Notes under the pieces: generated by a model
Seen by the model: only the letters and a program-made list of their open reading frames with translations
What the model was told of the DNA's origin: nothing
Database searches by the model: none
Shown: positions 1 to 64,000 of the stretch, in pieces
Layout of the letters: the number at the start of each line of letters is the position of its first letter
Numbering within the stretch: position 1 is the first letter of the stretch
Made by a program: the position numbers and the translations under genes
Origin: Tricholoma matsutake
Taxonomy: Eukaryota; Basidiomycota; Agaricomycetes; Agaricales; Tricholomataceae
Direction: 5' to 3'
Length of the DNA: 64,000 bases
Assembly (NCBI GenBank): GCA_026075535.2
Contig: AP026543.1
Location: 8,122,001-8,186,000 of the forward strand

Positions 1-1
1 A

Positions 2-994
2 ACCGACAAGCTGGCTGACATACAGCAGCATGTTGGCCCCTCGAAACCAAAAGCTGCTAAGCCTTCACCCACTGTCCATGGACCGTCGAGACAACAGGTC
101 CTGGTTCACGTTCGTCCCCCCCTGGGGGTGGAGACGAATCCTGCTGACTTCCTGGACCAAGTCCAGGCTACTCTCGGCCTGCACCACTCGAAGCTAGTGG
201 CCCAGTCCGCATCGATGCATGCTGGTAACCTATCAGTTGCTACAAACGTTGTCGCCTCTGAGGAGGACCTTCGTTGTTTCAAGGAGGCTGCCCACAAGGC
301 ATTTCCTTTCACGCTGCAAGTAGACGCAGCACTACCCACGTCCACGTCATACCTCAAGTTGGTAGATGTGCCTTTTATCGCCAACGACAAGGCAATAACC
401 CCTGATGTTGTGATCGCACACTTGGGGAAGTCCAGCATATCAGACCTCACTGTGTTACAGGTCCCTCCACAGGTAGTACATGATTTGAAGATGTCGGATA
501 CGTGCACCGTCTACCTTAACATCGCCAACTCAGTCAGCAGTGCACGAGCCAAGGCTCTTATCGGTCGGGGCGTCCAGTTTGGACGCTACATCGCTTATGT
601 TAGGGCCACCAGGGCAAACCCTGGCTTGCCTCTCTGTCAACGATGCTGGAAATGGGGCCACCCCACCCTGGCATGCAGAGCTCCACAGACCAAATGTCCG
701 ATCTGTGCAGGCCCACACCGTAAGGAGCACCATCGTGCCCTTGCGGGATGTTGCAAGGGAAACGCTAAGGCGAACCCTCCCATCCCTGCTACCCCTGAAG
801 GGGCAGCCTGTCCTCACCCGGCTAGGTGCTTGAACTGCCAGAAGAACCACGCGTCCGATGATCGTTGGTGCAATTTCTGGCGACATCGCTTTGATCATGA
901 TTGGATCAAGGCTCACTATGATGAGGAGAGTGCGAGACACAACTCTTGTTCTCCTCCCACTTACCATCCCGCAGGACGCGGTGGCCGAACGTAA
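2..994 (+). CDS. LINE ORF1 (Gag-like), 3' part, copy L1
   Basis: Nucleic-acid-binding protein of the LINE ribonucleoprotein; its start lies before the window. The frame is open from base 2 to the TAA at 992-994. An RRM-like stretch with VYLNIANSVSSARAKALIGR and FGRYIAYVRA precedes a zinc-knuckle cluster: CQRCWKWGHPTLAC (CX2CX4HX4C), then CPICAGPHRKEHH, then CLNCQKNHASDDRWC. The ORF2 ATG follows the stop codon directly and in the same frame. No inactivating mutation is seen in this part. The family assignment (Tad1-like, fungal) comes from the domain layout and recalled resemblance. Confidence 0.85.
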   Translation, partial: TDKLADIQQHVGPSKPKAAKPSPTVHGPSRQQVLVHVRPPLGVETNPADFLDQVQATLGLHHSKLVAQSASMHAGNLSVATNVVASEEDLRCFKEAAHKAFPFTLQVDAALPTSTSYLKLVDVPFIANDKAITPDVVIAHLGKSSISDLTVLQVPPQVVHDLKMSDTCTVYLNIANSVSSARAKALIGRGVQFGRYIAYVRATRANPGLPLCQRCWKWGHPTLACRAPQTKCPICAGPHRKEHHRALAGCCKGNAKANPPIPATPEGAACPHPARCLNCQKNHASDDRWCNFWRHRFDHDWIKAHYDEESARHNSCSPPTYHPAGRGGRT

Positions 995-1726
995 ATGAGA
1001 GATAGACTTAGATCTACCCCCCAGCTACAGATATTTAGTCAAAATGTAAATCGAAATTGGGGATACATGGACTCTGTAAGGGGACTAGGGGGGTGCCCTG
1101 TGTGTTTTTCCTATTTTTTATGTTCGTCCTATATTTTTCCCCACCTCATTTCCTTCTATTCTTCATTTTCTATGATTTTTCCAGACTTTATTACTAATTT
1201 TCCCTTGCTATCATGTTTGTACATGTTGACACTTTTATATTTAGAGGCGGAGTACCCCTTCCGACACATACCCCTTGGTATGATGTCATTCGGCGGCCTT
1301 GATCCGCCTATCTCCGCCTTTTTCTATTTTTAGGTTATATTTGATTTTTGTCGTCTTCACATATACTGGGCATCAGCAAGGGGATCCTTAGAGTTTTCTC
1401 TTCGGATTTCCCTTTGCTAGGTGCACCCCCAATCCCTGTATTATGTAGCATAATTTTAACTTCGGATTTCCCTTTGCTAGAGGCTTAGGTTGCCCTTATA
1501 GACTCGTTACTGGCAGATTTCGTAGATGATTACGACCTGCTTGTTATCCAAGAGCCTCCTTGGCGATTAATAAGACACGCCCCCTCTGCCCACAACAGGG
1601 AGGGGGAAGAAGTTATAGGCGCACCAATGAGCCCAAATTGGGGAACTTTAGTGCGCCCATTGGGAATTGACTCCCCTCCACGTGTTGCTGTCTACTTTGC
1701 AAACGGCATCGCTAATCTAAGACCGG
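995..1726 (+). pseudogene. LINE ORF2 N-terminus (endonuclease), copy L1, split by a solo LTR
   Basis: Starts at the ATG abutting the ORF1 stop. Endonuclease motif QNVNRNWGYMD is present; then a 426-bp LTR (1075-1500) interrupts it, and the endonuclease resumes at 1501 with LLVIQEPPWR (the catalytic Glu motif). The LINE sequence stops after about 1726 at the 5' end of SPE-C1. What follows SPE-C1 is RNase H, not the rest of the endonuclease, so this ORF2 is not simply split by an insertion but joined to another copy. Confidence 0.85.
1075..1500. mobile_element. Solo LTR of an LTR retrotransposon
   Basis: A 426-bp AT-rich insertion in the LINE endonuclease, flanked by the 5-bp duplication GACTC (1070-1074 and 1501-1505). 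It begins TGTAAGGG and ends CCCTTATA, an imperfect terminal inverted repeat of the TG...CA kind in which the final CA has become TA. It has no coding content. A 20-bp unit, ttcggatttccctttgctag, occurs twice (1401-1420 and 1461-1480). A 5-bp duplication with TG-type ends fits a Gypsy or Copia LTR left after recombination. A MITE with 5-bp duplications is the alternative. Confidence 0.7.
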
Positions 1727-1730
1727 CATC

Positions 1731-3588
1731 GCTCCTTGACTTGTTACAACCACCATAAACAGTGGTAAACACCTCTGCTCAACGTTGCCAGCGACGTCGA
1801 CACTTCAATTTACATCCGATTTTCGATCGGATTTCACCATCACAAACGCTCTCAGCGTCTCCAGGCCTGCCCTGATTTGCTAAGAGATCCATCCATCCGA
1901 TCCCCGGGGATGCCCCGGTCATTGTTTTTGACAATGGCTGCTATTTGTCTCGTTCCCCTGTGCTTCGAGGATCCTGGCTAGGTGAGTGGTGTCTATGAAA
2001 GAGTAGTCTAGGTCCCTATGGGGGCTTAGAGTGGGTGTGGGATGCCTGCTTCAACGCTCGCCCAAGTCGACGCACTCGCTTAGTTGGGGGAGGTCTGGCT
2101 CAGGGGGAGGGACATCGTTACTGGACTGCTGGTCGTCTCTGGGGCTTCCAACCTCCATGCTATGTGAGTCACTACTACTAGGGACAAGCTACACTGACTA
2201 CCTGTTGGAATACACCGTTGCTAAAAGGGGCCGGGTGACGGTGCCCCCTGATAGCTAGGTCGATGCTCTGGTGGCCGCATTTCACCACCAACTCCTCACC
2301 TCCAGTGCTCACTCCTCTGGGGTGTTATGACCCGGGTTCAATCTTCTCCCACCAGGCAACAGGATGTGCGGCCTGTTTGCCCCCTCGGAGCGTTTGGAGG
2401 CTGTATCGGGTGGACCTGGAACTGAGATAAGGGGCCATCTGTTATCGACCTTATGCTACGTACTTTGACTGTTATCGTCATTTACCTGTGCTAACTCACT
2501 CTCAATGCCCAAACGGCTGAACAGAGACCAAACCACACGCTGGGGCCTTCATGACCCCACCTTGATTATGGGTGACATCGTTGGTGATGATGCCCAAGAC
2601 TACGACACCCAGTTCTCACAGAACGAACTGGAGGTAGCAGCTGCCCTAGGCAGTTTGAGATCTGTGGGCTGGGGAGGACCTCCCTGACCCTGACGACTAC
2701 GAGGACTCTCTTGCTAGGCAGGAGGCCCTTGCTTACACTGCACGCTGCGTATTTCGATCATTTGCATCATATACCAGTACTAACTTGCTCCTGATGCCCA
2801 AGTGGACAACCAGAGACGATCGTTCCAATGATCCTACGCCTCTGGCAGCTGTTCCAGCTTCCTGTGTGGCGATGCCAACAGCTCTAGCAGAGCTCCAATC
2901 TGGGGAACCCTCGTTCCCAGTACAGTGCCGTCATCATCACAGATGGCCATGCTGCTACTTGTGTGGGGCATCCTGCTCCACACCCATCACCACCAGTCTG
3001 CTAGCTGCTGTCGGGTTGGTGACAAATGTCGCTACCCTTTACGTTCTCCCCGCTGCGGGGGGGAAATTGCTATCGAGTGCATGTGCTTGCAGTGCATTTG
3101 CTCAAGGGGGGCTTTGGCCCCCTGCTTACAGCGGTTCTGGTGAATAACCAGGTGAACAACCAGCTGCCACATTACTGTTACTCGTGCATGACACGGTGAT
3201 GGTCCACCTCGTTCATCCGGGGTGGTCAATCCTCGTTGGCTGGGAGTATGCGGACGGTTATTCCTCCCACAAGGAGGGATTTACAGTGAATTGACACTGC
3301 TGTGCCTGATCTGACTTTGGTTGGATATGTGGCTGGGGGACCACTTCGCACCAGCTGACGATCTAATGGCTAGCTTCGGGAGGGGGTCTCCCCCTCCAGA
3401 TTATTGCCTTTCCTGGCTGAGAGGCCAACATCTGTGGCACTGCCCGCCTAAAGTGGCTAAAACAAGGACCTGGGTAGGATATGGGTGAGGGGAAGCGTAG
3501 TTATAGTAGTACCCAAGTTTGTATCCTGCTCCGCGGACTGCGATCGAGCCCCACGTTATAAATTGTTGACCCAAAAAAAAAAAAAAAA
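1731..3588 (+). mobile_element. SPE-C1, short non-LTR element, family C
   Basis: Begins GCTCCTTGACTTGTTAC and ends GCGGACTGCGATCG...TTGACCC plus poly(A) (3573-3588). At 1858 bp it is shorter than A and B (about 2.25 kb) because the middle of the ORF is missing. The 5' cassette is type I. The flanks do not match: LINE endonuclease on the left, LINE RNase H on the right, no target-site duplication. It therefore looks like a recombination point between two LINE copies, each with a C insertion. Confidence 0.85.
2505..2950 (+). pseudogene. SPE-C1 ORF remnant
   Basis: Starts MPKRLNRDQTTRWGLHDP, clearly related to the A-family start. A one-base deletion relative to family A, near the codons for ALRAVRDLWAG, shifts the frame and gives a stop after 60 codons. 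Further on the middle is missing: an ORF-start-like stretch (near 2793) recurs and is followed by remains of the C-terminal end (LQSGEP). The other readable C copy (23677 onward) has the same frameshift, so the lesion predates both. Confidence 0.75.
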
Positions 3589-4340
3589 GAGCGATCCTAG
3601 GGCCTAATCACATTGGCACTACCCACTCTCATGAGCTAGGGCTCTGGGGAGGGAATGTGCTCGACACACTCACCTTACAAGGTCCATCTGTTGTGTCGGC
3701 TGCAGCTCTGGCCCTTGTACCAGGCGATGAATTCGACCCCTTCGGGGAAGAAAACACACCTGGAAACAGAGTGAAGGATCTATTCCCCACTTGCTTCTCC
3801 TCTCATCGCCTCACCTCTAAGGAGGATGGAGCGAGGAATTCTTACAGGAGCGACCTCAATAAAGCCTGGGCATCGGCCCAAGTGGAGGATGACACTCTCG
3901 TTGTTGCAGTGGACGCTTTGGTGCCCACAGATTCTAAATTCCAGGCTGTTGCCTGTGCTCTTGTCTTCGGACAGGGAGAGCAGGTTGATCGTGTCGTCTC
4001 AGCTTCGGGGAGAAGAACCCCCCCAGAAGTTGAACTCTTCGCTCTCCAACTGGGCGTCTCAGCTGCATGCAGCAGAGGATGCAAAAAGTTGGTGATCTTC
4101 TCGGATTCTACTATGGGCATTGAGTCCCTAATTGATCCAAAACCACGTTCTGGGCAAATCTTTGCCCTGGACGCTTGTCACTCCCTTCGCCCCTGGCTAG
4201 CTGGGGACGAGGAGAGGAACGTTACATTCTGGCATGTCCCCTCGAAATTCGAGTGGAACGTTCACAAGATGGCTCACGATGTAGCTACAGCTACCAAGAT
4301 CTCCGTGGGCAGACACCCGCGGACGTCTTTAGATTACCTT
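3589..4340 (+). pseudogene. LINE ORF2 RNase H region, copy L2, first part
   Basis: Open frame from 3591, reading AILGPNHIGTTHSHELGLWG and then the RNase H domain: VAVDALVP (first Asp), PEVELFALQLG (Glu), IFSDST (Asp) and NVHKMAHD. The domain would degrade the RNA strand of the RNA:DNA hybrid during cDNA synthesis. It is cut at 4340 by reverse SPE-A2-1 and resumes at 6626. Confidence 0.85.
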
Positions 4341-6625
4341 TTTTTTTTTTTTTTTTTTTTTTTGGGTCAACCATTTATAACGCGGGGCTCGATCGCAGTC
4401 CGCGGGTCAAGATACAAACAAGGTACTACTAAGACTACGCATTCCCTATGTCCGCATCCCACACCAGGTCCCTTGCAGAAGCCACGTTACGGCGGGCGTA
4501 CCAGCGTTGTCCTCTCAGACAGGAAAGGCAATAATCTGTAGGGGAGGGGCCCCCCCCACAAAGGCTAGCCGTTAGTTCGCTGTCTGGTGCTATCTCGGTC
4601 CCCCCGGCCACATATCCAACCGAAGTCAGATCAGGCGCAAGCAGTGTCAATTCACCGTAAGTCCTCCCTTGCCGGGAAGAGTAACCGTCTTTCACCAGAC
4701 AACGAGGATTGACCACCCCAGGTGAGTGAGGTGGACCATCACTGTGTCCACACACAAGTGACAGTGACGAGGCAGCTGGTTATTCACTGGAACTGCTGTA
4801 GCTGGTTATTCACCAGAACTGCCGTAGCTGGTTATTCACCGGAGCTACTGTAGGTAGGGGGTCGAGGCCCCCCCCTCGAGCAAATGCTACTCTGAGCATG
4901 CACTCGGTGACATCGTCCCCCCTGCAGTGGGGGGAAGGTAAAGGGCGGCGACATATTGTCACCATCCCGACAACAGCCCTGGTGGGCGGTGAAGAGAAGG
5001 GGAGGTCCCCTTCTTCAAGCTCGGCGTGGTCGTTGGCGGAGGCCACAAGGACGTTGACGCCGTTCCAGGGACAAGGGTTCCTCGGTTGGAGGCTCTGCCA
5101 CTGGTGGAGCAGACTGAGCTGCCTGCATCGCCGCATAGGAAGCCTGGAAGGCTGCTGGAGATGTAAGGTTGAGGGGAGCTGATGCCGCGCGAAGCGACTC
5201 CATCATGCTCCCTGAAAATCGCCAGGTGGTGGTGAAGAGCTCCCACGCCATCTGACGCCAAGAGTTCCTGTCGTTGAGAGGAACTGCAGACACTCGGACG
5301 GTACCTACAAAGGAGGTCATCATGTCCAGTAGATGTAACATGGCATCAGAGGTGGCTTCGATTTCCAACCTCTGATCCCTAGATAATGGCACTTCATCCT
5401 CCACCAGCTCGGGGATGGGGGGCCAAGGCGGTAGCGGGGCAGGGGATGCCTCTGGGTAAAGGAGCTCAGCGATACCGAGCTCCTGTGAATACATATCCTC
5501 CTTAGGGAGGCTACGAGCCCAGCGCTTGTGTTCAACATCGACACCAAGTGCCCATCGTACACGATCGATCGTTTTCCTCGAGGAGAGCCTAGGCCCCCCC
5601 TCAGCGAAAGTGAGAGCCTCCTGCATGGCAAGAGAGTCATCGTCATCATCATCGTTAGGGTCGGAGAGGTCTTCCCCAGCCCATAGATCTCTAGCTGCCC
5701 TGAAAGCTGCTACCTCCGATTCGTCTTGCACGAACTGGGTGTCGTAGTCTTGGACGCCATCATCAAAGATGTCGCCCATGATCAAAACAGGGTCGCATAG
5801 ACCCCGATGTGGTGGTTGGCCTCTGGTTCGCCATTTGGGCATTGAGAGTGTGTGTGTTAGTGCTAGTAGATGATGGTAGGAATCCAAATACACAGCGTGG
5901 AATCAATAATGACTGGTCCCTTATCTATATTCCGGGTCCACCCGATACAGCCTCCGAATGCTCCGAGGGGGCAAGCAAGCCGCACATCCTGCTGCCTGGT
6001 GGGAGAAGACTGAACCCGGGTCATACCACCCTAGGAGAGTGAGCACCGGAGGTAGAGGGATGGTGGTGAGAAGCGGCCACCAAGGTGTAGGCCTAGCCGC
6101 TAGGGGGCACCATCGCCCGGCCCCTTTTAACGATGGTGTATTCCAGCGGGTAGTCAGTATAGCATGTCTCTAGTAGTAGAAACTCACAGAACATGGAGGC
6201 TGGAAGCCTCCCAGACGACCAGCAGTCCAGTGATAATGTCCCTCCTCCCTAAGCCAGACCTCCCCCACCTAGACGAGTGTGACGACTTGGGCAAGCGTTG
6301 AAGCAGGCATCCCACACCCACTCTAAGCCCCCAGAGGGACCTAGACTACTCTTTTATAGACAACACTCACCTAGTCAGGATCCTCGAAGCCCAGGAGAAC
6401 AAGATGAATAGCAGCCATTGTCAAAAGCAATGACCGTCGCATCCACGGAGATCGGATAGACGGATCTCTTAGCAAATCAGGGCAAGCCTGGAGACGCCGA
6501 GAGCGTTCGTGATGGTGAAATCCGATCGAAAATCGGACAAAAATTGAAGTGTCAACGTCGCGTGCAACGTTGAGCAGAGGTGTTTACCACTATTTATGGT
6601 GGTTGTAACAAGTCAAGGAGCGTAC
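4341..6625 (-). mobile_element. SPE-A2-1, inserted in reverse in L2
   Basis: Poly(T) 4341-4363, the shared 3' block, an ORF on the minus strand, and the 5' end GCTCC at 6621. The 15-bp target-site duplication TCTTTAGATTACCTT lies at 4326-4340 and 6626-6640. Four extra bases (GTAC, 6622-6625) sit between the conserved 5' end and the duplication. The 5' cassette is type I. Leader and trailer hold no other gene. Confidence 0.92.
5015..5842 (-). CDS. SPE-A2 protein, intact (275 aa)
   Basis: Unknown protein of the short elements. I chose the ATG at 5842-5840 (MPKWRTRGQPPHRGL) because homologous copies begin there, though the frame is open further upstream. Layout: basic N-terminus; acidic stretch around residues 65-80 containing a run of Asp; Pro-rich segment; IPELVEDEVPLSRDQRLEIE; conserved block NSWRQMAWELFTTTWRF; Arg-rich C-terminus. 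No zinc knuckle, nuclease or RT motif. One residue shorter than the copy at 60593. A role in carrying or packaging the element RNA is inference only. Confidence 0.7.
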   Translation of the reverse strand: MPKWRTRGQPPHRGLCDPVLIMGDIFDDGVQDYDTQFVQDESEVAAFRAARDLWAGEDLSDPNDDDDDDSLAMQEALTFAEGGPRLSSRKTIDRVRWALGVDVEHKRWARSLPKEDMYSQELGIAELLYPEASPAPLPPWPPIPELVEDEVPLSRDQRLEIEATSDAMLHLLDMMTSFVGTVRVSAVPLNDRNSWRQMAWELFTTTWRFSGSMMESLRAASAPLNLTSPAAFQASYAAMQAAQSAPPVAEPPTEEPLSLERRQRPCGLRQRPRRA

Positions 6626-7069
6626 TCTTTAGATTACCTTAAAAATCAGGTCGAAAAGGCCATTTGTAAGGATTGGCACACCCGGTTCTCAGATCCGGTG
6701 TATCGTGGTCGGCACTTCTACCAACTCAAAGGAGTAGGTGGAAAACCGGTATTACCCTCGACTCACAAAGGTGGGCCCTGGCTGAAAGTTATGGGGAGCA
6801 ACACTACATTGACTTCCCGTTCAACTCGTATGATCACTGGCCATGCTCCCATAGGGGAGTATCGTCAACGTCTATCCCTCGACGGGGAATACCAATGCTG
6901 GTGCCTTGGTCCCGACATACAAACTCGAGACCATCTGCTATGCGTCTGCCCCAAGGTGGATCGCAAAGAAACTCGTGCAAGCCCAGACTCTGTCGAAGGC
7001 TTCCATGAATTTATGGACAATAATCCTGCACTAGGATCGTTCAACTCACTTGCGTGGGATCCAGGATAG
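6626..7069 (+). pseudogene. LINE ORF2 C-terminus, copy L2, second part
   Basis: Continues the frame cut at 4340: SLDYLKNQVEKAICKDWHTR through to the terminal finger QCWCLGPDIQTRDHLLCVC (CXCX8HX3C, as in RNase-H-bearing LINEs), ending FNSLAWDPG and TAG at 7067-7069. No lesions are seen in this piece. Confidence 0.85.
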
Positions 7070-7608
7070 GTTGTGCGCGCAGGGCGTATGACCCCCGTCT
7101 GGTTCTAGCTAGTGTTATCGGTATGTCGGGGTGGCCGTAGGGCACCAGACGAGTCTGTTAACCCTCATGAAGGGGGCCCACCCATGTTCAGGAGCGACTG
7201 TCAGGGAGGGGGGACACGAAACTAGATACTGGTTCGGGGAGGCGCCTGAGCGCTTCCAGATCCACTGTCGGTTGTGCGCTACAGCTTCGACGCTGAATGC
7301 GCCTTCCTTTCCGAGCTGAGAGGCTCACGTCGGGGGGGCAGTATCCCCTAAATCTTGCACTCATACCCATAGGGATTCAGGGAACGCAGCATCGTCAAGT
7401 CCGAGTTGTCGGTATGCCGCCACCGGCAAGTCCGTTTACTCGATAAAGGGGGCCCCCTTAGTGGTCATCGCAGCTATCCAGGTGGTTGGTGTGAAGATCA
7501 GCAGGAGGAGGACTTGGGCTGGGCGTAGTGTACTCTGTTTGTATGTCTCTACCGTGGACTGCGTTTGGGCGTCACATTATAAATTTTTGACCCAAAAAAA
7601 AAAAAAAA
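7070..7608 (+). other. LINE 3' untranslated region and poly(A), copy L2
   Basis: About 520 nt without a gene, ending in the terminal block that SPEs also carry, TTTTTGACCC, and a poly(A) at 7594-7608. It is followed at once by another LINE copy (endonuclease), so L2 was inserted into that copy; its 5' target-site duplication is not recoverable here. Confidence 0.85.
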
Positions 7609-7938
7609 GTAAGACATGCCCCTTCTGCCCACAACAGGGAAGGGGATGAAGTTATAGGCGCACCAATGAGCCCAAACTGGGGAACTTTAGTGTGCCCCTC
7701 GGGAATTGACTCCCCTCCACGCGTAGCTGTCTACTTTGTGAACAGCATTGCCAATCTAAGACCAGGTCTCAGATGAGATCTGATCGACGATCATGACATT
7801 CTCCTGTTCTCACTGGGAATAGGGGAAGATGTCATGTTACTCGCTAACGTCTACTCGGATAGCCAACACTCGGCCATCATGCTCTTGTTTGAGAACGTCA
7901 TGACGATCCCACGCTTGCACTTCATGTGTGGCGATTTC
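7609..7938 (+). pseudogene. LINE ORF2 endonuclease fragment, copy L3
   Basis: Reads from the ACPLCPQQGRG-like region through LGIGEDVMLLANVYSDSQHSA to CGDF, where SPE-B1 begins. It carries a premature TGA at 7774-7776, at a codon that is CGA in copy L7. The rest of the gene is absent: the next LINE piece, at 11193, starts near the end of the RT region. Confidence 0.8.
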
Positions 7939-7941
7939 GTC

Positions 7942-10188
7942 GCTCCTTGACTTGTTACAACCACCATAAATAGTGGTAAACACCTCTGCTCAACATTGCA
8001 CGTGACGTCGACACTGCAATTCTCGTCCGATTTTTGATCGGATTTCACCATCACGAACGCTCTCAGCGTCTCCAGGCGTAGCCTGATTTGCTAAGGGATC
8101 CATCCATCCGATCTCTGTGGATGCCTCGGGCACTGTTTCTGACAGTGTCTGCTATCTGTCTCGGTCTCCTGGGCTTCGAGGATCCTGGCTAGGTGAGTGC
8201 TGTCAATGAAAGAGTAGTCTGGGTCCCTTTGGGGTCTTAGAGTGGGTGTGGGATGCCTACTTCAACGCTCGCCCATGTCGTCGCATTTGCTTAGTTGGGG
8301 GAGGTCTGGCTTAGGAGGAGGGACACTCTCACTGGACTGCTGGTCGCCTGGTGGGCTTCCAGCCTCCATGCTTTGTGAGTTTCTACTACTAGAGACATGC
8401 TACACTGACTACCCATTGGAATACACCATCGTTAAAAGGGGCCGGGTGATGGTGCCCCCTGATGGCTAGGTTGACGCTCGGGTGGCCGCTATTCACCACC
8501 AACTTCTCACCTCCGGTGCTCACTCCTTTGGGGTGGTATGACCCGGGTTCGATCTTCTCCCACTCGACAGCAGGATGTGCGGCTTGTCTGTCCCCTCGGA
8601 GCAATTGGAGGCTATATCGGGTGGATCCAGAATCGAGATAAGGGACCGTCTGTTATCGTTATCACGCTACGTATCTTGACTTCTACCGTCATCTACTTTG
8701 CTAAATCATCCTCAATGCCCTCTGCAAACCATAGAGCGCGAATTCGACACTGGGTGGTGCACAGCGACCCCCTCTTACACTCCAATTTCGACGTCGCAGA
8801 CTTCGACGACGACTATCTCCCGGAGTTCGGTCACATCTCTTTGGGTGGATGGGACTCCGATGTGGACAACCAGCTCCACAATCTATGGTCGGAGGACAAC
8901 TCCTCCGGCCTATCAGAAGTTGATGACTCTGCCATCGGCGGAGACGTCGAATTCATCCCAGGTCTCACCGAGCTAGCCTCGCAGGAGACTATAAACCGCG
9001 TCTTGTGGTCACAGCAGGTGGCCAACGATACGAGTAATCTGGCTCTCAAGCTTGGGCTCGAGGCCAACAACAATCGGGAGCTCGGCATCGCCGAGCTCCT
9101 TTATCCAGAGGGGCAGCAGGAGCAATCTGTGCCGCCCCTCCCCACTTCACCGGGTTCATCCGCCATCCCAGAGTTGGTGGAGGATGAGCCTCCGTTGTTG
9201 AGAGATGAGAGGGCGGAATTAACAGCCACCTCTCATGGCTTTCTACATCTACTGGAGGCAATGACGATTTTCGTCGGTACCGTCCGAGTGTCTGCTGTCC
9301 CTCTTACGGAGAGGAACGTATGGCGTCAGATGGCTTGGGAATTATTCACAGCCACATGGCGATTGTCTGAGACAATGTCAGCAGAACTAGCAGCTGCCGC
9401 GTCACCTCTCGATCTCACGTCACCGGCAGCCTTTCGAGCTTCCTATGCGGCGATGGTAGCAGCTCAATCAGAGCCTCAATCTGGGGAACCCTCGTCCCCA
9501 GCACGTCGCCGTCGTCCTCGAGGTCCTTGAGCACAGCAGCGTCGCTATTAAAAAAGGGGAACCACCCCTCCACATATACGCCCACCACAGGAGTGGTGGC
9601 CGTTATTGGGACAATGACGCTTAGCCGTTACCCTACACCTTCTCCCCGCTGCGGGGGGGATGTTGTCATCGAGCGCGTGCGTGTGTTGGCACTTGCTCGA
9701 GGGGGGCCTTGGCCCCCTGCCTACGGTAGTTCCGGTGAGTAACCAGGTGAATAACCAGCTACCTCATTTTCGTCACTCGTGCGCAGGCACAGTGATGGTC
9801 CACCTCATTCGCCTGGGGTGGTCAACCCTCGTTGGCTGGGAACATGCAGACGGTTATTCCTCCTGCAAGGGGGGATTTACAGTGAATTAACATGGCCGCG
9901 CCTGATCTGACCTTGGTTGGATATGTGGCTGGGGGACCGTTCCGCACTAGCTGACGACCTAATGGCTAGCTTCGGGAGGGGGGGCTCCCCCTCCAGATTA
10001 TTGCCTTTCCTGGCTGAGAGGCCAACGTCTGTGGCACTGCCCACCTAAAGTGGCTAAAATGGGGACCTGGGTGGGAGATGGGCGAGGGGAACACGTAGAT
10101 AGAGTAGTACCCAAGTTTGTACCCTGCTCCGTGGACTGCGTTCGAGCCCCGCGTTATAAATTTTTGACCCAAAAAAAAAAAAAAAAAA
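7942..10188 (+). mobile_element. SPE-B1
   Basis: 2247 bp from GCTCCTTGACTTGTTAC to TTTTTGACCC plus poly(A) (10171-10188). Three bases (GTC) separate it from LINE sequence. On the right it abuts a reverse SPE-A ORF at exactly the same base as B2 does at 27575, so B1 plus the A half is an inverted copy of that arrangement. No matching duplication on the left. Confidence 0.9.
8715..9530 (+). CDS. SPE-B protein, 271 aa, C-terminus shortened by a stop
   Basis: Starts MPSANHRARI at 8715, the start used by all B copies. Acidic patches (FADFDDDYLPEF-like, SEDNSSGLSEVDDS), LELGLEANNN, a Gln/Pro-rich hinge, IPELVEDEPPLLRDERAEL, the block RQMAWELFTATWRLSE, then LDLTSPAAFRASYAA and RRRRPRGP. The stop at 9528-9530 is TGA where copy B2 has CGA, removing the last seven residues (ending RAQQRRY in B2). 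Function unknown. Confidence 0.65.
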   Translation: MPSANHRARIRHWVVHSDPLLHSNFDVADFDDDYLPEFGHISLGGWDSDVDNQLHNLWSEDNSSGLSEVDDSAIGGDVEFIPGLTELASQETINRVLWSQQVANDTSNLALKLGLEANNNRELGIAELLYPEGQQEQSVPPLPTSPGSSAIPELVEDEPPLLRDERAELTATSHGFLHLLEAMTIFVGTVRVSAVPLTERNVWRQMAWELFTATWRLSETMSAELAAAASPLDLTSPAAFRASYAAMVAAQSEPQSGEPSSPARRRRPRGP

Positions 10189-10414
10189 GGGCCTCTTGCA
10201 TAGCAAGAGAGTCCTCGTCATCCTCAGGGTCAGAGAGGTCTTCTCCAGCCCATAGATCTCTAACTGCCCATAGGGCAGTAGCTACATCCGGATCAACTTG
10301 ATCGTACCGGGTGTCGTAGTCTTGGACACCATCGTCATAGATGTCACCCGTAATCAGGGAGGGGTCGTGTAGACCCCAGCATGGTGTTTGGGCTCTGGTT
10401 CGCCATTTAGGCAT
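10189..10414 (-). pseudogene. SPE-A ORF, N-terminal part
   Basis: MPKWRTRAQTPCWGLHDP from the ATG at 10414-10412 through GEDLSDPEDDEDSLAMQEAL, then cut by SPE-B1. Open to the junction; the downstream codons would come from the B1 poly(A) tail. Confidence 0.8.
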
Positions 10415-11189
10415 TGAGAGGGGAAGTTAATGCTAGTAGGTGATAGTAGAAATCAAGATACGTAGCATGCCATCGATAACAGTTGGTCCCTTATCTCTAT
10501 TCCGGGTCCACCCGATACTGCCTCCGAACACTCCGAGGGGGGGACAGGCCGCACATCCTGTAACCCAGTGGGAGAAGATTGAACCCAGGTCATAACACCC
10601 TAGAAGAGTGAGCACCGGAGGTAGAGAGTTGGTGGTGAGTAGCGGCCACCAGAGCGTTGACCTAGCCACCAGGGGGCACCATCGCCCGGCCCCTTTTAAC
10701 GATGGTGTATTCCAATGGGTAGTCAGTGTAGCATGTCTCTAATAATAGAAACTCACAGAGCATGGAGGCTGGGAGCCTCCCAGACGGCCAGCAGTCCAGT
10801 AAGAACATCCTTCCCCCTAAGCCAGACCTCCCCCAGCTAAACGAGCGCTTCTACTTGGGCGAGCATTGAAGCAGGCATCCCACACCCACTCTAAGCCCCC
10901 ATAGGGACCCAGACTACTCTTTCATAGACATCACTCACCTAGCCAGGATCCTCGAAGCCAAGGGGAACGAGACAGATAGCAGTCACTGTTGGAAACAATG
11001 ACCGAGACATCCCCGGAGATTGGATGGACGGATCTCTTAGCAAATCAGGGCAGGCCTGGAGACGCCGAGAGCGTTCGTGATGGCGAAATCCGATTGAAAA
11101 TCGGACCAAAATTGGAGTCTCGACGTTGCTACCAACATCGAGCAGGAGTGTTTACCCCTGTTTATGGTGGTTGTAACAAGTCAAGGAGC
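10189..11189 (-). mobile_element. SPE-A1, 5' half only, reverse
   Basis: Runs from the middle of the A ORF (GCAAGAGGCCC on the sense strand) back to the 5' end at 11189. The leader shows the type II 5' cassette. The 3' half of the element is missing; the position is occupied by SPE-B1, as in the complete nested pair at 26575-31064. Confidence 0.88.
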
Positions 11190-11192
11190 GAC

Positions 11193-12521
11193 ATCATCAA
11201 AACATTGGCCCAGGTGCAGTCCATCGCTGCTCGCTGGATCCTTGGTGCATTCCGTACCACCCCCATTGGTGGGTTGGAGAGTATCGCAGGACTGCTGCCT
11301 ATGCAGCTGTTACTCCGCCGTCTAGTCGACAGAGGGGTATTCAGAACCCCCCTATTGGCTCCATCACACCCCCTAAGAGCCATCTTAGGGCCTAATCACG
11401 TCGGCTCCACCCACTCTCATGAGCTAGGACTCTGGGGAGGAAACGTGCTTGACACACTCACCCTACAAGGCCCATCTGTCGCCTCAGCTGCAGCTCTGAC
11501 TCTTGTACCGGGCGATGAATTCGACCCCTTCGGGGAAGAAAACACTCCTGGAAACAGAGTGAAGGATCTATTCCCCACTCACTTCTCTTCTCATCGTCTC
11601 ACCTCTAAGGAGGATGGAGCAAGGAATTCTTACAGGGGGGACCTCGATAAAGCCTGGGCGTCAGCCCAAGTGGAGGATGACACTCTCATTGTCGCAGTGG
11701 ACGCTTCGGTGCCCACAGATGCTAAATTCCAAGCTGTCGCCTGCGCTCTACTCTTCAGACAGGGAGAGCAGGTCGATCGTGTTGTCTCAGCTTCTGGGAG
11801 AAGAACCCCCCCAGAAGTCGAACTCTTCGCTCTCCAACTGGGCATCTCAGCTGCTTGCAGCAGAGGATGCAAAAAGTTGGTGATCTTCTCAGATTCTACT
11901 ACGGGCATTGAGTCCCTAATTGATCCAAAACCACGTTCTGGGCAAATCTTTGCCCTGGACGCTTGTCGCTCCCTCTGTCCCTGGCTAGCTGGGGACAAGG
12001 AGAGGAACGTTACATTCTGGCATGTCCCCTCGAAATTCGAGTGGAACGTTCACAAGATGGCTCACGATGTAGCTACATCTACCAAGATCTCTGTGGGCAG
12101 ACACCCGCGGACATCTTTAGATTACCTTAGAAATCAGGTCGAGAAGGCCGTTTGTAAGGATTGGCACACCTGGTTCTCAGATCTGGCGTACCGTGGTCGG
12201 CATTTCTACCAACTCAAAGGAGTAGGTGGAAAACCGGTATTACCCTCAACCCACAAAGGTGGGCCCTGGCTGAAAGTAATGGGAAACAACACCACGTTGA
12301 CTTCCCGTGCAACTGGTATGATCACTGGCCATGCTCCTATAGGGGAGTATCATCAACGTTTATCCCTTGACGGGGAATACCAATGTTGGTGCCTTGGCCC
12401 CGGGATACAAACTCAAGACCATTTGCTACACGTCTGCCCCGAGGTGGATCGCAAAGAAACTTGTGCAAGCCCCAACTCCGTTGATGGCTTCCACGAATTC
12501 ATGGACAATAACCCTGTTTTA
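11193..12521 (+). pseudogene. LINE ORF2, end of RT region to RNase H, copy L4
   Basis: Open frame from IIKTLAQVQSIAARWILGAF through RNase H (VAVDASVP, PEVELFALQLG, IFSDST, NVHKMAHD) and the CWCLGPGIQTQDHLLHVC finger to FMDNNPV. SPE-C2 interrupts it at the duplication AATAACCCTGTTTTA (12507-12521); the remaining codons are at 24786-24821. The upstream part is not in place: a reverse SPE-A 5' end abuts it. Confidence 0.85.
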
Positions 12522-12525
12522 CGAC

Positions 12526-12730
12526 GCTCCTTGACTTGTTACAACCACCATAAACAGTGGTAAACACTCCTGCTCGATGTTGGTAGCAACATCGAGACTC
12601 CAATTTTTGTCCGATTTTCAATCGGATTTCACCATCATGAACGCTCTCGGCGTCTCCAGGCCTGCTCTGATTTGCTAAGAGATCCGTCCATCCGATCCCC
12701 GGGGATGTTCCGGTCATTGTTTTTGACAAT
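12526..12730 (+). ncRNA. Structured 5' cassette, type II (exemplar from SPE-C2)
   Basis: Same first and third hairpins as type I, but the second stem is CTCGATGTTG/CAACATCGAG (12573-12582 with 12587-12596, loop GTAG), ten perfect pairs. Relative to type I, one C-G pair has become T-A and two mismatches are paired. Other type II copies: A1, A3, B4, C3. Confidence 0.6.
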
Positions 12731-12980
12731 GGCTGCTATTCGTCTCGTTCCCCTGTGCTTCGAGGATCCTGGCTAGGTGAGTGGTGTCTATGAAAGAGTA
12801 GTCTAGGTCCCTATGGGGGCTTAGAGTGGGTGTGGGATGCCTGCTTCAACGCTCGCCCAAGTCGACGCACTCGTTTAGTTGGAGGAGGTCTGGCTCAGGG
12901 GGAGGGACATTGTTACTGGACTGCTGGTCGTCTCTGGGGCTTCCAACCTCCATGCTATGTGAGTCACTACTACTAGGGAG

Positions 12981-14404
12981 ACGACCAACTGCTGAGGATC
13001 GGCAGCTCATAGCAGAACGACTGGGCTTGGTGCTGGTAGCAGCCGCCGAGGCTGGTATAGATCGCGACTCGGGGGGCGCTCTGCTCCGGGGAGCAATAGA
13101 CAGAATCTCAGGAGGCAGTAAACGACCCAGGTCGGGCACTGTCACCAATGATCCCAATGTGGACTATCTGGAGGGATGGGATGGGCAACGCCCCCCCCCT
13201 CACAAATCAGCGAGGACTCGAGGCCCGAAAGGGGCTCGACCTCTTCCTAAACCCCCAACAGGGGGTGTTTCTTCATCATGGGGTCGAGGACCACCTCCCC
13301 CCGTGAACTGGTCCACCAGGCCTTCGGGCAGGGGGACCTTTGCTCAGGTTGCTCGTTTCCCCGGGGGGCGAACTCCTAACACATCCATGGATGGTCTTGT
13401 GCATCTAGCCAAGGCCTTCCCTGAACTTCCAACCGACAAGCTGGCGAACATACAGCAGCATGTCGGTCCCTCTAAACCGAAGGTGGCAAAACCTTCACCT
13501 ACCGTACACGGACCGTCGAGACAACAGGTCCTAGTCCACATTCGTCCCCCCCTCGGGGTGGAGACGAATCCCGCTGACTTCCTGGACCATGTCCGGACCA
13601 CTCTTGGACTGCACCACTCCAAATTGGTGGCTCAGTCTGCATCGATGCATGCTGGTAATTTATCAGTAGCTACAGACGTTGTTGCCTCTGAGGAGGACCT
13701 TCGATGTTTCAAGGAAGCTCCCCACAAGGTGTTCCCTTTCACGCTGCAAGTGGACGCAGCGTTACCCACATCCACTTCGTACCTCAAACTGGTCGATGTG
13801 CCATTCATCGCTAACGCCTGATGTCGTCATCGCACACTTGGGAAAGTCTGGAATATCGGATCTCACAGTGCTCCAAGTCCCCCCCCGCGTAGTACGTGAT
13901 TCGAAGATGTTGGATACATGCACCGTCTACCTTAACATCGCTGACTCAGTCAGTGGTGCACGAGCCAAGGCTCTTATCGGTCGGGGCGTCCAATTTGGAC
14001 GCTACATCGCTTATGTTAGGGCTGCCAGGGCAAACCCTGGACTGCCTCTTTGCCAACGGTGCTGGGGTCACCCCACCCCGGCATGCAGAGCTCCACAGAC
14101 CAAATGCCCGATCTGTGCAGGCCCACACTGTAAGGAGCACCATCGTGCCCTTGCAGGGTGTTGTAAGGGAAACGCGAAGGTGAACCCCCCTGTTCCAGCT
14201 ACCCCAGAGGGGGCAGCCTGTCCTCACCCAGCTAGGTGCATCAAGTGCTGGAAAAATCACGCATCTGACGATCGTCGATGCAATTTTTGGCGACATCGCT
14301 TTGACCGTGACTGGATCAAAGCTCGCTATGACGAGGTGAGTGCGAGACGCAACTCTCGCTCCCCTTCTACTTACCATCCCGCAGGATGCGGTGGCCAAAC
14401 GTAA
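12981..14404 (+). pseudogene. LINE ORF1, copy L5, frameshifted
   Basis: Reads PTAEDRQLIAERLGLVLVAA, a basic Pro-rich stretch (PPPHKSARTRGPKGARPLPK), the RRM-like region and zinc knuckles. Near 13815 about 13 bases are missing relative to other copies, between two TAACG repeats, which shifts the frame. The first knuckle also lacks three residues (CQRCWGHPTPAC). The TAA at 14402-14404 abuts the ORF2 ATG. Confidence 0.85.
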
Positions 14405-15996
14405 ATGAGGGACAGGCTTAGATCTACCCCTCAGCTACAAGTATTTAGTCAAAATGTAAACAGAAATTGGGGTTACATGGACTCGTTGCTGGCAGACTTT
14501 GTAGACGACTATGATCTGCTTTTCATTCAAGAGCCTCCCTGGCGATTAATAAGACACACCCCCTCTGCCCACAACAGGGATGGGGATGAAGTCATAGGCA
14601 CACCAATGAGCCCAAATTGGGGTACCTTAGTGCGCCCATCGGGAATTGACTCCCCTCCACGCGTCGCTGTATATTTTGCGAACAGCATCACCAATCTAAG
14701 ACTGGGTCTCAGATGAGATCTGATTGATGATCGTGACATTCTTCTGTTCTCATTGGGAATAGGGGAAGATGTCATGCTACTCGCTAACGTCTATTCGGAT
14801 AGCCAACACTCAGCCATCACGCTCTTATTTGAGAATGTCATGACGATCCCATGCTTGCACTTCATGTGCGGCGATTTCAATGTGAGGCACGCCTCCTGGG
14901 ACCCCCAGGGGCCTGAGCACTCGATCCATGCTGACCACTTAGTGGAAACGGCTACGGCATTAGGCCTGACTAGAGCCCTACCAGTAGTGGAGGGCCCTAC
15001 CCACTTCCCCCCTCAACAGGGCCTTCACCCCACAGTGATCGACCTGATGTTCGTACCTACAGATCTCAGATTTGTACTGTACTGCGAGATCGTACCTGAA
15101 GCCAGGGGGACGTCTGATCATGCTCCCCTGACATTAGGACTACCTGGCCCAGGATCTTTGGTTCCGGTCACCAAGTGGTCCATCAAAAAAGGATCTGAGG
15201 AGGAAGCATCTTACCGAGATGCTGTCTCTTCCGCTTTAACTCTGTGGCTAGATTGGCACAGAGATACTTCGGCAGAAATCGATCATGTTGTTTCGGTGAT
15301 ATCAATGATTTTAAACAAGGCATGGGAAAACCATGCCAAGGAATCTCGCCTCAGCAAGTCGTCCAAAGGTTGGTGGACAGACGAGTGCAGTGGTGCCCTA
15401 GACGCGTACAGAGCCTCACGTGAGGAGGAGGACTGGAAGCACTATAGGAAAGTCATGCGACACGCAAAGCGGGACTTTTTCGATGACCGTATCCAGGAAG
15501 TGGCTACGATGAATAGACGACCCTGGGACTTGATGGCCTGGACTCGTCAACGTAACCTCCCGTCGTATGAGGCAATCTCCTATCGGGGAGAACCTTGCAA
15601 CAATCTGGATTCTCTCTGGGCTGCCCTTGATGGGTCCTATGATGCTGGCTCAGATCGAGTAGTCGATCTGAGCATTCTCGATGAACTTGATCCGATGCCT
15701 GAAAGGGCCTGGATCCCGTTTTCCGTCACAGAAATGAAAGAAGCGCTAAATGCGTGTTCTTCCCGTTCCGCTCCAGGTCCCGATCATGTTACGTGGTCGC
15801 ACCTTAAACACTGGTGTAGCAACCCAGAGGTGGCAGGGCTTATCACCCGCATTGCTGAGGCGTGCATCACTGCTGGCCATTGGCCAGCTCACTTTAAGGA
15901 ATCCCTGTCGGTTATCATCCCGAAGCCAGGGAAACCTAACTACTCCACTCCAAAGTCGTTCAGGCCTATCGTGCTACTGAACACTATGGGCAAGTT
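14405..15996 (+). pseudogene. LINE ORF2 endonuclease and start of RT, copy L5
   Basis: Endonuclease motifs SQNVNRNWGYMD, FIQEPPW, GDFNVRHASWDP and TSDHAPL are all present. A premature TGA lies at 14714-14716 (CGA in copy L7); the frame is otherwise open. The linker region leads to the RT start, SVIIPKPGKPNYSTPKSFRP, and is cut at 15996 by SPE-B3. Confidence 0.88.
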
Positions 15997-16000
15997 CAGC

Positions 16001-18252
16001 GCTCCTTGACTTGTTACAACCACCATAAATAGTGGTAAACACCTCTGCTCAACGTTGCATGCGACGTCGACACTTCAATTTTGGTCCGATTTTCGATCGG
16101 ATTTCGCCATCATGAATGCTCTCAGCGTCTCCAGGCCTGCCCTGATTTGCTAAGAGATCCATCCATCCGATCTCTGTGGATGCCCCGGTCACTGTTTTTG
16201 ACAGTGTCTGCTATTCGTCTCGTCCTCCTGGGCTTCGAGGATCCTGGTTAGGTGAGTGTTGGCAATGAAAGAGTAGTCTGGGCCCCTATGGGGGCTTAGA
16301 GTGGGTGTGGGATGCCTACTTCAATGCTCGCCCAAGTCGTTGCATTCGTTTAGCTGGGGGAGGTCTGGTTCAGGAGGAGGGACATATTCACTGGATTGTG
16401 GGTCGTCTGGGAGGCTTCCTACCTCCATGCTGTGTGAGTTTCTACATCTAGAGACCTGCTACACTGACTACCTATTGGAATACACCATCGTTAAAAGGGG
16501 CCGGGCGATGGTGCCCCCTGGTGGCTAGGTCGACGCTCGGGTGGCCGCTATTCACCACCAACTCTTTACCTCCGGCACTCACACCCTTGAGGTGTTTGGA
16601 ACTGGGTTCAATTGTCCCTCCCAATCGGCAGCAGGATTTGCGGCCTGCCTGCCCGCTCGGAGCGTCTGGAGGCTGTGTTGGGTGGACCCGGAATTGAGAT
16701 AAGGGACCATCTGTTATCGTTATCACGCTACGTATCTTGACTTCTACCATCATCTACTTGTGCTAAATCATCCTCAATGCCCTCTGCAAACCGTAGAGTG
16801 TGAACTCGACACCAGGCGGCTCATGGCGACCCCCTCCTATACACAAACGCCGACTTCGCAGACTTCGACGACAACTACCTCCCAGAGTTCGGACACGTCT
16901 CCCTGAGCGGATGGGACTCTGATGTGGCTAACCAGTTCCACAATCTTTGGGCGGAGGATGACTCCTCTGACCTGCCAGACGACGATGACGGCTCTGCCAC
17001 CGGCGGAGACGTCGAATTCATTCCGGGTCTCACCGAGCTAGCCTCGCAGGAGACGATAAACCGCTTCTTGGCATCACAAGTGATAGCCGATGAGGTGCAT
17101 GATCTGGCTCTCGAGCTTGGGCTCGAGGCCAACAACAATCAAGAGCTCGGCATTGCCGAGCTCCTCTATCCAGAGGGGCAGCAGGAGCAATCTGCGCCGC
17201 CCCTCCCCACATCACCTGGTTCATCCGCCATCCCAGAGTTGGTGGAGGATGAGCCTCCGTTGTCGAGAGATGAGAGGGTGGACATAACATCCACCTCTCA
17301 TGGCTTTCTACATTTACTGGAGGCTATGACGATTTTTGTCGGTACCGTCCGAGTATCCGCCGTTCCGCTCATAGAGAGGAATGCATGGCGCCAGATGGCA
17401 TGGGAACTATTCACAACCACCTGGCGATTGTCTGAGCCAATGTCGGCAGAACTAGCAGCTGCCAGATTGCCTCTCGATCTCACGTCACCGGCAGCCTTCA
17501 GGGCTTCCTACGCGGCTAGGCAGGCAGCTCATGCAGAGCTCCATCATGAGGAACCCTCATCCTCATCACAATGCCGTCATCCTCGAGGTCCTTGGAGACA
17601 GCCGCGCCGCAGCCTATAGGGGAACACCCCTCCACAACCACGCCCACCAAATAATTGGTGGCCGATATCGGGATAGTGACATTTTGTCGCTTCCCTCCAC
17701 CTTCCCCCTGCTGCGGGGGGGATGTTGTCATCGAGTGCATGCACATGTCGGCATTTGCTCGAAGGGGGGCCTCAGCCCCCCTGCCTACGGTAGTTCCGGT
17801 GAATAACCAGGTGAACAACCAGCTACCACATCTCTGTCACTCGTGCGCAAACACGGTGATGGTCCACCCCATTTGTCTGGGGTGGTCAATCCTCGCTGGC
17901 TGGAAGTAGGCTATCAGTTATTCCTCCCGCAAGGGGGGATTTACAGTGAATTGACACCACTGCGCCTGATCTGACTTCGGTTGGATATGTGGCCGGGGGA
18001 CCGGTTGGTACCAGTGGGCGACCTAATGGCTAGCTTCGGAAGGGGGAGGCTTCCCCTCCGGATTATTGCCTTTCCTGGCTGAGAGGCCAACGTCTGTGGC
18101 ACTGCCTGCCTAAAGTGGCTAAAACGAGGACCTGGGTGGGAGATGGGCGAGGGGAACACGTAGATATAGTAGTACCCTAGTTTGTACCCTGCTCCACGGA
18201 CTGCGATCGAGCCCCGCATTATAAATTGTTGACCCAAAAAAAAAAAAAAAAA
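16001..18252 (+). mobile_element. SPE-B3, inserted in the RT of L5
   Basis: 2252 bp; duplication ACTATGGGCAAGTT at 15983-15996 and 18253-18266. Four extra bases (CAGC) precede GCTCCTTGACTTGTTAC. Type I 5' cassette. Trailer ends TTGTTGACCC and poly(A). Confidence 0.93.
16777..17619 (+). pseudogene. SPE-B3 ORF, early stop
   Basis: The ATG at 16777 is followed by MPSANRRV and TGA at 16801-16803, where other B copies have CGA. Apart from that the frame is open to 17619 and nearly identical to the intact copy at 42766. Confidence 0.85.
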
Positions 18253-18266
18253 ACTATGGGCAAGTT

Positions 18267-20311
18267 AGTCGAAAAGATGTTGTCTAGGCGACTTCAGTTC
18301 GACAGTGTCGCACACGAGGCCTTCGAACAAAACCAGTTCGGAGGCATCGCCCAGCGTTCCACTGAGGATGCAGGTATCTACCTCACCCACCTGGTCAGAG
18401 CAGGATGGGCCAAAGGGCTCAAAACGAGTGTCGTCGCCTTTGACATCGCTCAGTTCTTCCCCTCCTTGAACCACCAGGTTCTATTGGAGATTATTTCTCA
18501 GTCGGGATTCCCTGCGCGAGTAGTGAATTTCTTCCGCTCATATCTGGTCGGTCGCAAGACGACCTACAAATGGAACGCTTTCTCATCTGGCTCCTTTGCA
18601 GCAGATGTGGGAGTGGGTCAAGGTTCTGCCTTGTCCCCTGTCCTGTCGGCGTTATACCTGACACCCATCATGAAGCTCTTCAGAAGAAGCGAAATCGGCA
18701 GAGATGTCGATCTCATGTCATATGTGGACGATGGCACCCTCATCGCCCGCTCCCCACTGTTGGAGGATAACATCCCCCTCCTTAAAACAGCGTATGGCTG
18801 GATCTTCCAGGCATTCACCTCCCTCGGACTTGTGCTCGAACATGACAAGTCTGAAGTATTTCATTTCTCAAGGGCGAGGAGGTTCACCCCCCTGCCCATC
18901 GATCTTGGTTTGGCCCCCTACACGGGCAACACCCCTCTCAAGCCCAAGGTTACTCGGAGGTACCTCGGATTTTTCTTCGACCGTAAGCTCTCCTTCAAAG
19001 AGCATACGCGATTCTACTCCACCAAAGCCCTTACCACTGCTAGGGCAATGGGAATGCTTGGCAATTCTGTGAGAGGGCTAACCCCTATGCAGAAACGCCT
19101 CCTGTACCATTCGTGTGTCGTACCTATCATGACATACAGACTGAGACTCTGGCACTTCAAAGGCGCTCGCATCAAAGGTGTCATCAAAACGTTGGCCCAA
19201 GTGCAGTCTATTGCTGCACGTTGGATCCTCGGTGCATTCAGAACCACCCCTATTGGCGGTCTGGAGAGTATCGCAGGACTGCTGCCTATGCAGCTGTTAC
19301 TGCGTCGCTTAGTCGACAGAGGGGTATTCAGGACCCCCCTATTGGCTCCATCACACCCCCTAAGAGCTATCTTAGGGCCTAATCACGTCGGCACCACCCA
19401 CTCTCATGAGCTAGGACTCTGGGGAGGGAACGTGCTCGACACACTTACCCTACAAGGTCCATCTGTCGCCTCAGCTGCAGCTCTGGCCCTGGTACCAGGC
19501 GATGAATTCAACCCCTTTGGGGAAGAAAACACACCTGGAAACAGAGTGAAGGATCTATTCCCCACTCACTTCTCCTCTCATCGCCTCACCTCCAAGGAGG
19601 ATGGAGCGAGGAATTCTTACAGGAGTGACCTCGATAAGGCCTGGGTGTTGGCCCAAGCAGAGGATGACACTCTCGTTGTCGCAGTGGACGCTTTGGTGCC
19701 CACAGATGCTAAATTCCAAGCTGTCGCCTGCGCTCTTGTCTTCGGACAGGGAGAACAGGTGGATCGCGTTGTCTCAGCCTCTCTGGGAGGAGAACCCCCC
19801 CGGAAGTCAAACTTTTCGCTCTCCAACTGGGCATCTCGGCTGCTTGCAGCAGAGGTTGCAAGAAGTTGGTGATCTTTTCGGATTCTACTATGGGCATTGA
19901 GTCCCTAATCGATCCTAAACCTCGTTCGGGGCAAATCTTTGCCCTGGACCCCTGTCGCTCTCTTCGTCCCTGGCTAGCCGGGGACGAGGAGAGAAACGTC
20001 ACATTCTGGCACGTCCCCTCGAAATTCGAGTGGAATGTACATAAGATGGCTCATGATGTAGCTACATCTACCAAGATCTCCGTGGGCAGACACCCGTGGA
20101 CGTCTTTAGACTACCTTAAAAACCAGGTCGAAAAGGCCGTTTGCAAGGATTGGCACACCCGGTTCTCAGATCCGGCGTATCGGGGTCGGCACTTCTACCA
20201 ACTCAAAAGAGTGGGTGGAAAACTTGTATTACCCTCGACTCACAAAGGTGGGCCCTGGCTGAAAGTTATGGGGAGCAACACTACGTTGACCTCCCGTTCA
20301 ACTCGTATGAT
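18267..20311 (+). pseudogene. LINE ORF2 RT to RNase H, copy L5
   Basis: RT motifs are clear: FDIAQFFPSLNH (motif A), VGVGQGSALSPVLSALYL (motif B) and MSYVDDGTLIA (motif C, YVDD). The frame is open to about 19790, where two extra bases (CTCTGGG for CTGGG) shift it within the RNase H domain. The RNase H then continues in another frame (LVIFSDSTMGIESL) to the B4 insertion at 20311. Confidence 0.88.
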
Positions 20312-22550
20312 TTTTTTTTTTTTTTTTTGGGTCAACAATTTATAACGCGGGGCTCGATCGCAGTCCGCGGAGCAGGATACAAACTTGGGTACTACTGTAA
20401 CTACGCTTCCCCTCACCCATATCCTACCCAGGTCCTCGTTTTAGCCACTTTAGGCGGGCAGTGCCACAGACGTTGGCCTCTCAGCCAGGAAAGGCAATAA
20501 TCTGGAGGGGGGGCCCCCCCTCCCGAAGCTAGCCATTAACTCGTCCACCAGTGCAGAACGGTCCCCCAGCCACATATCCAACCGAAGTCAGATCAGGCAC
20601 AGCCGTGTTAATTCACTGTAAATCCCCCCTTGCAGGAGGAATAACCGTCTGCATGCTCCTGGCCAGCGAGGATTGACCACCCCAGACGAATGAGGTGGAC
20701 CATCACTGCGCTCCCGCACGAGTGACAGAGATGTAGTAGCTGGTTGTTCACCTGGTTATTCACCGGAACTACCGTGGATAGGGGGCCAAGGCCCCCTTTG
20801 AGTAGATGCCGTCGAGGGCATACACTCGGTAACAACGTCCCCCCCGCAGCGGGGAGAAGGTAGAGGGAAGCGACAAACTGCCACTATCCCGATATCAGCC
20901 ACCAACTAATTGGTGGGAGTAGATGTGGGGGGGTGACACCCCCCTTTCAGTAGCGGCGCTGCTGTGCTCGAGGACCTCGAGGACGGCGGTGTCGTGATGA
21001 GGACGAGGGTTCCCCATGATAGAGCTCTGCATGAGCTGCCTGCCTAGCCACGTAGGAAGCCCTGAAGGCTGCCGGTGACGTGAGGTCGAGAGGCAATCCG
21101 GCAGCTGCTAGTTCTGCTGACATTGGCTCAGACAATCGCCAGGTGGTCGTGAATAGTTCCCAGGCCATCTGGCACCATGCGTTCCTCTCAATGAGCAGAA
21201 CGGCAGATACTCAGACGGTACCGACGAAGATCGTCATAGCCTCCAGTAAATGTAGAAAGCCATGAGAGGCGGATGTTATATCCACCCTCTCATCTCTCAA
21301 CAATGGAGGCTCATCCACCACCAACTCTGGGATGGAGGATGAACCCGGTGATGTGGGGAGGGGCGGCGCAGATTGCTCCTGCTGCCCCTCTGGATAGAGG
21401 AGCTCGGCTTGATTGTTGTTGGCCTCGAGCCCAAGCTCGAGAGCCAGATCATGCACCTCATCGGCTATCACTTGTGATGCCAAGAAGCAGTTTATCGTCT
21501 CCTGCGAGGCTAGCTCGGTGAGACCCGGAATGAATTTGACGTCTCTGCTGGTGGCAGAGCCATCATCGTCGTCTGGCAGGTCGGAGGAGTCATCCTCCAC
21601 CCAAAGATTGTGGAACTGGTTAGCCACATCAGAGTCCCATCCGCTCAAGGAGATGTGTCCGAACTCTGGGAGGTAGTTGTCGTCGAAGTCTGCGAAGTCG
21701 GCGTTTGTGTATAAGAGGGGGTCGCCATGCGCCGCCTGGTGTCGCGTTCGTGCTCCATGGTTTGTAGAGGGCATTGAGGATGATTTAGCACAAGTAGATG
21801 ACGGTAGAAGTCAAGATACATAGCGTGATAACGATAACAGACGGTCCCTTATCTCAATTCCGGGTCCACCCGACACAGCCTCCAGATGCTCCGAGGGGGC
21901 AGACAGGCCGCAAATCCTGCTGCAGATTGGGAGGGACAATTGAACCCGGTTCCAAACACCTCGAGGGTGTGAGTGCCGGAGGTAAAGAGTCGGTGGTAAG
22001 TAGCGGCCACCAGAGCGTTGACCTAGCCACCAGGGGGCACCATCGCCCGGCCCCTTTTAACGATGGTGTATTCCAATGGGTAGTCAGTGTAGCAGGTCTC
22101 TAGATGTAGAAACTCATGCAGCATGGAGGTAGGAAGCCTCCCAGACGACCCACAATCCAGTGAATATGTCCCTCCTCCTGACCCAGACCTCCCCCAGCTA
22201 AACGAATGCGACGACTTGGGCGAGCGTTGAAGTAGGCATCCCACACCCACTCTAAGCCCCCATAGGGGCCCAGACTACTCTTTCATTGCCAACACTCACC
22301 TAACCAGGATCCTCGAAGCCCAGGAGAACGAGACAAATAGCAGACACTGTCAAAAACAGTGACCGGGGCATCCACAGAGATCGGATGGACGGATCTCTTA
22401 GCAAATCAGGGCAGGCCTGGAGATGCCGAGAGCGTTCGTGATGGCGAAATCCGATTGAAAATCGGACCAAAATTGGAGTCTCGACGTTGCTACCAACATC
22501 GAGCAGGAGTGTTTACCACTGTTTATGGTGGTTGTAACAAGTCAAGGAGT
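20312..22550 (-). mobile_element. SPE-B4, inserted in reverse in L5
   Basis: Poly(T) from 20311; target duplication GTTCAACTCGTATGAT at 20296-20311 and 22551-22566. The B ORF is combined here with the type II 5' cassette and a C-like 3' trailer end, unlike B3 and B5, so this copy is a mosaic. A single base separates CTCCTTGAC from the duplication. Confidence 0.92.
20947..21774 (-). pseudogene. SPE-B4 ORF with one stop
   Basis: Starts MPSTNHGARTRHQAAHGD at 21774. TGA at 21213-21211 replaces the CGA of other copies just after IFVGTV. A 4-residue in-frame deletion lies after EANNNQ. The conserved block AWELFTTTWRLSEPMSAELA follows and the ORF ends at 20947 with an Arg-rich tail. Confidence 0.82.
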
Positions 22551-22565
22551 GTTCAACTCGTATGA

Positions 22566-22801
22566 TCACTGGCCATGCTCCTATAGGGGAGTATCATCAA
22601 CGCTTATCCCTCGACGGGGAATACCAGTGTTGGTGCCTTGGCCCCGAGATACAAACTCGAGACCATTTACTATGCGTCTGCCCCAAGGTGGATTGCAAAG
22701 AAACTCGTGCAAGCCCCGACACTGTCGAAGGCTTCCATGAATTCATGGACAACAACCCAGCTCTAGGGTCGTTCAACTCACTTGTGTGGGATCCAGGATA
22801 G
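22566..22801 (+). pseudogene. LINE ORF2 C-terminus, copy L5
   Basis: Reads ITGHAPIGEYHQRLSLDGEY, the CWCLGPEIQTRDHLLCVC finger and FNSLVWDPG, stop at 22799-22801. Continuation of the ORF2 split by SPE-B4. Confidence 0.85.
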
Positions 22802-23342
22802 GCTGTGCGCGCAGGGCGTATGACCCTCGTCTGGTTCTAGCTAGTGTTATCGGTATGTCAGGGTGGCCATAGGGCGCCAGACGAGTCCGTTAACCCTCAT
22901 AAAGGGGGCCCACCCATGTTCAGGAGCGACTGTCAGGGAGGGGGGACACAAAACTAGGTACTGGTTCAGGGAGGCGCCTGAGCACTTTCAGATCCAATGT
23001 CGGTTATGCGTTACGATGACTTCAGTCGAATACGCTTTCCTTTCTGAGCTGGGAGGCTCACGTTGGGGCGGCAGTTTCCCCTAAATCTTGCACTCATACC
23101 CGTAGGGATTCGGGGAACACAGCATCGTCAAGTCCGAGTTGTCAGTACGCCACCACTGGCAAGTCCGTTTACTCGATAAAGGGGGCCCCCTTAGTGGTCA
23201 TTGCAGCTATCCAGGTGGTTGGTGTGAAGATCAGCAGGAGGAGGACTTGGGCTGGGCGTAGTGTACTTCGTGTGTACGTCTCTACCACGGACTGCGACCG
23301 GGCGCCGGGTTATAAATTTTTGACCCAAAAAAAAAAAAAAAA
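22802..23342 (+). other. LINE 3' untranslated region and poly(A), copy L5
   Basis: About 525 nt without a gene, nearly the same as 7070-7608 and 24822-25357. Ends TTTTTGACCC plus poly(A). A GGGGGCCCCC palindrome lies near 23182. Confidence 0.85.
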
Positions 23343-23676
23343 ACTACTACTAGGGACAAGCTACACTGACTACCTGTTGGAATACACCATCGCTAAAAGG
23401 GGCCGGGTGCCGGTGCCCCCTGATAGCTAGGTCGATGCTCTGGTGGCCGCATTTCACCACCGACTCCTCACCTCCGGTGCTCACTCCTCTGGGGTGTTAT
23501 GACCCGGGTTCAATCTTCTCCCACCAGGCAACAGGATGCGCAGCCTGTTTGCCCCCTCGGAGCATTTGGAGGCTGTATCGGGTGGACCTGGAACTGAGAT
23601 AAGGGGCCATCTGTTATCAACCTTACGCTACGTACTTTGACTGTTATCATCATTTACCTGTGCTAACTCACTCTCA

Positions 23677-24135
23677 ATGCCCAAATGGCTGAACAGAGAC
23701 CAAACCACATGCTGGGGCCTTCACGACCCCACCTTGATTACAGGTGACATCGTTGGTGATGATGCCCAAGACTACGACACCCAGTTCTCACAGAACGAAC
23801 TGGAGGTAGTAGCTGCCCTAGGCAGTTTGAGATCTGTGGGCCGGGGAGGACCTCCCCGACCCTGACGACTACGAGGACTTTCTTGCTAGGCAGGAGGCCC
23901 TCGCTTACACTGCACGCTGCGTATTTCGATCACTAGCATCATATACCAGTACTAACTTGCTCCTGATGCCCAAGTGAACAACCAGAGACGATCGTTCCAA
24001 CGATCCTACGCCTCCAGCAGCTGTCCCAGCTTCCTGTGTGGCGATGCCAACAGCTCTAGCAGAGCTTCAATCTGGGGAACCCTCATTCCCAGTACAGTGC
24101 CGTCATCATCACAGATGGCCGTGCCATTACTCATG
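23677..24135 (+). pseudogene. SPE-C2 ORF remnant
   Basis: MPKWLNRDQTTCWGLHDPTL, with the same one-base frameshift and stop as C1, giving 62 codons; then the same internal deletion and recurring start-like stretch near 23966, and remains of the C-terminal end (LQSGEP). Shared lesions show that the C family spread in this broken form. Confidence 0.75.
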
Positions 24136-24785
24136 TGGGGCATTCCGCTCCACACCCATCACCGCCAGTCCGCTGGCTGCTGTCGGGTTGGTGACAAATG
24201 TCGCTGCCCTTTACATTCTCCCCGCTGCGGGGGGGAAACTGTTATCGAGTGCATGTGCTTGCAGCGCATTTGCTCGAGGGGGGCCTTGGCCCCCTGCCTA
24301 CGACGGTTCCGGTGAATAACCAGGTGAACAACCAGCTGCCACATTACTGTCACACATGCATTACACGGTGATGGTCCACCTCATTCATCTGGGGTGGTCA
24401 ATCCTCATTGGCTGGGAGTATGCGGATGGTTATTGCTCCCGCAAGGGGGGATTTACAGTGAATTAACACGGCCGTGCCTGATCTGACTTTGGTTGGATAT
24501 GTGGCTGGGGGACCGGTTCGCACCAGCAGGTGATCTAATGGCTAGCTTCGGGAGGGGGTCTCCCCCTCCAGATTATTGCCTTTCCTGGCTGAGAGGCCAA
24601 CGTCTGTGGCACTGCCCGCCTAAAGTGGCTAAAACGAGGACCTGGGTAGGATATGGGTGAGGGGAAGCGTAGTTATAGTAGTACCCAAGTTTGTATCCTG
24701 CTCCGCGGACTGCGATCGAGCCCCGCGTTATAAATTGTTGACCCAAAAAAAAAAAAGAAAAAAAAAAAAAAATAACCCTGTTTTA

Positions 24786-25357
24786 GGGTTGTTCAACTCA
24801 CTTGCATGGGATCCAGGATAGGTTGTGCGCGCAAGGTGTATGACCCTCATCTGGTTCTGGCTAGTGTTATCGGTATGTCGGGGTGGCCATAGGGCACCAG
24901 ACGAGTCCGTTAACCCTCATAAAGGGGGCCCACCCATGTTCAGGAGCGACTGGCAGGGAGGGGGGACACGAAACTAGGTACTGGTTCGGGGAGGCGCCTG
25001 AGCGCTTCCAGATCCTCTGTCGGTTATGCATTACGACATAGGCGTCGACTATGCTTTCCTTTCCGAGCTGAGAGGCTCACGTCAGGGCGGCAGTATCCCC
25101 TAAATCTTGCACTCATACCCGTAGGGATTCGGGGAACACGACATCGTCAAGCTCGGGTTGTCGGTACGCCACCACTGGCAAGTCCGTTTACTCGATAAAG
25201 GGGGCCCCCTTAGTGGTCATTGCAGCTATCCAGGTGGTTGGTGCGAGGATCAGCAGGAGGAGGACTCGGTCTGGGCATAGTGTACTTCGTTTGTATGTCT
25301 CTACCGTGGACTGCGATCGGGCGCCGCATTATAAACTTTTGACCCAAAAAAAAAAAA
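24786..25357 (+). other. LINE ORF2 last codons, 3' untranslated region and poly(A), copy L4
   Basis: Twelve codons (GLFNSLAWDPG, TAG at 24819-24821) complete the ORF2 cut at 12521, confirming that everything between is insertion. The trailer ends CTTTTGACCC with poly(A) 25346-25357. The next base is already inside a reverse SPE-C leader. Confidence 0.85.
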
Positions 25358-25951
25358 CACCCCAGAGGAGTGAGCACCGGAGGTGAGGAGTCGGTGGTGA
25401 AATGCGGCCACCAGAGCATCGACCTAGCTATCAGGGGGCACCGTCACCCGGCCCCTTTTAGCGACGGTGTATTCCAACAGGTAGTCAGTGTAGCTTGTCC
25501 CTAGTAGTAGTGACTCACATAGCATGGAGGTTGGAAGCCCCAGAGACGACTAGCAGTCCAGTAACGATGTCCCTCCCCCTGAGCCTGACCTCCCCCAACT
25601 AAACGAGTGCGTCGACTTGGGCGAGCGTTGAAGCAGGCATCCCACACCCACTCTAAGCCCCCATAGGGACCTAGACTACTCTTTCATAGACACCACTCAC
25701 CTAGCCAGGATCCTCGAAGCACAGGGGAACAAGACGAATAGCAGCCATTGTCAAAAACAATGACCGGAACATCCCCGGGGATTGGATAGACGGATCTCTT
25801 AGCAAATCAGGGCAGGCCTGGAGACGCTGAGAGCATTCGTGATGGTGAAATCCGATCGAAAATCGGACAAAAATTGGAGTCTCGATGTTGCTACCAACAT
25901 CGAGCAGGAGTGTTTACCACTGTTTATGGTGGTTGTAACAAGTCAAGGAGC
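25358..25951 (-). mobile_element. SPE-C3, 5' leader only, reverse
   Basis: Leader from about 590 nt down to the 5' end at 25951, type II cassette. The body is absent, replaced by the L4 3' end. Thirteen bases (25952-25964) then separate it from the next poly(T); the last ten resemble LINE ORF1 antisense near 33211. Confidence 0.8.
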
Positions 25952-27575
25952 GGCGATGAGAGCCTTTTTTTTTTTTTTTTTTTGGATCAGAATTTATAAC
26001 GCGGGGCTCGAACGCAGTCCGCGGAGCAGGGTACAAACTTGGGTACTACTCTATCTATGCGTTCCCCTCGCCCATCTCCCACTCAGGTCCCCGTTTTAGC
26101 CACTTTAGGCGGGCAGTGCCACAGGCGTTGGCCTCTCAGCCAGGAAAGGCAATAATCTGGAGGGGGAGCCCCCCCCTCCCGAAGTTAGCCATTAGATCGC
26201 CTGCTGGAGCAAACGGTCCCCCAGCCACATGTCTGACCAAGGCCAGACCAGGCGCAGCAGTGTTAATTCACTGTAAATCCCCCCTTGCGGGAGGAATAAC
26301 CGTCTGCGTTTTTCCAGCCAACGAGGACTGACCACCCCAGACGAATGAGGTGGACCATCACCGTGTTGTGCACGAGTGACAGTAACAAGGCGGGTGGTTG
26401 TTCACCTGGTTATTCACTGTGACCGCCGTAAGTAGGGGGCCGAGACCCCCCTCGAGCAAATGCGCACATGTGCATGCACTCGATGACATCGTCCCCCCCA
26501 CAGTGGGGGGAAGGTATAGGGAAGCAACATCATGTCACCATCCTGATAGTGGCCACCAGTTACTTGGTGGCCAGGCTCCTTGACTTGTTACAACCACCAT
26601 AAATAGTGGTAAACACCTCTGCTCAACGTTGCATGCGACGTCGACACTTCAATTTTTGTCCGATTTTCGATCGGACTTTGCCATCATGAACGCTCTCAGC
26701 GTCTCCAGGCCTGCCCTGATTTGCTAAGAGATCCGTCCATCCGATCTTCGGGGATGTCTCGGTCATTGTTTCCAACAGTGACTGCTATCTGTCTCGTTCC
26801 CCTTGGCTTCGAGGATCCTGGCTAGGTGAGTGATGTCTATGAAAGAGTAGTCTGGGTCCCTATGGGGGCTTAGAGTGGGTGTGGGATGCCTGCTTCAACG
26901 CTCGCCCAAGTAGAAGCGCTCGTTTAGCTGGGGGAGGTCTGGCTTAGGGGGAAGGACGTTCTTACTGGACTGCTGGCCGTCTGGGAGGCTCCCAGCCTCC
27001 ATGCTCTGTGAGTTTCTATTACTAGAGACATGCTACACTGACTACCTGTTGGAATACACCATCGTTAAAAGGGGCCGGGTGATGGTGCCCCCTGACAGCT
27101 AGGTCGACGCTCTGGTGGCCGCTACTCACCACCAACCCTCTACCTCCGGTGCTCACTCTTCTAGGGTGTTATGATCTGGGTTCAGTCTTCTCCCACTGGG
27201 TGACAGGATGTGCGGCCTGTCCCCCCCTCGGAGCATTTGGAGGCAGTATCGGGTGGACCCGGAATAGAGATAAGGGACCAACCGTTATCGATGGCACGCT
27301 ACGTATCTTGATTTCTACTATCACCTACTAGCATTAACTTCCCCTCTCAATGCCTAAATGGCAAACCAGAGCCCAAACACCACGCTGGGGTCTACACGAC
27401 CCCTCCCTGATTACGGGCGACATCTATGACGATGGCGTCCAAGACTACGACACCTGGTACGATCACGATGATCCGGATGTAGCTACTGCCCTACAGGCAG
27501 TTAGAGATCTATGGGCTGGAGAGGACCTCTCCGACCCTGAGGATGACGAGGACTCTCTTGCTATGCAAGAGGCCC

Positions 27576-29822
27576 TTTTTTTTTTTTTTTTTTGGGTCAA
27601 AAATTTATAACGCAGGGCTCGAACGCAGTCCACAGAGCAGGGTACAAACTTGGGTACTACTCTATCTACGCGTTCCCCTCGCCCATCTCCCACCCAGGTC
27701 CCCGTTTTAGCCACTTTAGGTGGGCGGTGCCACGGACATTGGCCTCTCAGCCAGGAAAGGCAATAATCTGGAGGGGGAGCCCCCCCCTCCCGAAGTTAGC
27801 CATTAGATTGCCCGCTGGAGCAAACGGTCCCCCAGCCACATATCCAACCAAGGTCAGATCAGGCGTGGCCATGTTAATTCACTGTAAATCCCCCCTTGCG
27901 GGAGGAATAACCGTCTGCATGTTCCCAGCCAACGAGGGTTGACCACCCCAGGCGAATGAGGTGGACCATCACTGTGCCTGCGCACGAGTGACGAAAATGA
28001 GGTAGCTGGTTATTCACCTGGTTACTCACTGGAACTACCGTAGGCAGGGGGCCAAGGCCCCCCTCGAGCAAGTGCCAACACACGCACATGCTCGATGACA
28101 ACGTCCCCCCCGCAGCGGGGAGAAGGTGTAGGGTAACGGCTAAGCGTCATTGTCCCAATAACGGCCACCACTCCTGTGGTGGGCGTATATGTGGAGGGGT
28201 GGTTCCCCTTTTTTAATAGCGACGCTGCTGTGCTCGAGGACCTCGAGGACGATGGCGACGTGCTGGGGACGAGGGTTCCCCAGATTGAGGCTCTGATTGA
28301 GCTGCTACCATCGCCGCATAGGAAGCTCGAAAGGCTGCCGGTGACATGAGATCGAGAGGTGATGCGGCAGCTGCTAGTTCTGCCGACATCGTCTCAGACA
28401 ATCGCCATGTGGCTGTGAATGATTCCCAAGCCATCTGACGCCATACGTTCCTCTCCGTAAGAGGGACAGCAGACACTCGGACGGTACCGACGAAAATCGT
28501 CATTGCCTCCAGTAGATGTAGAAAGCCATGAGAGGTGGCTGTTAATTCCGCCCTCTCATCTCTCGACAACGGAGGCTCATCCTCCACCAACTCTGGGATG
28601 GCGGATGAACCCGGTGAAGTGGGGAGGGTCGGCACAGATTGCTCCTGCTGCCCCTCTGGATAAAGGAGCTCGGCGATGCCGACCTCCCGATTGTTGTTGG
28701 CCTCGAGCCCAAGCTCGAGAGCCAGATTACTCGTATCGTTGGCCACCTGCTGTGACCACAAGACGCGGTTTATAGTCTCCTGCGAGGCTAGCTCGGTGAG
28801 ACCTGGGATGAATTCGACGTCTCCGCCGATGGCAGAGTCATCAACTTCTGATAGGCCGGAGGAGTTGTCCTCCGACCATAGATTGTGGAGCTGGTTGTCC
28901 ACATCGGAGTCCCATCCACCCAAAGAGATGTGACCGAACTCCGGGAGATAGTCATCGTCGAAGTCTGCGACGTCGAAATTGGAGTGTAAGAGGGGGTCGC
29001 TGTGCGCCACCCGGTGTTGAATTCGCGCTCTACGGTTTGCAGAGGGCATTGAGGATGATTTAGCAAAGTAGATGACGGTAGAAGTCAAGATACGTAGCGT
29101 GATAACGATAACAGATGGTCCCTTATCTTGATTCCGGATCCACCCGATATAGCCTCCAATCGCTCCGAGGGGACAGACAAGCCGCACATCCTGCTGTCGA
29201 GTGGGAGAAGATCGAACCCGGGTCATACCACCCCAAAGGAGTGAGCACCGGAGGTGAGAAGTTGGTGGTGAATAGCGGCCACCCGAGCGTCGACCTAGCC
29301 ATCAGGGGGCACCATCACCCGGCCCCTTTTAACGATGGTGTATTCCAATGGGTAGTCAGTGTAGCATGTCTCTAGTAGTAGAAACTCACAAAGCATGGAG
29401 GCTGGAAGCCCACCAGGCGACCAGCAGTCCAGTGAGAGTGTCTCTCCTCCTAAGCCAGACCTCCCCCAACTAAGCGAATGCGACGACATGGGCGAGCGTT
29501 GAAGTAGGCATCCCACACCCACTCTAAGACCCCAAAGGGACCCAGACTACTCTTTCATTGACAGCACTCACCTAGCCAGGATCCTCGAAGCCCAGGAGAC
29601 CGAGACAGATAGCAGACACTGTCAGAAACAGTGCCCGAGGCATCCACAGAGATCGGATGGACGGATCCCTTAGCAAATCAGGCTACGCCTGGAGACGCCG
29701 AGAGCGTTCGTGATGGTGAAATCCGATCGAAAATCGGACGAGAATTGCAGTGTCGACGTCGCATGCAACGTTGAGCAGAGGTGTTTACCACTATTTATGG
29801 TGGTTGTAACAAGTCAAGGAGC
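27576..29822 (-). mobile_element. SPE-B2, inserted in reverse in SPE-A2nd
   Basis: Poly(T) 27576-27593; target duplication ATGCAAGAGGCCC at 27563-27575 and 29833-29845, with ten extra bases (29823-29832) at the 5' side. 2247 bp, type I 5' cassette, very similar to B1. Confidence 0.92.
28213..29049 (-). CDS. SPE-B protein, intact (278 aa)
   Basis: ATG at 29049-29047 (MPSANRRARIQHRVAHSD) to TAA at 28213. Acidic regions around residues 25-75, GLTELASQETINRVL, Gln/Pro hinge, IPELVEDEPPLSRDERAELT, helical conserved block, and C-terminus RRHRPRGPRAQQRRY. Full length, unlike B1, which has the final CGA-to-TGA stop. No known catalytic motif seen. Confidence 0.7.
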   Translation of the reverse strand: MPSANRRARIQHRVAHSDPLLHSNFDVADFDDDYLPEFGHISLGGWDSDVDNQLHNLWSEDNSSGLSEVDDSAIGGDVEFIPGLTELASQETINRVLWSQQVANDTSNLALELGLEANNNREVGIAELLYPEGQQEQSVPTLPTSPGSSAIPELVEDEPPLSRDERAELTATSHGFLHLLEAMTIFVGTVRVSAVPLTERNVWRQMAWESFTATWRLSETMSAELAAAASPLDLMSPAAFRASYAAMVAAQSEPQSGEPSSPARRHRPRGPRAQQRRY

Positions 29823-31126
29823 GATGGTTACAATGCAAGAGGCCCTCAATTACACTGAGAGCAGCCCCAAGCTGGCCTCGAGGCAAACGATAGACCGTGT
29901 GCTGTGGGCGCAGGACATCCATATCGCACATAAATGATGGACTCGCAGTCTCAAATGCGAGGACATGTACACTCATGAGCTCGGCATTGCCGAGCTCTTC
30001 TATCTGGAGGCATCCCCTGCCCCGTTACCACCTTTGCCCCCCATCCCTGAGTTGGTGGAGGACAAAGTGCCGTTATCTGTGAATGAGAGGCTGGAAATCA
30101 AAGCCACCTCTCATGCCATGCTACACCAACTCGACGCGATGACCATGTTCATTGGTACCGTCCATACATCCGCCGTTCCCCCTGCAGAGAGGAACGCATG
30201 GCGCCAAATGGCCTGGGAGTTATTCATGACCACCTGGTGACTGTCTGAGACGATGTCGGCGGAACTAGCAGCCGTTCCGACACCTCTCGATCTCACGTCT
30301 CCGGCAGCCTTCTGGGCTGCCTACGCGGCGATGCACACTGCTCAACCAGAGCCTCAATCTGGGGAACCCTCGTCCCCAGCACAGCGCCGTCATCCTCGAG
30401 GTCCTCGTGGACAGCAGCGCCACACCTAGTACAGGGGCCTATCCCCCCCTACACTCATGGCCACCAAGTACCAACGGGTGGCCATTATCGTGATGGTGAC
30501 ATGGTGGCGCCTCTCTATACTTTCCCCCCACTGCGGGGGGGACGATGTCATTGAGTGCATGCACATGTGTGCATTTGCTCAAGGGGGGCCTGGGCCCCCT
30601 ACTTACGGCGGTCACAGTGAATAACCAGGTGAACAACCACCCGCCTTGTTACTGTCACTCGTGCACAACACGGTGATGGTCCACCTCATTCGTCTGGGGT
30701 GGTCAATCCTCGTTGGCTGGAAAAACGCAAACGGTTATTCCTCCCACAAGGGGGGATTTACGGTGAATTAACACTGCTGCGCCTGGTCTGGCCTTGGTCG
30801 GATATGTGGCTGGGGGACCGTTTGCTCCAGCGGGCAATCTAATGGCTAACTTCGGGAGGGGGGGGCACCCCCTCCAGATTATTGCCTTTCCTGGCTGAGA
30901 GGCCAACGTCTGTGACACTGCCCACCTAAAGTGGCTAAAACGGGGACCTGAGTGGGAGATGGGCGAGGGGAACGCGTAGATAAAGTAGTACCCAAGTGTG
31001 TACCCTGCTCCGCAGACTGCGTTCGAGCCCTGCGTTATAAATTCTGATCCAAAAAAAAAAAAAAGTTACTTGGTGGCCGTGAACGTAGAGGGGGATAGAC
31101 CCCTGTACTAGTTGCGGCGCTGCTGT

Positions 31127-31918
31127 CTACGAGGACCTCGAGGACAACGGCGCCGTGCTGGGGACGAGGGTTCCCCAGATTGAGGGCTCTGATTGAGCAG
31201 TGTGCACCGCCGCGTAGGAAGCCCGGAAAGCTGCCGGAGACGTGAGATCGAGAGGTGTCGGAATGGCTGCTAGTTCCACTGACATCGTCTCAGACAGTCG
31301 CCAGGTGGTCGTGAATAACTCCCAGGCCATTTGGCACCATGCGTTCCTCTCTGCAGGGGGAACGGCGGATGTACGGACGGTACCAACGAACATGGTCATC
31401 GCGTCGAGTTGGTGTAGCATGGCATGAGAGGTGGCTTTGATTTCCAGCCTCTCATTCACAGATAACGGCACTTCATCCTCCACCAGCTCAGGGATGGGGG
31501 GCAAAGGCGGTAACGGGGCAGGGGATGCCTCCGGATAGAAGAGATCAGCAATGCTGAGCTCCTGAGTGTACATGTCCTCGCGTTCGAGACTGCGAGTCCA
31601 TCGTTTATGTGCGACATGGACATCCTGCGCCCACAGCACTCGTTCGATCGTTTGCCTCGAGGCCAGCTTGGGGCTGCTCTCGGCGTAATTGAGGGCCTCT
31701 TGCATAGCAAGAGAGTCCTCGTCATCCTCAGGGTCGGAGAGGTCCTCTCCAGCCCATAGATCTCTAACTGCCCGTAGGGCAGTAGCTACACCCGGATCGT
31801 CGTGATCGTACCGGGTGTCGTAGTCTTGGACGCCATCGTCATAGATGTCGCCCATAATCAGGGAGGGGTTGTGTAGACCCCAACGTGGTGTTTGGTCTCT
31901 AGTTCGCCGTTTAGGCAT
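31127..31918 (-). pseudogene. SPE-A3 ORF, tail frameshifted (263 codons)
   Basis: ATG at 31918-31916 (MPKRRTRDQTPRWGLHNP). Conserved through AWELFTTTWRLSETMSVELA and AAFRASYAA. An extra G near 31188 (GGGCTCTG for GGCTCTG) shifts the frame, so the basic tail is replaced by SIWGTLVPSTAPLSSRSS. Otherwise open. Confidence 0.75.
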
Positions 31919-32692
31919 TGAGAGGAAGTTAATGCTTGTAGATGATGGTAAAAATCGAAATACGTAGCGTGCCATCGATAATGGGTGATCCCTTATCTCT
32001 ATTCCGGGTCCACCCGATACTGCCTCCGAACGCTCCGAGGGGGGAACAGGCCGCACATCCTGTAGCCCGGTGGGAGAAGATTGAACCCGGGTCATAACAC
32101 CCCAGAGGAGTGAGCACCGGAGGAAGAGGGATAGTGGTGAGACGCAGCCACCGAGGTGTAGGCCTAGCCGCTAGGGGGCACCATCGCCCGGCCCCTTTTA
32201 ACGATGGTGTATTCCAGCGGGTAGTCAGTGTAGCATGTCTCTAGTAATAGAAACTCACAGAGCATGGAGGCTGGAAGCCTCCCAGACGACCAGCAGTCCA
32301 GTGATAATGTCCCTCCTCCCTAAGCCAGACCTCCCCCACCTAGACGAGTGTGACGACTTGGGTGAGCGTTGAAGCAGGCATCCCACACCCACTCTAAGCC
32401 CCCTGAGGGACCTAGACTACTCTTTCATAGACAACACTCACCTAGTCAGGATCCTCGAAGCCCAGGAGAACGAGACGAATAGCAGCCATTGTCAAAAACA
32501 ATGACTGGGGCATCCACGGAGATCGGATGGACGGATCTCTTAGCAAATCAGGGTAGGCCTGGAGACGCCGAGAGTGTTCGCGATGGTGAAATCCGATTGA
32601 ATATCGGACCGAAATTGGAGTCTCGACGTTGCTACCAACATCGAGCAGGAGTGTTTACCACTGTTTATGGTGGTTGTAACAAATCAAGGAGC

Positions 32693-32981
32693 GGTGTCGT
32701 AGTCTTGGATGCCATCGTCATAGATGTCACCCGTAATCAGGGAGGGGTCATGTAGACCCCAGCGTGGTGTTAGCAGTCACTGTTGGAAACAATGACCGAG
32801 ACATCCCCGGAGATCGGATGGACGGATCTCTTAGCAAATCAGGGCAGGCCTGGAGACGCCGAGAGCGTTCGTAATGGTGAAATCCGATCGAAAATCGGAT
32901 GACAAATGAAGTGTCGACGTCGCAAGCAACATTGAGCAGAGATGTTTACCACTGTTTATGGTGGTTGTAACAAGTCAAGGA
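32693..32981 (-). mobile_element. SPE-A4, internally deleted remnant, reverse
   Basis: 32693-32770 matches the start of the A ORF in antisense (around GDIYDDG.QDYDT); at 32771 it jumps to the last ~210 nt of the leader, type I cassette, 5' end at about 32981. Some hundreds of bases between the ORF start and the leader are missing. A3 is inserted at its ORF side. Confidence 0.75.
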
Positions 32982-32982
32982 G

Positions 32983-33954
32983 TGGCGGAACAGGAGGATT
33001 CGCCTTAGCATTTCCCTTACAACACCCTGCAAGGGCACAATGGTGCTCCTTATGGTGTGGGCCTGCACAGATCGGGCATTTGGTCTGTGGAGCTCTCTGC
33101 ATGCCGGGGTGGGGTGACCCCACTTCCAGCATCGTTGGCAAAGGGGCAAACCAGGGTTCACCCTGGCGGCCCTAACATAAGCGACGTAGTGCCCACATTG
33201 GACACCCCGACCGATGAGAGCCTTGGCTCATGCACCACTGATTGAGTCAGCGATGTTAAGATATACGGTGCACGTATCCGACATCTTCGAATCGCGTACT
33301 ACCCGGGGAGGGACTTGTAGCACTGTGAGGTCCGATATTCCAGACTTTCCCAAGTGTGCAATGACGACATCAGGTGTTAAAGCCTTGTCGTTAGCGATGA
33401 ACGGCACATCAACCAGCTTGAGGTACAATGTGGATGTGGGTAGCGCTGCGTCTACTTGCAACGCGAAAGGGAACACCTTGTGGGCAGCCTCCTTGAAACA
33501 ACGAAGGTCCTCCTCGGAGGCAACAATGTCTGTAGCTACTGATAAGTTACCAGCGTGCATCGATGCGGACTGGGCCACCAATTTGGAGTGGTGCAGTCCG
33601 AGAGTGGTCCGGACATGGTCCAGGAAGTCAGCAGGGTTCGTCTCCGCCCCGAGGGGGGGATGAACGTGGACTAGGACCTGTCGTCTCGACGGTCCATGTA
33701 CAGTAAGTGAGGGCTTTGCCGCCTTCGGTTTAGATGGGCCTACATGCTGCTGTATGTCAGCCAGCTTGTCGGTTGGAAGTTCAGGGAAGGCCTTGGCTAA
33801 CCGCACAAGGCCATCCATGGATGTATTAGGTGTTCGCCCCCCAGGGAAGCGAGCAACCTGAGCAAAGGTCCCCCTGCCCGAAGGCCTGGTGGACCAGTTC
33901 ACGGGGGGAGGTGGTCCTCGACCCCATGATGAAGAGACGCCCCCTGTTGGGGAC
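32983..33954 (-). pseudogene. LINE ORF1 fragment, copy L6
   Basis: Antisense ORF1 from the Pro-rich region (PTGGVSSSWGRGPPPP) through the RRM-like part to the zinc knuckles. TGA at 33230-33228 replaces a CGA (after SISGA), and two extra bases near 33093 shift the frame within the knuckles. ORF2 is missing; an SPE-A leader adjoins. Confidence 0.82.
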
Positions 33955-34010
33955 CCCACCTTGATTACGGGTGACATCGTTGGTGATGATGCCCACGACT
34001 ATGACACCCA
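33955..34010 (+). mobile_element. SPE-C4 scrap
   Basis: 56 bases matching the C ORF start (DPTLITGDIVGDDAHDYDTH) between the L6 fragment and SPE-A5. Too short for more; it marks a recombination or insertion edge. Confidence 0.6.
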
Positions 34011-34015
34011 TCAAC

Positions 34016-36240
34016 GCTCCTTGACTTGTTACAACCACCATAAATAGTGGTAAACACCTCTGCTCAACGTTGCATGCGACGTCGACACTTCAATTTTCGT
34101 CCGATTTTCAATCGGATTTCGCCATCACGAACGCTCTCGGCGTCTCCAGGCCTGGCCTGATTTGCTAAGAGATCCGTCCATCGGATCTCCAGGGATGTCT
34201 CGGTCATTGTTTCCAACAGTGACTGCTATCTGTCTCGTTCCCCTTGGCTTTGAGGATCCTGGCTAGGTGAGTGATGTCTATGAAAGAGTAGTCTGGGTCC
34301 CTATGGGGGCTTAGAGTGGGTGTGGGATGCCTGCTTCAATGCTCGCCCAAGTAGAAGCGCTCGTTTAGCTGGGGGAGGTCTGGCTTAGGGGGAAGGACGT
34401 TCTTACTGGACTGCTGGCTGTCTGGGAGGCTCCCAGCCTCCATGCTCTGTGAGTTTCTATTACTAGAGACATGCTACACTGACTACCTGTTGGAATACAC
34501 CATCGTTAAAAGGGGCCGGGCGATGGTGCCCCCTGACAGCTAGGTCGACGCTCTGGTGGCCGCTACTCACCACCAACCCTCTACCTCCGGTGCTCACTCT
34601 TCTAGGGTGCTATGACCCGGGTTCAATCTTCTCCCACTGGGTGACAGGATGTGCGGCATGTCCCCCCCTCGGAGCATTCGGAGGCAGTATCGGGTGGACC
34701 CAGAATAGAGATAAGGGACCAACTGTTATCGATGACACGCTACGTATCTTGATTTCTACTATCACCTACTAGCATTAACTTCCCCTCTCAATGCCTAAAC
34801 GGCGAACCAGAGCCCAAACACCACGCTGGGGTCTACACGACCCCTCCCTGATTACGGGCGACATCTACGACGATGGCGTCCAAGACTACGACACCCGGTA
34901 CGATCAGGACGATCCGGATGTAGCTACTGCCCTACGGGCAGTTAGAGATCTATGGGCTGGAGAAGACCTCTCCGACCCTGAGGATGACAAGGACTCTCTT
35001 GCTATGCAAGAGGCCCTCAGTTATGCCGAGAGCAGCCCCAAGCTGGCCTCGAGGCAAACGATAGACCGTGTGCTGTGGGCGCAGGACGTCCATGTCGCAC
35101 ATAAACAATGGACTCGCAGTCTCGAACGTGAGGACATATATTCACAGGAGCTCGGCATGGCCGAGCTCTTCTATCCGGAGGCATCCCCTGCCCCAGTACC
35201 ACCTTTGCCCCCCATCCCTGAGTTGGTGGAGGACGAAGTGCCGTTATCCGTGAATGAGAGGCTGGAAATCGAGGCCACCTCTCATGCCATGCTACACCAA
35301 CTCGACGCGATGACCATGTTCGTTGGTACCATCCGTACATCCGCCGTTCCCCCTGCAGAGAGGAACGCATGGCGCCAAATGGCCTGGGAGTTATTCACGA
35401 CCACCTGGCGACTGTCTGAGACAATGTCGGCGGAACTAGCAGCCGTTCTGACACCTCTCGACCTCACGTCTCCGGCAGCCTTCCGGGCTTTCTACGTGGC
35501 GGTGCACATTGCTCAATCAGAGCCTCAATCTGGGGAACCCTCATCCCCAGCACGGCGCCGTCGTCCTCGAGGTCCTCGTGGACAGCAGCGCCACACCTAG
35601 TACAGGGGTCTATCCCCCTCTACATTCACGGTCACCAAGTAACTGGTGGCCACTATTGGGATGGTGACATTGTGTTGCTTCCCTATACCTTCCCCCCACT
35701 GCGGGGGGGACGATGTCATTGAGTGCATGCACATGGGTGCATTTGCTCGAGGGGGGTCTCGGCCCCCTACTTACGGCGGTCACGGTGAATAACCAGGTGA
35801 ACAACCACCCGCCTTGTTACTGTCACTCGTGCACAACACAGTGATGGTCCACCTCATTCGTCTGGGGTGGTCAATCCTCGTTGGCTGGAAAAATGCAGAC
35901 GGTTATTCCTCCCACAAGGGGGGATTTACGGTGAATTAACACTGCTGCGCCTGGTCTGGCCTCGGTCGGACATGTGGCTGGGGGACCGTTTGCTCCAGGG
36001 GGCGATCTAATGGCTAACTTCGGGAGGGGGGGGCGCCCCCTCCAGATTATTGCCTTTCCTGGCTGAGAGGCCAACGTCTGTGGCACTGCCCGCCTAAAGT
36101 GGCTAAAACGGGGACCTGAGTGGGAGATGGGCGAGGGGAACGCGTAGATAAAGTAGTACCCAAGTTTGTACCCTGCTCCGCAGACTGCGTTCGAGCCCCG
36201 CGTTATAAATTCTGATCCAAAAAAAAAAAAAAAAAAAAAA
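34016..36240 (+). mobile_element. SPE-A5, complete
   Basis: From GCTCC at 34016 (preceded by TCAAC, 34011-34015) to TTCTGATCC and poly(A) 36219-36240. Leader 775 nt with type I cassette, ORF 34791-35600, trailer about 618 nt. Left flank is a C ORF scrap and right flank reverse LINE RNase H, so the flanks do not match and recombination is inferred. Confidence 0.9.
34791..35600 (+). CDS. SPE-A protein, intact (269 aa)
   Basis: Best A-family copy. Basic start MPKRRTRAQTPRWGLHDP; GDIYDDGVQDYDTRYDQDDP; acidic GEDLSDPEDDKDS at about residues 55-70; Pro-rich FYPEASPAPVPPLPPIPELV around 125-140; VEDEVPLSVNERLEIEATSH; block NAWRQMAWELFTTTWRLSE; LDLTSPAAFRAF; basic end ARRRRPRGPRGQQRHT. The C-terminal half aligns with the B protein, where most third bases differ but residues do not. 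I do not recognise a known family; RNA binding through the Arg-rich tail is a guess. Confidence 0.72.
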   Translation: MPKRRTRAQTPRWGLHDPSLITGDIYDDGVQDYDTRYDQDDPDVATALRAVRDLWAGEDLSDPEDDKDSLAMQEALSYAESSPKLASRQTIDRVLWAQDVHVAHKQWTRSLEREDIYSQELGMAELFYPEASPAPVPPLPPIPELVEDEVPLSVNERLEIEATSHAMLHQLDAMTMFVGTIRTSAVPPAERNAWRQMAWELFTTTWRLSETMSAELAAVLTPLDLTSPAAFRAFYVAVHIAQSEPQSGEPSSPARRRRPRGPRGQQRHT

Positions 36241-39081
36241 GGGGTCGAATTCATCGCCTGGTACCAGGGCCAGAGCTGCAGCCGAAACGACAGATGGACC
36301 TTGCAAGGTGAGTGTGTCGAGCATGTTCCCTCCCCAGAGTCCTAGCTCATGAGAGTGGGTGGTGCCTACGTGATTGGGCCCTAAGATTGCTCTTAGAGGG
36401 TGAGATGGAGCCAATAGGGAGGTTCTGAACACTCCTCTATCGACCAGACGACGCAGTAACAGCTGCATAGGCAGCAGTCCGGCGATACTTTCCAGGCCAC
36501 TGATTGGGGTGGTTCTGAATGCACCGAGGATCCAGCAAGCAGCGATGGACTGCACCTGGGCCAGCGTTTTGATGACACCTTTGACGCGAGCGCCTTTGAA
36601 GTGCCAGAGTCTCAATCCGTATGTCATGATGGGTACGACACACGAATGGTACAGGAGGCGTTTCTGCATAGGGGTTAACCCTCTCACAGAATTGCCGAGC
36701 ATGCCCATCGCCCTAGCAGTGGTGAGGGCTTTGGTGGAATAGAACCGCGTATGCTCCTTGAAGGAGAGTTTGCGGTCGAAGAAAAATCCGAGGTACCTCC
36801 AGGTAACCTTGGGTTTGAGAGGGGTGTTGCCCGTGTAGGGGGCAAAGCCAAGATCAATAGGCAAGGGGGTGAACCTCCTCGCCCTTGAGAAGTGAAATAT
36901 TTCAGACTTGTTGTGTTTGAGCACAAGTCCGAGGGAGGTGAATGCCTGGAAGATCCAGCCATACGCTGTTTTAAGGAGGGGGATGTTATCCTCCAACTGT
37001 GGAGAGCGGGCGATGAGGGTACCATCGTCCACGTAGGACATGAGATCGACATCTCTGCCGATGTCGCTTCTTCTGAAGAGCTTCATGATGGGCATCAGGT
37101 ATAGCGCCGACAGGACAGGGGACAAGGCAGAACCTTGACCCACTCCCACATCTGCTGCGAAGGGGCCAGATGAGAAAGCGTTCCATTTGTAGGTCATCTT
37201 GCGACCGACCAAATATGAACGGAAGAAGTTCACAACTTGCGCAGGGAATCCTGACCGAGAGATAATCTCCAATAGAACCTGGTGGTTCAAGGAGGGGAAG
37301 AACTGAGTGATGTCGAAGGCGACAACACTCGTTTTGAGCCCTTTGGCCCATCCCGCTCTGACCAGGTGGGTAAGGTAGATTCCTGCATCCTCAGTGGAAC
37401 GCTGGGCGACACCTCCGAACTGATTTTGCTCGAAGGCCTCGTGTGCGACCCCGTCGAACTGAAGTCGCCTAGACAACATCTTTTCGACTAATTTGCCCAA
37501 GGTATTCAGGAGCACAATGGTCCTGAATGACTTAGGGGTAGAATAATTAGGTTTCCTGGGTTTTGGGATGATAACCGACAGGGACTCCTTGAAATGGGCT
37601 GGCCAATGGCCAGCAGTGATGCACGCCTCAGCAATGCGGGTAATGAGCCCTGCCACTTCTGGGTTGCTACACCAGTGTTTAAGGTGCGACCACGTAACAT
37701 GATCGGGACCTGGAGCGGAACGGGAAGAACACGCATTTAGCGCTTCTTTCAATTCCGTAACGGAAAACGGGATCCAGGCCCTTTCAGGCGCCGGATCAAG
37801 TTCATCGAGGATGCTCAGATCGACTACTCGATCTGAGGCAGCATTGTAGGACCCATCAAGGGCATCCCAAAGAGAGTCCAGGTCGTTGCAGGGTTCTCCC
37901 CGATAGGAGATAGCCTCATACGATGGGAGGTTACGTTGATGCGTCCAGGACATCAAGTCTCAGGGTCGTCTGTTCATCATAGCCACTTCTTGGATACGGT
38001 CATCAAAGAAGTCGCGCTTAGCATGTCGCATGACTTTCCTGTAATGCTTCCAGTCCTCCCCATCGCGGGAAGATCTGTAAGCATCCAGAGCACCACTGCA
38101 TTCATCTGTCCACCATCCTTTGGACGATTTGCCGAGGCGAGATTCCTTGGCATGGCTTTCCCATGCCTTGTTTAAAATTGTTGATATCGCCGAGACGACA
38201 TCATCGATTTCTGCCGATGTATCTCCGTGCCAGTCTAGCCATGGAGTTAAAGCGGAGGAGACAGCATCCTGATAGGATGCTTCCTCCTCAGATCCTTTCT
38301 TGATGGACCACTTGGTGACCGGGACCAAAGATCCCGGGCCCGGTAGTACTAATGTCAGGGGAGCGCGGTCAGACATCCCCCTGGCTTCAGGAACGATCTC
38401 ACAGTACAGTACAAATCTAAGATCTGTAGGTACGAACATCAGGTCGATCACCATGGGGTGAAGGCCCTGTTGTGGGGGAAAATGGGTAGGGCCCTCCGCT
38501 ACTGGTAGGGCTCTCGTCAGGCCTAGTGCCATAGCCGTTTCCACTAAGTGGTCGGCATGGATTGAGTGCTCAGGCCCCTGGGGGTCCCAGGAGGCGTGTC
38601 TCACGTTAAAATCACCACACATAAAGTGTAGGCGTGGGATCATCATGACGTTCTCGAACAAGAGCGTGATGACTGAGTGTTGGCTGTCCGAGTAAACGTT
38701 AGTGAGTAGCATGACGTCCTCCCCTATTCCCAGTGAAAAGAGGAGGATGTCACGATCGTTGATCAGATCTCGTCTGAGACCAGGTCTTAGATTAGCGATG
38801 CTGTTCACAAAATAGATGGCAACGCGTGGAGGGGAGTCAATTCCCGATGGGCGCACCAAGGTTCCCCAATTGGGGCTCATCGGTGCGCCTATAACTTCTT
38901 CCCCTTCCCTGTTGTAGGCAGAGGGGGCGTGTCTTATTAGTCGCCAAGGAGGCTCTTGAATCAAAAGCAAATCATAGTCATCTACGAAATCTGCCAGTAG
39001 AGAGTCCATGTAGCCCCAGTTTCTGTTTACATTTTGGCTAAATACGCGTAGCTGAGGGGTAGATCTAAGTCTGTCCCTCAT
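36241..39081 (-). pseudogene. LINE ORF2 endonuclease-RT, copy L7
   Basis: ATG at 39081-39079 directly after the ORF1 stop. Endonuclease motifs QNVNRNWGYMD, LIQEPPW and GDFNVRHASWDP are present, but the SDH motif reads SDRAPL (CGC at 38367-38365), losing the catalytic His. TGA at 37962-37960 replaces Trp (RRPW). The RT is otherwise open with FDITQFFPSLNH, VGVGQGSALSP and YVDD. The RNase H and 3' end are missing; the frame runs into SPE-A5 poly(A). Confidence 0.88.
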
Positions 39082-41005
39082 TTACGTTCGGCCACCACGT
39101 CCTGCGGGATGGTGAGCAGGAGGGGAGCGAGAATTGCATTTCGCACTCACCTCGTCATAGCGAGCTTTGATCCAGTCACGGTCAAAGCGATGTCGCCAGA
39201 AATTGCATCGACGATCGTCGGATGCGTGGTTCTTCCGGCAATTCATGCACCTAGCCGGGTGAGGACAGGCTGCCCCCTCTGGGGTAGCTGGGATAGGGGG
39301 GTTCACCTTGGCGTTTCCCTTGCAACACCCCGCTAGGGCACGATGGTGCTCCTTGCAGTGTGGGCCTGCACAGATCGGACATTTCGACTGTGGAGCTCTG
39401 CATGCTGGGGTGGGGTGGCCCCACTTCCAGCACCGTTGGCATAGCGGGAGCCCAGGGTTTGCCCTGGCTGCCCTAACATAGGCGACATAGCGTCCAAATT
39501 GGACACCCCGTCCGATGAGAGCTTTCGCTCGTGCGCCACTGACCGAGTCAGCGACGTTGAGGTAGACGGTGCACATGTCCGACATTCTCGAATCACGGAC
39601 CACCCGTGGAGGGACTTGCAGAACGGTGAGGTCGGATATGCCTGACTTCCCCAGGTGTGCTATGACGACATCCAGCGTAATGGCCTTGTCGTTCGCAATG
39701 TAGGGCACGTCTACCAACTTGAGGTAAGACGTGGACGTCGGTAACGCTGCATCGATTTGGAGCGCATAGGGGAAGGCCTTGTGGGCCGCCTCCTTGAAGC
39801 ATCGTAGGTCCTTGTCCGAGGCCACTATGTCAGTTGCCACCGAGAGGTTCCCGGCATGCATGGAAGCAGACTGTGCCACTAGCTTAGAGTGGTGTAGTCC
39901 TAAGGTCATCCGGACATGGTCCAGGAAGTCAGCAGGGTTCGTCCCCTTCTCGAGGGGGGGTCGAACGTGAACAAGAACCTGTCTTCACGACGGTCCGTGG
40001 ACGGTGGGTGAAGGCTTTGCAGCCTTGGGCCTGGATGGACCGACGTGCTGCTGGATGTCAGCTAGCTTGTCGGTTGGAAGCTCAGGGAAGGCCTTGGCTA
40101 GTTGCACAAGGCCATCCATGGATGTGTTAGGTGCTCGCCCCCCCAGGGAAGCGAGCGACCTGAGCGAATGTCCCCTTGCCTGAAGGCTTGGTCGACATGT
40201 TCACGGGGGGAGGAGGTCCTCTGCCCCATGACGAAGAAGTGCCCCCTGTCGGGGGCTTAGGAAGAGGTCAAGCCCCTTTCGGGCCTCGTGTCCTCGCAGA
40301 TTTGTGAGGGGGGGGGCGTGGCCCATCCCATCCCTCCAGGTGCTCCGTCCTTGGGACGTCGTTGGGGTCAGTAGTAGCAGGACGCTTGCCTGCACTGCCA
40401 GCCCTGTCAATAGCTCTTCGGAGGGTCGTATTCCCCGAGGCGTGGTGAAATCCAACCGTGGTCGCTGCATACAGCACCGCCCCCAGTTGTTCTGCGATTT
40501 CCTGCCGTTGTTCAGCAGTGGGTCGTAGGGCTCCAGTCCTGTTTAGAACAGTGATGAATCCCTGAGCGTATTCCCCGAGGTCGTGGGCGAAGGTGGTCGG
40601 ACCGGCCCAATCGTCGTCCGCATCGCTTGCCATCACCGTGTCTTGGATCACGGGCTCGGGGTTGGGTGTCACAGCTTCGTTACCCCACCGAGAGGCAGGC
40701 GTGGAAGGAGTGGTAGGAGGTGCAGGGGACGCTGTGGCCCGCCTGGGAGATAATGTCGGCACGCTGAATCGCTGTGCACGCGGTGTGATCGTTCCGGCCC
40801 CATACGGGGACGGAGTTGGAGAGCTTCTTTGGGACCGATGAGGGCCCACCGAAGGTGCTATCTGTGAGGATCTACGGCCCCCAGAGGGCCATAGAGAATC
40901 AATGGGATCGTCGCCAGGAGTTCTGGGCGTACCGGCTCTGGAAGGGTTCCCCACGTCCATTGCTTCGCCTGATCTCCCCCTTGTTCTAGATACTGAATCA
41001 GACAT
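39082..41005 (-). pseudogene. LINE ORF1, only copy with its N-terminus, copy L7
   Basis: ATG at 41005-41003 (MSDSVSRTRGRSGEAMDVGN). Ser/Pro-rich N-terminus of about 120 residues, an acidic DADDDW patch, helical ALRPTAEQRQEIAEQLGAVL, basic RPPPHKSARTRGPKGA, RRM-like region (SYLKLVDVPYIAND, VYLNVADSVSGARAKALIGR), then the knuckle cluster. Lesions: TGA at 40270-40268 (CGA elsewhere), an extra G in the G-run near 40143, and a TGA near 39983. Expected intact length about 640 aa. Confidence 0.85.
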
Positions 41006-41129
41006 GCGCTGGTAAGATGCTATATAGACCGGATCGCTTGGATTGTAGACGGATTGAGCTGCAGAGAGTGAAAATGGTGTCGACAAAAATTTCTGTGGCT
41101 GTGCACGTCGCGGTAACAAGTCAAGAAGC
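41006..41129 (-). promoter_or_regulatory. LINE 5' untranslated region and 5' terminus, copy L7
   Basis: 124 nt between the element start and the ORF1 ATG. It begins GCTTCTTGACTTGTTAC, matching the first 17 nt of the SPEs with one difference, then diverges (CGCGACGTGCAC instead of AACCACC). Non-LTR elements generally carry an internal promoter downstream of their 5' end; none can be pinpointed here. This is the only LINE 5' end in the window. Confidence 0.6.
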
Positions 41130-41844
41130 GATGACCTTCGTTGCTTTAAGGAGGCTGTCCACAAGGCGTTCCCTGGCGCATTGCAAGTAGACGCAGCGCT
41201 ACCCACATCCACATTGTACCTCAAGCTGGTCGATGTGCCGTTCATCGCTAACAACAAGGCGTTAACGCCTGATGTCGTCATTGCACACTTGGGAAAGTCC
41301 GGAATATTGGACCTCACAGTGCTTCAAGTCCCCCCCCAGGTTGTACGCGATTCGAAGATGTCAGATACGTGCACCGTGGATCTCAACATCGCTGACTCAG
41401 TCAGTGGTGCACGAGCTAAGGCTCTCATCGGTCGGGGCGTCCAATTTGGGCGCTACATCGCTTATGTTAGGGCTGCCAGGGCGAACCCTGGTTTGCCTCT
41501 TTGCCAACGATGCTGGAAGTGGGGTCACCCCACCCCGGCATGCAGAGCTCCACAGACCAAATGCCCGATCTGTGCAGGCCCACACCGTAAGGAGCACCAT
41601 CGTGCCCTTGCAGGGTGTTGTAAGGGAAATGCGAAGGCAAACCCCAGAGGGGGCAGCCTGTCCTCACCCAGCTAGGTGCATCAACTGCTGGAAAAATCAC
41701 GCATCCAACGATCGTCGATGCAATTTTTGGTGACATCGCTTTGACTGTGACTGGATCAAAGCTCACTATGACGAGGTGAGTGCGAGACGCAACTCTCGCT
41801 CCCCTCCCACTTACCATCCCGCAGGACACGGTGGCCGAACGTAA
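41130..41844 (+). pseudogene. LINE ORF1 fragment, copy L8
   Basis: Starts mid-ORF1 beside the L7 5' end. RRM-like part and knuckle CQRCWKWGHPTPAC are intact; about 17 bases are missing near 41643 between two CCCC runs, shifting the frame before the last knuckle. TAA at 41842-41844 directly precedes the ORF2 ATG. Confidence 0.83.
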
Positions 41845-41985
41845 ATGAGGGACAGGCTTAGATCTACCCCTCAGCTATGAGTATTTAGTCAAAATGTAAA
41901 CAGAAATTGGGGTTACATGGACTCGTTGCTGGCAGACTTTGTAGACGACTATGATATGCTTTTCATTCAAGAGCCTCCCTGGCGA
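41845..41985 (+). pseudogene. LINE ORF2 start, copy L8
   Basis: MRDRLRSTPQL, then TGA at codon 12 (41878-41880), then SQNVNRNWGYMDSLLADFVD to EPPWR, where SPE-B5 is inserted. Resumes at 44261. Confidence 0.8.
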
Positions 41986-41989
41986 CGTC

Positions 41990-42195
41990 GCTCCTTGACT
42001 TGTTACAACCACCATAAATAGTGGTAAACACCTCTGCTCAACGTTGCACGCAACGTCGACACTTCAATTTTGGTCCGATTTTTGATCGGATTTCACCATC
42101 ACGAACGCTCTCGGCGTCTCCAGGCCTGCCCTGATTTGCTAAGAGATCCGTCCATCTGATCTCTGTGGATGCCCCAGTCACTGTTTTTGACAGTG
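41990..42195 (+). ncRNA. Structured 5' cassette, type I (exemplar from SPE-B5)
   Basis: Four predicted hairpins: ACCAC/GTGGT (42008-42012 with 42021-42025); ACGTTG/CAACGT (42041-42046 with 42051-42056, loop CACG); TCCGAT/ATCGGA (42074-42079 with 42085-42090); CACTGT/ACAGTG (42179-42184 with 42190-42195). Between copies the last becomes CATTGT/ACAATG (near 1920, 12716 and 60003), keeping the pairing. Not recognised as an HDV-like or hammerhead ribozyme. A role in translation, packaging or integration is open. Confidence 0.6.
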
Positions 42196-42765
42196 TCTGC
42201 TATTCGTCTCGTTCTCCTGGGCTTCGAGGATCCTGGTTAGGTGAGTGCTGGCAATGAAAGAGTAGTCTGGGCCCCTATGGGGGCTTAGAGTGGGTGTGGG
42301 ATGCCTACTTCAATGCTCGCCCAAGTCGTCGCATTCGTTTAGCTGGGGGAGGTCTGGTTCAGGAGGAGGGACATATTCACTGGATTGTGGGTCGTCTGGG
42401 AGGCTTCCTACCTCCATGCTGTGTGAGTTTCTACATCTAGAGACCTGCTACACTGACTACCTATTGGAATACACCATCGTTAAAAGGGGCCGGGCGATGG
42501 TGCCCCCTGGTGGCTAGGTCGACGCTCGGGTGGCCGCTATTCACCACCGACTCTTTACCTCCGGCACTCACACCCTTGAGGTGTTTGGAACCGGGTTCAA
42601 TCGTCCCTCCCAATCGGCAGCAGGATTTGCGGCCTGCCTGCCCCCTCGGAGCATCTGGAGGCTGTGTCGGGTGGACCCGGAATTGAGATAAGGGACCGTC
42701 TGTTATCGTTATCACGCTACGTATCTTGACTTCTACCATCATCTACTTGTGCTAAATCATCCTCA

Positions 42766-43608
42766 ATGCCCTCTGCAAACCGTAGAGCGCGAACTCGACA
42801 CCAGGCGGCTCATGGCGACCCCCTCCTATACACAAACACCGACTTCGCAGACTTCGACGACAACTACCTCCCAGAGTTCGGACACGTCTCCCTGAGCGGA
42901 TGGGACTCTGATGTGGCTAACCAGTTCCACAATCTTTGGGCGGAGGATGACTCCTCTGACCTGCCAGACGACGATGACGGCTCTGCCACCGGCGGAGACG
43001 TCGAATTCATTCCGGGTCTCACCGAGCTAGCCTCGCAGGAGACGATAAACCGCTTCTTGGCATCACAAGTGATAGCCGATGAGGTGCATGATCTGGCTCT
43101 CGAGCTTGGGCTCGAGGCCAACAACAATCAAGAGCTCGGCATTGCCGAGCTCCTCTATCCAGAGGGGCAGCAGGAGCAATCTGCGCCGCCCCTCCCCACA
43201 TCACCTGGTTCATCCGCCATCCCAGAGTTGGTGGAGGATGAGCCTCCGTTGTCGAGAGATGAGAGGGTGGACATAACGTCCACCTCTCATGGCTTTCTAC
43301 ATTTACTGGAGGCTATGACGATTTTTGTCGGTACCGTCCGAGTATCCGCCGTTCCGCTCATAGAGAGGAATGCATGGCGCCAGATGGCATGGGAACTATT
43401 CACAACCACCTGGCGATTGTCCGAGCCAATGTCGGCAGAACTAGCAGCTGCCGGATTGCCTCTCGATCTCACGTCACTGGCAGCCTTCAGGGCTTCCTAC
43501 GCGGCTAGGCAGGCAGCTCATGCAGAGCTCCATCATGAGGAACCCTCGTCCTCATCACGATGCCGTCATCCTCAAGGTCCTCGGAGACAGCCACGCCACA
43601 ACCTATAG
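42766..43608 (+). CDS. SPE-B protein, intact (280 aa)
   Basis: MPSANRRARTRHQAAHGDPL; acidic FADFDDNYLPEFGH and DDSSDLPDDDDGS in the first 75 residues; GLTELASQETINRFLASQ; ELGLEANNNQELGIAELLYP; Pro hinge; IPELVEDEPPLSRDERVDIT; HGFLHLLEAMTIFVGTVRVS; NAWRQMAWELFTTTWRLSE; basic C-terminus. Start as in all B copies, 776 nt from the element 5' end. Function unknown; no nuclease, RT or zinc finger. Confidence 0.72.
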   Translation: MPSANRRARTRHQAAHGDPLLYTNTDFADFDDNYLPEFGHVSLSGWDSDVANQFHNLWAEDDSSDLPDDDDGSATGGDVEFIPGLTELASQETINRFLASQVIADEVHDLALELGLEANNNQELGIAELLYPEGQQEQSAPPLPTSPGSSAIPELVEDEPPLSRDERVDITSTSHGFLHLLEAMTIFVGTVRVSAVPLIERNAWRQMAWELFTTTWRLSEPMSAELAAAGLPLDLTSLAAFRASYAARQAAHAELHHEEPSSSSRCRHPQGPRRQPRHNL

Positions 43609-44260
43609 GGGAACACCCCTCCACAACCACGCCCACCAAATAATTGGTGGCCGATATCGGGATAGTGACATTTTGTCGCTTCCCTCCACCTTCCCCCCGC
43701 TGCGGGGGGGACATTGTCATCGAGTGCATGCACATGTCGGCATTTGCTCAAAGGGGGGTCTCGGCCCCCCTGCCTACGGTAGTTCCGGTGAATAACCAGG
43801 TGAACAACCAGCTACCACATCTCTGTCACTCGTGCGCAAACATGGTGATGGTCCACCCCATTCGTCTGGGGTGGTCAATCCTCGCTGGCTGGAAGTAGGC
43901 TATCGGTTATTCCTCCCGCAAGGGGGGATTTACGGTGAATTGACACCACTGCGCCTGATCTGACTTCGGTTGGATATGTGGCCGGGGGACCGGTTGGTAC
44001 CAGTGGGCAACCTAATGGCTAGCTTCGGGAGGGGGAGGCTTCCCCTCCAGATTATTGCCTTTCCTGGCTGAGAGGCCAACGTCTGTGGCACTGCCCGCCT
44101 AAAGTGGCTAAAACGAGGACCTGGGTGGGAGATGGGCGAGGGGAACGCGTAGATATAGTAGTACCCTAGTTTGTACCCTGCTCCGCGGACTGCGATCGAG
44201 CCCCGCGTTATAAATTGTTGACCCAAAAAAAAAAAAAAAAAAAAAGAGCCTCCCTGGCGA

Positions 44261-46429
44261 TTAATAAGACACGCCCCCTCTGCCCACAACAGGGATGGGG
44301 ATGAAGTCATAGGCGCACCAATGAGCCCAAATTGGGGTACCTTAGTGCGCCCATCGGGAATTGACTCCCCTCCACGCGTCGCTGTATATTTTGCGAACAG
44401 CATCACCAATCTAAGACTGGGTCTCAGACAAGATCTGATCGACGATCGTGACATTCTTCTGTTCTCATTGGGAATAGGGGAAGATGTCATGCTACTTGCT
44501 AACGTCTATTCGGATAGCCAACACTCGGCCATCACGCTCTTGTTTGAGAATGTCATGACGATCCCATGCTTGCACTTCATGTGTGGCAATTTCAACGTGA
44601 GGCACGCCTCCTGGGACCCCCAGGGGCCTGAGCACTCGATCCATGCTGACCACTTAGTGGAAACGGCTACGGCATTAGGCCTGTCTAGAGCCCTACCAGT
44701 AGTGGAGGGCCCTACCCACTTCCCCCCTCAACAGGGCCTTCACCCCACGGTGATCGACCTGATGTTCGTACCTACAGATCTCAGATTTGTACTGTACTGC
44801 AAGATCGTACCTGAAGCCAGGGGGATGTCTGATCATGCTCCCCTGACATTAGTACTACCTGGCCCGGGATCTTTGGTTCTGGTCACCAAGTGGTCCATCA
44901 AAAAAGGATCTGAGGAGGAAGCATCTTACCGAGATGCTGTCTCCTCCACTTTAACTCCGTGGCTAGATTGGCACGGAGATACTTCGGCAGAAATCGATGA
45001 TGTCGTTTCGGTGATATCAACGATTTTAAACAAGGCATGGGAAAACCATGCCAAGGAATCTCGCCTCGGCAAGTTGTCCAAAGGTTGGTGGACAGACGAG
45101 TGCAGCGGTGCCCTAGATGCGTACAGAGCCTCGCATGAGGAGGAGGACTGGAAGCACTATAGGAAAGTCATGCGACATGCAAAGTGGGACTTTTTCGATG
45201 ACCATATCCAGGAAGTGGCTATGATGAACAGACGACCCTGGGACTTGATGGCCTGGACTCGTCAACGTAACCTCCCATCGTACGAGGCAATCTCCTATCG
45301 GGGAGAACCTTGCAATGATCTGGATTCTCTCTGGGCTGCTCTTGATGGGTCCTATAACGCTGCCTCAGATCGAGTAGTTGATCTGAGCATTCTCGATGAA
45401 CTTGATCCGGTGCCTGAAAGGGCCTGGATCCCGTTTTCCATCACGGAAATGAAAGAAGCGCTAAATGCGTGTTCTTCCCATTCCGCTCCAGGTCCCGATC
45501 ATGTTATGTGGTCGCACCTTAAACACTGGTGTAGCAACCCAGAGGTGGCAGGGCTTATCACCCGCATTGCTGAGGCGTGCATCACTGCTGGCCATTGGCC
45601 GGCTCACTTTAAGGAATCCCTGTCGGTTATCATCCCGAAGCCAGGGAAACCTAACTACTCCACTCCAAAGTCGTTCAGGCCTATCGTGCTACTGAACACT
45701 CTGGGCAAGTTAGTCGAAAAGATGTTGTCTAGGCGACTTCAGTTCGACGGTGTCGCACACGAGGCCTTCGAACAAAACCAGTTCGGAGGCGTCGCCCAGC
45801 ATTCCACTGAGGATGCAGGTATCTACCTCACCCACCTGGTCAGAGCAGGATGGGCCAAAGGGCTCAAAACGAGTGTCGTCGCCTTCGACATCGCTCAGTT
45901 CTTCCCCTCCTTGAACCACCAGGTTCTATTGGAGATTATTTCTCGGTCGGGATTCCCTGCGCGAGTAGTGAATTTCTTCCGCTCATATCTGGTCGGTCGC
46001 AAGACGACCTACAAATGGAACGCTTTCTCATCTGGCTCCTTTGCAGCAGATGTGGGAGTGGGTCAAGGTTCTGCCTTGTCCCCTGTCCTGTCGGCGTTAT
46101 ACCTGATGCCCATCATGAAGCTCTTCAGAAGAAGCGAAATCGGCAGAGATGTCGATCTCATGTCTTATGTGGACGATGGCACCCTCATCGCCCACTCCCC
46201 ACTGTTGGAGGATAACATCCCCCTCCTTAAAACAGCATATGGCTGGATCTTCCAGGCATTCACCTCCCTCGGAACATGACAAGTCTGAAGTATTTCATTT
46301 CTCAAGGGCGAGGAGGTTCACCCCCCTGCCCATTGATCTTGGTTTTGCCCCCTACACGGGCAACACCCCTCTCAAGCCCAAGGTTACCTGGAGGTACCTC
46401 AGATTTTTCTTCGACCGTAAGCTCTCCTT
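44261..46429 (+). pseudogene. LINE ORF2 endonuclease-RT, copy L8
   Basis: Long open frame to 46279. The endonuclease GDFN motif reads GNFN (AAT at 44588-44590), removing a catalytic Asp; SDHAPL is kept. RT motifs FDIAQFFPSLNH, VGVGQGSALSP and YVDD are present. About 11 bases are missing near 46273 (before HDKSEVFHF), shifting the frame. Cut at 46429 by SPE-A2-2. Confidence 0.88.
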
Positions 46430-48390
46430 TTGTTTTTTTTTGGGGTCAACAATTTATAATGCGGGGCTCGATCGCAGTCCGCGGGTCAAGATACAAACAA
46501 GGTACTACTAAGACTACGCATTCCCTATGTCCGCATCCCACACCAGGTCCCTTGCAGAAGCCACGTTACGGCGGGCGTACCAGCGTTGTCCTCTCAGACA
46601 GGAAAGGCAATAATCTGTAGGGGAGGGGCCCCCCCTACAAAGGCTAGCCATTAGTTCGCCGTCTGGTGCTATCTCGGTCCCCCCGGCCACATATCCGACC
46701 GAAGTCAGATCAGGCGCAAGCAGTGTCAATTCACCGTAAGTCCTCCCTTGCGGGAAGAGTAACCGTCTTTCACCAGACAATGAGGATTGACCACCCCAGG
46801 TGAGTGAGGTGGACCATCACTGTGTCCACGCACAAGTGACAGTGACGAGGCAGCTGGTTATTCACTGGAACTGCCGTAGCTGGTTATTCACCGGAGCTAC
46901 TGTAGGTAGGGGGTCGAGGCCCCCCCCTCAAGCAAATGCTACTCTGAGCATGCACTCAGTGACATCATCCCCCCCGCAGTGGGGAGAAGGTAAAGGGTGG
47001 CGACATAATGTCACCATCCCGACAACAGCCCTGGTGGGCGGTGAAGAGAAGGGGGGGTCCCCTTCTTCAAGCTCGGCATGGTCGTTGGCGGGGGCCACGA
47101 GGACGTCGACGCCGTTCCGGGGACAAGGGTTCCTCAGTTGGAGGCTCTGCCGCTGGTGGAGCAGACTGAGCCGCCTGCATCGCTGCATAGGAAGCCTGGA
47201 AGGCTGCCGGAGACGTAAGGTCGAGGGGAGCTCAGCGATACCAAGCTCCTGTGAATACATATCCTCCTTAGGGAGGCTACGAGCCCAGTGCTTGTGTTCG
47301 ACGTCGACACCAAGTGCCCATCGTACACGATCAATCATTTTCCTCGAGGAGAGCCTAGGCCCCCCCTCGGCGAAAGTGAGAGCCTCCTGCATGGCAAGAG
47401 AGTCATCGTCATCATCATCGTTAGGGTTGGAGAGGTCTTCCCCGGCCCATAGATCTCTAGCTGCCCTGAAAGCAGCTGCTACCTCTGATTCGTCTTGGAT
47501 GAACCGGGTGTCGTAGTCTTGGACGCCATCATCAAAGATGTCGCCCGTGATCAAAACGGGGTCGCGTAGACCCCGATGTGGTGGTTGGTCTCTGGTTCGC
47601 CGTTTGGGCATCGAGAGTGTGTGTGTTAGTGCTAGTAGATGATGGTAGGAATCAAAATACGCAGCGTGGAATCGATAACAACTGGTCCCTTATCTATATT
47701 CCGGGTCCACCCGATACGGCCTCCGAACGCTCCGAGGGGGCGAGCAAGCCGCGCATCCTGCTGCCTAGTGGGAGAAGATTGAACCCGGGTCATGCCACCC
47801 TAGGAGAGTGAGCACCGGAGGTAGAGGGATGGTGGTGAAAAGCGGCCACCAAGGTGTAGGCCTAGCCGCTAGGGGGCACCATCGCCCGGCCCCTTTTAAC
47901 AATGGTGTATTCCAGCGGGTAGTCAGTATAGCATGTCTCTAGTAGTAGAAACTCACAGAGCATGGAGGCTGGAAGCCTCCCAGACGACCAGCAGTCCAGT
48001 GATAATGTCCCTCCTCCCTAAGCCAGACCTCCCCCACCTAGACGAGTGTGACGACTTGGGCGAGCGTTGAAGCAGGCATCCCACACCCACTCTAAGCCCC
48101 CAGAGGGACCTAGACTACTCTTTCATAGACAACACTCACCTAGTCAGGATCCTCGAAGCCCAGGAGAACGAGATGAATAGCAGCCATTGTCAAAAACAAT
48201 GACCGGGGCATCCACGGAGATCGGATGGACGGATCTCTTAGCAAATCAGGGCACGCCTGGAGACGCCGAGAGCGTTCGTGATGGTGAAATCCGATCGAAA
48301 ATCGGACGAAAATTGAAGTGTCGACGTTGCTTGCAACGTTGAGCAGAGGTGTTTACCACTATTTATGGTGGTTGTAACAAGTCAAGGAGC
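46430..48390 (-). mobile_element. SPE-A2-2, inserted in reverse in L8
   Basis: Short interrupted poly(T) (with one G), 5' end at 48390. Target duplication CCGTAAGCTCTCCTT at 46415-46429 and 48395-48409, four extra bases GTTG between. About 1.96 kb because part of the ORF is deleted. Type I cassette. Confidence 0.92.
46928..47611 (-). pseudogene. SPE-A2-2 ORF, internal deletion
   Basis: MPKRRTRDQPPHRGLRDP from 47611 through YSQELGIAEL; then about 300 bases are missing, joined at a GCTCC repeat, and the frame is lost, so the conserved C-terminal block is gone. The remaining codons are out of frame. Confidence 0.8.
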
Positions 48391-48409
48391 GTTGCCGTAA
48401 GCTCTCCTT

Positions 48410-49824
48410 CAACGAGCATACGCGATTCTACTCCACCAAAGCCCTTACCACTGCTAGGGCAATGGGAATGCTCAGCAATTCTGTGAGAGGGCTAACCCCT
48501 ATGCAGAAACACCTCCTGTACCGTTCGTGTGTCGTACCTATCATGACATACAGACTGAGACTCTGGCACTTCAAAGGCACTCGCGTCAAAGGTGTCATCA
48601 AAATGCTGGCCCAAGTGCAGTCTGTTGCTGCACGTTGGATCCTCAGTGCATTCAGAACCACCCCTATTGGCGGTCTGGAGAGTATCGCAGGGCTGCTGCC
48701 TATGCAGCTGTTACTGCGTCGCTTAGTCGACAGAGGGGTATTCAGGACCCCCCTATTGGCTCCATCACACCCCCTAAGAGCTATCTTAGGGCCTAATCAC
48801 GTCGGCACCACCCACTCTCATGAGCTAGGGCTCTGGGGAGGGAACGTGCTCGACACACTTACCCTACAAGGTCCATCTGTCGCCTCGGCTGCAGCTCTGG
48901 CCCTGGTACCAGGCGATGAATTCGACCCCTTCGGGGAAGAAAACACACCTGGAAACAGAGTGAAGGATCTATTCCCCACTCGCTTCTCCTCTCATCGCCT
49001 CACCTCTAAGGAGGATGGAGCGAGGAATTCTTACAGGAGTGACCTCGATAAAGCCTGGGCATCGGCCCAAGTAGAGGATGACACTCTCATTGTCGCAGTG
49101 GATGCTTCGGTGCCCACAGATGCTAAGTTCCAAGCTGTCGCCTGCCCTCTTGTCTTCGGACAGAGAGAACAGGTGGATCGCGTTGTCTCAGCCTCTGGGA
49201 GGAGAACCCCCCTGGAAGTCGAACTTTTCGCTCTCCAACTGGGTGTCTCAGCTGCTTGCAGCAGAGGTTGCAATAAGTTGGTGATCTTTTCGGATTCTAC
49301 TATGGGCATTGAGTCCCTAATCGATCCTAAACCTCGTTCTGGGCAAATCTTTGCCCTGGACGCCTGTCACTCTCTTCGTCCCTGGCTAGCTGGGGACGAG
49401 GAGAGGAACATCACATTCTGGCACATCCCCTCAAAATTCGAGTGGAACGTACATAAGATGGCTCATGATGTAGCTACATCTACCAAGATCTCCATGGGCA
49501 GACACCCGTAGACGTCTTTAGACTACCTTAAAAACCAGGTCGAAAAGGCTGTTTGCAAGGATTGGCACACCCGGTTCTCAGATCCGGCGTATCGTGGTCG
49601 GCACTTCTACCAACTCAAAGGAGTGGGTGGAAAACCAGTATTACCCTCGACTCACAAAGGTGGGCCTTGGCTGAAAGTTATGGGGAGCAACACTACGTTG
49701 ACCTCCCGTTCAACTCGTATGATCACTGGCCATGCTCCTATAGGGGAGTATCGTCAACGCTTATCCCTCGACGGGGAATACCAGTGATGGTGCCTTGGCC
49801 CCGAGATACAAACTTGAGACCATT
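48410..49824 (+). pseudogene. LINE ORF2 end of RT to RNase H, copy L8
   Basis: Continues from 46429: ALTTARAMGMLSNSVRGLTP, RNase H with VAVDASVP, LEVELFALQLG, IFSDST. TAG at 49509-49511 stands where CGG is found elsewhere (two transitions), and a TGA near 49786 replaces Cys of the QCWC finger. Cut at 49824 by reverse SPE-A6; the rest is not recovered. Confidence 0.85.
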
Positions 49825-52045
49825 TTTTTTTTTTTTTTTTTGGGTCAACAATTTATAACGCGGGGCTCGATCGCAGTCCGCGGAGCAGGATACAAACTTG
49901 GGTACTACTGTAACTACGCTTCCCCTCACCCATATCCTTCCCAGGTCCTCGTTTTAGCCACTTTAGGTGGGCAGTGCCACAGACGTTGGCCTCTCAGCCA
50001 GGAAAGGCAATAATCTGGAGGGGGAGCCCCCCCTCCCGAAGCTAGCCATTAGATCGCCCCCTGGAGCAAACGGTGCCCCAGCCACATGTCCGACCAAGGC
50101 CAGACCAGGCACAGCAGTGTTAATTCACCGTAAATCCCCCCTTGCGGGAGGAATAACCGTCTGCGTATTTCCAGCCAGCGAGGATTGACCACCCCAGGTG
50201 AGTGAGGTGGACCATCACCATGTTGTGCATGAGTGACAGTAGCGAGGCGGATGGTTGTTCACCTGGTTATTCACCGTAACCGCCGTAAGTGGGGGGCCGG
50301 GGCCCCCCTCGAGCAAATGCAAGCAAGTGCACGCACTCGATGACATCGTTCCCCCCGCAGCGGGGGGAAGGTATAGGGAGGCGACCCATGTCACCATCCC
50401 GATAATGGCCACCAATTGGTGCTTGGTGGCTGTGAATGTAGAGGGGGATAGGCCCCTGTACTAGTTGTGGCGCTGCTGTCCACGAGGACCTCGAGGACGA
50501 CGGCGCTGTGCTGGGGATGAGGGTTCCCCAGATTGAGGCTCTGATTGAGCAGTGTGCATCGCCGCATAGGAAGCCCGGAAGGCTGCCGGAGACGTGAGAT
50601 CGAGAGGTGTCGGAACGGCTGCTAGTTCCGCCGACATCGTCTCAGACAGTCGCCAGGTGGTCGTGAATAACTCCCAGGCCATTTGGCGCCATGCGTTCCT
50701 CTCTGCAGGGGGAACGGCAGATGTACGGACGGTACCAACAAACATGGTCATCGCGTCGAGTTGGTGTAGCATGGCATGAGAGGTGGCTTCGATTTCCAAC
50801 CTGTCATTCACAGATAGCGGCACTTCGTCCTCCACCAACTCAGGGATGGGGGGCAAAGGTGGTAATGGGGCAGGGGATGCCTCCAGATAGAAGAGCTCAG
50901 CAATGCCGAGCTCCTGTCAGTACATGTCCTCGCGTTCGAGACTGCGAGTCCATCGTTTATGTGCGACATGGACGTCCTGCACCCACAGCACACGGTCTAT
51001 CGTTTGCCTCGAGGCCAGCTTGGGGCTGCTCTCAGTATAATTGAGGGCCTCTTGCATAGCAAGAGAGTCCTCGTCATCCTCAGGGTCGGAGAGGTCCTCT
51101 CCAGCCCATAGATCTCTGACTGCCCGTAGGGCAGTAGCTACATCCGGATCATCTTGATCGTACCGGGTGTCGTAGTCTTGGATGCCATCGTCATAGATGT
51201 CACCCGTAATCAGGGAGGGGTCGTGTAGACCCCAGTGTGGTGTTTGGGCTCTGGTTCGCCGTTTAGGCATTGAGAGGGGAAGTTAATGCTAGTAGGTGAT
51301 AGTAGAAATCAAGATACGTAGCGTGCCATCGATAACGGTTGGTCCCTTATCTCTATTCCGGGTCCACCCGATACTGCCTCCAAACGCTCCGAGGGGGGGA
51401 CAGGCCGCACATCCTGTCACCCAGTGGGAGAAGACTGAACCCGGGTCATAACACCCTAGAAGAGTGAGCACCGGAGGTAGCGGGTTGGTGGTGAGTAGCG
51501 GCCACCAGAGCATCGACCTAGCTGTCAGGGGGCACCATCGCCTGGCCCCTTTTAACGATGGTGTATTCCAATGGGTAGTCAGTGTAGCATGTCTCTAGTA
51601 ATAGAAACTCACAGAGCATGGAGGCTGGGAGCCTCCCAGATGGCCAGCAGTCCAGTAAGAACGTCCTTCCCCCTAAGCCAGACCTCCCCCAGCTAAACGA
51701 GCGCTTCTACTTGGGCGAGCGTTGAAGCAGGCATCCCACACCCACTCTAAGCCCCCATAGGGACCCAGACTACTCTTTCATGGACATCACTCACCTAGCC
51801 AGGATCCTCGAAGCCAAGGGGAACGAGACAGATAGCAGTCACTGTTGGAAACAATGACCAAGACATCCTCGGAGATCGGATGGACGGATCTCTTAGCAAA
51901 TCAGGGCAGGCCTGGAGACGCCAAGATCGTTTGTGATGGCGGAGTCCGATCGAAAATCGGACGAAAATTGAAGTGTCGATGTCGCGTGCAACGTTGAGCA
52001 GAGGTGTTTACCACTATTTATGGTGGTTGTAACAAGTCAAGGAGC
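49825..52045 (-). mobile_element. SPE-A6, reverse
   Basis: Poly(T) from 49825, 5' end at 52045, type I cassette with a C-like trailer end (GATCGAG, TTGTTGACCC). Left flank is LINE RNase H and right flank LINE ORF1; no duplication. Recombination between two A insertions in different LINEs is inferred. Confidence 0.87.
50461..51270 (-). pseudogene. SPE-A6 ORF with one stop
   Basis: MPKRRTRAQTPHWGLHDP from 51270; TGA in the codon after EREDMY (about 50916), where others have TCA; then open through IPELVEDEVPLSVNDRLEIE and AWELFTTTWRLSETMSAELA to 50461. One substitution from intact; that change is a transversion, unlike the CGA-to-TGA lesions. Confidence 0.8.
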
Positions 52046-53428
52046 GATGAGATTGCGACTCTGGAAACACTACGCTCCGGAGTGCTATAGACAGGATGGC
52101 TGGGGGCAGTAAACGGCCAAGGTCGGGCACTGTCACCAACAATCCTAACGATGTCCCAAGGACGGACTACCTGGAGGGATGGGATGGGCAATGCCCCCCC
52201 CCTCACAAATCAGCGAGGACTCGAGGCCCGAAAGGGGCTCGACCTCTTCCTAAACCCCCAACAGGGGGCGTCTCTTCATCATGGGGTCGAGGACCGCCTC
52301 CCCCCGTGAACTGGTCCACCAGGCCTTCGGGTAGGGGGACCTTTGCTCAGGTCGCTCGCTTCCCCGGGGGGCGAGCGCCTAACACATCCATGGATGGTCT
52401 TGTGCGTCTAGCCAAGGCCTTCCCTGAACTTCCAACCGACAAGCTGGCAGACATACAGCAGCATGTTGGCCCCTCCAAACCGAAGGCGTCAAAACCTTCA
52501 CCTACTGTACACGGACCGTTGAGACAACAGGTCCTAGTTCACGTTCATCCCCCCCTTGGGGAGGAGACAAACCCTGCTGATTTCCTGGACCACGTCCAGA
52601 CCACCCTCGGACTGCACCACTCCAAATTGGTGGCTCAGTCTGCATCGATGCACGCTGGTAATTTATCAGTAGCTACTGACGTTGTGGCCTCTGAGGAGGA
52701 CCTTCGATGCTTCAAGGAAGCTGCCCACAAGGCGTTCCCATTCGCGCTGCAAGTGGACGCAGCGTTACCCACATCCACGTCGTACCTCAAGCTGGTCAAC
52801 GTGCCATTCATCGCTAACGACAAGGCTTTAACGCCTGACGTCGTCATTGCTCACTTGGGAAAGTCTGGAATTTCGGACCTCACAGTGCTCCAAGTCCCCC
52901 CCCCGTGTAGTACGTGATTCGAGGATGTCAGATACGTGCACCGTATACCTCAACATCGCTGACTCAGTCAGTGGTGCACGAGCTAAGGCTCTTATCGGCC
53001 GGGGCGTCCAATTTGGACGCTACGTCGCTTATGTCAGGGCCGCCAGGGCTAACCCAGGCTTGCCCCTATGCCAACGCTGCTGGAAGTGGGGTCACCCCAC
53101 CCCTGCATGCAGAGCTCCACAGACCAAGTGTCCGATCTGTGCTGGCCCACACCGCAAGGAGCACCACCGTGCCCTTGCTGGGTGTTGTAAGGGAAACGCT
53201 AAGGCCAACCCCCCCGTCCCAGCTACCCCAGAGGGGGCAGCCTGTCCTCACCCGGCTAGGTGCGCAAACTGCTGTAAAAACCACGCATCCGACGATCGTC
53301 GATGCAATTTCTGGCGACATCGCTTTGACCGTGACTGGATCAAAGCTCGCTATGACGAGGTGAGTGCGAGACGCAACTCTCGCTCCCCTCCTACTTACCA
53401 TCCCGCAGGACGCGGTGGCCGAACGTAA
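52046..53428 (+). pseudogene. LINE ORF1, copy L9
   Basis: Begins mid-ORF1 (near DSGNTTLRSAIDR) and is open from about 52096 (AGGSKRPRSGTVTNN) to about 52895, where one extra C in a C-run shifts the frame. RRM-like region and CQRCWKWGHPTPAC, CPICAGPHRKEHH and the last knuckle follow. TAA at 53426-53428 abuts the ORF2 ATG. Confidence 0.85.
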
Positions 53429-53571
53429 ATGAGAGACAGACTTAGATCTACCCCTCAGTTACGCGTATTTAGTCAAAATGTAAACAGACGTTACTGGCAG
53501 ACTTCATAGACGATTATGATCTGCTCTTTAAGACACGCCCCCTCTGCCCACAACAGGGAAGGGGATGAAGT
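53429..53571 (+). pseudogene. LINE ORF2 start, copy L9, with deletions
   Basis: MRDRLRSTPQLRVFSQNVNR, then about 20 bases missing (the NWGYMDS region) and about 27 more missing (the EPPW region), so the endonuclease is dead. Cut at 53571 by LINE copy L10; resumes at 57469. Confidence 0.8.
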
Positions 53572-54483
53572 GCTTCGGCTGCAGCCCTGGCCCTCGTACC
53601 AGGCGATGAATTCGACCCCTTTGGGGAAGAAAACACACCTGGAAACAGAGTGAAAGATATATTCCCCACTCGTTTCTCCTCTCACCGCCTCACTAAGGAA
53701 GATGGAGCGAGGAATTCTTACAGGAGTGACCTCGATAAGGCCTGGGCATCTGCCCAAGTTGAGGATGACACTCTCGTCGTTGCAGTGGACGCTTCGGTAC
53801 CCACAGATGCCAAATTTCAAGCTGTCGCCTGCGCTCTTGTCTTCGGACAGGGAGAACAGGTGGATTGCGTTGTATCAGCTTCTGGGAGGAGAACCCCCCC
53901 AGAAGTCGAACTCTTCGCTCTCCAACTGGGCGTCTTGGCTGCTTGCAGCAGAGGATGCAAAAAGTTGGTGATCTTTTCGGATTCTACTACGGGCATTGAG
54001 TCCCTAATCGATCCTAAACCACGCTCTGGGCAAATCTTCGCCCTGGACGCTTGTCGCTCCCTCCACCCCTGGTTAGCTGGGGACGAGGAGAGAAACGTTA
54101 CATTCTGGCATGTCCCCTCGAAATTCAAGTGGAACGTTCACAAGATGGCTCACAATGTAGCTACATCTACCAAGATCTCCGTGGGCAGACACCCGCGGAC
54201 GTCTTTAGACTACCTTAAGAATCAGGTCGAAAAGGCCGTTTGTAAGGATTGGCACACCCGGTTCTCAGATCCGGCGTATCGTGGCCAGCACTTCTACCAA
54301 CTCAAAGGAGTAGGTGGAAAACCGGTGTTACCCTCGACTCACAAAGGTGGGCCTTGGCTGAAAGTTATGGGGAACAACACTACATTGACTTCCCGTTCAA
54401 CTCGTATGATTACTGGCCACGCTCCTATAGGGGAGTATCGTCAACGTCTATCCCTCGACGGGGAATACCAATGTTGGTGCCTT
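53572..54483 (+). pseudogene. LINE ORF2 RNase H, copy L10, first part
   Basis: Open frame with VAVDASVP, PEVELFALQLG, IFSDST and VHKMAHN (the last Asp is Asn here). One codon is missing in RLTKEDGARN compared with RLTSKEDGARN. Cut at the QCWC finger by SPE-B6. Confidence 0.85.
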
Positions 54484-56726
54484 TTTTTTGTTTTTTTTTT
54501 TGGGTCAACAATTTATAACGCGGGGCTCGATCGCAGTCTGCGGAGCAGGATACAAACTAGGGTACTACTATATCTACGCGTTCCCCTCGCCCATCTCCCA
54601 CCCAGGTCCTCGTTTTAGCCACTTTAGGCGGGCAGTGCCACAGACGTTGGCCTCTCAGCCAGGAAAGGCAATAATCCGGAGGGGAAGCCTCCCCCTCCCG
54701 AAGCTAGCCATTAGGTCGCCCACTGGTACCAACCGGTCCCCCGGCCACATATCCAACCGAAGTCAGATCAGGCGCAGTGGTGTCAATTCACCGTAAATCC
54801 CCCCTTGCGGGAGGAATAACCGATAGCCTACTTCCAGCCAGCGAGGATTGACCACCCCAGATGAATGGGGTGGACCATCACCGTGTTTGCGCACGAGTGA
54901 CAGAGATGTGGTAGCTGGTTGTTCACCTGGTTATTCACCGGAACTACCGTAGGCAGGGGGGCTGAGGCCCCCCTGCGAGCAAATGCCGACATGTGCGTGC
55001 ACTCGATGACAACGTCCCCCCCGCAGCGGGGGGAAGGTGGAGGGAAGCGACAAGATGTCACTATCCCGATATCGGCCACCAATTATTTGGTGGGCGTGGT
55101 TGTGGAGGGGTGTTCCCCTATTGGTTGCGGCGCGGCTGTCTCCGAGGACCTCGAGGATGATGGCGCCGTGATGAGGACGAGGGTTCCTCATGATGGAGCT
55201 CTGCATGAGCTGCCTGCCTAGCCGCGTAGGAAGCCCTGAAGGCTTCCGGTGACGTGAGATCGAGAGGCAATCCGGCAGCTGCTAGTTCTGCCGACATTGG
55301 CTCGGACAATCGCCAGGTGGTTGTGAATAGTTCCCATGCCATCTGGCGCCATGCATTCCTCGAACGGCGGATACTCGGACGGTACCGACGAAAATCGTCA
55401 TAGCCTCCAGTAAATGTAGAAAGCCATGAGAGGTGGACATTATGTCCACCCTCTCATCTCTCGACAATGGAGGCTCATCCTCCACCAACTCTGGGATGGC
55501 GGATGAACCCAGTGATGTGGGGAGGGGCAGCGCAGATTGCTCCTGCTGCCCCTCCGGATAGAGGAGCTCGGCGATGCCGAGCTCTTGATTGTTGTTGGCC
55601 TCGAGCCCAAGCTCGAGAGCCAGATCATGCACTTCATCGGCTATCACTTGTGATGCCAAGAAGCGGTTTATCGTCTCCTGCGAGGCTAGCTCGGTGAGAC
55701 CCGGAATGAATTTGACGTCTCTGCTGGTGGCAGAGCCATCATCGTCGTCTGGCAGGTCAGAGGAGTCATCCTCCGCCCAAAGATTGTGGAACTGGTTAGC
55801 CACATCAGAGTCCCATCCGCTCAGGGAGACGTGTCCAAACTCTGGGAGGTAGTTGTCGTCGAAATCTGCGAAGTCAGCGTTTGTGTATAGGAGGGGGTCG
55901 CCATGAGCCGCCTGGTGTCGAGTTTGCGCTCTACAGTTTGCAGAGGGCATTGAGGATGATTTAGCACAAGTAGATGACGGTAGAAGTCAAGATACGTAGC
56001 GTGATAACGATAACAGACGGTCCCTTATCTCAATTCCGGGTCCACCCGACACAGCCTCCAGACGCTCCGAGGGGGCAGGCAGGCCACAAATCCTGCTGCC
56101 GATTGGGAGGAACGATTGAACCCGGTTCCAAACACCTCAAGGGTGTGAGTGCCGGAGGTAAAGAGTCGGTGGTGAATAGCGGCCACCAGAGCGTCGACCT
56201 AGCCACCAGGGGGCACCATCGCCCAGCCCCTTTTAACGATGGTGTATTCCAATAGGTAGTCAGTGTAGCAGGTCTCTAGATGTAGAAACTCACACAGCAT
56301 GGAGGTAGGAAGTCTCCCAGACGACCCACAATCCAGTGAATATGTACCTCCTCCTGAACCAGATCTCCCCCAGCTAAACGAATGCGACGACTTGGGCAAG
56401 CATTGAAGTAGGCATCCCACACCCACTCTAAGCCCCCATAGGGGCCCAGACTACTCTTTCATTGCCAGCACTCACCTAACCAGGATCCTCGAAGCCCAGG
56501 AGACCGAGACGAATAGCAGACACTGTCAGAAACAGTGACCGGGGCATCCACAGAGATCGGATGGACGGATCTCTTAGCAAATCAGGGCAAGCCTGGAGAC
56601 GCCGAGAGCGTTCGTGATGGTGAAATCCGATCGAAAATCGGACCAGAATTGAAGTGTCGACATCGCGTGCAACGTTGAGCAGAGGTGTTTACCACTATTT
56701 ATGGTGGTTGTAACAAGTCAAGGAGC
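54484..56726 (-). mobile_element. SPE-B6, inserted in reverse in L10
   Basis: Interrupted poly(T) from 54484; target duplication TGTTGGTGCCTT at 54472-54483 and 56736-56747, with nine extra bases (56727-56735). Type I 5' cassette. Confidence 0.91.
55118..55950 (-). pseudogene. SPE-B6 ORF, frameshifted
   Basis: MPSANCRAQTRHQAAHGD from 55950. About ten bases are missing near 55360 (after VGTVRVSAV), shifting the frame before the conserved AWELFTTTWRLSEP block, which continues in another frame to 55118. Confidence 0.82.
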
Positions 56727-56747
56727 GTCGTCGATTGTTGGTGCCTT

Positions 56748-56909
56748 GGTCCTGAGATACAAACTCGAGACCACTTACTACGCGTCTGCCCCAAGGTGGA
56801 TCACAAAGAAACTCGTGCAAGCCCCGACTCTGTCGAAGGCTTCCATGAATTCATGGACAACAACCCAAGTTTGGGGTCGTTCAACTCACTTGCGTGGGAT
56901 CCAGGATAG
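56748..56909 (+). pseudogene. LINE ORF2 C-terminus, copy L10, second part
   Basis: Continues after SPE-B6: LGPEIQTRDHLLRVCPKV, then SVEGFHEFMDNNPSLGSFNS and LAWDPG, stop at 56907-56909. Confidence 0.83.
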
Positions 56910-57457
56910 GTTGTGCGCACAGGGCGTATGACCCCCATCTGGTTCTAGCTAGTGTTATCGGTATGTCGGGGTGGCCGTAGGGCACCAGACGAGTCCGTTA
57001 ACCCTCATAAAGGGGGCCCACCCATGTTCAGGAGCGACTGTCAGGGAGGGGGGACACGAAACTAGGTACTGGTTCGGGGAGGCGCCTGAGCGCTTTCAGA
57101 TCCTCTGTCGGTTATGCGTTGCGACAACTCCAGTCGACTATGCTCTCCTTTCTGAGCTGAGAGGCTCATGTCGGGGCGGCAGTATCCCCTAAAACTTGCA
57201 CTCATACCCGTAGGGATTCGGGGAACACGACATCGTCAAGCTCGGGTTGTCGGTATGCCACCACTGGCAAGTCCGTTTACTCAATAAAGGGGGCCCCCTT
57301 AGTGGTCATTGCAGCTATCCAGGTGGTTGGTGTGAAGATCAGCAGGAGGAGGACTTGGGCTGGGCGTAGTGTACTTCGTTTGTATGTCTCTACCGCGGAC
57401 TGCGATCGGGCGCCGCATTATAAACTTTTGATCCAAAAAAAAAAAAAAAAAAAAAAA
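56910..57457 (+). other. LINE 3' untranslated region and poly(A), copy L10
   Basis: About 525 nt without a gene, ending CTTTTGATCC and poly(A). The GATCC variant of the tail is also found in some SPE-A copies (TTCTGATCC). Confidence 0.85.
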
Positions 57458-57468
57458 GGGGATGAAGT

Positions 57469-59807
57469 TATAGGCGCACCAATGAGCCCAAACTGGGGAA
57501 CTTTAGTGTGCCCCTCGGGTATCGACTCCCCCCCACGCGTCGCTGTATACTTTGCGAACACCATCGCTAACTTAAGACCAGGCCTCAGACCAGATCTGAT
57601 TGATAATCGTGACATCCTTTTGTTCTCATTGGGAATAGGGGAGGATGTCATGCTACTCGCTAACGTCTACTCGGACAGCCAGCACTCGGCCATCATGCTC
57701 TTATTTGAGAATGTCATGACGATACCATGCTTACACTTCATGTGTGGCGACTTCAACGTGAGACACGCCTCCTGGGACCCCCAGGGGCCTGAACACTCTA
57801 TCCATGCTGACCACTTAGTGGAAACGGCAACGGCATTAGGCCTGACTAGAGCCCTACCAGTATTAGAGGGCCCTACCCACTTCCCCCCACAACAGGGCCT
57901 TCACCCTATGGTGATCGACCTGATGTTCGTACCTACAGATCTCAGATTTGTACTGTACTGCGAGATCATTCCTGAAGCCAGGGGGACGTCTGACCACGCT
58001 CCCCTGACGTTAGTTCTGCCTGGCCCGGGATCTTTGGTCCCGGTCACCAGGTGGTCCATCAAAAAGGGATCCGAGGAGGAAGCATCTTACCGAGATGCTG
58101 TCTCCTCCGCTTTAACTCCGTGGCTAGATTGGCATGGGGATACCTCGGCAGAAATCGATGATGTCGTCTCGGCGATATCAGCGATTTTAAACAAGGCATG
58201 GGAAAACCATGCCAAGGAATCTCGCCTTGGCAAGTCGTCCAAGGGTTGGTGGACAGATGAATGCAGTGGCGCCCTCGACGCGTACAGAGCTTCCCATGAT
58301 GAGGAAGACTGGAAGCATTATAGGAAAGTCATGCGACACGCAAAGCGTGACTTCTTCGACGACCGTATCCAAGAAGTGGCTACGATGAATAGACGACCCT
58401 GGGATCTAGTGTCCTGGACTCGTCAGCGCAACCTCCCGTCGTACGAGGCGATCTCCTATCGGGGAGAACCTTGTAACGACCTGGACTCTCTTTGGGCTGC
58501 CCTTGATGGGTCCTATAACGCCGCCTCAGATCGAGTAGTCGATCTGAGTATCCTTGATGGACTTGATCTGGTGCCTGAAAGGGCCTGGATCCCGTTCTCC
58601 GTTATGGAAATGAAAGAAGCGCTAAACGCGTGTTCTTCCCGCTCTGCTCCAGGTCCTGATCATGTTACGTGGTCACACCTAAAACACTGGTGTAGCAACC
58701 CAGAAGTGGCAGGGCTCATTACCCGCATTGCTGAGGCGTGCATCACTGCTGGCCACTGGCCAGCTCACTTTAAGGAATCCCTGTCGCTTATTATCCCGAA
58801 ACCAGGGAAACCTAATTATTCTACCCCTAAGTCGTTCAGGCCCATCCTGCTTCTGAATACTTTGGGAAAGTTAGTCGAAAAGATGTTGTCCAGGCGACTT
58901 CAATTCGACGGGGTCGCACACGAGGCCTTCGAGCAAAACCAGTTCAGAGGCGTCACCCAGCGTTCCACTGAGGACGCAGGTATCTACCTTACCCACCTGG
59001 TTAGAGCAGGGTGGGCCAAAGGGCTCAAAACGAGTATTGTCGCTTTCGACATCGCTCAGTTCTTCCCCTCCTTGAACCACCAGGTTCTGCTGGAGGTCAT
59101 CTCTCGGTCGGGGTTCCCTGCGCAAGTAGTGAATTTCTTCCGTTCATATCTAGTTGGTCGCAAGACGACCTACAAATGGAATGCTTTCTCATCTGGCTCC
59201 TTTGCAGCCGATGTGGGAGTGGGTCAAGGCCCTGCCTTGTCCCCTGTCCTATCGGCGCTATATTTGATGCCCATTATGAAGCTCTTCAGAAGCAGCGAAG
59301 TCGGCAGAGATGTCGATCTCATGTCTTATGTGGACGATGGCACCCTCATCGCCCGCTCTCCACAGCTGGAGGATAATCTCCCCCTCCTTAAAAAAGTGTA
59401 TGGCTGGATCTTCCAGGCATTCACCTCCCTCGGTCTTGTCCTTGAACACGACAAATCCGAAATATTTCACTTCTCAAGGGCAAGGAGATTCACTCCCTTA
59501 CCCATTGATCTCGGTTTTGCCCCCTACACGGGCAATACTCCCCTCAAGCCCAAGGTTACCTGGAGGTATATCGGATTTTTCTTCAACCGCAAACTCTCCT
59601 TCAAAGAGCATACGCGGTTCTACTCCACCAAAGCCCTTACTACTGCAAGGGCAATGGGAATGCTTGGCAATTCTGTCAGAGGGCTAACCCCTATGCAGAA
59701 ACGCCTGCTATACCGGTCGTGTGTCGTACCTATCATGACATACGGACTCAGATTATGGCACTTCAAAGGGGCTCGCATCAAAGGTGTCATTAAGACGTTG
59801 GCCCAAG
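57469..59807 (+). pseudogene. LINE ORF2 endonuclease-RT, copy L9, best-preserved long stretch
   Basis: Continues from 53571 and is open without a stop for about 780 codons. GDFNVRHASWDP and TSDHAPLTLVLPG are intact, as are SLIIPKPGKPNYSTPKSFRP, FDIAQFFPSLNH and MSYVDDGTLIA. Motif B reads QGPALSP (CCT at 59231-59233) instead of QGSALSP. The upstream deletions and later insertions make the gene non-functional as it stands. Confidence 0.88.
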
Positions 59808-59810
59808 ACC

Positions 59811-62060
59811 GCTCCTTGACTTGTTACAACCACCATAAATAGTGGTAAACACCTCTGCTCAACGTTGCAAGTGACGTCGACACTTCAACAATTTTCGTCC
59901 GATTTTCGATCGGATTTCACCATCACGAACACTCTCGGCATCTCCAGGCGTGCCCTGATTTGCTAAGAGATCTGTCCATCCGATCTCCGTGGATGCCCCG
60001 GTCATTGTTTTTGACAATGGCTGCTATTCATCTCGTTCTCCTGGGCTTCGAGGATCCTGACTAGGTGAGTGTTGTCTATGAAAGAGTAGTCTAGGTCCCT
60101 CTGGGGGCTTAGAGTGGGTGTGGGATGCCTGCTTCAACGCTCGCCCAAGTCGTCACACTCGTCTAGGTGGGGGAGGTCTGGCTTAGGGAGGAGAGACATT
60201 ATCACTGGACTGCTGGTCGTCTGGGAGGCTTCCAGCCTCCATGCTCTGTGAGTTTCTACTACTAGAGACATGTTATACTGACTACCCGCTGGAATACACC
60301 ATTGTTAAAAGGGGCCGGGTGATGGTGCCCCCTAGCGGCTAGGCCTACACCTTGGTGGCCGCTTTTCACCACCATCCCTCTACCTCCGGTGCTCACTCTC
60401 CTAGGGTGGCATGACCCGGGTTCAATCTTCTCCCACTAGGCAGCAGGATGCGCAGCTTGCTCGCCCCCTCAGAGCATTCGGAGGCCGTATCAGGTGGACC
60501 CGGAATATAGATAAGGGACCAGTCATTATCGATTCCATGCTGCGTATTTTGATTCCTACCATCATCTACTAGCACTAACACACACACTCTCGATGCCCAA
60601 ACGGCGAACCAGAGACCAACCACCACATCGGGGTCTACGCGACCCCGTTTTGATCACGGGCAACATCTTTGATGATGGCATCCAAGACTACGACACCCGG
60701 TTCGTCCAAGACGAATCGGAGGTAGCAGCTGCTTTCAGGGCAGCTAGAGATCTATGGGCCGGGGAAGACCTCTCCGACCCTAATGATGATGATGACGATG
60801 ACTCTCTTGCCATGCAGGAGGCTCTCACTTTCGCCGAGGGGGGGCCTAGGCTCTCCTCGAGGAAAATGATCGATCGTGTACGATGGGCACTTGGTGTCAA
60901 CGTCGAACACAAGCGCTGGGCTCGTAGCCTCCCTAAGGAGGATATGTATTCACAGGAGCTCGGTATCGCTGAGCTCCTTTATCTGGAGGCATCCCCTGCC
61001 CCGCTACCGCCTTGGCCCCCCATCCCTGAGCTGGTGGAGGACAAAGTGCCGTTATCTAGGGATCAGAGGTTGGAAATCGAAGCCACCTCTGATGCCATGC
61101 TACATCTACTGGACATGATGACCTCCTTTGTAGGTACCATCCGAGTATCCGCAGTTCCTCTCAATGACAGGAACTCTTGGCATCAGATGGCGTGGGAGCT
61201 CTTCACCACCACCTGGCGATTTTCAGGCAGCATGATGGAGTCGCTTCGCGCGGCATCAGCTCCCCTCGACCTTACATCTCCGGCAGCCTTCCAGGCTTCC
61301 TATGCAGCGATGCAGGCGGCTCAGTCTGCTCCACCAGCGGCAGAGCCCCCAACCGAGGAACCCTTGTCCCCGGAACGGCATCGACGTCCTCGTGGCCCCC
61401 GCCAACGACCACGCCGAGCTTGAAGAAGGGGACCCCCCCTTCTCTTCACCGCCCACCAGGGCTGTTGTCGGGATGGTGACATTATGTCGCCGCCCTTTAC
61501 CTTCTCCCCACTGCGGGGGGGATGATGTCACCGAGTGCATGCTCAGAGTAGCATTTGCTTGAGGGGGGGGCCTCGACCCCCTACCCACAGTAGCTCCGGT
61601 GAATAACCAGCTACGGCAGTTCCAGTGAATAACCAGCTGCCTCATCACTGTCACTTGTGCGTGGACACAGTGATGGTCCACCTCACTCACCTGGGGTGGT
61701 CAATCCTCGTTGTCTGGTGAAAGATGGTTACTCTTCCTGCAAGGGAGGACTTACGGTGAATTGACACTGCTTGCGCCTGATCTGACTTCGGTCGGATATG
61801 TGGCCGGGGGGACCGAGATAGCACCAGACGGCGAACTAATGGCTAGCCTTTGTAGGGGGGGCCCCTCCCCTACAGATTATTGCCTTTCCTGTCTGAGAGG
61901 ACAACGCTGGTATGCCCGCCGTAACGTGGCTTCTGCAAGGGACCTGGTGTGGGATGTGGACATAGGGAATGCGTAGTCTTAGTAGTACCTTGTTTGTATC
62001 TTGACCCGCGGACTGCGATCGAGCCCCGCGTTATAAATTGTTGACCCCAAAAAAAAAAAA
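59811..62060 (+). mobile_element. SPE-A2-3, complete, inserted in L9
   Basis: Target duplication AAGACGTTGGCCCAAG at 59792-59807 and 62061-62076; three extra bases (ACC) before GCTCC. Leader 782 nt, type I cassette; ORF 60593-61423; trailer about 624 nt with the stem TGTAGGGG/CCCCTACA (61851-61858 with 61867-61874). Confidence 0.93.
60593..61423 (+). CDS. SPE-A2 protein, intact (276 aa)
   Basis: MPKRRTRDQPPHRGLRDPVL; GNIFDDGIQDYDTRF; acidic DPNDDDDDDS; LTFAEGGPRLSSRKMIDRV; SQELGIAELLYLEASPAPLP; IPELVEDKVPLSRDQRLEIE; LLDMMTSFVGTIRVSAVPLN; SWHQMAWELFTTTWRFSGS; basic end RHRRPRGPRQRPRRA. Related to the A and B proteins over the C-terminal half. Function unknown. Confidence 0.72.
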   Translation: MPKRRTRDQPPHRGLRDPVLITGNIFDDGIQDYDTRFVQDESEVAAAFRAARDLWAGEDLSDPNDDDDDDSLAMQEALTFAEGGPRLSSRKMIDRVRWALGVNVEHKRWARSLPKEDMYSQELGIAELLYLEASPAPLPPWPPIPELVEDKVPLSRDQRLEIEATSDAMLHLLDMMTSFVGTIRVSAVPLNDRNSWHQMAWELFTTTWRFSGSMMESLRAASAPLDLTSPAAFQASYAAMQAAQSAPPAAEPPTEEPLSPERHRRPRGPRQRPRRA

Positions 62061-62076
62061 AAGACGTTGGCCCAAG

Positions 62077-62516
62077 TGCAGTCCATTGCTGCACGTTGGA
62101 TCCTCGGTGCATTCAGAACCACCCCGATCGGTGGCCTGGAAAGTATCGCTGGACTGCTGCCTATGCAGCTGTTACTGCATCGTTTAGTCGACAGAGGGGT
62201 GTTCAGAACCCCTCTATTGGCTCCATCACACCCCCTAAGAGCTATCTTAGGGCCTAATCACGTCGGTACTACCCACTCTCATGAGCTAGGACTCTGGGGA
62301 GGGAACGTGCTTGACACACTCAACCTACAAGGGCCATCTGTCGCCTCAGCTGCAGCGCTGGCCCTGGTACCAGGCGATGAATTCGACCCCTTTGGGGAAG
62401 AGAACACACCTGGAAACAGAGTGAAGGATCTATTCCCCACTCATTTCTCCTCTCATCGCCTCACCTCTAAGGAGGATGGAGCGAGGAACTCCTACAGGAG
62501 TAACCTGGACAAGGCC
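62077..62516 (+). pseudogene. LINE ORF2 RT end and start of RNase H, copy L9
   Basis: Open frame VQSIAARWILGAFRTTPIGG to EDGARNSYRSNLDKA, cut by SPE-A7 at 62516. Its other half lies outside the window or is lost. Confidence 0.83.
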
Positions 62517-62520
62517 ATCA

Positions 62521-62753
62521 GCTCCTTAACTTGTTACAACCACCATAAATAGTGGTAAAGACCTCTGCTCAACGTTGCACGCGATGTCGACACTTCAATT
62601 TTTGTCCGATTTTCGATCGGATTTCACCATCACGAACGCTCTCGGCGTCTCCAGGCTTGCCCTGATTTGCTAAGAGATCCGTCCATCCAATCTCCGGGGA
62701 TGTCTCAGTCATTGTTTCCAACAGTGACTGCTATCTGTCTTGTTCCCCTTGGC
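62521..62753 (+). mobile_element. SPE-A7, 5' part
   Basis: GCTCCTTAACTTGTTAC (one change from the usual 5' end) followed by the first ~230 nt of an A leader, type I cassette, then cut by the poly(T) of reverse SPE-A8. Four extra bases (ATCA) separate it from LINE sequence. The rest lies beyond the window if A8 is a simple insertion. Confidence 0.82.
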
Positions 62754-64000
62754 TTTTTTTTTTTTTTTTTTTGGATCAGAATTTATAATGCGGGGCTCGA
62801 ACGCAGTCCGCGGAGCAGGGTACAAACTTGGGTACTACTTTATCTACGCGTTCCCCTCGCCCATCTCCCACTCAGGTCCCCGTTTTAGCCACTTTAGGCG
62901 GGCAGTTCCACAGACGTTGGCCTCTCAGCCAGGAAAGGCAATAATCTGGAGGGGGCATCCCCCCCTCCCGAAGTTAGCCATTAGATCGCCCCCTGGAGCA
63001 AACGGTCCCCCAGCCACATGTCCGACCGAGGCCAGACCAGGCACAGCAGTGTTAATTCACCGTAAATCCCCCCTTGCGGGAGGAATAACTGTCTGCGTTT
63101 TTCTAGCCAACGAGGATTGACCACCCCAGATGAATGAGGTGGACCATCACCATGTTGTGCACGAGTGACAGTAACAAGGCGGGTGGTTGTTCACCTGGTT
63201 ATTCACCGTGACCGCCGTAAGTAGGGGGCCGAGATCCCCCTCGAGCAAATGCACCCATGTGCATGCACTCAATGACATCGTCCCCCCCGCAGTGGGGGGA
63301 AGGTATAGGGAAGCAACACCATGTCACCATCCCGATAGTGGCCACCATTTACTTGGTGGCCGTGAACGTAGAGGGGGATAGACCCCTGTACTAGTTGCGG
63401 CGCTGCTGTCCACGAGGACCTCGAGGACAACGGCGCCGTGCTGGGGACGAGGGTTCCCCAGATTGAGGCTCTGATTGAGCAGTGTGCACCGCCGTGTAGG
63501 AAGCCCGGAAGGCTGCCGGAGACGTGAGGTCGAGAGGTGTCGGAACGGCTGCTAGTTCCGCCGACATCGTCTCAGACAGTCGCCAGGTGGTCGTGAATAA
63601 CTCCCAGGCCATTTGGCGCCATGCGTTCCTCTCTGCAGGGGGAACGGCGGATGTACGGACGGTACCAATGAACATGGTCATCGCCTCGAGTTGGTGTAGC
63701 ATGGCATGAGAGGTGGCTTCGATTTCCAACCTCTCATTCACGGATAACGGCACTTTGTCCTCCACCAACTCAGGGATGGGGGGCAAAGGCGGTAACGGGG
63801 CAGGGGATGCCTCCGGATAGAAGAGCTCGGCCATGCCGAGCTCCTGTGTATACATGTCCTCGCGTTTGAGACTGCGAGTCCAATGTTTATGTGCGATATG
63901 GACGTCCTGCACCCACAGCACACGGTCGATTGTTTGCCTTGAGGCTAGCTTAGGGCTGCTCTCAGCGTAATTGAGGGCCTCCTGCATAGCAAGAGAATCC
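62754..64000 (-). mobile_element. SPE-A8, reverse, continues past the window end
   Basis: Poly(T) at 62754-62772, TTCTGATCC tail variant, trailer and the C-terminal part of the ORF. The 5' side is off the window. Confidence 0.88.
63391..64000 (-). CDS. SPE-A protein, C-terminal 200 residues
   Basis: Open from the window edge (LAMQEALNYAESSPKLASRQ) through IPELVEDKVPLSVNERLEIE, NAWRQMAWELFTTTWRLSE and PLDLTSPAAFRASY to the basic end RGPRGQQRRN; stop at 63391-63393. No lesion in the visible part. Confidence 0.7.
   Translation of the reverse strand, partial: DSLAMQEALNYAESSPKLASRQTIDRVLWVQDVHIAHKHWTRSLKREDMYTQELGMAELFYPEASPAPLPPLPPIPELVEDKVPLSVNERLEIEATSHAMLHQLEAMTMFIGTVRTSAVPPAERNAWRQMAWELFTTTWRLSETMSAELAAVPTPLDLTSPAAFRASYTAVHTAQSEPQSGEPSSPARRRCPRGPRGQQRRN

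Follow-up and report, generated by a model that had tools for sequence, protein, structure and literature searches.

The window, that is the whole stretch of Tricholoma matsutake DNA analyzed here (64,000 nucleotides, C6:8122001-8186000, GC 53-55%), consists almost entirely of two types of element. Matches to our references cover 63,140 of its 64,000 bases (98.7%): short elements of 1.8-2.3 kb, termed SPE, account for 36.0 kb and a LINE for 27.3 kb. The annotated copies are as follows.

34016..36240, + strand: SPE family A, the featured full-length copy (locus L009) with leader, ORF, 3' UTR and a 22-nt poly(A); no target duplication detected
34016..34032, + strand: 17-nt 5' end of the featured copy, 16 of 17 positions identical to the LINE
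34791..35600, + strand: ORF of the featured copy, 269 aa, open; between-family dN/dS below 1
36156..36216, + strand: 3' block common to the featured copy and the LINE 3' UTR; possible 5-bp stem, then TTATAAA..GATCC, then poly(A)
36260..41129, - strand: LINE copy with intact 5' end and broken reading frames; 5' 17-mer at 41113-41129
49835..52045, - strand: SPE family A; ORF with one stop; no duplication detected
31064..32692, - strand: SPE family A, partial
62766..64000, - strand: SPE family A, truncated at the window edge
26575..27576, + strand: SPE family A, 5' part, interrupted by the B' copy at 27587-29822; remainder at 29833-31057
29833..31057, + strand: SPE family A, 3' part of the copy begun at 26575
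4357..6621, - strand: SPE family A2; open ORF at 5015-5842 (275 aa); 15-bp duplication
46436..48390, - strand: SPE family A2; interrupted ORF
59811..62070, + strand: SPE family A2; open ORF at 60593-61423 (276 aa)
41990..44244, + strand: SPE family B; open ORF at 42766-43608 (280 aa), 97% identical to Q9C4A5; 17-bp duplication
16001..18253, + strand: SPE family B within a LINE copy; 17-bp duplication with 1 mismatch
20322..22549, - strand: SPE family B within the same LINE copy as 16001..18253; 16-bp duplication
54495..56726, - strand: SPE family B; ORF frameshifted; no duplication detected
7942..10177, + strand: SPE family B'; no duplication detected
27587..29822, - strand: SPE family B'; ORF open; 19-bp duplication with 2 mismatches
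1731..3588, + strand: SPE family C; leader and 3' end as in the others, ORF mostly deleted; no duplication detected
12526..12979, + strand: SPE family C, 5' part, interrupted by the LINE at 12981..23343; remainder from 23344
12981..23343, + strand: 5'-truncated LINE within the SPE-C copy, itself host to two SPE-B insertions; 3' end at 23326
23344..24751, + strand: SPE family C, 3' part of the copy begun at 12526

Elements of families A, A2, B and B' measure 2.19-2.26 kb and are comprised of a leader of 773-782 nt, an ORF of 269-280 aa, a 3' UTR of about 600 nt and a poly(A). Family C (1.84 kb) keeps the leader and the 3' end, has lost most of the ORF and contains no long ORF. In 12 copies of the window, the ORF retains its start and some of its C-terminal half; it is open as far as the family stop in five of these and ends a few codons short of it in a sixth. 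The segments 7942-11189 and 26575-29822 contain the same B' insertion at the same position of family A in opposite orientations, with 96.9% identity over 3249 nt, and this segment has probably been duplicated and inverted. A prediction from 67 SPE 5' ends places three small hairpins in the first 110 nt of the leader; some positions change in pairs (CG/TG/TA), a pattern that CpG decay could mimic. A scan of the window with Rfam found no tRNA, 5S or 7SL match up to an E-value of 1 and no ribozyme family; its sole match was one miRNA, under its cutoff.

The initial annotation had described SPE as devoid of a reverse transcriptase (RT) and an endonuclease and as encoding a protein of about 270-280 aa, and both statements hold. 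No Pfam match to either enzyme was found in four SPE proteins and 12 alignment members, and the proteins scanned thus lack the RT and endonuclease that an autonomous LINE encodes. The protein is basic at its N-terminus, includes an acidic stretch and a conserved central region, and has a tail rich in arginine. It matches nothing in Pfam better than E 0.13 and nothing in PDB better than E 1, and its AlphaFold model has a mean pLDDT of 40.5; the label 'CzcA-like' has no Pfam support. A protein database search found ten relatives, nine of them T. matsutake records and the tenth an ENA protein; none of the ten is fused to a LINE. A helix pattern seen by eye suggested homology to the ORF1 protein of the LINE; this was rejected at hhalign probabilities of 0.2% and 1.2%, obtained from shallow alignments with which a very distant link is compatible. 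By eye, P0002 and similar proteins have the look of a mosaic of B' and A.

The SPE protein is maintained by purifying selection. Between families, dN/dS amounts to 0.24-0.27 (A-A2), 0.27-0.37 (A2-B/B'), 0.41-0.43 (A-B/B') and 0.33-0.34 (B-B'), with codon-bootstrap 95% upper bounds of 0.37-0.61. Within families, the value is 0.27 for two A2 copies and 0.90 for two B' copies, the latter being members of the inverted duplication. Over the C-terminal 29 codons, which offer few sites, dN/dS between families reaches 1.1 in A-B and B-B'. Genome-wide, 121 of the 143 ORFs scored (the best 143 of 1970 candidates, a biased set) contain no internal stop. In the other 22 every stop is TGA, the outcome that CpG loss in CGA arginine codons would give. 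Divergence between families is 10-15% in the leaders and 13-25% in the 3' UTRs, at a dS of 0.36-1.65; the divergence of leaders and 3' UTRs is low relative to dS, so that the flanks are either under constraint or exchanged from one family to another.

The resident LINE, which we provisionally class with the APE-type, I-like/Tad-like LINEs, is about 6.44 kb long in L069 and L070, two copies that include both ends. These consist of a 5' UTR of 124 nt, an ORF1 of 640 aa, an RVT_1 region with a weak RNase H-like RVT_3 match, a 3' UTR of 525 nt and a poly(A). ORF1 is open in L069, shows cysteine-rich knuckles by eye and has no Pfam match; its relatives are 12 proteins at 39-61% identity among JGI and ENA entries. 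The RT region lies in an open frame of 1289 codons in many of the 146 genome matches scored (of 1277 candidates), and a Pfam match to Exo_endo_phos_2 was found in a LINE copy of the window. Between their ends SPE and LINE have little in common: blastn with 7-base words gave a best E of 0.15, save for a weak block in the 3' UTR (E 0.012).

A common 5' end of SPE and LINE, as proposed in the initial annotation, is confirmed: 16 of 17 nt are identical, and the window contains 19 SPE-type sites (at most 3 mismatches) besides the LINE 5' end at 41129 on the minus strand. The 17-mer GCTYCTTGACTTGTTAC has 1119 exact matches in the genome, its reversed control none; a 24-mer specific to SPE occurs 895 times and its LINE counterpart 43 times (controls 0). 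A second LINE 5' subtype, GCTTCTTGTCTTSTTAC, has 175 exact occurrences, and among the 100 matches listed none runs on as SPE. By exact counts SPE-type 5' ends therefore exceed those of the LINE 895 to 218, roughly 4 to 1. Since the larger subtype GCTTCTTGTCTTSTTAC diverges from the SPE 17-mer, SPE is closest to the smaller one; that 175 of the 218 LINE 5' ends differ from SPE at 2-3 of 17 positions counts against a partnership with this LINE. So does the shortness of the similarity, which is limited to 17-22 nt (p = 0.05 for the next 100 nt). With a LINE 5' UTR profile, SPE 5' ends score E 0.13-0.16, against 1.3 for the best reversed control; in the opposite direction, a profile built from 63 SPE leaders found no match in the LINE. 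Homology of the 5' UTRs beyond 17-22 nt was rejected on account of this p-value and of the leader profile. The true 5' end apparently lies about 4 nt outward of the 17-mer, which is preceded in many copies by C-[A/G]-N-C. The tetranucleotide between target duplication and 17-mer is CATC in 28 of 37 LINE 5' ends and variable in SPE, with CATC (11), CAAC (9), CGAC (6) and CGTC (5) being the commonest of 77. It varies even between close SPE relatives; a cap, a shift of the start site and untemplated addition are candidate causes.

The 3' ends are alike as well, and here the initial annotation was correct as to the sharing and too short as to its extent, given as about 40 nt. In all five SPE references, a profile of 17 LINE 3' UTRs matched the terminal 62-90 nt, at E 3.6e-7 to 5.5e-12; in four of the five it also matched a weaker, collinear second block (E 0.006-0.026). 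The best reversed-sequence control reached E 0.43. The reciprocal search with an SPE 3' UTR profile found the LINE at E 4.6e-6 and 0.016. The pattern TTATAAA..GAYCC+A8 occurs 1664 times genome-wide (control 0), and in the terminal consensus of SPE and LINE it is preceded by a possible 5-bp stem, CGCGG/CCGCG, which RNAalifold did not select. The earlier wording that SPE 'borrow' both ends implies which element was donor and which recipient, a point that the data leave unset. In two metagenome relatives of LINE ORF1 (P0019 and P0020), poly(F)-QQFIT ends look by eye like an inserted antisense LINE/SPE tail; given this resemblance, tails of this type probably also occur in other fungi.

Of 39 end-to-end copies from the window and sampled loci, 30 lie between target duplications (SPE 28 of 36, LINE 2 of 3); these SPE copies thus combine poly(A) and target site duplication, the marks of a non-LTR retrotransposition product. 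The duplications measure 14-19 bp, some with 1-2 mismatches, where shuffled partners gave a mean of 0.04 and a maximum of 1. Because 26 of the 39 copies come from loci chosen by top protein score, the set leans towards young copies; in the window, the fraction is five of nine. The statement that most insertions carry duplications stands; for the featured copy at 34016-36240 none was detected. The nine of 39 copies without a detectable duplication, this one included, count against copying by a LINE. The ORF-poor family C copy L073 is flanked by a perfect 15-bp duplication.

The initial annotation named an autonomous LINE carrying the SPE leader, ORF and trailer as the case that would contradict it, and none was found in a sample of 61 SPE-type 5' ends, each followed by 1.4 kb or more of sequence. 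The best match is SPE for 58 of the 61 and LINE for three. In two of the 58 (L051 and window position 1731), LINE sequence follows further downstream, at the LINE's own start or past the SPE end. One of the three exceptions, L060, is a nested LINE starting from its position 1. At window position 12526, an SPE-LINE chimera was rejected in favor of a nested, 5'-truncated LINE: the two flanks of the SPE-C copy around it overlap by about 13 bp. Only at L004 (L004 and L076, G000:C1:7138677-7142900) does SPE 1-258 run straight into LINE 4643-6442; a single poly(A) follows, and there is no SPE ORF. A simple nested insertion was rejected there, as the remainder of that SPE is absent downstream. L004 may have arisen by template switching, which one RT that copies both RNAs would produce, and as a possible chimera it speaks for LINE copying; later rearrangement is the alternative. 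Its LINE part is only 82.6% identical, and it has no visible target duplication, which counts against LINE copying. Conversely, three of 31 LINE-type 5' ends lead into SPE (L056, L058 and L063); these were rejected as joins, each nested SPE having its own 5' end.

The chromosomes of T. matsutake, according to excerpts of PMC10211490, each contain a single GC-rich, LINE-rich and LTR-poor region, two on chromosome 1, proposed as centromeres, and the window looks like a part of such a region. We scanned the telomere-to-telomere assembly (161,040,721 bases, 13 contigs). All 143 SPE ORFs scored (the best 143 of 1970 candidates) lie inside a single span per chromosome, two on C1; the spans derived from this set sum to 4.9 Mb, 3% of the genome. 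Among the 146 LINE RT matches scored, of 1277 candidates, 144 are located within 0.13 Mb of these spans. The two others are C10:5453545 and C12:9893861; the former (L075) is a 5'-truncated LINE in surroundings of 40-48% GC. One of 100 SPE leader pattern matches listed, C3:4488715, is about 0.23 Mb away from its neighbors, and on C1 some matches to variant tails are found 0.3-0.6 Mb below its second span. Likewise below the second span of chromosome 1, L074 (G000:C1:15552150-15555150) consists of SPE-like and LINE copies that are 74-87% identical to the references and have a variant tail, which suggests older layers at the span margin. Within these LINE- and SPE-rich putative centromeres, copies of both elements nest in one another.

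The marY2N element of T. matsutake was reportedly described as 'LINE-like' (Murata et al. 2001). Over 277 aa, the SPE family B protein is 97% identical to Q9C4A5, deposited as a 'CzcA-like protein' of T. matsutake, which we infer to be the product of marY2N (AB047280). On this basis SPE is most likely the marY2N family, an assignment that rests on protein name and species rather than on the sequence of AB047280. A reading of the element as previously unreported is not supported, and the family is probably known already. In excerpts of PMC10627285, marY2N is termed a LINE, mRNA-like with poly(A), and is enriched in the presumed centromeres of T. bakamatsutake. It thus resembles SPE in species of origin, poly(A) end and presumed centromeric location, yet is described there as a LINE in its own right, with no mention in these excerpts of an absent RT, of ends in common with a separate LINE or of a family structure (PMC10627285). 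In the literature searched, in part as excerpts, we found neither SPE nor marY2N described as non-autonomous and partnered with a separate LINE; within these limits, a protein-coding non-autonomous partner that has both ends in common with a separate LINE appears to be new.

Partners of LINEs are usually non-coding or cut-down LINE copies. SINEs, like SPE, have poly(A) and target duplications, and HAL1 (half-LINE-1) elements lack ORF2. SPE also resembles SINEs with LINE-like tails, whose 3' part usually comes from the partner LINE according to excerpts of PMC7245038. It departs from the SINE type, which has a small-RNA head and no coding capacity, as it is about 2 kb long, encodes a protein and has no tRNA, 5S or 7SL match. 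The HAL1 insertions of mammals are described, likewise in excerpts, as LINE-derived with ORF1 coding sequence (PMC4859970), whereas the SPE protein has no detectable relation to the ORF1 of the LINE. A parallel is found in trypanosomes, where excerpts of PMC4748587 describe a 5' terminal sequence, Pr77, common to short element and LINE (NARTc/L1Tc and RIME/ingi), with NARTc and RIME being truncated versions of their LINE. SPE resembles these in having both ends in common with a LINE, even if its 5' share is short. NARTc and RIME are however cut-down LINEs, whereas the SPE body and protein show no detectable similarity to the LINE and the body is no internal-deletion product of it. SPE and LINE would work like the NARTc/L1Tc pair, but SPE is not a member of that class.

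Taken as a whole, the sequence evidence points to SPE as a 1.8-2.3 kb element, very likely of the marY2N family, that has a protein under purifying selection, no RT and both termini in common with a 6.4-kb LINE, and that is probably copied in trans by the RT of this LINE. Mobilization in trans by the resident LINE is the simplest account of the common 3' block, the poly(A), the duplications and the location. Transcription would begin at or just upstream of the common 5' end, and the RNA would be translated into the protein of 269-280 aa, which may coat or escort its own RNA. The LINE ORF2 protein, with endonuclease, RT and a weak RNase H-like match, would recognize the common 3' block before the poly(A) and prime reverse transcription at the nicked target. 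An intact SPE ORF is probably not needed in cis, as family C has lost most of it, keeps both ends and includes one copy with a 15-bp duplication. As to the role of the protein, RNA packaging is our first guess and targeting the boldest.

It is unlikely that SPE are deletion derivatives of another autonomous LINE, extinct or rare, with the SPE leader and the SPE protein as its first ORF. Common descent of this kind fits the weak collinear 3' UTR similarity beyond the terminal block, and the SPE leaders are long and conserved. In the sample, however, 58 of 61 SPE-type 5' ends run on as SPE and none of the three exceptions joins an SPE ORF to a LINE; the sampled L069 and L070 have an ORF1 of their own at that position, and the ten relatives of the SPE protein include none that is fused to a LINE. 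Highly improbable is a captured host mRNA whose ORF survives by chance and is unused. Although the protein has neither a known domain nor a usable structure model and dN/dS is 0.90 for the two B' copies, values between families are well below 1 (bootstrap upper bounds below 0.62), and no host parent occurs among the ten relatives found, in a search that could miss a diverged one. That the LINE in turn uses the SPE protein in trans, for instance to keep the copying complex on centromeric chromatin, we regard as quite improbable. The co-occurrence of SPE and LINE in the same spans, the conserved protein with basic ends and an acidic part between them, and the excess of SPE-type 5' ends (895 to 218, exact counts) fit such a two-component system, but the LINE comes with an ORF1 and an ORF2 of its own, and co-location is expected from common LINE machinery alone.

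For mobilization in trans by the resident LINE, as we prefer it, a hitchhiker with a conserved protein gene of its own, unrelated to the LINE, raises the question why the protein is needed; packaging in cis, competition and targeting are testable options. The picture of the presumed centromeres of matsutake as LINE-rich is altered as well, since SPE sequence exceeds LINE sequence in the window. A bolder and unlikely extension is that SPE is one half of a two-component centromeric retrotransposon whose protein tethers the copying complexes of both LINE and SPE to centromeric chromatin. If true, a LINE and its protein-coding partner would jointly build the centromeres of matsutake.
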